38,414 bases of DNA from a virus, in IMG/VR virus record IMGVR_UViG_3300025073_000106, positions 1 through 38,414 of that record; one strand, given 5' to 3'. Both the position numbers and the translations under genes were made by a program. Each line of letters begins with the position of its first letter. Position 1 is the first letter of the stretch. Shown here in pieces: positions 1 through 38,414 of this stretch. The notes below the pieces were generated by a model that saw nothing but the letters and a program-made list of their open reading frames with translations, had not been told where the DNA came from and ran no database searches.

Positions 1-42
1 ATCATGTATTGCTTCATTAACTTGAAATGTCTTAACCTTTTT
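1..42. repeat. Direct terminal repeat, left copy
   Basis: Bases 1-42 are identical to 38373-38414. The repeat lies in the reading frame of a small ribbon-helix-helix-like gene, and joining the ends over it gives one intact 52-codon gene. This fits a circular molecule of 38,372 bp or a redundant assembly end. A true repeat elsewhere in a larger genome is also possible. Confidence 0.97.
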
Positions 43-54
43 GCTGTTTTTCAT
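1..54 (-). CDS. Ribbon-helix-helix-like small protein, 5' part (gene crosses the ends)
   Basis: This is the first 18 codons of a gene that continues at 38372 if the ends are joined. It starts with ATG at 54-52 and begins MKNSKKVKTFQVNEAIHD. Joined to the right end it makes a 52-residue protein: a short polar N-terminal strand (VKTFQV) followed by two predicted helices, the size and layout of Arc/MetJ-type ribbon-helix-helix DNA-binding proteins. It sits directly upstream of the HNH homing endonuclease at 37531-38241, so it may regulate that gene. The RHH call comes from length and pattern only. A similar small protein lies beside the endonuclease at 14592-15512. Confidence 0.6.
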   Translation of the reverse strand, partial: MKNSKKVKTFQVNEAIHD

Positions 55-60
55 ATCAAC

Positions 61-71
61 CATAAGTATCC
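61..71 (-). promoter_or_regulatory. 11-base element shared by two homing modules
   Basis: On the minus strand this reads GGATACTTATG. The same 11 bases occur at 15537-15547, upstream of the other endonuclease/RHH-like pair. Here it ends 6 bases before the ATG at 54. TACTTATG loosely resembles a Bacteroidota -7 element, but I find no matching -33 TTTG at the spacing used elsewhere in the window, so its role is open. Confidence 0.3.
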
Positions 72-87
72 TAATTTTTACAAAAAC

Positions 88-255
88 CTATTTGATTTTA
101 CTTGTTTTTATTGTTAATGATTTGTTAAAAGAATCTTTTAATTTTAAAATTTCTTTCAATCTATATTTTCTTCCTTCAAATGGAATGAAGATTTTGCAAT
201 TTGCCATCTTCTCAACCATTAAAACAATACCAATATCAGTGTACCATTTATTCAT
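88..255 (-). CDS. Small hypothetical protein (55 aa)
   Basis: An open frame of 55 codons from ATG (255-253) to TAG (90-88). It begins MNKWYTDIGIVLMVEKMANC and ends in a lysine-rich tail. It starts 9 bases after the stop of the glycosyltransferase gene at 265-1476 and fills the space up to the RHH-like gene, as expected for a real gene in this tightly packed strand. I do not recognise a family. Confidence 0.5.
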   Translation of the reverse strand: MNKWYTDIGIVLMVEKMANCKIFIPFEGRKYRLKEILKLKDSFNKSLTIKTSKIK

Positions 256-264
256 TTTATTATA

Positions 265-1476
265 TTATGAAAAGGTTGGATTATAATTTGTTTCTATTTG
301 TTCTGAACTTGGAATATTTCCTACCCAATCTACGCCGGCTCCGCTGCCACCAAACTGACCACCTTCAAAATGCGAATCTTCAACAATTGGAGTTTGACTT
401 GTCATTATTGAAGTGAAAAGTTCAATATTTTCTCTCTTTGTCAAATAATCTGTAAAATAATTACTCACATTTGAATCCTGAGTTTGATAGAATCCAGATT
501 CATTTCGTTTCACCTTTCCAGTTGAAAGTGGAGTGAATTCTTTAATTCGCTTGTAATATTCACGCTTTTGAATATCTCCATGCCAAATGTGAAATAAATT
601 CCCTTTGGCGTATGAAATTAATGGTTTATTTCTATCTGGATATTTCAGCATTCGTAAATTTTCACCTTCTACTAAATAACTCCAAGATTTAATTTCTTCC
701 AAATCTCCAAAACTCTTTGAAATGCATGAACAAGGAATCTGTCCAACGAAGGCGTGAGCCATAATGTGGTCTGCACCTCCAATCAATGCTTTGTCAAACA
801 ATCCACCAATTTCTTTGAGATATTCAGTCCTTGCTCCCCAAGCAAATCCAACGTGACCATGAATATCATAATCTTCTGATTTTGCATTTTTTGGATTATC
901 TTTTATATTTGCTCCAAATGATCTCCAAACTTTGTCTTTAGCCCATTCTTTCCATTCATCAATCAAAATCAAATTTTTCGACTTAAAATAAAATGTAGAT
1001 TCAGGTTCTTGATCTCTATTCAAATGAAAGCAATATTCAAAAGGCTGAATTACATTATAACTTTCGAGTTCTTTACACGCATCGATTAACCAACTCTTAT
1101 TATCAAAAATAACATCAGTATCTAACCAAAAGATGTATTTGAATTTTCCTTCAGAAATTACTCTTTGAATGATTTTATTCAACAGAGTTTCTTTGTGCCA
1201 TAGCATTTGCTCAACTTGAACGTGTTCAATTTTACCAGCGAGATCAGGCAATTCGGCATTTGAACCATTCGGAACTGCTTCAAGAACGAAGTGATTCAAA
1301 TGTTTAATAGAATCATACCACTTATCAAACGCTTTCTTTCGATATTCATTTCTTTGTGGATTGAAATAACAAGCAATGATAATCGCATCCGAATTATTTT
1401 TATAACCAGAAGTAAATAAATTTTTAATTGAATTGAACATTGAATTATTTTTTAACAATTGCGATTGAATTTCCAT
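265..1476 (-). CDS. GT-A-like glycosyltransferase (403 aa)
   Basis: Probable sugar transferase. After a short leader it has a GT-A-like start (AIIIACYFNPQRNEY, about residues 31-45), a DxD metal/nucleotide-sugar motif in FWLDTDVIF (D119, D121), and an acceptor-side segment with GFAWGARTEYLKEIGGLFD followed by GGADHIM, as in family-2-type transferases. The last 35 residues are glycine-rich and low-complexity. It overlaps the upstream methyltransferase gene by 32 bases. A second in-frame ATG at 1440, just past the methyltransferase stop, may be the true start. Substrate and acceptor cannot be read from sequence. The neighbouring methyltransferase, epimerase and other transferases suggest a glycan pathway. 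Confidence 0.7.
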   Translation of the reverse strand: MEIQSQLLKNNSMFNSIKNLFTSGYKNNSDAIIIACYFNPQRNEYRKKAFDKWYDSIKHLNHFVLEAVPNGSNAELPDLAGKIEHVQVEQMLWHKETLLNKIIQRVISEGKFKYIFWLDTDVIFDNKSWLIDACKELESYNVIQPFEYCFHLNRDQEPESTFYFKSKNLILIDEWKEWAKDKVWRSFGANIKDNPKNAKSEDYDIHGHVGFAWGARTEYLKEIGGLFDKALIGGADHIMAHAFVGQIPCSCISKSFGDLEEIKSWSYLVEGENLRMLKYPDRNKPLISYAKGNLFHIWHGDIQKREYYKRIKEFTPLSTGKVKRNESGFYQTQDSNVSNYFTDYLTKRENIELFTSIMTSQTPIVEDSHFEGGQFGGSGAGVDWVGNIPSSEQIETNYNPTFS

Positions 1477-2023
1477 GTCTTAGTTCATCAAAAACTTTAA
1501 CTAAACCAGAGTCAGTGTAAAATTTCAAATGATCTTCATGCGATTCAAACCTGACCAAATGTGGATTATATTTATCAAAATCTGCTTCAGGGTCAAGTGG
1601 AACAATGCTGTGAATCATTCCGCCATGCTTCAACGAAGAAATCATCTTTCTAAGAACTAAATGTGGATCGTATAAATGTTCTAAGGCATGGGAAATGGTG
1701 ATCAAATCAAAGGATTCATCGACAAAATCCAATTTATGAACGTCGTCGCGGATTAAATTTTTAATAAATACATACTTTGATTTGATCCAATGTTGCTGTG
1801 CAAGTTCTCCGATGTCAACTCCGTACACATTTTTGAATCCTCGTTTCCAAAGATCGTGCAAGGTTATTCCAGTTCTACACCCAATGTCTAAAACACACCA
1901 ATTTTTATCAAACTGAACCTTTGCCAATTGCAAATCCTTCCACAAAGTGTTTACATTTGCGCCTGTTCCAGAACGAGCGTTCTGGTCTGAATAATACGAA
2001 TCTGGTTTAGGCTTTATTTTCAT
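1445..2023 (-). CDS. Class I SAM-dependent methyltransferase (192 aa)
   Basis: A Rossmann-fold methyltransferase. The SAM-binding glycine motif is VLDIGCRTG. It is followed by the acidic end of strand 2 (VYGVDIGELA), a motif resembling the Methyltransf_11 type (ISHALEHLYDPHLVLRKM) and the LKHGGMIHSIVP loop. I place the start at ATG 2023, where it overlaps the stop of the small membrane gene upstream; the open frame extends further but would cover that gene. Lying between glycosyltransferases, it may methylate a sugar or lipid-linked intermediate. The acceptor is unknown. Confidence 0.8.
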   Translation of the reverse strand: MKIKPKPDSYYSDQNARSGTGANVNTLWKDLQLAKVQFDKNWCVLDIGCRTGITLHDLWKRGFKNVYGVDIGELAQQHWIKSKYVFIKNLIRDDVHKLDFVDESFDLITISHALEHLYDPHLVLRKMISSLKHGGMIHSIVPLDPEADFDKYNPHLVRFESHEDHLKFYTDSGLVKVFDELRHGNSIAIVKK

Positions 2024-2150
2024 AGTAATAAATACTATTTTTCCCTGAATTTTGCTTGCAACCACTACATGAATAAACGCATACAACGATTGCAGATGCA
2101 AAAATTGCACCCCATATCATTTTTTCAACGAGGTTTAAATTAGGAATCAT
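2007..2150 (-). CDS. Small membrane protein (47 aa)
   Basis: Starts at ATG 2150, two bases after the stop of the preceding gene, and its end overlaps the methyltransferase start by 17 bases. It has one hydrophobic segment (MIWGAIFASAIVVCVYSC) followed by a polar cysteine-containing tail. No family recognised. Confidence 0.55.
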   Translation of the reverse strand: MIPNLNLVEKMIWGAIFASAIVVCVYSCSGCKQNSGKNSIYYYENKA

Positions 2151-2151
2151 T

Positions 2152-2469
2152 TTAATGCAGTCTATAAAATTCGTTATCTGATTCTGAAACATTTTCAATT
2201 TCAAGAACTTCAAGTTCAAGCCAGTCAATTTCTTTCAAACGGACTCGATACCATTCTTCTGGAAGAAGTAATCCAGAAATATATTTTCTCGGATTTCTGA
2301 GAAATTTCATCAAAAGATGAGGTCTGATAAATTTACATTCTTGAATTGAACAAACTCGTAACTCATCTTTCAACTGTTTATTTTTATCAACGTCCCAATT
2401 GTTTGCATGAAGATAGACAACTACTTCAAGAATATTGGATTTACTTTGTTCAGAATCTCCGTAGTGCAT
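2152..2469 (-). CDS. Hypothetical protein (105 aa)
   Basis: A soluble, mixed-charge protein with no motif I recognise. It contains RPHLLMKFLRNPRKYISGLL in the middle and a leucine/glutamate-rich C-terminal stretch. It is followed at once by the small membrane gene at 2007-2150, so it is probably part of the same transcript as the sugar genes. Confidence 0.65.
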   Translation of the reverse strand: MHYGDSEQSKSNILEVVVYLHANNWDVDKNKQLKDELRVCSIQECKFIRPHLLMKFLRNPRKYISGLLLPEEWYRVRLKEIDWLELEVLEIENVSESDNEFYRLH

Positions 2470-2481
2470 TATAACAAATTT

Positions 2482-2724
2482 TTATCTAGGAGTAGTCATT
2501 AAATTAATGTATTTTTCTGCTTCTTCAATTGATTCAAATTCAATCGGATAACAACCATCGGACATCATTGGTCCAAGCATAATATGAGATTCTTCCTCTT
2601 TGACCCATTCTCCAAAGAGCCAATATTTCCGCTTGTAAATGTCATATTGAATCCAAACTTCTGACCAGTCATCGTGATAACTGGCATCATAAGGTCTGTA
2701 ATTTTCGTTTCTTGTCAATTTCAT
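2482..2724 (-). CDS. Hypothetical protein (80 aa)
   Basis: Small acidic protein rich in Trp and Tyr (for example DWSEVWIQYDIYKRKYWLFG). It ends with a short helix (ESIEEAEKYINLM) of the kind seen at the end of many small phage proteins. Its start lies 38 bases inside the upstream membrane gene in another frame. Family not recognised. Confidence 0.6.
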   Translation of the reverse strand: MKLTRNENYRPYDASYHDDWSEVWIQYDIYKRKYWLFGEWVKEEESHIMLGPMMSDGCYPIEFESIEEAEKYINLMTTPR

Positions 2725-2887
2725 CAGATAAATTTTGATTTAGTTCAATAAACAGTTCCCTGAACGTCATTCCATTTAGAATGCACACAGGAGTTCCAAT
2801 GATTAAAATGATTAAAAATGTTGATAAAATGCCTAAAATTAAGGCAATAATGATGAAGAATTTGATTAAACTCATCAACAATTTCAT
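2687..2887 (-). CDS. Small membrane protein (66 aa)
   Basis: One long hydrophobic N-terminal segment (IKFFIIIALILGILSTFLII, continuing to about residue 30) followed by a charged tail ending KKRKLQTL. A clear Shine-Dalgarno (AAGGAG) precedes the ATG by about 8 bases. Function unknown; probably an inner-membrane protein with its tail in the cytoplasm. Confidence 0.6.
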   Translation of the reverse strand: MKLLMSLIKFFIIIALILGILSTFLIILIIGTPVCILNGMTFRELFIELNQNLSDEIDKKRKLQTL

Positions 2888-2900
2888 TTTAACATTCTCC

Positions 2901-3134
2901 TTATTTTTTTATTTTTTGGTATTCGACGACTTCTTCTAGTTTTTCTGGAAATTCATCCTCATCAAAATCATCAAGAAAATAATCTTCAAAACTTTCAATA
3001 AAAACTTCTCTTCCAATGATGAAATTAAAGAATCTTTCAAGTTCAACTGAATGTCCTTGATCAAATAAAACTCCGTTGACATAAAGAACTTCCCAATCGT
3101 CAACTGACAATAAAACTAACTTAAACTTTTCCAT
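2901..3134 (-). CDS. Acidic hypothetical protein (77 aa)
   Basis: Strongly acidic in its second half (DYFLDDFDEDEFPEKLEEV). It begins MEKFKLVLLSVDDWEVLYVN. Its ATG shares one base with the stop of the glycosyltransferase-like gene upstream (TAATG), which points to translational coupling. No family recognised; acidic small phage proteins can be inhibitors or DNA mimics, but nothing here shows that. Confidence 0.65.
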   Translation of the reverse strand: MEKFKLVLLSVDDWEVLYVNGVLFDQGHSVELERFFNFIIGREVFIESFEDYFLDDFDEDEFPEKLEEVVEYQKIKK

Positions 3135-4087
3135 TATTTTATCCAGTTTTCGTGAGTTTGAATGTGTTTTGGATGACTCATATTGACAAATGTCGCATAT
3201 TTTCCATCGTCGTTTCTACTTGGACGAATCATTATATCTTCAGGTTCTTCGTATTTCAAATCACCTTTTTGTTGACGTTTGACGAATATTTTAGATTTGA
3301 GTTTGATCCATTCAAGTCCAATGTCAAAGTTGCGCCAGTAGGCCGGATCTGCCCGATAGATCAATTCATATCGCAGTTCTTTGAATTTTCCTGGACGGAA
3401 CCACGCATAATGGAAGATGAAAAAATCAGTAACTTTCTTCAATTTTGGATATGATTGACTCATAAATCCATTTATCGCTTCAATATACTTTTCTTTGGTA
3501 TCAAATCTATAACAGAAACGTCTGAACTTTGGGTTTTTAACATTGATTTTTTCCCGATAAAATTGAGTTTCTAAGAAATCAATCCATTCAACTGAAACTC
3601 CTTCTCCAGGTTTCAATTTATCAACAATTTCACTGATTAGATCACTTTGATCTTCTCTCAAAAACGCATCTGGTTCCAAATTAAAAATTAAATCTCCGTA
3701 AGAAAAATCAAAGTTCAATGGGTTGTCAGTTGTCGTATAAGTCATTGCTTTAATGAAACATTCATCGGCAGATAAATTTTCATATTTCATTGGATGAAGT
3801 CTAATTGAAATCGGTTGTTTGATTAAATGACCCCAAATACTTTTATCTTCATCTTGAACGATTTCAACAGTTTCATCCCAATCAAATCCAGTATTTGATT
3901 CTAAATCACCTATCCATTTTAATCGGAATTCATCGGTTATCGCAGTTTTATCTTCTGGACCTTTGGAAAAAAGTCCTTCGTTAATGATGATGATATCAGG
4001 ATTTAAGGTTGCGACCATATTCGGAATCCAACATCTCAATAAATGCGATTCTGCAAATGATGGGCAAATTACAATTCTTCTGGACAT
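3134..4087 (-). CDS. Probable glycosyltransferase (317 aa)
   Basis: Starts MSRRIVICPSFAESHLLRCW at ATG 4087; a TTG 27 bases earlier is less likely. NPDIIIINEGLFSKGPEDK resembles the start of GT-A-type transferases. NLEPDAFLREDQ carries a possible DxD-like acidic pair, and FFIFHYAWFRPGKFKELR resembles the conserved H-x-x-W region seen in phage GT2-like enzymes. These hints are moderate. An unrelated protein of the same cluster is possible. It is flanked by a methyltransferase, an epimerase and other transferases. Confidence 0.55.
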   Translation of the reverse strand: MSRRIVICPSFAESHLLRCWIPNMVATLNPDIIIINEGLFSKGPEDKTAITDEFRLKWIGDLESNTGFDWDETVEIVQDEDKSIWGHLIKQPISIRLHPMKYENLSADECFIKAMTYTTTDNPLNFDFSYGDLIFNLEPDAFLREDQSDLISEIVDKLKPGEGVSVEWIDFLETQFYREKINVKNPKFRRFCYRFDTKEKYIEAINGFMSQSYPKLKKVTDFFIFHYAWFRPGKFKELRYELIYRADPAYWRNFDIGLEWIKLKSKIFVKRQQKGDLKYEEPEDIMIRPSRNDDGKYATFVNMSHPKHIQTHENWIK

Positions 4088-4149
4088 TTTGTGAAAATTA
4101 GAGCCAGAGGCCAATGAAAAAATATTTACTTTTTCGCTTTTTCATATTT

Positions 4150-4335
4150 TTAAGTTTCTACAAAGATTAATTCTTCAATGTTGTAGAAGATTCCTTTGTC
4201 CGACTTGATCATAATTCTCGGTTTAAAACCTTCTTGAACAATATCCCATGAAACAAAGGTTTCTTTAACTGTTGAAGTCCAATTAGTCAGCCCATAAACA
4301 TTTCGCTTGAATTTTAATCCAATTAAATCTTTCAT
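4150..4335 (-). CDS. Small hypothetical protein (61 aa)
   Basis: Start placed at the ATG that overlaps the upstream methyltransferase stop in an ATGA arrangement (4335-4332). It reads MKDLIGLKFKRNVYGLTNWT and is rich in beta-prone residues, perhaps a small SH3-like barrel. I do not recognise a family. Confidence 0.55.
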   Translation of the reverse strand: MKDLIGLKFKRNVYGLTNWTSTVKETFVSWDIVQEGFKPRIMIKSDKGIFYNIEELIFVET

Positions 4336-5222
4336 ATTACAATTTTTTTTAAACATGAGATTCCGGCCCAATCATTTCCAGGTTCGACGAATTCAACAAT
4401 TTCCCACCAATTTCCATCAATACTGCAAATATCCTTATCAATTTCCTGACCATCAAATAAACGAAGACTCGTTAAGTCTCTCCAAAATTCACCGACATAG
4501 ACATTTCTTTCATGATGTCTATCACTGATCACCGTATCGTGAAAAACTGCAATTCCTCCTTTTTTAAGGAATGGACTGTAATCTTCCCAATCCTGCTTCA
4601 CACCCTCGTAAGTGTGGTCTCCATCAATAAAAAGGAAATCAAAGTAGCCGTGCTTATATGGGTCAATTTCTTTTTTATAATCGTTTGAACTCATGAGTCC
4701 ATTTGCCAATTCGGCAAAGGTTTCTTTACTGTGACTATTTCCTCTAATAAAATGGCAATTTGGAAATCTTTCACAGAACCACAAATCTCTCTTGTCCATT
4801 TCTTCATCGCCAATTCCACCATGAATTCCACCATCGCTCATGTCGATTGAAATACATAAATCTGAAACGTCCCAATGTGACCAATGTTCACGATCCCTTG
4901 TTAATAACTCATTTAATTTATTCCAAATATAGAACGTTCCGCCAAACTTGGTTCCAATTTCAAGAACTTTGATTGGAAGTCCAAATTTTAAAGAAGTATT
5001 TTCAAAGATAAAGTTAGTCAATTCTGTTATTTCAGACTTAATTTGAGGCATATACAATTTATATGCATTTTCAATAATATCTTCAATAACTTTTTCAGTA
5101 GATTGAAGCCATTCAACGTCAAGTTCGTCAGTCATCTTTGCAACTTTTTTATTGGTTGCTTCTGGAATTTGTGCCAAGGCTTCTTGGAATAATTTATTTC
5201 TCATATTTGCTTTCCAATTCAT
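4332..5222 (-). CDS. CmcI-like class I methyltransferase (296 aa)
   Basis: SAM-dependent methyltransferase of the CmcI / rhamnosyl O-methyltransferase / Methyltransf_24 type. The SAM motif is VLEIGTKFGGTFYIW, after a helical N-terminal region of about 80 residues. It is followed by ISIDMSDG, HFIRGNSHSKETF and the family hallmark FLFIDGDHTYEGVKQDWEDY, then GGIAVFHD. The acidic/His residues in IDGDH and FHD are typical metal-assisted O-methyltransferase positions. A role in O-methylating a sugar fits its place between an epimerase and glycosyltransferases, but the acceptor is inferred. Confidence 0.8.
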   Translation of the reverse strand: MNWKANMRNKLFQEALAQIPEATNKKVAKMTDELDVEWLQSTEKVIEDIIENAYKLYMPQIKSEITELTNFIFENTSLKFGLPIKVLEIGTKFGGTFYIWNKLNELLTRDREHWSHWDVSDLCISIDMSDGGIHGGIGDEEMDKRDLWFCERFPNCHFIRGNSHSKETFAELANGLMSSNDYKKEIDPYKHGYFDFLFIDGDHTYEGVKQDWEDYSPFLKKGGIAVFHDTVISDRHHERNVYVGEFWRDLTSLRLFDGQEIDKDICSIDGNWWEIVEFVEPGNDWAGISCLKKIVI

Positions 5223-5247
5223 TCTATAAAGTTTTTAGCAACATTTT

Positions 5248-5436
5248 TCATTTTTCTTCCAATTCAACTTCAACCCGTGACAATGCAGGTGAAGAAGATG
5301 TTTCCATTCTATCATAATATTGATTTGTATAATAGAACTTGACATCTTTACCAACTTTTCCGTCACTGGTAAATTTTGCAGTAATGATTTCCTTCAAGTC
5401 CTTTTCGGACAATTCTATTTTGATTTTCATAATCAT
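5248..5436 (-). CDS. Small hypothetical protein (62 aa)
   Basis: Begins MIMKIKIELSEKDLKEIITA directly after the stop of the membrane gene upstream (no gap). The first 20 residues look like a beta strand followed by a helix; the rest is polar. No family recognised. Confidence 0.55.
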   Translation of the reverse strand: MIMKIKIELSEKDLKEIITAKFTSDGKVGKDVKFYYTNQYYDRMETSSSPALSRVEVELEEK

Positions 5437-5622
5437 TTAAAATTTAAAAACTCCGAGCAAAAATCCGTCCAAAACGATGCATAACACACCGATTACTGAA
5501 AAGATCATCCGCTTATTGGTTAATTTAACGTTCTGAACTGGATAGAACATCAGTTGTCCCGAATTCCATCCAACTAACCAACCTCCAATGAATGGAAGGA
5601 CTGCAATTAAAAATTCTTTCAT
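5437..5622 (-). CDS. Two-span small membrane protein (61 aa)
   Basis: Starts MKEFLIAVLPFIGGWLVGWN at ATG 5622; a longer frame upstream would run into the epimerase gene. Two hydrophobic segments (about residues 4-22 and 39-58) are joined by a polar loop with NKR. It is the first gene after the promoter-like site at 5639-5670. Function unknown. Confidence 0.6.
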   Translation of the reverse strand: MKEFLIAVLPFIGGWLVGWNSGQLMFYPVQNVKLTNKRMIFSVIGVLCIVLDGFLLGVFKF

Positions 5623-5638
5623 CTTAAAACTATTTTTA

Positions 5639-5670
5639 CAAAGGTAAGTTGAATTATTCAGACTTCCAAA
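5639..5670 (-). promoter_or_regulatory. Bacteroidota-type promoter
   Basis: Minus strand: TTTG, 20 bases, then TACCTTTG, a full match to the -7 consensus TAnnTTTG. The TTTG starts one base after the epimerase stop, and the -7 element ends 16 bases before the ATG at 5622. The layout is the same as at 11495-11526, 26025-26056 and 33843-33874. Confidence 0.65.
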
Positions 5671-5671
5671 T

Positions 5672-6685
5672 TTATTTCTTTCTAAATTGTTCTGGAAGTC
5701 CAACTTCAAGTTCAAATTCATCAAAAGTTTGCAATTCACGTTTCGGCTGTTTCTGAGCCCAATTCCACATTTTCGTCAATCCTTCTTTCAGGGAAGTTTT
5801 GCATTCCAAGCCCAAAATATCTCTAGCCTTTTGATGGTCACTGAAAGCATTGCGAACTTCATGAATTCCTTGATAATATTTCCTCTCAACTTTCTCACCA
5901 ACCACTTCTTCCAATGTTTCCAACGCTTCAAGTAAGGTCATTTCGTCATCATTTCCAAGATTAAAAACTTGACCTTCTGCTTCTTGATCTATTGCACACG
6001 CCCAAAGTGGTTCTAAAATATCGTCAACGTAGGTAAAGGCTCGTTTTTGAAGTCCATCTCCATAAATTGAACATGGTTCATCGTTTAAAATTTGACGCAT
6101 CCAAATTCCCAAGACATTTCTTCTGGAATCTGAAATTTGTTGACCTGGACCATAGACTGAATGTGGCCTCACAACCGCATACTTCAATCCATGCTGTTCC
6201 TTAGCACATTGTAAATCTAATTCCACACTGAACTTACCAATTCCGTAAGGATCGCAGGGTGAAGGTGTCATTGATTCAATGAACGGAGTTGGTTGATTTC
6301 CGTAAACTGCCATGCTAGAAAAATAAACCAATCGACCAACGTTGAACTTTATGCAATGATTTATTACATTTGCACTGACAACAATATTATTCGCATAATA
6401 GTGCTGTCTCATAAATGGAGACCAACTTTCAGCGGCAATAGCAGCCGCGTGAAAGACAATCAGAACTTCATTCGCTTCAAAGATATCTGTTAAATCATCT
6501 CCAGCATTCCGAATGAAGCAATCACATCCAGGAACGAAGTCTTCAATATCACTTCCAGATAAATCGTCGAGGGCGATGACTTTTAATTCTGGACGATTTT
6601 CAAGGATCCATCTACATAGATTTGAACCTAGACAACCTGCTGCACCAGTGATGAGTATCGATTTTGGTTTATTCTGCATCTTCAT
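5672..6685 (-). CDS. NAD-dependent nucleotide-sugar epimerase/dehydratase (337 aa)
   Basis: Extended short-chain dehydrogenase of the GalE/UDP-sugar epimerase type. The NAD-binding glycine motif is ILITGAAGCLGSN near the N-terminus, followed by ALDDLSG. The catalytic triad is visible as YFSSMAVYG (Ser) and DPYGIGKFS (Tyr-x-x-x-Lys). VVRPHSVYGPGQ and the substrate-side RAFTYVDDILEPLW and VFNLGNDDEMT complete the fold at normal length. It probably makes or interconverts a nucleotide sugar for the transferases around it. The exact sugar cannot be told. A second ATG 6 bases in is an alternative start. Confidence 0.88.
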   Translation of the reverse strand: MKMQNKPKSILITGAAGCLGSNLCRWILENRPELKVIALDDLSGSDIEDFVPGCDCFIRNAGDDLTDIFEANEVLIVFHAAAIAAESWSPFMRQHYYANNIVVSANVINHCIKFNVGRLVYFSSMAVYGNQPTPFIESMTPSPCDPYGIGKFSVELDLQCAKEQHGLKYAVVRPHSVYGPGQQISDSRRNVLGIWMRQILNDEPCSIYGDGLQKRAFTYVDDILEPLWACAIDQEAEGQVFNLGNDDEMTLLEALETLEEVVGEKVERKYYQGIHEVRNAFSDHQKARDILGLECKTSLKEGLTKMWNWAQKQPKRELQTFDEFELEVGLPEQFRKK

Positions 6686-6941
6686 TTAATCTTTCTTGGT
6701 ATTTTAATTTTACTATTGATAAAAATTTATTGAAATCAACTGCTTCCCATTTATCCTTTGGGATCATCAATCTATAAAACAAATATTTCAATGCTAGATA
6801 ACCTTCGTCTGAATATTCATCTGTTTGCCAACTTTCAGATGTGGCAAGATAACATAATTCATCGGGAGTCCATTGAGTTTCTGGATTTAATCTCAGGAGT
6901 TCTGGAGTCAAATATCTGCAACTTTGTTGAAATTCTACCAT
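6669..6941 (-). CDS. Hypothetical protein (90 aa)
   Basis: A soluble protein beginning MVEFQQSCRYLTPELLRLNP. It overlaps the epimerase start by 17 bases and the upstream gene by 7 bases. It is rich in Tyr, Leu and Glu and appears mostly helical. No family recognised. Confidence 0.6.
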   Translation of the reverse strand: MVEFQQSCRYLTPELLRLNPETQWTPDELCYLATSESWQTDEYSDEGYLALKYLFYRLMIPKDKWEAVDFNKFLSIVKLKYQERLNEDAE

Positions 6942-7357
6942 AAATCTGAAAAGTATTGATCAATTAAATTTTTATTTTTTGAACGATTTTCGTTAGAAAT
7001 TCTCGTCAATTTTTCATTTTCTAGAATGACTTCAAGACTTGGATGTTCTTTTTTGATTTCATCTAAGCGTCTGCGATCTCCTTCTCCTATAAGAATGTCA
7101 TTCACAACCAATTCATCCAATTGTTGAATCAATCCATCTAAGGTAAAGGTTCTCTTTTCACCCATGTATTCATATTCATCTTCACTGAATGATTCTATGA
7201 ACAGTTGGCTTAACTTGGACTTGATTTCTTTGATGATTATTTCTTGATGTTGAACCAAATCATCTTTGCCGTCTTTTTCAAAGAAATAATGCTTGATTCT
7301 CTCTGTCACTAATCTATCACAAAATGCTGATAAGGTATCAATATTTGTAATTCTCAA
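6935..7357 (-). CDS. Hypothetical protein (140 aa)
   Basis: Highly charged helical protein. The start codon appears to be TTG at 7357, overlapping the upstream stop as TTGA; no ATG occurs until far into the frame. It contains YEYMGEKRTFTLDGLIQQLD in the middle. Family not recognised. Coupled to the gene upstream and overlapping the next by 7 bases. Confidence 0.6.
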   Translation of the reverse strand: MRITNIDTLSAFCDRLVTERIKHYFFEKDGKDDLVQHQEIIIKEIKSKLSQLFIESFSEDEYEYMGEKRTFTLDGLIQQLDELVVNDILIGEGDRRRLDEIKKEHPSLEVILENEKLTRISNENRSKNKNLIDQYFSDLW

Positions 7358-7707
7358 TTTTCATTCTCCGTAATTTCTATATTAATTAAATTTTTCGTAT
7401 ATAATCTATCCACTCTTTTGTTTAAATTTCTATAATCTTTGTAGAACAATGCAATTTGCTTTTTAAGAACTTCATCAGATGGTCTAACTGCACGTTCAAT
7501 TCCTTCAGTGACAAAATTATTTGAATCAAAAACAATTTGCATCGTTCCTTCCCATTCTTCAAGATTAACTTCGAGTTTTTCTTGACTCATCCTAACATCT
7601 TGTTCGAGTGAACTTGATTGAGTTGGTTCAAGATGAATTTGGCCGATTTTCGGAGGCCTGAACCAGATTAGAAATGAAGTTAAAAGATTTTTAAGATACT
7701 TTATCAT
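7354..7707 (-). CDS. Membrane-anchored hypothetical protein (117 aa)
   Basis: The N-terminus (MIKYLKNLLTSFLIWFRPPK) is a short hydrophobic, possibly amphipathic, anchor. The rest is soluble and charged with a helical C-terminus. It overlaps the 56-residue gene upstream by 17 bases. Function unknown. Confidence 0.6.
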   Translation of the reverse strand: MIKYLKNLLTSFLIWFRPPKIGQIHLEPTQSSSLEQDVRMSQEKLEVNLEEWEGTMQIVFDSNNFVTEGIERAVRPSDEVLKKQIALFYKDYRNLNKRVDRLYTKNLINIEITENEN

Positions 7708-7861
7708 TATTTATTTCATTTTGAAGTTTTTCTTTAATATCTTTAAAAGCAGATTCCACAAAATGCTCGGCTAAAAGATCTTTTGGATTAAACTTTTTAG
7801 AAACAACCCTTTCAAGTGATTCAACAATCAATAAAATTTTTTCCAAATTACTCCGTTCCAT
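7691..7861 (-). CDS. Small helical protein (56 aa)
   Basis: Starts at ATG 7861, inside the last codons of the glycosyltransferase gene (the GT stop is 7850-7848), and ends at TAA 7691. It reads MERSNLEKILLIVESLERVV and onward, and is almost entirely helix-forming. The overlap at both ends is the same coupling style seen throughout the strand. No family recognised. Confidence 0.55.
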   Translation of the reverse strand: MERSNLEKILLIVESLERVVSKKFNPKDLLAEHFVESAFKDIKEKLQNEINNDKVS

Positions 7862-8891
7862 ATCCTTCAAGTTGATTTAGCCATTCATAAGTTCTATAGA
7901 CTAATTTCATCGGATCATATTCCTTGATGAAGGCTGCTTTCATATTGTTGACATAGTACGCCTGTTTCGCTGTAAAATCCCCTAGGATCGCTTCAATCTT
8001 TCCATTAATGGCATTGTATTCCCAATCGCATGAAACGAACGTAGAGGCGTTATAAATGAACGGAACGGTATCAACGTGATCCATATCAGGCTTGACTAAT
8101 ACGGATCCAACAGTCGCTGATTCAATATCCCTTGGGGCGATTTCTCCGTAACCAAATGGAGCAATGATTATTTTACTTCGCATCATTATCTGCCAATATT
8201 CCTCAATTGGAATTCTTTTTCCATCCTCAAGCATCGCAACTTTAATTGAAGGAGGAAGTTTCTTCAATTCATCAATGCATTTTTTCCTATGAGCGTCATA
8301 GAATTGATTGGTCGTTTGTCCAAACTCATAATTGTCTTTTCCTGGGTAAGCGAACAAAGCACAAACGTCAATGTCTTTTTTAAATTTAGTCCAATCATAC
8401 CAGTGAGGCTGAACGGTTGAAAGCCAATTTGCGCCAGTTAATTGAATTTTACTCCAATCAATTTCTTCAGTGATTTTATAATCAACTTCAGTCGGAAATT
8501 CACTATTCCAATAAATCCTACCACATGGATGGAGATACTTGTATTTCTCCCTGTCTTTGTAGAGTGAATTCTTCAACAACAATTTGGCAGGACTTAACTT
8601 GAATGCATCATAACTTGCCATTAAACTTGGACTGTCTTGACCGTCAAATAAAATCAAATCACAACCTGTTGAACATTGATTCAGGTTCCATTTTGCAAAC
8701 TTCAATGATTTTTCATAACTGGCAGCCCTGTCAATATATGATGCTTGAGCAGCCCAGACCATATCATAATCATTCCCTTCAAAGACGAATTCAACGCCGA
8801 TTTCTCTGAACAACTTCCTTGCCATTAAATATGGTCTGAACGTTGTCTCGTTCCTGTGACGGAAGGTTTGATATAATAGAATTTTTAACAT
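7848..8891 (-). CDS. Exostosin/GT-B-like glycosyltransferase (347 aa)
   Basis: Glycosyltransferase-like protein with two Rossmann-like halves. The C-terminal half carries IIIAPFGYGEIAPRDIESA followed by GSVLVKPDMDHV, which matches the nucleotide-sugar-binding region of exostosin-like and group 1-type transferases. The N-terminal part (MLKILLYQTFRHRNETTFRP) would form the acceptor domain. It has the usual length for a small GT-B enzyme. Part of the sugar cluster; donor and acceptor unknown. Confidence 0.68.
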   Translation of the reverse strand: MLKILLYQTFRHRNETTFRPYLMARKLFREIGVEFVFEGNDYDMVWAAQASYIDRAASYEKSLKFAKWNLNQCSTGCDLILFDGQDSPSLMASYDAFKLSPAKLLLKNSLYKDREKYKYLHPCGRIYWNSEFPTEVDYKITEEIDWSKIQLTGANWLSTVQPHWYDWTKFKKDIDVCALFAYPGKDNYEFGQTTNQFYDAHRKKCIDELKKLPPSIKVAMLEDGKRIPIEEYWQIMMRSKIIIAPFGYGEIAPRDIESATVGSVLVKPDMDHVDTVPFIYNASTFVSCDWEYNAINGKIEAILGDFTAKQAYYVNNMKAAFIKEYDPMKLVYRTYEWLNQLEGYGTE

Positions 8892-8893
8892 AT

Positions 8894-9046
8894 TTAACCT
8901 TTTATCACTTCAACTTCAGTATTGATTAACAAAGTAAAGACCATGAACCAAAGGACATCATAAATCGTTTGTTGACTGCAATTCCCAATCATTAACATCA
9001 AGATTGAAAACCAGAGACAATTCGCGATTAGATTAGAAAGTTTCAA
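8894..9046 (-). CDS. Small membrane protein, TTG start (50 aa)
   Basis: TTG at 9046 overlaps the stop of the lipoprotein gene (TTGA), giving a 50-residue frame ending 2 bases before the next gene. Two hydrophobic segments: LIANCLWFSILMLMIG and YDVLWFMVFTLLI. The frame fills an otherwise empty gap. The start could also be an ATG 16 codons in. Confidence 0.5.
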   Translation of the reverse strand: MKLSNLIANCLWFSILMLMIGNCSQQTIYDVLWFMVFTLLINTEVEVIKG

Positions 9047-9330
9047 CGTTGGTTCAATTTTGCTTGAAATTCTTTCGTTTTATCTGTAAACGTCCAACTT
9101 TTTCCAAAATCAGGATCGATGACTTTCTGATATACAATTCCATTACCTTTCCCATTATTCAAAATGACAAATTCGTCTTTTCCAATAAAAGCATGAAATT
9201 CATCGTTAAAATATACAACGTCAACAGTTTCAAAAACTCTAGAAATTTCATCAAGAGTCAATGTTTGAATAGTTCTATGACTACAAGAAGATAAAAGAAA
9301 AATAAATAGCAATGCGTTAAAAAGTTTCAT
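9043..9330 (-). CDS. Small lipoprotein (95 aa)
   Basis: Starts at ATG 9330, overlapping the end of the GT2 gene. MKLFNALLFIFLLSSCSHRT is a lipoprotein signal peptide with lipobox LSSC, so the mature protein would begin at Cys16 and be lipid-anchored outside the inner membrane. The mature part is about 80 residues with no known domain. A phage-encoded lipoprotein could block superinfection by related phages, but that is only a possibility. Confidence 0.65.
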   Translation of the reverse strand: MKLFNALLFIFLLSSCSHRTIQTLTLDEISRVFETVDVVYFNDEFHAFIGKDEFVILNNGKGNGIVYQKVIDPDFGKSWTFTDKTKEFQAKLNQR

Positions 9331-10057
9331 AGAATTTATTTTGATTTTTCTGACGTTCAAACTGCTTAACGTGGAACAATGACCAATTCAAATCTAGTTC
9401 ATTAAAAAGTTCTTTCTTGAAAGGCAAATCAGTCCAGATTTTAAACCCTTCTAATTGCTCGTGAACTTTAACATCAGTTTTGTATTTGATTCCTTGCTTA
9501 AAAATTCTAGCCTGATAATCTGGAAGATTAATTGATGAAATTATTAATTCATCTTGCCGTTGTTCCTTAATTCCATAAAGAGCAAGGATATTCTTTGAAT
9601 CGTAATCTAACTTCGGAACGACAAAATGAGTCTGATGCCATCTTTGTTCACGAATGTATTCTTCAGTTACTCCAATCACCACGTTTACACGAGGGACTCT
9701 GAACATTTCAACTTCTTGATTTTCGAGTAGTAGCAATTTCAAGTTTGCCAACATTCTTGGATGAACCTGCTCGTCAGGATCGAGGAGAAAAATGTATTCT
9801 CCACTGCAATTCTTAATCGCATTGTTTTTAAAGACTGCGAAATTCTTCTTCAATGGAAATTCAATGTACTTAACCTTTGGATTCTTCATTGCAGTTCTAA
9901 CAACTGAAACGACTTCTTCAGTCACTTTTCCTTGGTCGCCCTGAATGACAATTTCATCAACGTCTCCCAAGTTAGGAATCAATCGCTTCAAGAGCAAATC
10001 AAGTTCCTTTGCCTCATTCCAAACCGATATGCAATAACTGATTGAGATTTTATTCAT
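9317..10057 (-). CDS. GT2 family glycosyltransferase (246 aa)
   Basis: Classic family-2 GT-A fold. The N-terminus MNKISISYCISVWNEAKELD contains the NE motif, followed by DEIVIQGDQG. YIFLLDPDEQVHP holds the DxD metal-binding motif (DPDE). WHQTHFVVPKLD and KVHEQLEG lie on the acceptor side. Start at ATG 10057, which overlaps the upstream stop as ATGAATAA; the longer frame would run through the upstream gene. About the normal length for a minimal GT2. Confidence 0.85.
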   Translation of the reverse strand: MNKISISYCISVWNEAKELDLLLKRLIPNLGDVDEIVIQGDQGKVTEEVVSVVRTAMKNPKVKYIEFPLKKNFAVFKNNAIKNCSGEYIFLLDPDEQVHPRMLANLKLLLLENQEVEMFRVPRVNVVIGVTEEYIREQRWHQTHFVVPKLDYDSKNILALYGIKEQRQDELIISSINLPDYQARIFKQGIKYKTDVKVHEQLEGFKIWTDLPFKKELFNELDLNWSLFHVKQFERQKNQNKFYETF

Positions 10058-10328
10058 TAATTTTAAACGATTTATAACCAAGTTGACTTACCTGAACACC
10101 TTCTTGAGAAACAATTTGTTCGGGATCAATTAAATACAAAATACCATCATTTTCAAAGAGATAAATTGAAACGATTGTTTCCCAACCAAAATTTTCAATG
10201 TCACCATTTTTATATGAATGATAATATAGAAACTTCAAATTTGAACAATCAATCTTTTCTGTTTTGAGCATTGATTTTAGAAAAGAAGTCATTGACTGAA
10301 TATTCTTTTCTCTAATTTTCTGAGTCAT
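10050..10328 (-). CDS. Hypothetical protein (92 aa)
   Basis: Start taken at ATG 10328 (MTQKIREKNIQSM), which overlaps the end of the upstream gene; another ATG lies 6 bases earlier. A helical N-terminus is followed by a beta-rich part (FGWETIVSIYLFENDGILYL). No family recognised. Confidence 0.55.
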   Translation of the reverse strand: MTQKIREKNIQSMTSFLKSMLKTEKIDCSNLKFLYYHSYKNGDIENFGWETIVSIYLFENDGILYLIDPEQIVSQEGVQVSQLGYKSFKINE

Positions 10329-10542
10329 GTCCATTTTTGATGAATTCATTTATTTTTTCAAGTGCTGTTTGGTATTTTGCTTGAAGTTTAGGTTTAAAAC
10401 CAATCATCCTTAAAAAATATTCATTTCTAATCTTAGAGTAGAAGATTTTATATTCGCTGAAAATAGAAAAGTTATCATCTATTTTATTTGTGTATTTATC
10501 TTCCCAAACTAAACACCAATCTGTTTCTAAATTATCATTCAT
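10312..10542 (-). CDS. Hypothetical protein (76 aa)
   Basis: Begins MNDNLETDWCLVWEDKYTNK and ends with a helix (ALEKINEFIKNGHDSEN). It looks like a small alpha/beta protein of the kind common in T4-like phages. It overlaps its neighbours on both sides. Family not recognised. Confidence 0.6.
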   Translation of the reverse strand: MNDNLETDWCLVWEDKYTNKIDDNFSIFSEYKIFYSKIRNEYFLRMIGFKPKLQAKYQTALEKINEFIKNGHDSEN

Positions 10543-10966
10543 TTTCTAATCTTAATTTATCAAATTCATTTAATGCATCTGAAAAATCGCTGAACTTTTT
10601 AGAACATTCTGGATCCAGAACCTGAATTTTATCTCCTTGAACCCGTTGTAATTTATCTAAAGGTTTTTCGCCTTCTTCTAAATCACGAAACGCATTGACT
10701 TCCCAACCATCATTTAAAGTTGGTTGTAGAACAATTGAATCGGTGAATAATGTGATCTTATACCAAACTTGACCCAAATCGTCAATGAATTTTGAAACAT
10801 AAGTCGGATCAGAACAATATTTTTCAAATGGAATGTGAAGTTGATCCCGTTCATTCCAACCTTTAAAGGTATGATATCCTGTTTCAACACATAACATCCT
10901 ATCGCCTTCCAAGAGGACGGTTTTCTTCCCCGTCATTGGATTGATATAATCATAGGTTAGTTTCAT
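10535..10966 (-). CDS. Hypothetical protein (143 aa)
   Basis: Soluble protein starting MKLTYDYINPMTGKKTVLLE. It contains ITLFTDSIVLQPTLNDGWEV and a helical C-terminus (FSDALNEFDKLRLENE). The ATG overlaps the upstream stop as ATGA. No family recognised. Confidence 0.6.
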   Translation of the reverse strand: MKLTYDYINPMTGKKTVLLEGDRMLCVETGYHTFKGWNERDQLHIPFEKYCSDPTYVSKFIDDLGQVWYKITLFTDSIVLQPTLNDGWEVNAFRDLEEGEKPLDKLQRVQGDKIQVLDPECSKKFSDFSDALNEFDKLRLENE

Positions 10967-11169
10967 GATTTTGGAAATAATTTAAGAAATATCCAGTGTC
11001 CAGGATATGCTGCTATAAAGCATGAAAGAATGCACGAAATCAAAAACACATGATCGGTGTCCAAATCATTTGAAAAGATTCTATAAATCAAAACACTTAT
11101 TGGCATTGAGATTATAAACGAGACAATCATAATACCAAATAATGTCAAACACATGAGTAAATTTTTCAT
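10963..11169 (-). CDS. Two-span membrane protein (68 aa)
   Basis: Two long hydrophobic segments: roughly residues 3-30 (LLMCLTLFGIMIVSFIISMP) and 41-62 (VFLISCILSCFIAAYPGHWI). The linker is short and acidic. Probably an inner-membrane protein; function unknown. Confidence 0.6.
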   Translation of the reverse strand: MKNLLMCLTLFGIMIVSFIISMPISVLIYRIFSNDLDTDHVFLISCILSCFIAAYPGHWIFLKLFPKS

Positions 11170-11176
11170 TTCTAAG

Positions 11177-11437
11177 TTATTTTTTAATTGTAAAAGTTAT
11201 TCTATTTTTAAATTCATCAATCATATTAGCAAACAGACTAACTCGCATTTCATTTGTATATTTGAATTTATAACTTTCCAATGACATAAATGGAGCAATG
11301 TCTTGACAAATAAAGACAATCCTCCATCTTTTAAAAATCTTCAAAAAAGAAACTTTTTCTTCAATATAGTATCGAGTTTGAAACATTTCAAATGAAATTC
11401 TACATCTATAATTGGGATCAAATTGAAATAAAATCAC
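11177..11437 (-). CDS. Hypothetical protein, GTG start (86 aa)
   Basis: The GTG start at 11437 shares one base with the stop of the glycosyltransferase upstream (TAGTG). Basic and aromatic-rich, beginning MILFQFDPNYRCRISFEMFQ. A promoter-like site lies about 60 bases upstream, inside the end of the previous gene. No family recognised. Confidence 0.55.
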   Translation of the reverse strand: MILFQFDPNYRCRISFEMFQTRYYIEEKVSFLKIFKRWRIVFICQDIAPFMSLESYKFKYTNEMRVSLFANMIDEFKNRITFTIKK

Positions 11438-12771
11438 TAAGTTATTTTCTTTAATTGTGGAAGATTAATCCGAACCTGACTTGGTTCTTTATTCACAAAG
11501 GTAAGTTCTTTTTCTAACAATTCCAAAAATCTAGATGACATTTTTTCAATCGAGAAATTCTCTTTGGTATATTTGGTTGATTTTCTTGACTTTACGAGAT
11601 ATTTTTCATAATTTTCAAAAACATCAGATAAAACTTGTCCAGCATACTGGTAACTGACTGTGAACCATTCTCCTTCCTTTGGAATCCACTCATTTGCTGC
11701 ACTTCCGTCAATCTTGGTTAATTTTCCTGGAAGTAAAACTGAATAATCTGGATTCAAAAAGTCTAACGGACCTGAATAAGCGGAACAAATGACAGGTTTT
11801 CCAGTAGCAGTGAATTCAAGTAACGGAAGTCCAAATCCTTCACCCTTATGAAAACTAACCATCGCCTTAACTTTCGGATGGTTATAGAGTTCATTCATCT
11901 CTGTATCTGATAAATCACCGTTCAAGACATAGATGGACGGAAGTTTACCTTTGAAACCTTCTTCACGGATCATTTCTTGAATTTGGTTGATTTTATCTAG
12001 AATCTGATCACGTTCCGTAATACTGAATCCTGCTCCAGATGTCTTGAGAATCAATGCTGGACGTTTCTTTTTATTCTTGAAAACATCTAAGAAAGTTTTA
12101 ATTAACATTCCAACATCTTTTCTGTCTTGACCTAATCTACCGTTTAAGAAATGTCCAGTAAAGAGATAACAAAAATCTTCTTTAATACCTTTGAACAATT
12201 CATTTACATCACTTGAAATTTCAGTCGTTTTGTGGAAAATATTTAAGTCTAAACCCTCAAAGAGAACTTCAATAGGCTTGTTGACTTGGATCGTTTCAAC
12301 AATTCTGTCATTTTCTTTCTTATCATATTTAGTCTGAAGCAGAACGTCCTTGGTGAATTGACTTGGGACGATGACTAAATCAACGCGATTGCATCCTTCC
12401 AGGAAGTTTAGAGGCGCAATTGATGATTCTGTTCCTGCCGTGATTCCAATATTCTTCTTTCCCTTAGGTTGAAATTCATTTGGAATTGATACTTGGATAT
12501 GTAGGTCAGGTTGGCGATCCAAACCTTGAACGAATAAATCTAAGATTTCCTTATCTTCAGGAATATTTGGATCAAGTCCTGTCATTGGAGTATTTCCCCA
12601 TCTGGTAGGGAAGACTTTGACGTCAAATTTATCCATACTCAAGATGGATTTCAGGAGAATCCTACAATGGGTTCCATATCCTGATCTCGTTCCGACGCTT
12701 CCTTCGAACAGCAAAAGAGGTCTTGGTGTATTATCTTTCAATTGAATATTCAAGTTCTTAGATTCCTGCAT
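11437..12771 (-). CDS. GT4-type glycosyltransferase, GT-B fold (444 aa)
   Basis: Full-length GT-B enzyme. The N-terminal domain has RPLLLFEGSVGTRSGYGTHC with a glycine-rich acceptor loop, then GITAGTESS and VDLVIVPSQFTKDVL. The C-terminal domain has YLFTGHFLNGRLGQDRKDV (nucleotide-binding strand), LPSIYVLNGDLSDTEMNELY and the diagnostic SFHKGEGFGLPLLEFTATGK with the E-x7-E-like donor-binding motif. Retaining GT4 enzymes transfer sugars from nucleotide-sugar donors. The acceptor is not visible. It overlaps the upstream gene by 14 bases. An internal promoter-like site sits near its 3' end. Confidence 0.85.
   Translation of the reverse strand: MQESKNLNIQLKDNTPRPLLLFEGSVGTRSGYGTHCRILLKSILSMDKFDVKVFPTRWGNTPMTGLDPNIPEDKEILDLFVQGLDRQPDLHIQVSIPNEFQPKGKKNIGITAGTESSIAPLNFLEGCNRVDLVIVPSQFTKDVLLQTKYDKKENDRIVETIQVNKPIEVLFEGLDLNIFHKTTEISSDVNELFKGIKEDFCYLFTGHFLNGRLGQDRKDVGMLIKTFLDVFKNKKKRPALILKTSGAGFSITERDQILDKINQIQEMIREEGFKGKLPSIYVLNGDLSDTEMNELYNHPKVKAMVSFHKGEGFGLPLLEFTATGKPVICSAYSGPLDFLNPDYSVLLPGKLTKIDGSAANEWIPKEGEWFTVSYQYAGQVLSDVFENYEKYLVKSRKSTKYTKENFSIEKMSSRFLELLEKELTFVNKEPSQVRINLPQLKKIT
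11495..11526 (-). promoter_or_regulatory. Bacteroidota-type promoter inside the GT4 gene
   Basis: Minus strand: TTTG, 20 bases, then TACCTTTG, the same pattern as 5639-5670. It lies in the last 90 bases of the GT4 coding region and points at the gene at 11177-11437 and those beyond it. Coding constraint could produce such a match by chance, but the exact spacing argues against that. Confidence 0.5.
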
Positions 12772-13072
12772 TTAAACCAAGTAATTTCTTTTCTTCCTTG
12801 GTGAGTTTATTTAATGCTTTTTTAATTGCTTCTTTATTTTCAAAATTCTCTACAATTCGATTATTGTCAAAATATTCGAGGAAATGACTTGAAGCATAGT
12901 TTTTAAAATTTTGTCTTCCCCAAACTTTCAAGATTGAAATGGCTTCTTCTAAGAATTTATCATAATCACCTGGAATAAACGGGAAACGACTTGTGGTAGC
13001 CATTTCAATGTAAGAATCTAATCGACTTGCATATTTCAACAAATCTTCTTCTGTTTCAAAAATTAATTTCAT
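12758..13072 (-). CDS. Hypothetical protein (104 aa)
   Basis: Mostly helical soluble protein beginning MKLIFETEEDLLKYASRLDS. It ends in a lysine-rich helix (KALNKLTKEEKKLLGL). Its end overlaps the GT4 start by 14 bases. Family not recognised. Confidence 0.6.
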   Translation of the reverse strand: MKLIFETEEDLLKYASRLDSYIEMATTSRFPFIPGDYDKFLEEAISILKVWGRQNFKNYASSHFLEYFDNNRIVENFENKEAIKKALNKLTKEEKKLLGLNAGI

Positions 13073-13073
13073 C

Positions 13074-13355
13074 TTATAAACTTTTTATTGATTTTACTAT
13101 TAATTCATCTGCCTTAATTTGGTCAAAATGTTCCAAATATCCATCACTGTCACAAATCCCTTCAATTATTTCATTCTTAACCAATGCGTGATATATTTGG
13201 TAATCCCAACCTGAATTACCAAACGGTCTCCTTCCGTTGAAAGATTCTCCATCTTGCCATAATTCAAGGAGTAATCTGATGAAATATTCTTTAATGGTTA
13301 TCTTTTCATGGAAATCATCGCAGAAAAATTCGATTTCTAAAATGTTCTTATTCAT
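13074..13355 (-). CDS. Hypothetical protein (93 aa)
   Basis: Begins MNKNILEIEFFCDDFHEKIT. The middle (FGNSGWDYQIYHALVKNEII) resembles the winged-helix-like or small-acceptor segments seen in many phage proteins, without a clear match. Overlaps the upstream gene by 4 bases (ATGA type). Confidence 0.58.
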   Translation of the reverse strand: MNKNILEIEFFCDDFHEKITIKEYFIRLLLELWQDGESFNGRRPFGNSGWDYQIYHALVKNEIIEGICDSDGYLEHFDQIKADELIVKSIKSL

Positions 13356-13546
13356 ATAAATTTTCTATAATGTTCTGGATCTGAAATGATATCATCTAAG
13401 AAATCTTTAGTCACAACAATTCCAAGTGAAGTAAGAATATAAGCATTTCTCTCCTTATCAAAATTGTCAGGACCAAAGGCAAAATCGATCATATCATTAT
13501 CAATGTGATAAAGAATGAATTCTAAAATATTATTTTTATTTACCAT
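13352..13546 (-). CDS. Small acidic hypothetical protein (64 aa)
   Basis: Begins MVNKNNILEFILYHIDNDMI; acidic with a helical C-terminus (KDFLDDIISDPEHY). Overlaps the end of the split glycosyltransferase gene by 7 bases. No family recognised. Confidence 0.55.
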   Translation of the reverse strand: MVNKNNILEFILYHIDNDMIDFAFGPDNFDKERNAYILTSLGIVVTKDFLDDIISDPEHYRKFI

Positions 13547-14466
13547 ACAATTCCATCATTTAGAATTTCCGATTTCTCTTCAACGGCGATCATTGAATAT
13601 TTCTTAGGACTCTTCCATGTTGCAAACAGCGTTTCAACCGAAGTCGTGAATCGTTTGCAAACATCAATTGAATTCATTCCAGATTCTTCACTCATGACCC
13701 AATCCCTTCCAATCAATCCTCTTCTATCCCGTTCTTCTTTTCCTAAGTCATAGATGAATTTTAATCCAGTTGCTGCATCTTCTGCATCTGAAAAGTCATC
13801 AAAGATATATGGTGTTGGAATTGAACCTTGAAGTGCTCTAGCCCTAGGGAATATTGGATAAACCCATTCTCCACATTTCTTATATTTTCCCCTGTGATTG
13901 CTGGTAAATTCAGAATCAAATTCAATCCATTTTCCTTCTTCATCTTCAAATCTCATTTGATCTTGAAGTCCCCCCGTAACTGGTGCAATTAACATCGTTC
14001 CTGCCATAATTGATTCGTTTGCGGCCAATCCAAATCCTTCAGCACTGGACATGAAGAAAGTGCAATCAGATAGATTATAGAACCAATTCAACACTTGAGC
14101 AGGAATCATTTCTTGATTGAATAAGACTTTATACTTTGGACAAATGGCTTTTTTTACTGCCATCAAATCTGTTCCGTTTTCGTCCGCAATTTGCGTCTTC
14201 ATTATCAAGCAACAACGCTTTGCTTTTTCAGGAGGTAATTGATCGCAAAATCTCCGATAACTTAAGATGATATCACCAGGTTGCTTCCGTCTAATATTTC
14301 TACTGTTGAAAAATACGATGAAATCCACGTCATGCTTCTTTAAAAAATCTTCCTTGAACCTTTGATAGTCGTTCCAATCGTGAGATTCAGATGTTTCTTT
14401 GAAGTAATATTTTGGATTCGAACCATGAGGAATGTAGCTGAGTAATACTGGTTGTCTATTTGCCAT
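13540..14466 (-). CDS. Split GT-B glycosyltransferase, C-terminal half (308 aa)
   Basis: Holds only the donor-binding half of a GT4-type enzyme. After a short leader it reads LLSYIPHGSNPKYYF, which in intact enzymes is the linker joining the two Rossmann domains, then DFIVFFNSRNIRRKQPGD (first strand of the C-domain) and FFMSSAEGFGLAANESIMAG (donor site, E-x7-E). The acceptor half is encoded separately at 15593-16165, beyond a homing endonuclease and an RHH-like gene. I choose ATG 14466, which has AGGA 8 bases upstream and overlaps the RHH-like stop; an ATG at 14493 is the alternative. The halves are in different frames, so they would have to associate as two proteins. Confidence 0.82.
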   Translation of the reverse strand: MANRQPVLLSYIPHGSNPKYYFKETSESHDWNDYQRFKEDFLKKHDVDFIVFFNSRNIRRKQPGDIILSYRRFCDQLPPEKAKRCCLIMKTQIADENGTDLMAVKKAICPKYKVLFNQEMIPAQVLNWFYNLSDCTFFMSSAEGFGLAANESIMAGTMLIAPVTGGLQDQMRFEDEEGKWIEFDSEFTSNHRGKYKKCGEWVYPIFPRARALQGSIPTPYIFDDFSDAEDAATGLKFIYDLGKEERDRRGLIGRDWVMSEESGMNSIDVCKRFTTSVETLFATWKSPKKYSMIAVEEKSEILNDGIVW

Positions 14467-14617
14467 TTTTTGATTCCTGTTCAATGAATTCATTGATTTT
14501 TATCGTTAACCATTTTGTCATTTTATAGCCATATCTATTACAATACTCTTTCAATTTTAAAAAAGTATCATGTTCAATGTTGACAACGTGATTAGGTTTC
14601 ATTTCTGGTTGATTCAT
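14456..14617 (-). CDS. Ribbon-helix-helix-like small protein (53 aa)
   Basis: Starts at ATG 14617, overlapping the end of the endonuclease gene by 26 bases, and ends inside the start of the split glycosyltransferase half. HVVNIEHDTFLKLKEYCN followed by KMTKWLTIKINEFIEQ has the beta-helix-helix layout and size of Arc/CopG-type DNA-binding proteins. It resembles the small protein spanning the window ends (shared pattern of strand, helix with a Cys-Asn pair, second helix). Probably a regulator travelling with or controlling the endonuclease; inferred from pattern and context. Confidence 0.6.
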   Translation of the reverse strand: MNQPEMKPNHVVNIEHDTFLKLKEYCNRYGYKMTKWLTIKINEFIEQESKNGK

Positions 14618-15512
14618 GATATTCAAGTGCCTTTTCTATGTAAGAACCGAGAACCGTATCATTTATGACTCTGAATTCTAAATTGTTATTTTTACAATAT
14701 TCTATTCCTGCTGCAATTTTTAATTGATTTCTTGAATATTGTAATAGTCCATCTGGTTTAATTTCTTCTAAAAATTGATTATCAACTAAAATATCTGGAG
14801 CATAGTTTCTATTAACTCCTTCTTCATCAATATATGGAATTCTTATCTTATGATGTTTTGACCAAGAACAACCTAAATCATCAAGTTGCATCATCCTTGC
14901 TAATTCCCATGAACTTGAATATTTCTGAGAACTTCCGTCTTTTGAGATAAAATCACCATTCTTATGATTATTAAAGGGTTGCCAATTTCCAGATGCAATT
15001 AAATCTGTTATTTTCTTGGATTGATCTTCTTTCCATTCTAAAGATCCCATTCTTTCATTCGCATAATCGACCATTTTTTGATGATATTGTTCTCTACGTT
15101 CTTCGTCCCAGTTATCTTTAGTTTCTTGAGATTTCTTTCTAAACCTTGCAGAATCTTCACCATGATTTAAATGATCTGCGTTTCCTTTACGCTTTTCATC
15201 CAACTCTTTTTGTTTTTCGTTTGCAATATCAACTCCATATTTATCAGTCCAATATTCAAGTAATGTTTTTCCTTGCTGAAATACAAAGTTTCCAGTAAAT
15301 GGCTTAAAATTCAATGATCCAGAAGCATGCATTTGCTTCATTCTTTCTGAACCTCCTCTAATATCAATTTGTTCTTGAGCCTTTTCTGGACCATAAATGT
15401 CTTCATAAGTTCTACCGGCAAGCATACATGAACGACATAATCCTTTTTTAGTAAAAATCTTTCCAGTACATTTTGAATTATTGTTTGGATTTAAACAGTT
15501 TCCTTCTTTCAT
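14592..15512 (-). CDS. PD-(D/E)XK homing endonuclease with zinc finger (306 aa)
   Basis: N-terminal four-cysteine zinc finger (C6, C15, C26, C29; KKGLCRSCM), a charged helical middle, and a C-terminal nuclease domain with SSWELARMMQLDDLG, then YAPDILVDNQFLEEIKP, which gives the PD...ExK catalytic signature (D240, E250, K252). This is the restriction-endonuclease fold used by several phage homing endonucleases. It has a strong ribosome site (AAGGAG, 7 bases before ATG). It lies exactly between the two halves of a glycosyltransferase gene, the position expected for an invading mobile gene. Confidence 0.8.
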   Translation of the reverse strand: MKEGNCLNPNNNSKCTGKIFTKKGLCRSCMLAGRTYEDIYGPEKAQEQIDIRGGSERMKQMHASGSLNFKPFTGNFVFQQGKTLLEYWTDKYGVDIANEKQKELDEKRKGNADHLNHGEDSARFRKKSQETKDNWDEERREQYHQKMVDYANERMGSLEWKEDQSKKITDLIASGNWQPFNNHKNGDFISKDGSSQKYSSSWELARMMQLDDLGCSWSKHHKIRIPYIDEEGVNRNYAPDILVDNQFLEEIKPDGLLQYSRNQLKIAAGIEYCKNNNLEFRVINDTVLGSYIEKALEYHESTRNET

Positions 15513-15592
15513 TTTTATCTCCTTTTTATTTGTTTACATAAGTATCCAAAAAGAAAATAAAAACTATTTTTTTAAAATAAATTCAAATAAAG
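15513..15592 (-). promoter_or_regulatory. Leader of the homing endonuclease gene
   Basis: An 80-base AT-rich gap between the glycosyltransferase N-half stop and the endonuclease start. It holds the 11-base element GGATACTTATG (minus strand, 15537-15547), also found at 61-71 ahead of the other RHH-like gene, and then the ribosome site AAGGAG. No TTTG-N20-TAnCTT site is present. Probably carries the endonuclease's own promoter. Confidence 0.4.
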
Positions 15593-16165
15593 TTATTTGT
15601 CTAAATTTAAAGTCTCTGTACCATGACGCTTCAAACATTGTTCATTTACAATGACAGTCTGACGATTGATTGACATTAACAAATCACAACTGGAGTATGC
15701 AGAAGAATTCCATTCTGGAAATGGACTTGATGCGTCCCAAATATTGAGATATGCAATAGGGATTTTATGAACCGTCCTAAGTTCATATTCCATGGCAAAT
15801 ACATGGGCGAAAAATCTAGGATCCGTAATGAGCAAGAGCATATCAGGTTTTTCATAATGAATAATTTCTCTGATAACTTCTTGATTGCCATATCCGTCAT
15901 GGCAATAAATTTTGCAATAAACGTTCTCCAAACCAGTTTCCTTTTCAATATCAGCACTGGCATCAATTATCTTACCGTGATCTGGATGTTTTAATGCTGC
16001 TCCAAGTTGGACCCAGTCATATTTATCTGCCGTCCCAACCACTATTTCTTTTGCCGCAGTTGCAATTCCAGATGCAAATTGAATAGAATCACATATTAAA
16101 AATATTTTCTTTTTCTTTGGGCGATCAACTCCGATTTTGCGGAGTTTTGGTAATTGTATCTGCAA
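15593..16165 (-). CDS. Split GT-B glycosyltransferase, N-terminal half (190 aa)
   Basis: Acceptor-side Rossmann domain of a GT4-like enzyme: KKKKIFLICDSIQFASGIAT (first strand and glycine loop), KPDMLLLITDPRFFAHVFA, IPIAYLNIWDASSPFP and CDLLMSINRQTVIVNEQCLK, which in whole enzymes leads straight to the interdomain linker. The frame then stops at NLDK. The donor half resumes at 14466. The start is TTG 16165 with AGGA about 9 bases upstream; no ATG is available. The same frame upstream is open back to the previous stop, three bases before ATC-TTG. Confidence 0.78.
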   Translation of the reverse strand: MQIQLPKLRKIGVDRPKKKKIFLICDSIQFASGIATAAKEIVVGTADKYDWVQLGAALKHPDHGKIIDASADIEKETGLENVYCKIYCHDGYGNQEVIREIIHYEKPDMLLLITDPRFFAHVFAMEYELRTVHKIPIAYLNIWDASSPFPEWNSSAYSSCDLLMSINRQTVIVNEQCLKRHGTETLNLDK

Positions 16166-16168
16166 GAT

Positions 16169-16312
16169 TTAAATTCCTTTTTCTTTTATTCTTTGAAAAA
16201 ATTCTTCGTGACAACGGCGGCATTTTATATCAAAATAATATCCAAAAAATCCAACCGCTCGAACTTTATGCCAATATTTTCGATGAAATAACCAACAAAT
16301 TATTCTCTTCAT
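16169..16312 (-). CDS. Small zinc-ribbon-like protein (47 aa)
   Basis: ATG 16312 overlaps the upstream stop as ATGA, and TAA is at 16169. It contains ICWLFHRKYWHK and KCRRCHEEFF, a Cys/His arrangement (CxxC plus upstream Cys/His) like small phage zinc-binding proteins. Basic. Only one stop codon and one codon separate it in frame from the glycosyltransferase N-half. Confidence 0.5.
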   Translation of the reverse strand: MKRIICWLFHRKYWHKVRAVGFFGYYFDIKCRRCHEEFFQRIKEKGI

Positions 16313-16566
16313 TTACACTTCAATAATGTTAAATTTTTAACGTATTCTCTCCGCCATAGTAGATTATTCTTCCTATTTTGACTGACGTAGAAATGATCTC
16401 CTTTGATCAAATAAATCCTTCGGTCGCAACTATTAATACGAACGAAGCAATTTGTCATTTGACTCTTTTCCATGCATTTTTCAGGTTTCATCCAAGTTGA
16501 ACGGTGTTGAGCCTGAAGATTGAGTGAAAACAAGGTTAAAATTGCTGTAATTATAATGTTTTTCAT
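16309..16566 (-). CDS. Small secreted protein (85 aa)
   Basis: MKNIIITAILTLFSLNLQAQ is a typical Bacteroidota-type signal peptide with cleavage expected after AQA/AQ. The mature part is about 65 residues, basic, with three cysteines that could pair (KCMEKSQMTNCFVRINSCDR). Its destination would be the periplasm. Function unknown. Confidence 0.6.
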   Translation of the reverse strand: MKNIIITAILTLFSLNLQAQHRSTWMKPEKCMEKSQMTNCFVRINSCDRRIYLIKGDHFYVSQNRKNNLLWRREYVKNLTLLKCK

Positions 16567-16600
16567 CGTGTAAAAAGTTTGAAAAAATAAATATACAACT

Positions 16601-16801
16601 TTATTCTGGTTTCAATGAAACTCTTTTTCTGGACCTAATACAAGTTGAAACGATCAATCGTCGATTATATTCATCTTCGGTAATCAGTTCTTCATACCAA
16701 CTGAATTGATAGTTCTTTCTGTCCCAACCATCGGGATCATAGACGATGATATCAGGATTCAATTCCTGCCATTCTTGAGATGTCTTTTTAACTTCTTCCA
16801 T
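16601..16801 (-). CDS. Conserved-looking small phage protein (66 aa)
   Basis: Begins MEEVKKTSQEWQELNPDIIV and continues YDPDGWDRKNYQFSWYEELI, then a basic C-terminus. The pattern (NPDxxVYDPDGWDR...FSWYEE) looks familiar from small uncharacterised phage proteins, but I cannot name a family. Short AT-rich gaps flank it on both sides. Confidence 0.6.
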   Translation of the reverse strand: MEEVKKTSQEWQELNPDIIVYDPDGWDRKNYQFSWYEELITEDEYNRRLIVSTCIRSRKRVSLKPE

Positions 16802-16823
16802 TTTCTATAAATATCTTTTTGAA

Positions 16824-17228
16824 TTAAATAAACACTGGTTTTATACCTTTTTTTTCTGCCTTTTTTGCGATTGTCTGATAAAATTTCCAGTCTTTAGAAT
16901 CAGGACTTTCACCAATTACGAGTTTGTCAATTTTAGATAAAAGGCAATCATATCTGTGGGCGAAATGGGTTGGATGAAAGCCTTTCTTGTAATAATCATC
17001 ACTCAATGCGGAATAAAGGTTCTTCCCTGTAAATGATGGATTGAATTCTTGATAAGGCAAACTAAATTCAATTGCTGTCTTTTTAACTTCCTTCTCAATT
17101 CCGGTTGAATTTCCACCAGATATAATTGTTGCAGTTGAACCAAAGGTTGTTTTAACTTTGAACAAGAACTCTTTTACTTCCTTTGACTTGAAGCAAGTTT
17201 CTGATCCGATTATTCCTATTCTGAACAT
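16824..17228 (-). CDS. SLOG / DprA-like Rossmann protein (134 aa)
   Basis: Short Rossmann-type protein: MFRIGIIGSETCFKSKEVKE, then TATIISGGNSTGIEKEVKKT, which is the S-G-G-x-x-G-I-E/D nucleotide- or nucleic-acid-binding loop of the SLOG superfamily (DprA, YspA/DUF2493, LOG). IDKLVIGESPDSKDW gives the later strand. Such proteins bind nucleotides or single-stranded DNA. It overlaps the end of the Cas4-like nuclease gene by 13 bases, so the two are made together. Function in the phage is unknown. Confidence 0.65.
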   Translation of the reverse strand: MFRIGIIGSETCFKSKEVKEFLFKVKTTFGSTATIISGGNSTGIEKEVKKTAIEFSLPYQEFNPSFTGKNLYSALSDDYYKKGFHPTHFAHRYDCLLSKIDKLVIGESPDSKDWKFYQTIAKKAEKKGIKPVFI

Positions 17229-18166
17229 ATCCTTTTATTTCGTGGACAAAGATCTTCCCTCAAATTATATTCACAGAACCTGCAATTAAACCCATTTTTA
17301 CCAGTCTTGGCTTGGAACGGGAATAATGTATTGTATTCTCCGTTAGGCAAAAAGCATGAATTTATGAAGGATTCAAATGATTTCAAAGTTGAATTGTAAC
17401 TTGGTTTACCTTGGGAAGGTTTAAACGTTTGGACTCTTCTCTGTGGATAAGCGGAATCAAGGTCAATTTTTCGCTTTAAAATGATGAACTCAACTTCAAT
17501 TTCATCAATTGGAATATTGTATTGTCTGCTGAAATAAACCTTGTAAATCAACAACTGATCAATCTTGGTTTGATCTTTTTTATCCCATTGATTCCAACCT
17601 TTTGTTGAAGTTTTAAAGTCTCCGATGTAAAATTTTGAACCTTTCTTGTCCTTTATAACTAAGTCTAAAAACCCTGTCAATATAACGTTTGGTTTTTCTG
17701 GAATTGGACATATTTGAATTTCAATCTCCGTTCCGACAAGTTCTTGATTTCTCCTGTCAAAATACTTCGTTCTCTTCTTGCGGAGATATTTCAACGTTTC
17801 AAGCCCATCCAAGTAAAATTCAGTCAATTGTTCTTTGGTTGAAAATTGTTTGCCGTGTTTCTTTACGTCGCCGCCGTAATTTTTCTTCAATTCATCCAAT
17901 AACATCTTATCAAAGTCCATCGCTTCAGATTCTTTAACTGTTTTATTGAAAAGAACGTGAAGCCATGATTGAATGACGGTGTGCATTGAAGTTCCAAAAA
18001 TCATGTGGATTGATGGTTCTTGGGTTTTTATCTTATCAATATATTTCAACTTCCATTGATGTTCACATTTTTGGAACGTTGAATATTGCGAGTAAGAAAT
18101 GAACTTGCAGTTTTCAGGTTTTTCTAACTTTTGATTAAACTTGTCCTGAATATTCGTTACTTTCAA
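17216..18166 (-). CDS. Cas4/RecB-like Fe-S nuclease (316 aa)
   Basis: PD-(D/E)XK exonuclease of the PDDEXK_1/Cas4/AddB type. FISYSQYSTFQKCEHQWKLK carries the first iron-sulfur cysteine (C34), GTSMHTVIQ the conserved His (H62), GFLDLV the first acidic residue (D168) and YIGDFKTSTKG the D-x-K (D183, K185). The C-terminus has CRFCEYNLREDLC (C295, C298, C307), completing a 4Fe-4S cluster. Likely a 5' DNA-end-processing nuclease in phage recombination or replication. No cas genes or array are nearby. The start appears to be TTG (18166). Confidence 0.85.
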   Translation of the reverse strand: MKVTNIQDKFNQKLEKPENCKFISYSQYSTFQKCEHQWKLKYIDKIKTQEPSIHMIFGTSMHTVIQSWLHVLFNKTVKESEAMDFDKMLLDELKKNYGGDVKKHGKQFSTKEQLTEFYLDGLETLKYLRKKRTKYFDRRNQELVGTEIEIQICPIPEKPNVILTGFLDLVIKDKKGSKFYIGDFKTSTKGWNQWDKKDQTKIDQLLIYKVYFSRQYNIPIDEIEVEFIILKRKIDLDSAYPQRRVQTFKPSQGKPSYNSTLKSFESFINSCFLPNGEYNTLFPFQAKTGKNGFNCRFCEYNLREDLCPRNKRICSE

Positions 18167-18171
18167 GTTAT

Positions 18172-18273
18172 TTATTTTTTAAGTTGATTAACTCCTTGTC
18201 CAATCAATGCCCAAATAAATAGACATAGATAAAAAATACCAATTATTATAAAGACATTTGCAATGTGATTCAT
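18172..18273 (-). CDS. Very small membrane protein (33 aa)
   Basis: ATG 18273 overlaps the upstream stop (ATGA). The frame reads MNHIANVFIIIGIFYLCLFI and ends VNQLKK. A single hydrophobic span with a basic end. It fills an otherwise empty 100-base gap. Function unknown. Confidence 0.45.
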   Translation of the reverse strand: MNHIANVFIIIGIFYLCLFIWALIGQGVNQLKK

Positions 18274-18596
18274 TCTTTATTCCATCCTTTAATGAAAGCG
18301 ATTAAATCCCTATGTTGTTGTTCGATGTATGATTTATATGCATTAGGGTATTTTTCAACAAATTCTTGAACCAGTTGAAAGTCATCAATCATATCTTTCT
18401 TTTTTTCTAATTCTTTATTGATCTGGTCAATTAATGGTTCTGGTTCAGAACAATATTGTCTATTAACCAAGTCATTCTGAACTGGTTTCAATGGAACCGT
18501 TATATGTGAAGTCCATCCATTATCAGATAAAGTAACTGGTGATATTTTAACTTCAAATTCCGAATTCACTTTTAACTCGTTTGTCATCGTATCCAT
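18270..18596 (-). CDS. Hypothetical protein (108 aa)
   Basis: Begins MDTMTNELKVNSEFEVKISP; a beta-rich N-terminal half is followed by helices (QLVQEFVEKYPNAYKSYIEQ). It starts 44 bases inside the clamp-loader small-subunit gene; an ATG three codons later is an alternative. No family recognised. Confidence 0.58.
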   Translation of the reverse strand: MDTMTNELKVNSEFEVKISPVTLSDNGWTSHITVPLKPVQNDLVNRQYCSEPEPLIDQINKELEKKKDMIDDFQLVQEFVEKYPNAYKSYIEQQHRDLIAFIKGWNKE

Positions 18597-19008
18597 ACAA
18601 TTTTATAAATGATTTAATTTCAACCATGCCTGACGGCAATTCCATCAAGACATCCATGCACTGTTCTGCTTCATCTTTTGATAATTGCATTTTATCTGCT
18701 AAAAAATCAATTACCTTTCCAAACTTTTTATCCTTCTCAGATTTATTTGAAATATATTTCGTGAAGAACTTTTTCTTTGGAAGTAAATCTAAATAGAACT
18801 TGTAATATAACTTTGTATCAAGTAAATCAGTGGTTGGTTGACATTCTGCAATTACTTCTAAATAATCCAAGTGCATTGAAAACCAACGATTAATCATCCA
18901 AGTCTGAACTTTCTTCTGTTCAGTTTCAGATTGATCTTCCCACTTAACCTTGTTAAAGGTCAAATCGTTCAAAATGTCAAATATCGTCTTTGCCTTTATC
19001 TCTGCCAT
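18553..19008 (-). CDS. 62: Clamp-loader small subunit, gp62-like (151 aa)
   Basis: Resembles the short form of T4 gp62 (clamp-loader subunit A) found in distant T4-like phages. The pattern is FDILNDLTFNKVKWED near the N-terminus, then WMINRWFSMHLDYLEVIAE, KLYYKFYLDLLPKKKFFTKY and a C-terminal helical part. With gp44 it would form the ATPase that loads the sliding clamp. It lies downstream of gp44 (20587-21525), as in T4, but separated by several small genes. The match is by pattern; T4 gp62 itself is longer (187 residues). Confidence 0.75.
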   Translation of the reverse strand: MAEIKAKTIFDILNDLTFNKVKWEDQSETEQKKVQTWMINRWFSMHLDYLEVIAECQPTTDLLDTKLYYKFYLDLLPKKKFFTKYISNKSEKDKKFGKVIDFLADKMQLSKDEAEQCMDVLMELPSGMVEIKSFIKLYGYDDKRVKSEFGI

Positions 19009-19210
19009 AAACTATATTTTCAATGTATTCTGTTAAATTCCAAATACCTGTAAGGATTATAAATGGAATAAAGAATGAAATTATAACTTTGATTCCAGTC
19101 GGCCATTCTTTACAATGGTAAAATAAGAAATCTACTGCATAATTCCAAAGAATTAATGTTAAAATTAGAACAATAATTCCAAAAATGGAATCGTTTAATC
19201 TATTCTTCAT
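18977..19210 (-). CDS. Two-span membrane protein (77 aa)
   Basis: Two hydrophobic segments (FGIIVLILTLILWNYAVDFL and VIISFFIPFIILTGIWNL). The polar C-terminus overlaps the clamp-loader small-subunit start by 32 bases. Function unknown. Confidence 0.58.
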   Translation of the reverse strand: MKNRLNDSIFGIIVLILTLILWNYAVDFLFYHCKEWPTGIKVIISFFIPFIILTGIWNLTEYIENIVYGRDKGKDDI

Positions 19211-19539
19211 TCTTTGTCAAAAGTAAATGTAGCATCAAGTTCAGGTTTGCCATCTTTCACAACGTGCTTGAACTTTGCCTTAATTCCCTTATCTTCCAAT
19301 TCCTTTTCTAAGTTCTTCTCAAATGAAGTTGTTTCAGGTATTTCAATTGGTCTAAAATCAGACGCTTCAGTGAAACCACTTCCAAAAACAACTTTTTCAA
19401 CTTTTTCAGTTTCTAAATACGGTTCAAAGAATTGCTCCCGCGATTCAATTGCCAAACGCTTCCATTCCCATTCATTGATAATCACGCCTTTTGAATGGCG
19501 TTTCCAACCTTTCTTGCAAATAAATAACTTTTCACTCAT
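19207..19539 (-). CDS. Hypothetical protein (110 aa)
   Basis: Basic N-terminus (KLFICKKGWKRHSKGVIINE) and acidic, beta-rich remainder. Preceded by a good ribosome site (AAGGA). Overlaps the membrane gene downstream by 4 bases. No family recognised. Confidence 0.6.
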   Translation of the reverse strand: MSEKLFICKKGWKRHSKGVIINEWEWKRLAIESREQFFEPYLETEKVEKVVFGSGFTEASDFRPIEIPETTSFEKNLEKELEDKGIKAKFKHVVKDGKPELDATFTFDKE

Positions 19540-19590
19540 TTTTCATTCCTTTTTGCCCGTAGGCTTTTATTTGGCCATTTTAGGCCGATT
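19540..19590. other. Short GC-richer gap with small inverted repeats
   Basis: This 51-base gap holds GCC-cgta-GGC and GGCC-attt-ta-GGCC elements, unusual in such AT-rich sequence. Read on the plus strand the first is followed by TTTTATTT, but no plus-strand gene exists to terminate. On the minus strand it lies just upstream of a ribosome site. It may shape the messenger leader. No clear function. Confidence 0.25.
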
Positions 19591-19896
19591 TTACATTTGA
19601 ATTAACTTCGCCGACTTATTTTCCGAACTATTGACTTCTTCTACGACTTCAAGTCCAAGTTTCTCTTCAACATCCTTCATTCCTCTTGGAAGGAAATCTT
19701 TCAATAAATCTCCACAGTCATCGCATCTAAATACCGGAATTGGTTCAATGTGATCTTGAGGTTGGCCTGTTAAGAACTTATTCCATTTTCTGATTAGAAG
19801 TGACTGTTTGAAGAATAATCCTCCACAGTTAGCACATTCAAATCCAGTGCTTTGTTCTAAGGTCAATTGTGGACCTTGAATTGGTTGATTTTGCAT
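19591..19896 (-). CDS. Zinc-ribbon protein (101 aa)
   Basis: Two Cys pairs, FECANCGG and FRCDDCGD, about 30 residues apart, make a zinc ribbon. The N-terminus (QNQPIQGPQLTLEQSTG) and C-terminus are polar. Strong ribosome site (AAAAGGAAA). In T4-like phages similar small zinc proteins sit among the clamp genes; the specific role is unknown. Confidence 0.68.
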   Translation of the reverse strand: MQNQPIQGPQLTLEQSTGFECANCGGLFFKQSLLIRKWNKFLTGQPQDHIEPIPVFRCDDCGDLLKDFLPRGMKDVEEKLGLEVVEEVNSSENKSAKLIQM

Positions 19897-19908
19897 ATAT
19901 ATTTCCTT

Positions 19909-20151
19909 TTAAAATTTTTCAATTAATGGTTTTTCTGGCATTTGATAACTTACAAATCCAGAAGCCCTTGACGTCCAAGTTGATACAGTTTCGGATAAGA
20001 TAGATTTATGATTGCACAAATTACATTGAATCCAAATCGTATCAGTTCTTTTTTCAATCAAATCAGAAATTGATTCATCCCAAGTGTGGAATTGACTTGA
20101 ACCACATTTTGAACAAACTCTTTTTGGTAAATTATCTTGAACTTGTATCAT
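19909..20151 (-). CDS. Zinc-ribbon protein (80 aa)
   Basis: RVCSKCGSSQFHTW and IQCNLCNHKS form a four-cysteine zinc ribbon. Smaller and not clearly homologous to the neighbour at 19591-19896 beyond that motif. Possibly a nucleic-acid or protein-binding adaptor. Confidence 0.65.
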   Translation of the reverse strand: MIQVQDNLPKRVCSKCGSSQFHTWDESISDLIEKRTDTIWIQCNLCNHKSILSETVSTWTSRASGFVSYQMPEKPLIEKF

Positions 20152-20426
20152 TTTAAAAATTGATGGTAATTTTTAATCTGCGATTTTCCAATAAATCTTG
20201 CTTCCGGTCTTTCAACGTATAATGATCTAATTCCATTCAATTCTGACCAATGTTCTGGTTCATCTTCAAATGGAAATAATATCACATCAAACCAAGTACA
20301 ACCTTCACTTCGTGTTGACCTAACAAATTTACAATTCTTTAAAACTCCAGATTGACCATAATTAACCACGCATTCATCTCCTTCCTTCCACTCTTCATAT
20401 TTAAATTGTAGATCTTCTTTTTTCAT
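20148..20426 (-). CDS. Hypothetical protein (92 aa)
   Basis: Begins MKKEDLQFKYEEWKEGDECV, with an SH3-like beta pattern (VNYGQSGVLKNCKFVRSTRS) and a basic end. ATG overlaps the upstream stop as ATGA. No named family. Confidence 0.58.
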   Translation of the reverse strand: MKKEDLQFKYEEWKEGDECVVNYGQSGVLKNCKFVRSTRSEGCTWFDVILFPFEDEPEHWSELNGIRSLYVERPEARFIGKSQIKNYHQFLK

Positions 20427-20590
20427 TTCTTATTGTTTTCAAGTGATTCTAGTAAGTCATCTAATAATCCGTGAATATCTGAAATAATCCATTTCGCATC
20501 ATCGGATTCTATTTCATCGTCTAAAGAATATTCTAGATTATTAATTTCCTGCTTGATGTTATAAAAAATACTTGCGGCTTCTTCATTCAT
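20423..20590 (-). CDS. Small acidic helical protein (55 aa)
   Basis: ATG 20590 overlaps the gp44 stop, and TGA at 20425-20423 overlaps the next ATG. It reads MNEEAASIFYNIKQEINNLE and stays helical and acidic (DDEIESDDAKW). The double ATGA coupling supports it as real. Function unknown. Confidence 0.55.
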   Translation of the reverse strand: MNEEAASIFYNIKQEINNLEYSLDDEIESDDAKWIISDIHGLLDDLLESLENNKK

Positions 20591-21525
20591 GACTTTAAAT
20601 CTCTTAAAATGTTAATGAACATTGCGGCAATTTGGATTTCTTTGTCGAGAACTAATCCGCTCTTTGATTGAAATTCTGCAATGTGAAGTATGATTCCTGC
20701 TCTTTTTCCATCTGGAACAAATTCTTCAAGTTTATCAAATAAATATCTAAACAGGTCGTCAAATTGCCTGACCTTACTGTCTGCGATTATTTGACGAATT
20801 GCATTGAAAGTTAACTTGACGTCTCCTAGATTTTTCAATTCATCAAGAATCATATCACAATAATCAGCGACAATTCTTTCTTGAGAATCAATTTTTAATT
20901 CTCCAGTGATTGAATTTCTCTGAAGTGTCTGAATTGTTTTCCTGAGATCTGGATAGCATTGAGTTACAATAGAAATCAAATCTCTTGGGTCGTATTTGAC
21001 ATTTTCATTGTCAAGAATTGTCTTACAACGAAGCGCAACTGATTTTTTATCTGGAGGCTGAATATGGAATTCGACAAGTCGACTTCTAAGTGGCTGAATT
21101 AAACGTTCTGCGTAATTCGCCGTAAAAATAAATCTAGTATTTTTACTGAACGTTTCAATTATATTTCTGAGAGCAGGTTGAGCGGAATGTGCTACAAGAA
21201 AATCGGATTCGTCAAGAATAATAATCTTCCACCTTGAAAATCCAACTGAACTGGCGAATGTTTTGATTTTATCTCTAACCGTTTCAATGTTATTTTCATC
21301 GCTTGCATTGATGTACATCACATCAGCATCGAGTTCCTTTCCAATTATTTTTGCAGCAGTTGTTTTACCAGAACCTGGCGAGACCGAGTGAAGTAACAGT
21401 GATGGGACATCTCCTTCGGCGATCCATTTACGAACCTTACTGACGAAATCTTCATTTCCAACGTAATCATCAAATGTCTGAGGTCGATATTTCTCGTACC
21501 AAAGTGAATTGACTAAATTTGACAT
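20587..21525 (-). CDS. 44: Clamp-loader large subunit, gp44-like AAA+ ATPase (312 aa)
   Basis: ATPase that opens and loads the sliding clamp. It has the usual clamp-loader start SLWYEKYRPQTFDDYVGNED, a Walker A in SPGSGKTT (residues 49-56), a Walker B in IIILDESDF (D105-E106), a sensor-1 strand FIFTANYAERL and the arginine-finger motif RSRLVEF (about 147-153). The length matches T4 gp44 (319). The gp62-like partner is at 18553-19008, the clamp at 24894-25610. Confidence 0.95.
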   Translation of the reverse strand: MSNLVNSLWYEKYRPQTFDDYVGNEDFVSKVRKWIAEGDVPSLLLHSVSPGSGKTTAAKIIGKELDADVMYINASDENNIETVRDKIKTFASSVGFSRWKIIILDESDFLVAHSAQPALRNIIETFSKNTRFIFTANYAERLIQPLRSRLVEFHIQPPDKKSVALRCKTILDNENVKYDPRDLISIVTQCYPDLRKTIQTLQRNSITGELKIDSQERIVADYCDMILDELKNLGDVKLTFNAIRQIIADSKVRQFDDLFRYLFDKLEEFVPDGKRAGIILHIAEFQSKSGLVLDKEIQIAAMFINILRDLKS

Positions 21526-22568
21526 AAAAGTTTTTTGAATATTTGATTTGAATAATACTTTTCACCCATCTCTTTCGCATCACTTAAAACCACGTCCTTC
21601 CATTTCTCATAATTATCAATCTTTTCCGAAATAAAATCCATCAACTGCAATCTGTTCCTGACAATATACAAGAATTTATTATTCTTCGGCTTTGACAACA
21701 TTGAAGGATATTGATAAATCGCAGGAAACGTGTATTGATACATCAGTCTTTTTGGGACGAACGGAACCAAACCATTGACCATTCCTTCATAGAGCATCAC
21801 TGGATCATATTCTTGGTATGCTCCACAGAACATTCCAATTGATTCCTTCAATAAAATCCTGTATTGCCATCTGTGATTATGCGTCTTTCTAGCAAAGACA
21901 AATTCATAATCTAATTCTGCGGCTAAACCTTTGAATATCTGCGATTGATATTCATTGACAACATCATAAGGAAAAACAATCTTTTTTTCTTTGTCATCTA
22001 AACCAACATCTCTCGTCAAATATTCAAAGGGATAACCAGTGACTTCAAATTGCGTTTTATTTAAGTTCCGACCTGAATATTTGTTCTGAAACAACTTTAA
22101 ATGTTCATCACATAAAAAGCAATTTAAATCGTAAGCGTTGTAAAGTGCTAATTCAAAATCCCTACCCCATTTCTTATGTTTTCTCTTGAACCTTTTCCAC
22201 ATTGGACTCTGTTGATTGAACAGTGAATTGCCCCAGAATCCAATCATCTTAATTTTCAAGCCAAACTCATATCTAAAAAACGACAATGGTACAGCGACAA
22301 AATTCCAAGCGTTCGTGAATATAAAAATATCACCTGACTTGATTTCGTTCTTCGTCACCATGTCCAAAATCACCTTCAATTGATGTGTTTTGAAATTGGT
22401 ATCTGCCCAGAGATACGATTCGTGCCTTAAACTTGAACCTTCGATGATATTGACTTCATATTGATCAAAGTCTATGTCTTTAAAGCATTCCCTCCAATAC
22501 GTCTCGATTCGATTATCAAATGGAGTGTAATCAGTCAGAATGTGAAGAGTTGGTTTTTTCAATATCAA
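21513..22568 (-). CDS. Probable GT-B glycosyltransferase in the replication block (351 aa)
   Basis: Begins KKPTLHILTDYTPFDNRIET, a plausible first Rossmann strand. KSGDIFIFTNAWNFVAVPLS and MIGFWGNSLFNQ belong to the N-domain. ESIGMFCGAYQEYDPVMLYE followed by GMVNGLVPFVPKRL resembles the donor-site region of GT-B enzymes. The start is TTG (22568 or 22562). The identification is moderate. It overlaps the clamp-loader gene by 13 bases, so it is expressed with the replisome, which makes a DNA-related role worth testing. Confidence 0.58.
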   Translation of the reverse strand: MILKKPTLHILTDYTPFDNRIETYWRECFKDIDFDQYEVNIIEGSSLRHESYLWADTNFKTHQLKVILDMVTKNEIKSGDIFIFTNAWNFVAVPLSFFRYEFGLKIKMIGFWGNSLFNQQSPMWKRFKRKHKKWGRDFELALYNAYDLNCFLCDEHLKLFQNKYSGRNLNKTQFEVTGYPFEYLTRDVGLDDKEKKIVFPYDVVNEYQSQIFKGLAAELDYEFVFARKTHNHRWQYRILLKESIGMFCGAYQEYDPVMLYEGMVNGLVPFVPKRLMYQYTFPAIYQYPSMLSKPKNNKFLYIVRNRLQLMDFISEKIDNYEKWKDVVLSDAKEMGEKYYSNQIFKKLLCQI

Positions 22569-22638
22569 TTACAACGAATAATCCGTAAACGAAAGTCACT
22601 AAGTTAAAAATAAACAAAATCCATTCAAATTTAAGCAT
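22531..22638 (-). CDS. Very small membrane protein (35 aa)
   Basis: ATG 22638 overlaps the upstream stop (ATGCTTAA), and the frame ends inside the next gene. MLKFEWILFIFNLVTFVYGL and on is one hydrophobic span with a polar tail. Function unknown. Confidence 0.42.
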   Translation of the reverse strand: MLKFEWILFIFNLVTFVYGLFVVIDIEKTNSSHSD

Positions 22639-22852
22639 CTGCCCGATCACTCGCATTCAAAACTTTACAAATCTTAGTTTCAACGACTGAAATCAATTCC
22701 CATTCAAAGTTTACTCCACGATATTCGGTCGTGATAATTGCTTCGGCATCAGTCACAGTTACGGCATCTTCAATGAGATAAGTGGCAGTTGATTTTTTAA
22801 TCTTACCTTTGTCGTCTTCAATTTTTTCTTTTACTTTTGCAATGTAATTCAT
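22631..22852 (-). CDS. DUF4494-like protein (73 aa)
   Basis: MNYIAKVKEKIEDDKGKIKK followed by TATYLIEDAVTVTDAEAIIT is the pattern of DUF4494 proteins from Bacteroidota and their phages (a Tyr-Leu-x-(D/E)-Ala-x-(T/S) core, then a beta strand). Function unknown. It is one of the clues to the host. Match made by eye. Confidence 0.62.
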   Translation of the reverse strand: MNYIAKVKEKIEDDKGKIKKSTATYLIEDAVTVTDAEAIITTEYRGVNFEWELISVVETKICKVLNASDRADA

Positions 22853-22856
22853 AACT

Positions 22857-23003
22857 TTACTTTTGTTTTAAAAATTTATAGAAATGGTTAGCAACACTGG
22901 TGACATCTTCTTGTGTATAGTTTCCACCAGCGTCTGATTTTATTTTAATGAATTTAACTGCTTCTTTTAAAGCAATTTTTGATAATTTTTGTTCTTCTGT
23001 CAT
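22857..23003 (-). CDS. Small helical protein (48 aa)
   Basis: Start chosen at ATG 23003, one base after the upstream stop; the longer frame overlaps the previous gene. It reads MTEEQKLSKIALKEAVKFIK and looks fully helical. The ending VTSVANHFYKFLKQK is of a type common in small phage proteins. No named family. Confidence 0.52.
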   Translation of the reverse strand: MTEEQKLSKIALKEAVKFIKIKSDAGGNYTQEDVTSVANHFYKFLKQK

Positions 23004-23004
23004 A

Positions 23005-23268
23005 TTAAATTTCAACGTGATTTTTAGTGAATAAATTGTTCCATAATTCAAAATCGATCATAGTTTCAAAGTCACCAATGACAGATTTTCCAGATTCATG
23101 AAATATATCAATTGAATATGAATCGTCTGAATACGAATAAGTAACTTCAACTTTTTGACATGAACCATTCTTATAAATTTGAATGAACATAAAGTCGTCA
23201 TCAATCCATTCTGGTTTTGGAATTGTTGGTTTGAAATTAAATTTCTTTAAAAGTTCGGTGAAATTCAT
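23005..23268 (-). CDS. Hypothetical protein (87 aa)
   Basis: Beta-rich soluble protein beginning MNFTELLKKFNFKPTIPKPE, with KVEVTYSYSDDSYSIDIFHE in the middle. ATG overlaps the stop of the tiny membrane gene upstream. No family recognised. Confidence 0.56.
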   Translation of the reverse strand: MNFTELLKKFNFKPTIPKPEWIDDDFMFIQIYKNGSCQKVEVTYSYSDDSYSIDIFHESGKSVIGDFETMIDFELWNNLFTKNHVEI

Positions 23269-23357
23269 ATTAATCCTATTTTGTTTGCGTAAAGAATTCC
23301 AAGACCAATTAAAAACAAACCAATTCCGATTGCAAGTGGATGGATTTTATTAATCAT
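23265..23357 (-). CDS. Very small membrane protein (30 aa)
   Basis: ATG 23357 and the terminal TGA each overlap the neighbouring gene by the ATGA arrangement. MINKIHPLAIGIGLFLIGLG is a single membrane span. The exact coupling at both ends is the main support. Confidence 0.42.
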   Translation of the reverse strand: MINKIHPLAIGIGLFLIGLGILYANKIGLI

Positions 23358-23476
23358 CGTTTAATCCAATTTATAAGGTTAATGAAATCGTTTCCAATCA
23401 GGAATGTAATTAAGTTTGGATGATTTTCTCCACATAATCCAATGACATGGGAACAATTATGAATTATTTCAGTCAT
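23354..23476 (-). CDS. Very small hypothetical protein (40 aa)
   Basis: ATG 23476 overlaps the upstream stop and the TGA overlaps the next ATG. It reads MTEIIHNCSHVIGLCGENHP and so on, with two Cys and three His that could bind a metal. No family recognised. Confidence 0.42.
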   Translation of the reverse strand: MTEIIHNCSHVIGLCGENHPNLITFLIGNDFINLINWIKR

Positions 23477-23693
23477 TTTCTTCAAAAATTATATCATCAG
23501 TTCCACAATAGTCATATAGCAATTCTCCTAGTGACTTTAAAGAATTTTGTTCTTCAAATTCATCCCAAATAGTTTCAACATCAATTTCATCTTCGTCGTA
23601 ATCATCGACATTAATTTCAAATTCGTGTTCAAAATAAACCTTTAATTTAACGAATTTAGAATTTCCTTCTGTAAAAATTTTTGGTTTGTGCAT
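23469..23693 (-). CDS. Acidic hypothetical protein (74 aa)
   Basis: Highly acidic (FEINVDDYDEDEIDVETIWD) with a basic N-terminus. Similar in character to the protein at 2901-3134 but without clear sequence identity. Function unknown. Confidence 0.56.
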   Translation of the reverse strand: MHKPKIFTEGNSKFVKLKVYFEHEFEINVDDYDEDEIDVETIWDEFEEQNSLKSLGELLYDYCGTDDIIFEEND

Positions 23694-23716
23694 AATAAAA
23701 AAGAATTAAAGTTAAT

Positions 23717-23929
23717 TTATTTTATCCAATCATTAAAAGCGTGATAGTATGCGTCAAGAATATCCATAGTTGGAGTTTCTTCTAAGTTCTTTTGTGCGAA
23801 CATCTCAACTTCTCCTCTAAGTCCCCATCTATCTGCTTCCCACAAAATTTCTTCAATTTCAATTTGTTGCTGAATTGTTAGCTCATTGTTTAATTCAAAT
23901 TGTCTGTCGTGCATAATTTCATTCTCCAT
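23717..23929 (-). CDS. Small helical hypothetical protein (70 aa)
   Basis: Begins MENEIMHDRQFELNNELTIQ, with acidic amphipathic helices and a C-terminal DILDAYYHAFNDWIK. Overlaps the nucleotidyltransferase gene by 11 bases. No family recognised. Confidence 0.56.
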   Translation of the reverse strand: MENEIMHDRQFELNNELTIQQQIEIEEILWEADRWGLRGEVEMFAQKNLEETPTMDILDAYYHAFNDWIK

Positions 23930-24653
23930 AATTTGGTATTTCTATTTTTGATTGTTTACAATAAATTTCAAACCTCGTTTTTATTTCTTCTACTTTGGGT
24001 CTAACCTTGACTTGATTCCAAAGTTGTTCAAAAGTCATGATTGGTTCTTCAATTTCAAATATTGCACAAATTCTGCTCGGATCATTTGTATCAAATCTCT
24101 CTTCAATTATCCTTGACTTTTTTGTCACTTTATCATCTTCATCATAAAAAGATTTTACGACCCAAACAAGACCTTCGTTCAACCTGAGAATATATTGACC
24201 GATATCACCTTGTGGCGTTTCAACTCTACTCTCTGTTATAATCAAACTTGATAGAAGTAGATTCCTGTAAATACCCTTAAATTCACTTTCTCCTGCACTT
24301 AAATTGGGTGAGTAGTAAATGAACTTACTCCATGTAAGATCATTCGTTAGCATCAAATCTACCTGTACTGTCTGCCCTTCAAAAGGGAATCCAAAACTGA
24401 TTTGGTTAAAACCTTTACAAATTTTATGTTCCAATCTACCAATAATCCATCTCGACATCCAATCAAAACTTATCGTTTTTTCAAGAACTGCAATGTCAAC
24501 ATCTCCACTGAATTCTTTTTTTCCAAAAGAACCGATGAATTCCCAATCGTTTCTATCAACATTTATATTATTGAAGAATTTCTCAATTTCAATTTCAAAC
24601 GAATCGACTTGTGAAATGTGAAGTGGTTTTGAATTAAATAAACCTGAACTCAT
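23919..24653 (-). CDS. Nucleotidyltransferase-fold protein (244 aa)
   Basis: WEFIGSFGKKEFSGDVDIAV is the GS-x10-DxD signature of the polymerase-beta-type nucleotidyltransferase superfamily, and VQVDLMLTND supplies the third acidic residue. The rest (KGIYRNLLLSSLI, FEQLWNQVKVRPKVEE) resembles uncharacterised phage members. It could add nucleotides to RNA, protein or a small molecule. Position between small genes and the clamp gives no further hint. All three acidic residues are present, so it is probably active. Confidence 0.72.
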   Translation of the reverse strand: MSSGLFNSKPLHISQVDSFEIEIEKFFNNINVDRNDWEFIGSFGKKEFSGDVDIAVLEKTISFDWMSRWIIGRLEHKICKGFNQISFGFPFEGQTVQVDLMLTNDLTWSKFIYYSPNLSAGESEFKGIYRNLLLSSLIITESRVETPQGDIGQYILRLNEGLVWVVKSFYDEDDKVTKKSRIIEERFDTNDPSRICAIFEIEEPIMTFEQLWNQVKVRPKVEEIKTRFEIYCKQSKIEIPNYGE

Positions 24654-24886
24654 GATTCAATGTATAATTTGATTGAATGGATACTGTTAATTAAATATTG
24701 ATCGTATTTATCAAAATTAAAATCTTCCCAAGTCCGTGATCGTTCAATAATCCAATCTTCAAAATTTAAAACTTCATCAATTGGAATTAAATAATCAAAA
24801 CCACCAATTGTTCTATAATAATGAGGTTTCAAAGATTTAACGTGATATGGTTCTTTTATTTCACCAGTTTCAACTTCAATTTTCAT
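24650..24886 (-). CDS. Hypothetical protein (78 aa)
   Basis: Begins MKIEVETGEIKEPYHVKSLK, aromatic-rich with a helical C-terminus (FDKYDQYLINSIHSIKLYIE). It lies between the clamp and nucleotidyltransferase genes, overlapping the latter by 4 bases. No family recognised. Confidence 0.56.
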   Translation of the reverse strand: MKIEVETGEIKEPYHVKSLKPHYYRTIGGFDYLIPIDEVLNFEDWIIERSRTWEDFNFDKYDQYLINSIHSIKLYIES

Positions 24887-24893
24887 CTTTCAA

Positions 24894-25610
24894 TTAAGTT
24901 AAATCAATTCCTTTAATGTAATATTTGACTTCGTAATCTTCTCCTTTAAATGCAACTTGCATCAATTTGCGACTAGATACTGAAATCGTTCCTTCCCTGA
25001 AGTCAGTATTGTTTGAAAGAATTGTCGTCAGGATTCCAACATTAAATGCAAGAACATCAACCACTGAATTAGTTATTTCCGCTGGAAATTGAACCGTGAT
25101 TCGATTAGTATTAGTTTCTGAATAATTGATGACGAAATCAACAGACTTCGTGTCGGCAACCAAACCTACGATTTTGACATCTGTTAAGGCTTTACTTGAT
25201 TTGACGAACCTGTCAACCAATTCCTTTTTAAGTGGAATTTCAAAGTCCCAATCCGGAAGTGTCTTCAATGTCTTTGACTCTGGGATGACTGATAAATCTG
25301 CTAAGATGCAAACTGCGTCAACAAATTTGTCGCTTATACGAATTCCTGTTGGCGTGTTTCGTTCGTAATTGAATGAAAGATTAATTTCACTGTCCATCGC
25401 TCCCAACATTGTCAACAAAGACGTGGTGTCAAAAATACCAATTTCTCTGTCTTCCAAGTCCAAATTAGCATCCAAGGTTCCGATTGTTGACATATCTTCT
25501 GAAGTGAAGTTGATCAGAACCTTTTTGTCTTTAATCGTCCATTTTACTGATGGACACTGTTTTTCTAAGTAGTATTTTTTAATTAAATTACTGAAATCTG
25601 ACTTTTGCAT
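24894..25610 (-). CDS. 45: Sliding clamp, gp45-like (238 aa)
   Basis: Processivity factor encircling DNA and tethering the polymerase. The length is close to T4 gp45 (228). Two-domain pattern: REIGIFDTTSLLTMLGAMDS corresponds to the T4 loop near residue 55. The second-domain start WDFEIPLKKELVDRFVKSSK is followed by TVQFPAEITN and the terminal VKYYIKGIDL. A strong ribosome site (AAAGGAAAA) precedes the ATG. Encoded between polymerase and clamp loader, so the gene order is 43-45-44-62 rather than the T4 order 45-44-62-43. Confidence 0.88.
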   Translation of the reverse strand: MQKSDFSNLIKKYYLEKQCPSVKWTIKDKKVLINFTSEDMSTIGTLDANLDLEDREIGIFDTTSLLTMLGAMDSEINLSFNYERNTPTGIRISDKFVDAVCILADLSVIPESKTLKTLPDWDFEIPLKKELVDRFVKSSKALTDVKIVGLVADTKSVDFVINYSETNTNRITVQFPAEITNSVVDVLAFNVGILTTILSNNTDFREGTISVSSRKLMQVAFKGEDYEVKYYIKGIDLT

Positions 25611-25632
25611 ATTTTCCTTTAATAGTTTATAT

Positions 25633-26007
25633 TTAACATGGTAAATTCATTTTAACTTTTTGTCCTTCAAGGATTGCGTATAATTTGTTCCAACCTTCCC
25701 TTTCAACGATTCTTTGAATGAGTTCAACTGCGTCACCTTTTCTATTCCCGTTATCGCCAAAATCAAATTCATTTTTTGGCAAGTCTCCGCTATCTCTCAA
25801 AATTTCAATTGCTTCATCAGTATCATCAGTAATGAACTTTGAATCGGATAAATATTCAACCAAGTCAGATTCATCAAAATGATATAAAAGTTCATTGACG
25901 CTATTCTCTTTGAGAAGGAAATCAATAATTTCAGATGTTCCAATGTAATCTAAGACGTCTTCTTTTTCAAAATTATCAAAAATATCCTTTATTTCTTCTA
26001 TATTCAT
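25633..26007 (-). CDS. Acidic hypothetical protein (124 aa)
   Basis: Acidic, mostly helical (MNIEEIKDIFDNFEKEDVLD), ending EGWNKLYAILEGQKVKMNLP. First gene after the promoter-like site at 26025-26056 and directly upstream of the sliding clamp, so it is well placed to be expressed with it. I do not recognise a family. Confidence 0.62.
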   Translation of the reverse strand: MNIEEIKDIFDNFEKEDVLDYIGTSEIIDFLLKENSVNELLYHFDESDLVEYLSDSKFITDDTDEAIEILRDSGDLPKNEFDFGDNGNRKGDAVELIQRIVEREGWNKLYAILEGQKVKMNLPC

Positions 26008-26024
26008 ATCTAATTTTATTTCTT

Positions 26025-26056
26025 ACAAGTTAAGTGAATTTTCTGAATTATCCAAA
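26025..26056 (-). promoter_or_regulatory. Bacteroidota-type promoter
   Basis: Minus strand: TTTG, 20 bases, then TAACTTGT. The last part reads TTAACTTGTAAGAAATAAAA, almost the same as the site at 33843-33874. It lies 17 bases before ATG 26007 and would drive the clamp and downstream replication genes separately from the polymerase. Confidence 0.65.
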
Positions 26057-26061
26057 TTCTC

Positions 26062-26079
26062 GTTGAAAAACTTTTCAAC
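26062..26079. other. Perfect hairpin after the polymerase gene
   Basis: GTTGAAAA-ac-TTTTCAAC, 8-base arms, four bases past the polymerase C-half stop. On the minus strand no T-run follows, so it is not a standard terminator in the direction of transcription; a T-run follows only on the plus strand. It may protect the 3' end of a transcript or act as a weak pause site. Confidence 0.45.
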
Positions 26080-26083
26080 TTTT

Positions 26084-27373
26084 TTAAAAAAAATCTGAAT
26101 CAGCATCCAAGTTAATTTTGCCCCATCCTAAATCCTCCCAAATAGTTTCAAGTTTAGACATTAAAGAACGATTAAATATTTCATTCTTGTCAATAAATCT
26201 CTCTAAGAATTCGACTATCTGATTCGGATCATCATATCCCCTAATTGCCAATGTTTCAAAACCATAAGGATTTGCTTTCAAATATGCCCACAATATCTTA
26301 TCACCATCTTCAATCTTTGGTAGATTTTCAATTTTAAACAACTCTAGTAATTTATTGTAATTCTGTGCAGACTTGACGTGGATTGGAGTTCCTTTCTGTC
26401 CATATTTGAACTTGGATATTTCTTTGACTGAAGTTGGAAGAAGGATATCACGAATAGATTCAGATTTGAATTGTTTTTTAAAATTCTTGATTTTGATATT
26501 TAATTCTGTCGAATTTACGTCATGTAAAATATCAATAATCAGTTCTTTTTGAATTTTTCTGAAAGTTAATGGAAATGAAGATCTAACCATATCAAATCCC
26601 TTAAAATCAGTTTTTTCATTCAAATTCTTATCTAACGTTAATTGAGCATATCTTTTCTTAGCAGTTCCCCAAAATGCTCTTTTTGCAATCTTTTCTTGTG
26701 CAAATTTTAGACGACAATTATTTGAATTGAAATGATTTTCTGCTAACCACTTTAATGATTGATTTGCATATTCACAAACACTGTTTGAAATTTCAACGAT
26801 TTTTGGGTAAATTTCAGAATCATTTAAAGTCTCATAATCATCAATCAATGGAATTGCTTCAATGTACGTTGAATCTGTGTCAGAATAAGTTACAAAATCT
26901 GCGGAATTTTCTATATTTAATTTATTTTTATAATATTTATTTATAACTGAACCTGAAAATTTAATTATATCTTGACCAGAAAGAGTCACACCTTCTCCAT
27001 TCTGCTTATCATAGAATCTAAACGATGGAAGTAACAAAACACCATAAAAAGAATTCAACAAAATTTTGGTAATCAATTGCTTTCTGTCAAAATATTCATA
27101 GTCAGGCGAATCGGGTTTAAATTCTTTCAATTTTGTTTTATACTCCAATCGTTCATTAAACCAAGTGTTTAATATTGATGGAATCAATCCAACCTGTTTA
27201 TTATGATAAACAACGCCATTTCCTGCAATTGATGCTTTGTTTTTCTCTATAAAATCGATGAATTCAGTCTTGCTCAAAGTTACTGTTCTAACCTCAGTAA
27301 AAGCCAAAATCCCAGGTTCAAACAAATCAAGTGTTATCTGAATATCATCTGGCAAAAAATTAAAATTATTCAT
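26084..27373 (-). CDS. 43: Split family B DNA polymerase, C-terminal half (429 aa)
   Basis: Carries the rest of the palm, fingers and thumb. Motif B is KQLITKILLNSFYGVL (about residues 98-113) and motif C is TYSDTDSTYI (163-171, with the two catalytic Asp). The C-terminus ends in DADSDFF, where T4 gp43 has its clamp-binding tail. Motif A is not here but in the N-half. ATG 27373 overlaps the homing endonuclease stop as ATGAATAA, so it is translated by coupling. Together the halves have 839 residues, near the 898 of T4 gp43. They lie in different frames and would need to assemble as two chains. Confidence 0.93.
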   Translation of the reverse strand: MNNFNFLPDDIQITLDLFEPGILAFTEVRTVTLSKTEFIDFIEKNKASIAGNGVVYHNKQVGLIPSILNTWFNERLEYKTKLKEFKPDSPDYEYFDRKQLITKILLNSFYGVLLLPSFRFYDKQNGEGVTLSGQDIIKFSGSVINKYYKNKLNIENSADFVTYSDTDSTYIEAIPLIDDYETLNDSEIYPKIVEISNSVCEYANQSLKWLAENHFNSNNCRLKFAQEKIAKRAFWGTAKKRYAQLTLDKNLNEKTDFKGFDMVRSSFPLTFRKIQKELIIDILHDVNSTELNIKIKNFKKQFKSESIRDILLPTSVKEISKFKYGQKGTPIHVKSAQNYNKLLELFKIENLPKIEDGDKILWAYLKANPYGFETLAIRGYDDPNQIVEFLERFIDKNEIFNRSLMSKLETIWEDLGWGKINLDADSDFF

Positions 27374-28649
27374 TTAAAAATATTTTAAATTGTTCGATAA
27401 TAGCGTTTTTATTAGTTCTCCAATCAGTTTCCCAAATAACAAAAACCTTATATCCTAAATCAGTTAAATATTGAATTCTACTTTCATCAAATTTCCAAAC
27501 TTCTTCTGCCGAAACGTTTCCGCGTTTTTTAGCAGTTGGTAAATATATTTTAGGATTTAAGTGCCAATAATCACCAAAAAATTCAATAACAATATTTTTA
27601 TCTTCTATTAACCCATCAACAATAAATCTTCCAATTACAAATTCTTGAATAATATCAATGTTAAATTTTTCTTTTAGTTCCAAAAAACATTGAATACTAA
27701 CTTTTGATTTATGTTTGAATAATTTTGAAATTTGTAACTTTCCATCTCGTTCTGAATATCCTTTGTTTAACCAAAATCTAATGTCGTGTGACTGAAATAA
27801 AATATTCCAAATATCTTTACGATTTTCATCTGAATACTCAATATTATGTTCAATTGCATATTTGTAGCACGCTTTCCAACAACCATATTCCTTATAAAAT
27901 CTTCCCTCATCTTTTAATTTTTGAATTAAAATATCGTTTAAAATTCTCCAAGATTCAATTTGTTCAGGAGTTCTTGGAATGTAGTTTTTCTTAGCCTTAT
28001 CACTAAACCATTTTTTAATTTCATCATCTGTAAGTCCGCGTTTAATCAACGAATTTCTTCCACTAATAAAGTGTTTAACTTCTTCAATTGGAATATTTTT
28101 AATAATTGAATAATGCTCCTTCAATGGAATAGTTAATCGTCTAATCCAATGGTTATCTCCGGAAATTTGTTGATGGATATTATCAAAATGTTGTTTAAAC
28201 TTTTCTGAACCTTTCTTATCGCCATACCTTGCTTTAAATGATTCTAATGATGTTGTTGATTGTCTATTATAATAGTTCTGATTTGCTAATAAAACATCGC
28301 CATTTGATTTTCTTAAAAAGAACTCATAATTAGTTGGAACAAATGATTTATAAAATTTCTCAATTATATTTCTGTCAATATTGTAAATTGTATATTTTCT
28401 AAAATACAATAAATTTAAAAAACACTTTTTGCAATAAGAAAACTTTCTATCACACTTTTTAGACATTCCTTCTGGAAACAAAACATCAAAATAATCATAT
28501 ACAGAATCATGAAATAATTTATAATAGTCTTCTCTTCCTTCGTTTGCGCTAATCCTCTTCTTTTTCAAACCAGTAACTTGACATAATGGATTATAATTCA
28601 TTGATCCCACCGACACTTCAACATCATCATCTTTAACAAACGTTCTCAA
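27366..28649 (-). CDS. Vsr-like (EDxHD-type) homing endonuclease (427 aa)
   Basis: Lies exactly between the two polymerase halves. It has a Cys-rich N-terminus (KKCDRKFSYCKKCFLN), a central region with ESFKARYGDKKGSEKFKQHF of the kind seen in phage homing enzymes, and a C-terminal nuclease domain, RFIVDGLIEDKNIVIEFFGD then YWHLNP (D345, E356, D360, H363), ending GYKVFVIWETDWR. This matches very-short-patch-repair-like homing endonucleases such as the I-Bth0305I family. The start is TTG 28649 behind GAGGAA. The leader is nearly the same as that of the HNH enzyme at 37531-38241. Confidence 0.82.
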   Translation of the reverse strand: MRTFVKDDDVEVSVGSMNYNPLCQVTGLKKKRISANEGREDYYKLFHDSVYDYFDVLFPEGMSKKCDRKFSYCKKCFLNLLYFRKYTIYNIDRNIIEKFYKSFVPTNYEFFLRKSNGDVLLANQNYYNRQSTTSLESFKARYGDKKGSEKFKQHFDNIHQQISGDNHWIRRLTIPLKEHYSIIKNIPIEEVKHFISGRNSLIKRGLTDDEIKKWFSDKAKKNYIPRTPEQIESWRILNDILIQKLKDEGRFYKEYGCWKACYKYAIEHNIEYSDENRKDIWNILFQSHDIRFWLNKGYSERDGKLQISKLFKHKSKVSIQCFLELKEKFNIDIIQEFVIGRFIVDGLIEDKNIVIEFFGDYWHLNPKIYLPTAKKRGNVSAEEVWKFDESRIQYLTDLGYKVFVIWETDWRTNKNAIIEQFKIFLNE

Positions 28650-28667
28650 TAAAATTTCCTCATTTTT
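28647..28667 (-). promoter_or_regulatory. Leader with ribosome site shared by two homing endonucleases
   Basis: Minus strand AAAAATGAGGAA followed six bases later by the TTG start. The same 12 bases occur before the TTG start of the HNH enzyme at 38241. It includes an ATG that opens a five-codon frame here whose TGA overlaps the TTG, which could limit or couple endonuclease translation. Confidence 0.5.
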
Positions 28668-29898
28668 ATTTTAAATTTACTAAACGGTTAATTTCTTCCC
28701 AATTATGAATTTTTGCAATTTTGGTTTCTGGAGAAATATTACAAGTCATGATTATTGATGGATACAAACTCTGAAGATCTAATGAATAAACCCATTTATA
28801 AAATCCAGTTTTCGGTTGTTTGACAAACGCACCCTCTGCTTTACCTTGTTCATCTCCTTTAATCCCAGATGAAGCAACGAAGCCGTTCCTCTTACAATAA
28901 ACTAAACTTGCCCCATCCAAGAATCTACTTGGCATTGTAAAGTCTTCGTATGGAACGTGACCTTTATGACAAATACCCATTGCAATTGAAATGAAATCCA
29001 ATTTCTTGTCCATTGCAACTAAAAGTTCAACGTCAGAAACGTTATATTGAATGAACTTGTGAATGTCATTTTCAAACAATGAATCTAAACTTCCTTCATA
29101 TTCAACCTTTCCCCTGCCAAGTTCCTTCTTTGAAATTGCGTCCAAGGTGTATCTTGGTTCTTCGTTGTAATTGTAATTCTTGTAGAGTTTCAGGTAATCT
29201 AATTGACTTACTCCAGCAATTTTAATTGAATAGTCCCTTCCGTATTCATTTTGGTAGACAATTCCAATTGGGGAAAGTTTTCTTGCAACTTTTTCTCCTA
29301 GAACATTGATTAAACGATTGAATAAATATGGCATATCAAAGTGATCAGTATTCCAGCCAGTTATAATATCAACTTTTAACTTTTGATATTCAGTGATGAA
29401 ATATGCTAGAAGTTGGTCTTCTCGACTAAATCTCTTTAAATGAGTTCCATCAATTATTTTATCTTCAATCTTACAATCTGGATCTAATAGGAGACAATGA
29501 TACTTTTGTTCAATTGAAGAATAATAGGCGATTGCAGTTACGGTATTGAACGCTTCATTTGGCTTTGAATACTTTCCTTCCTTTGCAATCTCAATATCCA
29601 AGAATAAAATATTGTGACCAACTGAAACGTCATCATTCTGAAAATAACGATCAATTAAAACTCTTGTTTCAGTTCTAACGTCATGTTCAAAAATCAAGTT
29701 TTGCTTTTCTGCTTCTTTGCTCCAATTACTGACTTTCTTAACTTTCAAACCGTTCAAGGTTACGTTCGTTCCTTTTGGATCAACTTGATACGCATATCGC
29801 TCAAAAGGAAAACATGAATATGGTTTATCGTTGTGTTGACCATCGGTCCACAAATGAACCATTTGATTATTACGGTCAAAATGTAAATTTTTATACAT
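28666..29898 (-). CDS. 43: Split family B DNA polymerase, N-terminal half (410 aa)
   Basis: Contains the 3'-5' exonuclease and the first palm segment. Exo I is FLDIEIAK (D101, E103), Exo II GWNTDHFDMPYLFN (181-194), Exo III YNVSDVELL (285-293), and motif A DLQSLYPSII (374-383) followed by NISPETKIAKIHNWEE. The frame stops at residue 410, just where T4 gp43 continues into its fingers region. All proofreading residues are present. Starts with TAATG at the dpdA stop, so the DNA-modification operon and the polymerase are translated in sequence. Confidence 0.94.
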   Translation of the reverse strand: MYKNLHFDRNNQMVHLWTDGQHNDKPYSCFPFERYAYQVDPKGTNVTLNGLKVKKVSNWSKEAEKQNLIFEHDVRTETRVLIDRYFQNDDVSVGHNILFLDIEIAKEGKYSKPNEAFNTVTAIAYYSSIEQKYHCLLLDPDCKIEDKIIDGTHLKRFSREDQLLAYFITEYQKLKVDIITGWNTDHFDMPYLFNRLINVLGEKVARKLSPIGIVYQNEYGRDYSIKIAGVSQLDYLKLYKNYNYNEEPRYTLDAISKKELGRGKVEYEGSLDSLFENDIHKFIQYNVSDVELLVAMDKKLDFISIAMGICHKGHVPYEDFTMPSRFLDGASLVYCKRNGFVASSGIKGDEQGKAEGAFVKQPKTGFYKWVYSLDLQSLYPSIIMTCNISPETKIAKIHNWEEINRLVNLK

Positions 29899-31118
29899 TA
29901 AAAGAAGTCGTTAGATTTGGAATGATCAACTTCAGTATAAAGTGAGTTGGCTTTTAATATAAAAGGCTTGTTTTTTGCAAAGACTAATTCAGGATTATCT
30001 GACTTAACTAAATCATCAATTAATTTCAATAACAAGAACGTATCTTTTGATAAGAGTTGCTCCATTAAATAAGGTTCACCATTAATATAATAATTTATCT
30101 CTTTAATCGCATCTTGAAATAAGTAGAAATTATGAAGGACTGATGTCATGTATCCAATATTATTCCAAGTCTTAATATCATTATATTCATATCCATCCTT
30201 TAACCATTCATGGAATTGATTGTAAACTGGCAATTTAAAATCATTATCTTTGAACAATTTTTTCTCAGTGTGGTTGGATCTGTCAGAACCATGTTCAATA
30301 TCTTTTGGAAAGTGCAAAGATCTAAAACTACAAGTTCTTAAATCATATCCACAATAAATCAAACCATAAACAGTTGAACGGTTTGGAGATGAACTGTCAG
30401 TTGTCACTTGAACGTTTGATCCGACATCATTTAATGATTTCTGCAATTGAGAAATTATCAAGAAATCAATAATCTTACTCGTTCCAAGGACGTGAAAATA
30501 TTCATTTCTTGGATTTAGATGTTCCTTACCAGATAAAAATGCTAAAATTCCAGATAAAAATCTATAAATTGATCCTCCAGCACCACCAATTGACCAGCCT
30601 TCAAATTCAAATTCCTTGACTTGATTATACCATTCTTTATATGATAATTCATCATTTCCTTGAATAACATTTAAAAATTTAACCTTCCCTTTTCGATTCT
30701 CATAGAAATATTTAATATTTTCCCGTGAAAGTTCTAAGCAATGATCAAATTTACCATTATATTGCAATCGAGGCGGAATATCTAAATTCATTGCAATAGT
30801 TGAACTGTCTTCAAGCCAATTCAACATCACTTCTTTAAATTTTTGATCCCATTTAATTGCACCTGAAGCAATTTGATAACCACCTGAATCTCCAAATAAA
30901 ACAGCGTCTGGTTCTTTATCAAATCCCCATTCCTCAGCTATATTTTTTTTCTTGTAAAAATGTCCAGCTGGCCAAAGGAAATATGGATATCGAAACTGTT
31001 CTGGAAAATCTGAACTGTAAAATCTACAAGTTGAACCGTTTTTCAACAACCAATTATTCTTTGCTCCTGCGCCATAAACCCCAGCAGAAAAAGAAGGGAA
31101 ATAGATAAAATCTTTCAT
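29898..31118 (-). CDS. dpdA: DpdA-type DNA-guanine transglycosylase (406 aa)
   Basis: TGT-superfamily enzyme that exchanges guanine in DNA for a 7-deazaguanine. Motifs: FGDSGGYQIASG (D77, substrate pocket, equals the DSGGFQ of tRNA enzymes), MNLDIPPR (112-117 with a catalytic-type Asp), VIQGND (151-156), GWSIGGAGGS (174-183) and TTDSSSPNRSTVYG further on. The domain that reads tRNA in bacterial TGT is absent; this and the phage setting point to the DNA-acting DpdA branch. It overlaps the glycosyltransferase upstream and the polymerase N-half downstream by one base each (TAATG). Confidence 0.87.
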   Translation of the reverse strand: MKDFIYFPSFSAGVYGAGAKNNWLLKNGSTCRFYSSDFPEQFRYPYFLWPAGHFYKKKNIAEEWGFDKEPDAVLFGDSGGYQIASGAIKWDQKFKEVMLNWLEDSSTIAMNLDIPPRLQYNGKFDHCLELSRENIKYFYENRKGKVKFLNVIQGNDELSYKEWYNQVKEFEFEGWSIGGAGGSIYRFLSGILAFLSGKEHLNPRNEYFHVLGTSKIIDFLIISQLQKSLNDVGSNVQVTTDSSSPNRSTVYGLIYCGYDLRTCSFRSLHFPKDIEHGSDRSNHTEKKLFKDNDFKLPVYNQFHEWLKDGYEYNDIKTWNNIGYMTSVLHNFYLFQDAIKEINYYINGEPYLMEQLLSKDTFLLLKLIDDLVKSDNPELVFAKNKPFILKANSLYTEVDHSKSNDFF

Positions 31119-32095
31119 TAATTAAACCACTCTTTAAAAATATTTTGTGAATTAAATATACTATTATTTTTTATAATTAAATTAGTTGAACCTTCTGTCA
31201 AATATTTCTCAACTAAATCAATACATTCATCAAACGATTTATATAAAAATTCATCATTAATAAATTCCGGATAAACAACTGAATTTGGTACTATTGGAAT
31301 GCAACCTAAATTAACCGCTTCCAAAACTCCAAACCCAAAGTTTTCTTGCAAAGCAAAAGAAACGACAATTTCAGATCTACCAAGTAATGAATAATATTCG
31401 TCCTTTGATAGATTTTGCTCTTGGGTCCAAATAAATTGAGTCTGTGGAAATTTGTGCTGAAGTTTATTTTTTAATTCAACAAACAAATGTGGTTGCTTTT
31501 CTGGATGGTTTCGACCATTAAAAATTACAATAGATTCCTTTTGAAGTGACTGAAATTTTGATAAATTTGAATCAAGTGGGAATCTCGTGACTGTTACCTT
31601 ATTTGGATTAATGATTCGTTTTTTACAAACATCATTTTTGATGAAATTTGAACCAACAAACACTTGATCAGTTATATCAAAAACAATGTCCTCAAAGTTC
31701 TTAGCCCATCTTTCAAGATTCCGAACTTCGTCCGTATCAGTAAATGAACCGGCGTGTAAAATTCCCCTAATTTTTGGAAAAACTTGATTAAAGTGATTCA
31801 TGTATGGGATTGACTCAATTCCAGGAAACCATAAATCACTGAAAAAAAGAACATCATCTGTTTCTATCAAACCGGCCTGATACATATCAGAAAGGCACGA
31901 CAATTGTTGACATTTAAACTTTGTCGTGAAGTTACTGTCTAGGAACATTCCAGGTTTAAGTCCAGGAGAACTAATTTCTGGATAGATTCTAATGTATTCA
32001 AGGTTTTCAGACTCAAAATAATCAACAATATCACAATCCAAATGTGATGTGTATCTTGAATCAATATGTTCAAGTGGAAAATAAATTATCTTCAT
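31118..32095 (-). CDS. GT4-like glycosyltransferase in the deazaguanine operon (325 aa)
   Basis: GT-B-fold transferase. The N-domain has MKIIYFPLEHIDSRYTSHLD, DVLFFSDLWFPG, GILHAGSFTDTD and DQVFVGSNFIKNDVCKK. The C-domain starts IVIFNGRNHPEKQPHLF and has the donor-site motif FALQENFGFGVLEAVNLGC (E-x7-E). It overlaps the T-fold gene by 4 bases and dpdA by one, so it is made with the base-modification enzymes. It may attach sugar to the deazaguanine or to another DNA base; an unrelated virion target is possible. Confidence 0.82.
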   Translation of the reverse strand: MKIIYFPLEHIDSRYTSHLDCDIVDYFESENLEYIRIYPEISSPGLKPGMFLDSNFTTKFKCQQLSCLSDMYQAGLIETDDVLFFSDLWFPGIESIPYMNHFNQVFPKIRGILHAGSFTDTDEVRNLERWAKNFEDIVFDITDQVFVGSNFIKNDVCKKRIINPNKVTVTRFPLDSNLSKFQSLQKESIVIFNGRNHPEKQPHLFVELKNKLQHKFPQTQFIWTQEQNLSKDEYYSLLGRSEIVVSFALQENFGFGVLEAVNLGCIPIVPNSVVYPEFINDEFLYKSFDECIDLVEKYLTEGSTNLIIKNNSIFNSQNIFKEWFN

Positions 32096-32439
32096 GCTAT
32101 TTTGTAAATTTTTGCTCCATTTTCTCCATCTTCACTGACAATTGCTGACTCTAATTCAAATGATTCCAAGAGCAATCTTCCAATTGCTTCACAAGACATT
32201 GATCCAAATTCAGAAGGTGTTCCAAATTTAGAATTTAACCAAGATTGAACTTCTCGCTTAAATAGAATAAATTCAACATCTCGATCATCGTGATTAACTT
32301 TTTTTTCCAGTTCAAATTGGAAAATGTGCCGATGTCGCTCTGATAAAAAGGAAACTTCTGGAAACAATTCCTTCGCTTTTGGAAAATTGTGAAATCCTTC
32401 AAGTTGAAATTTAATTATAATATTCGCCTGAGTTTTCAT
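32092..32439 (-). CDS. QueD-like T-fold protein without catalytic Cys (115 aa)
   Basis: Aligned by eye to QueD: RHRHIFQFEL takes the place of the zinc-binding CxxxHGH strand, RDVEFILFKREVQSWL that of the DFxxLK helix, MSCEAIGRLLLESFE that of the PTSExLAxW helix, and SAIVSEDGENGAKIY that of the final strand. The Cys of QueD and part of the zinc site are missing, so it is not simply a second QueD. Encoded between folE and the glycosyltransferase with 4-base overlaps on both sides. Partner or altered-function paralogue are both possible. Confidence 0.45.
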   Translation of the reverse strand: MKTQANIIIKFQLEGFHNFPKAKELFPEVSFLSERHRHIFQFELEKKVNHDDRDVEFILFKREVQSWLNSKFGTPSEFGSMSCEAIGRLLLESFELESAIVSEDGENGAKIYKIA

Positions 32440-33065
32440 TTTAACGTTTCTATAAAGTGATAGAATTCATTCTTACAACTTGCATTGTCCATAAATGCAC
32501 CTGATAATTTACTCGTTTTCATAACAGAATCATGTCTAACACCACGGCATGAGGCGCAGGTATGTTCTGCTTCAATCAAGACTGCAATTCCTTTGTTATC
32601 AGGTAAAACTCTATTTATAAAATCATGAATCTGCATAGTAAGACCCTCTTGTATCTGGGGGCGCCTGCTGAACCATTCAACAATTCGGTTTAATTTTGAC
32701 AATCCGATAACTGTTTCACCCGGAATATAAGCAACATGAGCCTTACCAATAAAGGCCAACAAATGATGTGAACATAGACTTTTTATATCAATTTTACCTT
32801 GAAACACAATTCCGTCATAACCACTGCTTGCTTCTGCAAAGGTTGTAATTTTTGGTGGTTCAGTAAAACAACCTTCCATTAATTCATTGATGTACGCTTT
32901 TGAAACTCTTTTTGGAGTATCTTGCATATTCGGGTCATTTTCCCAGTCAAATCCCAATGCTGATAAAAACTCACCGTAATGTCTCGTTGCTTCAATTATC
33001 CGTAATTCTCGATCTTCAGGAGTTAAAGGTAAATTACCGTTACTTAATATTAGTTTTCTTGGCAT
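32436..33065 (-). CDS. folE: GTP cyclohydrolase I, FolE (209 aa)
   Basis: Converts GTP to dihydroneopterin triphosphate, the first step of folate and of 7-deazaguanine synthesis. Zinc ligands are visible in KSLCSHHLLAF (C98, H101) and AEHTCASCRGVRH (C170). Other family marks are DPNMQDTPKRVSKAY, GKAHVAYIPG and GLSKLNRIVEWFSRRPQIQE. Full length compared with bacterial FolE (about 220). Next to queD and upstream of dpdA, it would feed the DNA-modification pathway rather than folate. Confidence 0.95.
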   Translation of the reverse strand: MPRKLILSNGNLPLTPEDRELRIIEATRHYGEFLSALGFDWENDPNMQDTPKRVSKAYINELMEGCFTEPPKITTFAEASSGYDGIVFQGKIDIKSLCSHHLLAFIGKAHVAYIPGETVIGLSKLNRIVEWFSRRPQIQEGLTMQIHDFINRVLPDNKGIAVLIEAEHTCASCRGVRHDSVMKTSKLSGAFMDNASCKNEFYHFIETLK

Positions 33066-33267
33066 TATAAATTCCGTAAATATTAATTAAAATTATTATT
33101 GTTGAGAGCGTTGCGTGACTCCAATTCTGAATGTGAAAATCAAATATAATCCAACCAATGTCTCCAATGCACCAAATAAACAATGCTAAATAATGACGTT
33201 TAATTGCATTGAAGTAATAACCAAGCAGGACTAAAACAGTGCAAATCCATCCAAGTATTTCTATCAT
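33040..33267 (-). CDS. Small three-span membrane protein (75 aa)
   Basis: Three hydrophobic segments, roughly residues 3-21, 26-46 and 54-68 (IEILGWICTVLVLLGYYFNA; LALFIWCIGDIGWIIF; LSTIIILINIYGIY). The pattern with a central Gly-Asp-x-x-Trp resembles single repeats of PnuC/SWEET-like transporters. It overlaps queD by 4 bases and folE by 26 bases. A role in moving a precursor is possible but inferred only from position. Confidence 0.6.
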   Translation of the reverse strand: MIEILGWICTVLVLLGYYFNAIKRHYLALFIWCIGDIGWIIFDFHIQNWSHATLSTIIILINIYGIYNAKKTNIK

Positions 33268-33821
33268 TCAGCAAAGTAATTTGATTGACTTTTTGGAGTT
33301 TCAAAGAATTGAACTGAATGAACTTTACAAATATGGCCCATTTTCTTCTGTATAATATCAAATAGCCATTTTGATAAGTTTTCAGATGTTGGTACAAAGG
33401 GAACTAGAACTAATCCTTCATAAATTTCACGTTCACAATCAGATAAATCTAAATAATTTTCAGGAGATATCACATGATGACCTTCAGGAAATCCTGTCAA
33501 TTTATCAAGCATCGAAAACGATCGTTCAGTAATTCTATTTAACAATGGATAAAAAATAGACAAACTTGGATCATCGAAGTCCAAAATCATTTTATGATCT
33601 AAAACATCATCAAGCCATTTTTTGAACCAATTTAAATGCTTGAAATCTGTCACCATTCCATTACTTAATTCATTTGCTTCAAGATAAACAATAATCGTTC
33701 CTTGATGACCATGTTGGTGTCTACAAGCAAGACATGAATCTAAACTCAATTCCGAATTCAATTGCTGATTGTGAACCCGATGTCCATAGCAAAATGAAAA
33801 TTCCTTTCCAATTTTATACAT
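33264..33821 (-). CDS. queD: 6-carboxytetrahydropterin synthase, QueD (185 aa)
   Basis: Second step of 7-deazaguanine synthesis, using the FolE product. Motifs: FSFCYGHRV (zinc His14), CRHQHGHQG (catalytic-type C33 and zinc His37, His39), MVTDFKHLNWF, LDHKMIL, FVPTSENLSKWLFDII and VQFFETPKS, each matching an E. coli QueD block in order. It is about 65 residues longer than E. coli QueD, mainly from an insert in the middle. First gene after the promoter-like site at 33843-33874, with a clear AAGGAAAA ribosome site. Confidence 0.9.
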   Translation of the reverse strand: MYKIGKEFSFCYGHRVHNQQLNSELSLDSCLACRHQHGHQGTIIVYLEANELSNGMVTDFKHLNWFKKWLDDVLDHKMILDFDDPSLSIFYPLLNRITERSFSMLDKLTGFPEGHHVISPENYLDLSDCEREIYEGLVLVPFVPTSENLSKWLFDIIQKKMGHICKVHSVQFFETPKSQSNYFAE

Positions 33822-33842
33822 CTTTTCCTTTTTTATTTCTTT

Positions 33843-33874
33843 ACAAGTTAAATAAAATAATTGATATTTCCAAA
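33843..33874 (-). promoter_or_regulatory. Bacteroidota-type promoter of the deazaguanine operon
   Basis: Minus strand: TTTG, 20 bases, then TAACTTGT; the sequence continues AAAGAAATAAAAAAGG into the queD ribosome site. The TTTG starts one base past the stop of the preceding gene. Same arrangement as the sites at 26025-26056, 11495-11526 and 5639-5670. Confidence 0.65.
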
Positions 33875-33875
33875 T

Positions 33876-34376
33876 TTATTCTTCGACAACCGTTCCATCA
33901 TTCTTAATCTTTATCGTCAAAAATCCATATCGCTCATCGTGAATACATTCCCTAATGGAATCTTGTAATTCACCTTTGTTTTCTTTTCTGTCCAACAAGA
34001 CGATATTCTTGATTTTTGGATCAATTCCATTCATTCCATTAAAGACGATGTAGTCTACTGGATGGAAGTGAACCTTTGCATCGTTTGGACTCAGACCTAA
34101 TGGCTTGAATAAAGTGTCAAATTGTTCAATGTGAAGATCTGCTTGAATTCTTCCTTCAACGGTTGCTTCAAGTTTAGCCTTAGTAATCTTATCTTTCAAT
34201 TGCTTTTCTGCTGCTTCTAACTTAACCAGTTCACGTTCTATTTTATCAAACCAATCAAGGTTTGGACGTTTGTCTTCAAATAAGACTGAATCGGATAAAC
34301 GATAGGTTTCCCTACATTTTGAACAGTGGCAGAAAGTTTGTCGGAGGTTGTTGAAAAATTGTATTTGTTCTTGCAT
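33876..34376 (-). CDS. Holliday-junction-resolvase-related endonuclease, copy 1 (166 aa)
   Basis: Matches the pattern of PF10107 (endonuclease related to archaeal Holliday junction resolvase). It has a CxxC pair (FCHCSKCRETYRLSDSVLF), a long charged helix (about residues 45-75), GRIQADLHIEQF, then the nuclease core HPVDYIVFNGMNG and NIVLLDRKENKG with the D-x-K. It shares this layout with the protein at 34607-35086, so the two are probably paralogues. Likely a DNA-junction or DNA-end nuclease. Confidence 0.7.
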   Translation of the reverse strand: MQEQIQFFNNLRQTFCHCSKCRETYRLSDSVLFEDKRPNLDWFDKIERELVKLEAAEKQLKDKITKAKLEATVEGRIQADLHIEQFDTLFKPLGLSPNDAKVHFHPVDYIVFNGMNGIDPKIKNIVLLDRKENKGELQDSIRECIHDERYGFLTIKIKNDGTVVEE

Positions 34377-34603
34377 TACATTGCAGATTTCATTGTATCA
34401 AAATAATCATTACACGATTGTCCAAATTCTTCTTCAGTCAATCCATGTTCATCAAGTAATTTTAGAAATTCTTCGCGTTCAGATAATTCTTTAATGATCT
34501 CTGAACCTTTTTCAGTTATTTCTTTCCCAACTTTAGGATCATATAATTGGAAATTTAATGAAGGATCAATTTGATATTCTGAATTCAATTTAATCTTTTT
34601 CAT
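34376..34603 (-). CDS. Small acidic hypothetical protein (75 aa)
   Basis: Begins MKKIKLNSEYQIDPSLNFQL, with an acidic helical C-terminus (LLDEHGLTEEEFGQSCNDYF). It lies between the two resolvase-like genes, sharing one base with the start of the downstream one. No family recognised. Confidence 0.56.
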   Translation of the reverse strand: MKKIKLNSEYQIDPSLNFQLYDPKVGKEITEKGSEIIKELSEREEFLKLLDEHGLTEEEFGQSCNDYFDTMKSAM

Positions 34604-34606
34604 AAT

Positions 34607-35086
34607 TCAATATGTTCTAAATTTGACATTTCTGTCTTTGATTACCGTTTTTATTTCTTCTTGACGTGGACTCAACCTTGCATTGCCAGTTTTCACATCC
34701 ACAAAATGGATGAAATCAACTGTATTTCGCACAGAAAGCCCTTCAAAAACGACGTAGTCGATTGGATCACCTCCAGTACTCCTACAATCATTATGATTGA
34801 ACCTGAACGATTCTAATGCGGGAAACAGACGTTCTGAAATGAATCCAATATTAACTGCTTTGACATTTACTAACATTGAATTATAAGCAGCATCTCTGGC
34901 AGTTTTCAATTTTTCCTTCCTTGCCTCAAGTTCCTTCAACTTTGCTTCATAACAAGATAAGGCTTGGTTGTGTTTGTTCTTATCTTTGAAATAAGTGTCA
35001 GGAGTATTTGTCGTTTGGCACGAAGGACATTCGGAATTTAGGTGAGATATTTCTTCAATAAAACTTCTAGTCTTTTTCTTCGACAT
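34607..35086 (-). CDS. Holliday-junction-resolvase-related endonuclease, copy 2 (159 aa)
   Basis: Same architecture as 33876-34376: CPSCQTTN zinc pair, a lysine/glutamate coiled-coil helix (about residues 45-75), GGDPIDYVVFEGLSVR and FIHFVDVKTGNARLSPRQEE, which is the PF10107 core with D-x-K. This copy keeps the more typical FVDVKTG sequence. Overlaps the upstream gene by 20 bases. Confidence 0.75.
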   Translation of the reverse strand: MSKKKTRSFIEEISHLNSECPSCQTTNTPDTYFKDKNKHNQALSCYEAKLKELEARKEKLKTARDAAYNSMLVNVKAVNIGFISERLFPALESFRFNHNDCRSTGGDPIDYVVFEGLSVRNTVDFIHFVDVKTGNARLSPRQEEIKTVIKDRNVKFRTY

Positions 35087-35303
35087 TTAAATTGTTTTTT
35101 AGAAAATTATAAATCATTCGAATATAGGCTTGTTTTTCATCTCCTTCTGAATATTCTCGTCTACCCAATTCAATATCTTTATATGATTGTGGCAATTCAG
35201 AATCTTTAAAAACTGAAGAAAGTGATAGTTTAAAATCCCAGTCGGAAGTTTCTTTATTCTGACTGACTTCAATAGTTACGTCGAAATTTCTCTTATTTTT
35301 CAT
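35067..35303 (-). CDS. Hypothetical protein (78 aa)
   Basis: Begins MKNKRNFDVTIEVSQNKETS; beta-rich first half and helical end (DEKQAYIRMIYNFLKNNLNV). Overlaps the genes on both sides. No family recognised. Confidence 0.55.
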   Translation of the reverse strand: MKNKRNFDVTIEVSQNKETSDWDFKLSLSSVFKDSELPQSYKDIELGRREYSEGDEKQAYIRMIYNFLKNNLNVEEKD

Positions 35304-35562
35304 ATTCTTGTTTTAAACCGTACATTAAATTGAGCCAATCAAATTCTCTCTCGGCTTGTTTTTTACTATGTTTCAATTCTTTCCTGAACAAGGAAATGCA
35401 GAAATATTTCCATGATTCAAATTGTTCTTTGGAATTGAAGGTGAAATGACTATACCACTCAATTCCTTCAATTAAAGGATTTTCTTTAATTTGTCGATAA
35501 GTGACTTGATAAGGTTCGAGTTCTTTGTTGATACACGCTTCTAAAATTTCTTCTTTTGTCAT
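35293..35562 (-). CDS. Hypothetical protein (89 aa)
   Basis: Begins MTKEEILEACINKELEPYQV, with IEGIEWYSHFTFNSKEQFES in the middle and a basic helix near the end. The layout is like small conserved phage proteins of unknown function. Overlaps neighbours by 4 and 11 bases. Confidence 0.56.
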   Translation of the reverse strand: MTKEEILEACINKELEPYQVTYRQIKENPLIEGIEWYSHFTFNSKEQFESWKYFCISLFRKELKHSKKQAEREFDWLNLMYGLKQEYEK

Positions 35563-35759
35563 TTGTATTTTTTACTTTCATCAAACTTATATCTGAATTT
35601 TGCCCAAACTAAGTGCAAATCAGAAATTGAATATTCAGTTCGTTCTTCAGAAAAGTCATCAACCAGAACATCAATATCGTTTTCAATGCAATAATTGACC
35701 AAGTCTTCAAGATTCATGAAATCCTTGAACTGGATTTTAGATATTTTTCTCTCTATCAT
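35559..35759 (-). CDS. Small hypothetical protein (66 aa)
   Basis: Begins MIERKISKIQFKDFMNLEDL and contains YCIENDIDVLVDDFSEERTE. ATG overlaps the upstream stop by the ATGA arrangement. No family recognised. Confidence 0.56.
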   Translation of the reverse strand: MIERKISKIQFKDFMNLEDLVNYCIENDIDVLVDDFSEERTEYSISDLHLVWAKFRYKFDESKKYK

Positions 35760-36685
35760 TTGTTTCCAAGTAATTTTACTTCAAGTGCTGAAATTTGGTT
35801 CAACAACGATTTATAATCAGTTCGAGTTGCTTTCATTGAATCTACTCTATTTGCAGTAGATTTAATATTAATGATTGCATCATAAACAGTTTTAACCATC
35901 AAAGGTTCCATTGCTTTCCCGTCAATTGCTTGAACCTGAAGGTTTAGATAAGTTGCAATTGCATTGTAATCACGTTCAAACGAAGCGATGCAATCTTCAT
36001 AAGTCCCCTTCTTTGAAATAAACCATCCTTTATTTTCAAAGAACCTGCTAACATATTCAGCATTGCATTTTGAAAATTTGATTCCCGAGTGAAAACTAAA
36101 TTTCTTCCCCTTCGTATTGTCAGCGAAAGATTTATCTTCAACTTCAACAAATCCAAGTTCAATCGCTTGTTTCCTGAACATCATTTCAAAGTTAGGAGAA
36201 TATTCACAGATGGATTTAACGACATCTGGTCGAGTTTCAATTACAATTTGACTTTCAATGAATGGTCGGTATTTTTCTTCGATGAATTGCTTCTTAATGA
36301 CTTGAAACTCGACTTCGTCCCATCGAACTTCTGGTTCGAGATAAACTGGTTTCCAATTCTTTTCAAATTCATTGAAATTTTCCTTATCTTCTCTCGTATC
36401 AAAGATGAATCTATCTTCGTCATCATCATAATAACCATTCTTTCTATAATCTTCCCATGCAGCCGAATAATCTTTAACTGAAAGAATTTTTCCATCGAAT
36501 TCATAATGGTCTATTCTTTTGTGAAGTTCAACTTTCTTGAGAATTTTGTCTGGAATAGAAGTCAATGTAATTGGATTTTGACCGATTTCAAATTCAATAT
36601 CTCCAATTTTACATTTCAAAGTTCCATAATCATTTTTGAACAACTCGAATAGATTGTTCAATCCGTAGTCAATAACGTAAATCAT
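35756..36685 (-). CDS. Hypothetical protein (309 aa)
   Basis: The largest gene here without a recognised family. It starts MIYVIDYGLNNLFELFKNDY with a beta-rich N-terminal region (about residues 1-80) containing FEIGQNPITLTSIPDKIL, followed by a charged middle. A C-terminal helical part (NIKSTANRVDSMKATRTDYK, then LLNQISALEVKLLGNK) could form a coiled coil. No catalytic signature or membrane segment. ATG overlaps the 52-residue gene upstream by ATGA. Confidence 0.7.
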   Translation of the reverse strand: MIYVIDYGLNNLFELFKNDYGTLKCKIGDIEFEIGQNPITLTSIPDKILKKVELHKRIDHYEFDGKILSVKDYSAAWEDYRKNGYYDDDEDRFIFDTREDKENFNEFEKNWKPVYLEPEVRWDEVEFQVIKKQFIEEKYRPFIESQIVIETRPDVVKSICEYSPNFEMMFRKQAIELGFVEVEDKSFADNTKGKKFSFHSGIKFSKCNAEYVSRFFENKGWFISKKGTYEDCIASFERDYNAIATYLNLQVQAIDGKAMEPLMVKTVYDAIINIKSTANRVDSMKATRTDYKSLLNQISALEVKLLGNK

Positions 36686-36840
36686 TTTGAAAAGATTTTG
36701 TTAATTTTCTTTCTCGCCAAGCGTTCTGCTTTGAATGTGGCAATGTGATAAGTTTCTTGATAAAAGTTTGACCAATCACCGATATTTTTCTTCTGAGTTT
36801 TAGTCAATGGGAGGTAAGGAGGTTCGTAATAATTAAACAT
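36682..36840 (-). CDS. Small basic protein (52 aa)
   Basis: ATG 36840 overlaps the upstream stop and TGA 36682 overlaps the next ATG. MFNYYEPPYLPLTKTQKKNI continues into a basic helix (FKAERLARKKINKIF). The pattern PPYxPLTK...Y...A.FKAERLAR resembles small phage proteins of unknown function, but I cannot name a family. Confidence 0.56.
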   Translation of the reverse strand: MFNYYEPPYLPLTKTQKKNIGDWSNFYQETYHIATFKAERLARKKINKIFSK

Positions 36841-37087
36841 TATTCAATCCTTTATTTAACTTAAATACAATTCTTCTGTGAAAGGTTCGTGCGTAATCGA
36901 CCAACTTCGAAGAAACGTCTTCATAAGATGATCCGTGGATGAATTGTCTAGATTTTTGAATCGGATCTGAACTGAAAATCCAAGTTTCAACTTGAAATCT
37001 ATTTTCATGTTCGTAATAAATTGCAGCAGAGGAAACACGAATCAATTCTGTTATTTGCGTTGCAGCAATGTTGAAATTCTTAGACAT
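36833..37087 (-). CDS. Hypothetical protein (84 aa)
   Basis: Begins MSKNFNIAATQITELIRVSS; beta-rich middle (RFQVETWIFSSDPIQKSRQF) and basic end. Overlaps denV by 8 bases. No family recognised. Confidence 0.55.
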   Translation of the reverse strand: MSKNFNIAATQITELIRVSSAAIYYEHENRFQVETWIFSSDPIQKSRQFIHGSSYEDVSSKLVDYARTFHRRIVFKLNKGLNNV

Positions 37088-37544
37088 AAAAGAGTTCTGA
37101 GTTTTTTAACTTTTGACAAAATTCATCCATATCTTCAATGGATTTTCCGTAATATTTGTGAAATCCTGGTTTGGCTTTGAGTGGTGTTTTTAACCGTTCA
37201 ATTATTCTTGAGCGAACAATGCAAGTATCTTGGAAAGAAGGAGTCCAATTATTCAATAAAAACAGGAAATTAAATTCAAAGACATCAATTGAAGTTCCGG
37301 GATTAAATCCACGAAGTTTCATTTCATTATTAACTTCAACCAATCGTTTTGCCAAATACATTATTTTTGGCTTGAAGAAATTAATGTGACCTTTTCCGAG
37401 GCAATATTGGTCTGGAACTTGACCTTTGATTTTGTATCCATCTTTCCTCAAAGAACCAGTTATCATCGTAATCTCTACGGACTCTGCGATGAGATGCTGG
37501 TCTGAAAGAAATTCGGGCGAAATTCCGGAATTAATCCTCGACAT
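37080..37544 (-). CDS. denV: Pyrimidine dimer DNA glycosylase, DenV-like (154 aa)
   Basis: Repairs UV dimers by cutting the glycosidic bond and nicking the site. MSRINSGISPEFLSDQHLIA lines up with the T4 endonuclease V start (MTRIN...DQHLMAE). E24 corresponds to the T4 catalytic Glu23, and LGKGHINFF, KLRGFNPG and KYYGKSIEDM match later blocks. Slightly longer than the T4 enzyme (138). The T4 nucleophile is the amino group of Thr2; here residue 2 is Ser. It sits just downstream of an HNH homing endonuclease and overlaps it by 14 bases. Confidence 0.9.
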   Translation of the reverse strand: MSRINSGISPEFLSDQHLIAESVEITMITGSLRKDGYKIKGQVPDQYCLGKGHINFFKPKIMYLAKRLVEVNNEMKLRGFNPGTSIDVFEFNFLFLLNNWTPSFQDTCIVRSRIIERLKTPLKAKPGFHKYYGKSIEDMDEFCQKLKNSELFYV

Positions 37545-38241
37545 AATTTTTCAATTTATTTTGTTTGAAAAGTTCATACATTTTAGATTCGCTGATTTTA
37601 GTCTTATTCATAAAATCTTTGCGACTTTCATAAATTACTCCATTTTCATCAATTAATGGCAATTTATGATATGAAGTTCTTAATTTTGCCTTTTCACTGA
37701 GTAGTTTCTTTGTTTCATCTGAATGAGATTTACCAAAGAATGGATTCTTTGATCCAGTTGTTGCTCGGCTTAATGATTGCCGCCATTCTTTACTAAAATC
37801 CTTTCCAAAATTAGGTGCCTTTTCGCCTACATTTCGGGCTCGACTAATTCTTAATTTTGCCCTATGTTCTTCTGAGAATTCTTTTCCAAACATTGGATTA
37901 TCTTCTCCCGAATTTCTCTCCGATTTAATTAAAGAAATTTTCTTTTTCGTATCCGCATAAATCTTTGATGTTGGAGAATATCTTGATTGATGTGGATTAC
38001 TTGGGCCACACATTCTCCAAAAGGCAAACCACAATCCATGATGATTAGGATATAGTTTTTCAGCGAGAATATAATGAACTAAGAAATGTTCTCTTGCGGT
38101 TAAAATTGTAATGTTTGATTCTTCATCAATTCCGTCTAAACACTTTGGAATGATGTGATGTTTTTCTGTGTAGATTTCTTTTGGTAATTCTCTAACTTGA
38201 CCTCTTTTACAAAGGTCATCATAGATTTTTTGGTAATTCAA
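37531..38241 (-). CDS. HNH homing endonuclease with NUMOD3 repeats (236 aa)
   Basis: HNH domain near the N-terminus: TEKHHIIPKCLDGIDEESNI, then LTAREHFLVHYILAEKL (H28, H29, N43, H52). Next come three NUMOD3 DNA-binding repeats (GEDNPMFGKEFSEEHRAKLR, GEKAPNFGKDFS, GSKNPFFGKSHSDETKK) and a C-terminal NUMOD1-like helix-turn-helix (YESRKDFMNKTKISESKMYE). A free-standing mobile endonuclease. The start is TTG 38241 behind GAGGAA, and the leader matches that of the polymerase-interrupting enzyme. No split host gene flanks it. Confidence 0.88.
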   Translation of the reverse strand: MNYQKIYDDLCKRGQVRELPKEIYTEKHHIIPKCLDGIDEESNITILTAREHFLVHYILAEKLYPNHHGLWFAFWRMCGPSNPHQSRYSPTSKIYADTKKKISLIKSERNSGEDNPMFGKEFSEEHRAKLRISRARNVGEKAPNFGKDFSKEWRQSLSRATTGSKNPFFGKSHSDETKKLLSEKAKLRTSYHKLPLIDENGVIYESRKDFMNKTKISESKMYELFKQNKLKNYVED

Positions 38242-38264
38242 ATAAATTCCTCATTTTTAATGAG
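38239..38264 (-). promoter_or_regulatory. Hairpin and shared leader ahead of the HNH endonuclease
   Basis: Minus strand AAAAATGAGGAA, then five bases and the TTG start, as at 28647-28667. Here CTCATT-aaa-AATGAG (38250-38264) can fold with a 6-base stem that takes in the GAG of the ribosome site. T4 homing endonuclease genes are known to hide their ribosome sites in hairpins. Confidence 0.48.
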
Positions 38265-38267
38265 AAA

Positions 38268-38414
38268 TCATTCTTTGTTTTTTTCATTAAGATTCCTCAT
38301 TGCATTGGTTAACAGTTTTTCAACAAACTGATTAATCTTTAAGCAATGCTCATTACAATGACGAACTATTTCATCATGTATTGCTTCATTAACTTGAAAT
38401 GTCTTAACCTTTTT
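38268..38414 (-). CDS. Ribbon-helix-helix-like small protein, 3' part (gene crosses the ends)
   Basis: Continuation of the gene that starts at 54. Past the 42-base repeat it reads EIVRHCNEHCLKINQFVEKL, then LTNAMRNLNEKNKE and TGA (38270-38268). The combined 52-residue product has strand-helix-helix layout. It ends 26 bases before the HNH endonuclease start, so the two are likely one operon. Confidence 0.6.
   Translation of the reverse strand, partial: KKVKTFQVNEAIHDEIVRHCNEHCLKINQFVEKLLTNAMRNLNEKNKE
38373..38414. repeat. Direct terminal repeat, right copy
   Basis: Identical to bases 1-42. See the left copy for what joining the ends implies. Confidence 0.97.

Follow-up and report, generated by a model that had tools for sequence, protein, structure and literature searches.

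Which modified base is made by a phage gene cluster that begins 7-deazaguanine synthesis, is devoid of queC, and places a glycosyltransferase gene directly before a dpdA-like gene? The question is raised by a virus record of 38,414 bases (a fragment, referred to in its full length as the window), in which an earlier note had recognized a 7-deazaguanine DNA-modification operon running straight into the DNA polymerase gene. DpdA-dependent deazaguanine modification of DNA is known from Enterobacteria phage 9g and E. coli phage CAjan, and preQ0, preQ1, ADG, and G+ are among the bases described in phage DNA (Hutinet et al. 2019, PMC6884629). We propose that the window encodes a QueC-less phage 7-deazaguanine DNA-modification operon with a built-in glycosylation step, a reading to which we assign a probability of roughly 0.55.

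The gene row and its conservation

The row consists of six minus-strand genes followed by one half of a polymerase gene. It begins with queD (33264..33821), whose 185-aa product matches Pfam PTPS (8.6e-26) and the QueD-like PHROG family (3.7e-32) and has catalytic residues Cys33 and Asp75-His76 together with the CxxxHGH motif, all of them near-invariant among relatives. Next come the genes for a 75-aa membrane protein of unknown role (33040..33267); FolE, a GTP cyclohydrolase I of 209 aa (32436..33065; Pfam 1.7e-52, PHROG 8.7e-61); a 115-aa QueD-fold (T-fold) protein belonging to PHROG 17812 (32092..32439); a GT4-like glycosyltransferase of 325 aa (31118..32095); and a DpdA-like transglycosylase of 406 aa (29898..31118). 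The N-half of a family-B DNA polymerase (PolB; 28666..29898, minus strand; PHROG 262, 1.2e-97) follows and, when aligned to the ACP17 polymerase, stops just past SLYPSII. An endonuclease-like ORF (27366-28649) separates it from the C-half, which is encoded at 26084..27373 on the minus strand (PHROG 262, 1.4e-75).

The ORF coordinates agree with the row of overlapping genes (1 to 26 bases) described previously, the individual overlaps from queD to the polymerase N-half being 4, 26, 4, 4, 1, and 1 bases. Likewise, the junction sequence TTTTAATGTATAA confirms that the dpdA stop and the polymerase start share TAATG. By contrast, the claim that the row stands behind one promoter-like site had to be abandoned: promoter-like matches in the region number 47, compared with 51.9 +/- 7.4 in shuffled sequences, and the 54-bp gap upstream of queD (33822-33875) contains none on the minus strand.

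Tight gene overlaps by themselves are usual in phages. As far as sequence comparison goes, the evidence for an operon that is not due to chance is the conservation of gene set and order in relatives. Clusters with QueD, QueE, FolE, T-fold, glycosyltransferase, and DpdA genes are present in phages as diverse as PA5oct, ACP17, X1, and BUCT-ZZ01 and in many IMG/VR contigs, and Phosso groups the T-fold, glycosyltransferase, FolE, and QueE genes with dpdA located elsewhere. The small membrane protein is conserved in eight loci, namely in the deazaguanine clusters of seven near relatives and in L042. A megablast search of the 28-38 kb segment against phages gave no match. 7-deazaguanine DNA modification by the window operon, as originally proposed, is well supported, and it is very probable that an altered guanine replaces guanine in the DNA of this virus. 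The FolE, QueD, and glycosyltransferase labels are firm on account of their Pfam matches, that of the glycosyltransferase (GT group 1) being 1.9e-7.

The transglycosylase

The DpdA label is weak if judged by single-sequence models, which barely see the protein (Pfam TGT, 0.066; NCBIfam DpdA, 0.048; neither is significant), and firm if judged by family profiles. A profile built from 12 phage homologues matched solved tRNA-guanine transglycosylases (TGTs) at 4e-5, and one of 52 sequences aligned to the catalytic core of E. coli Tgt in hhalign at 1e-8. Motifs in the window protein are D77-SGGxQ, D113, Q153-G154, and D241; D77, D113, and D241 are near-invariant in the 52 sequences and align with the Tgt motifs DSGGFQ, FDEC, and FDCV, which supply its catalytic aspartate pair and the aspartate of its guanine pocket. 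All but one of the 52 sequences lack the CxCxxC zinc motif, and identity to tRNA TGTs is about 20%. The profile alignments place the last gene of the row in the TGT superfamily.

Membership in this superfamily would also be expected of an enzyme that acts on tRNA, in which case the operon would tune host or phage translation via queuosine supply; such a role has been proposed for phages that have pathway genes without DpdA (PMC6884629). We consider it very unlikely here, as the cut-off for curated tRNA TGTs (PF01702 proper) was reached by none of 15 records as opposed to 14 of 14 control genomes, the zinc motif is lost, and the clusters adjoin replication genes. This is also an indirect answer to the earlier note, which had named grouping of DpdA with tRNA enzymes as evidence against its interpretation: no such grouping was seen. 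Because the catalytic aspartates of Tgt are kept, the zinc motif is lost, and the protein does not join the tRNA-acting family, the role of DpdA, i.e., insertion of a deazaguanine into DNA, is likely for the window transglycosylase.

A T-fold protein in phages without QueC

The designation of the 115-aa protein as a T-fold protein was substantiated by structure prediction. Its AlphaFold model (pLDDT 96) has E. coli QueD (4ntk) as the best structural match (Foldseek, 1.3e-5). A match to IucA, obtained when the T-fold profile was compared with solved sequences, was dismissed as chance; the fold is settled by the structure. We gathered 103 loci of the T-fold family from annotated phages and IMG/VR. 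Histidines H17, H36, and H38, which are of the zinc-binding type, are conserved in at least 102 of the 103 sequences, and H50, R53, E56, S82-C83-E84, and E103, which are new relative to QueD, are essentially invariant over the whole set. The catalytic cysteine and Asp-His pair of QueD (C33 and D75-H76 in the window QueD) have no counterpart in the T-fold alignment. Judging from model and alignment, we regard the protein as a QueD-fold enzyme with a different chemistry.

It is correct, as stated previously, that neither QueE nor QueC is encoded in the window. The operons of the nearest relatives (L010, L013-L016) do include QueE. The absence of QueC, however, is probably not due to truncation: whole-record searches of 20 long viral T-fold records revealed no QueC above cut-off, and none was detected genome-wide in PA5oct, ACP17, BUCT-ZZ01, Phosso, phiST, MA9V-3, RHph_I1_18, Ahp1, and Bakedbeans. 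QueC-like matches were limited to a sub-threshold one in X1 and a partial one in D479. DpdA phages without the T-fold protein, by contrast, do encode QueC (2.275.O, GR11A, PhiXhv-15, 9g, and phiSM). The 'glucosamine-fructose aminotransferase' annotated in PhiXhv-15 is actually a Gat-QueC fusion.

Since T-fold phages are without QueC and DpdA phages lacking the T-fold protein possess it, the T-fold protein probably processes 7-carboxy-7-deazaguanine (CDG) in place of QueC, and the genome-wide absence of QueC implies that preQ0 is probably not the product. We infer that the reaction is a decarboxylation of CDG. This agrees with DpdL, which Cui et al. in 2023 reportedly described as a 7-carboxy-7-deazaguanine decarboxylase in connection with dDG/dCDG phages.

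Alternatively, preQ0-type bases might be made with the help of QueC and QueE from the host, the T-fold protein being a redundant QueD and the glycosyltransferase serving an unrelated decoration of the virion or surface. The lack of both genes in the window is compatible with this scenario, as is the host participation documented for other phages (PMC6884629). Nevertheless, it appears improbable given that the T-fold protein is devoid of the QueD catalytic residues, yet co-occurs with a complete QueD, that the absence of QueC is systematic, and that the glycosyltransferase is tied to the deazaguanine pathway in every relative.

The glycosyltransferase as a constant partner

The glycosyltransferase model (pLDDT 88) adopts a GT-B fold whose nearest structures are MshA, GlgM, and BshA. 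The protein carries an N-terminal RYT motif, the pair Arg195/Lys200, and E251x7E259. Most of the family retains the EX7E-type residues and also the Arg/Lys pair presumed to bind the donor: position 251 is E or D in most members, and E259 is found in 45. GT-B fold and EX7E motif characterize the enzyme, at the level of the model, as a GT4-type retaining glycosyltransferase. In the earlier note this gene had been listed without comment.

The T-fold loci fall into distinct groups. Class A combines the T-fold gene with the long dpdA, and class B combines it with the gene for a short transglycosylase-like protein that has DNSAF...WDSSAA motifs; none of the 103 loci contains both transglycosylase types. 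A glycosyltransferase is encoded in all 47 class-A loci versus none of 35 class-B loci. Eleven further loci have the glycosyltransferase and neither transglycosylase (seven of these encode a third transglycosylase-like protein with DSGA...VDS motifs), and the last ten have none of these genes. The association persisted when T-fold sequences were clustered at 70% identity (20/20 vs 0/22, p = 2e-12) or at 50% identity (7/7 vs 0/7, p = 6e-4). Whole-genome searches gave the same picture, with the glycosyltransferase in six of six class-A records and in none of 15 class-B records; nor was it found genome-wide in 2.275.O, GR11A, 9g, and phiSM. Two different queries against 50,697 phage records retrieved one and the same set of just 20 with recognizable relatives, each of them a DpdA or deazaguanine phage. 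That the HMM merely picked up generic glycosyltransferases is ruled out by its silence in class B, by the whole-genome agreement, and by the RYT motif common to 45 of the 47 proteins. On these distributions, the glycosyltransferase is to be seen as the distinctive constant part of the class-A branch, and its involvement in the deazaguanine pathway is strongly supported.

Genes with a possible role in supplying a sugar donor point in the same direction. Eight class-A loci (L080, L083, L085, L093, L097, L104, L106, and L107) and no class-B locus have a nucleotide-sugar epimerase gene near the glycosyltransferase gene within the cluster, and in several of the eight a second glycosyltransferase gene directly precedes dpdA. 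In PhiXhv-15, a distant relative of the glycosyltransferase is grouped with Gat-QueC, a PIG-L deacetylase, and a Gfo/Idh/MocA oxidoreductase. The window itself encodes a nucleotide-sugar epimerase at 5672..6685 on the minus strand (Pfam Epimerase, 1e-43) that shares about 25% identity with the epimerases found inside the operons of relatives; it is a possible sugar-donor enzyme with a presumptive link to the operon. A second, divergent member of the glycosyltransferase family (21513..22568, minus strand; family HMM, 4.1e-33) adjoins the clamp loader and has the equivalents of Arg195/Lys200 replaced (D/Y). Phosphoribosyltransferases, which could recycle the released guanine, are encoded in 31 loci and not in the window.

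It is the constant presence of a glycosyltransferase in the gene set of relatives which suggests that the DNA base is decorated with a sugar. The main weakness of this reading is that 7-deazaguanine, if bare, offers a glycosyltransferase neither an O nor an N as an obvious handle, C7 and N2 being the only candidate atoms. C-glycosylation, N2-glycosylation, or a different product of the T-fold enzyme would then be needed. Two further points weigh against the reading: the acceptor range of GT4 enzymes is very wide, and those with solved structures closest to the window enzyme use small molecules.

The missing handle is equally an argument for a simpler scenario in which the DNA receives plain 7-deazaguanine or CDG and the pathway glycosyltransferase makes a sugar-linked intermediate or a protected precursor, or acts on a protein. 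Class B, with its 35 loci, seems to manage with the T-fold product and no glycosyltransferase, and the eight 7-deazaguanine derivatives that Cui et al. are said to have described in phages in 2023 include no glycosylated one. The strict tie of the glycosyltransferase to one insertion route, the epimerases embedded in eight relatives, and the second glycosyltransferase in several operons fit better with a sugar-bearing end product. We rate the simpler scenario as rather unlikely, albeit the most serious competitor of a glycosylated base.

Connection to replication genes

The shared TAATG suggests that dpdA and the polymerase gene are translationally coupled in the window. PolB was found within the fetched flanks of 20 of 38 class-A groups as compared with 4 of 35 class-B groups, and in L037 the polymerase gene overlaps the T-fold gene. 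Coupling is nonetheless not a defining feature, because the gene that comes after dpdA in the nearest relatives is an unknown one instead of PolB. The proposal that modification is expressed together with replication is thus plausible in view of the more frequent proximity of PolB to class-A loci, but it finds no backing in the nearest relatives or in the promoter search.

Proposed pathway and relation to known systems

Taking the gene content together, we propose that FolE, QueD, and QueE (the latter encoded elsewhere in the phage or by the host) would convert GTP to CDG, which the QueD-fold, zinc-type protein replacing QueC would turn into 7-deazaguanine, most likely by decarboxylation. DpdA would then swap guanine in replicated phage DNA for the insertion base by a Tgt-like mechanism, and the GT4-type enzyme would move a sugar from a nucleotide-sugar donor onto the modified base. 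The bulkier glycosylated base might block restriction enzymes. The T-fold reaction, DNA as the DpdA substrate, the sugar, its acceptor atom, and the order of sugar addition and base insertion are those elements of the scheme that we infer. Extended to class-A phages in general (the window, ACP17, PA5oct-type jumbo phages, and X1), the idea that they carry glycosylated 7-deazaguanine, a hypermodified purine of a new kind, made by a QueC-independent route from CDG via the QueD-fold enzyme, DpdA, and the GT4 enzyme, in some cases with an epimerase from the operon, has about an even chance of being correct.

This type of operon shares with the DpdA systems of 9g and CAjan the clustering of FolE, QueD, QueE, and a DpdA of the TGT superfamily near the DNA polymerase, and presumably base exchange in DNA. 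It differs in that QueC or Gat-QueC is absent and a QueD-fold protein plus a glycosyltransferase are found instead; moreover, class-A DpdA is long and divergent, with only a weak hhalign match to the 9g enzyme. The QueC-less Cellulophaga phage phiST carries the same T-fold family (46% identical); unlike the window, clusters of its type have a short transglycosylase and no glycosyltransferase. Cui et al. may already have described the QueC-less T-fold route in 2023.

Glucosyltransferases of the T4 type offer a conceptual parallel, i.e., a nucleotide-sugar-dependent glycosyltransferase in a DNA-modifying phage. Their base is hydroxymethylcytosine as opposed to the presumed 7-deazaguanine of the window, and they are not among the best 50 structural matches of the window enzyme, which are GT4 proteins such as MshA and BshA. 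QTMAN and QTGAL, the queuosine glycosyltransferases of vertebrate tRNA, likewise place a sugar on a 7-deazaguanine derivative in nucleic acid; here, the substrate is tRNA and the acceptor is the cyclopentenediol. Glycosylated deazaguanine DNA was not found in the literature searched, which covered few subscription papers. Relative to that literature, the new element is a dedicated glycosyltransferase (constant) and an epimerase (recurrent) in deazaguanine operons, and hence a glycosylated deazaguanine.

If this reading is correct, glycosylated purines that replace guanine would add a class to the known phage DNA modifications, and the DNA would be predicted to resist restriction enzymes whose recognition involves guanine N7. 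The glycosylation can be tested directly in the isolated phages ACP17, PA5oct/Paride, X1, and BUCT-ZZ01. The presence of the T-fold protein and the absence of QueC would provide a simple genomic rule from which the kind of deazaguanine made by a phage could be predicted. Glycosylated purines in place of guanine would also account for a conserved gene trio without annotation in several isolated phages, some of which infect Pseudomonas aeruginosa.

The window encodes, at 21513-22568 on the minus strand, a second, divergent member of the glycosyltransferase family linked to the deazaguanine cluster. Its only relatives among phage records are the operon glycosyltransferases of PA5oct-type phages, ACP17 and Phosso, and its putative donor-binding Arg/Lys is replaced. 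It is possible that this protein is a pseudo-enzyme partner. Its gene overlaps the clamp-loader gene. Three further glycosyltransferases are encoded on the same strand in an island (1445-14493) together with two methyltransferases and a nucleotide-sugar epimerase.

The family-B DNA polymerase (26084-29898, minus strand) is split directly past motif A (SLYPSII), and its halves are separated by a 427-aa ORF carrying a Vsr/MTES_1575-like nuclease domain. The polymerase of PA5oct, accompanied by an annotated homing endonuclease, is split similarly but at a different site.

In the window's nearest relatives, dpdA is followed by the gene for a 272-aa protein (14 loci, e.g. L014 10756-11574) that had no Pfam match and is absent from the window. 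An IMP dehydrogenase-family gene, perhaps serving GTP supply for FolE, adjoins the deazaguanine cluster in seven class-A groups (T-fold protein plus window-type DpdA), one of them L064 (10837-11955).

Among class-B loci (e.g. L004 4346-8583; L022 4950-9094; others similar), L020 and L028 encode a T-fold protein with a fused N-terminal extension. The typical class-B gene content, a T-fold protein and a short transglycosylase-like protein, frequently with a nucleotide kinase and sometimes with MazG, suggests that modification occurs at the nucleotide level.
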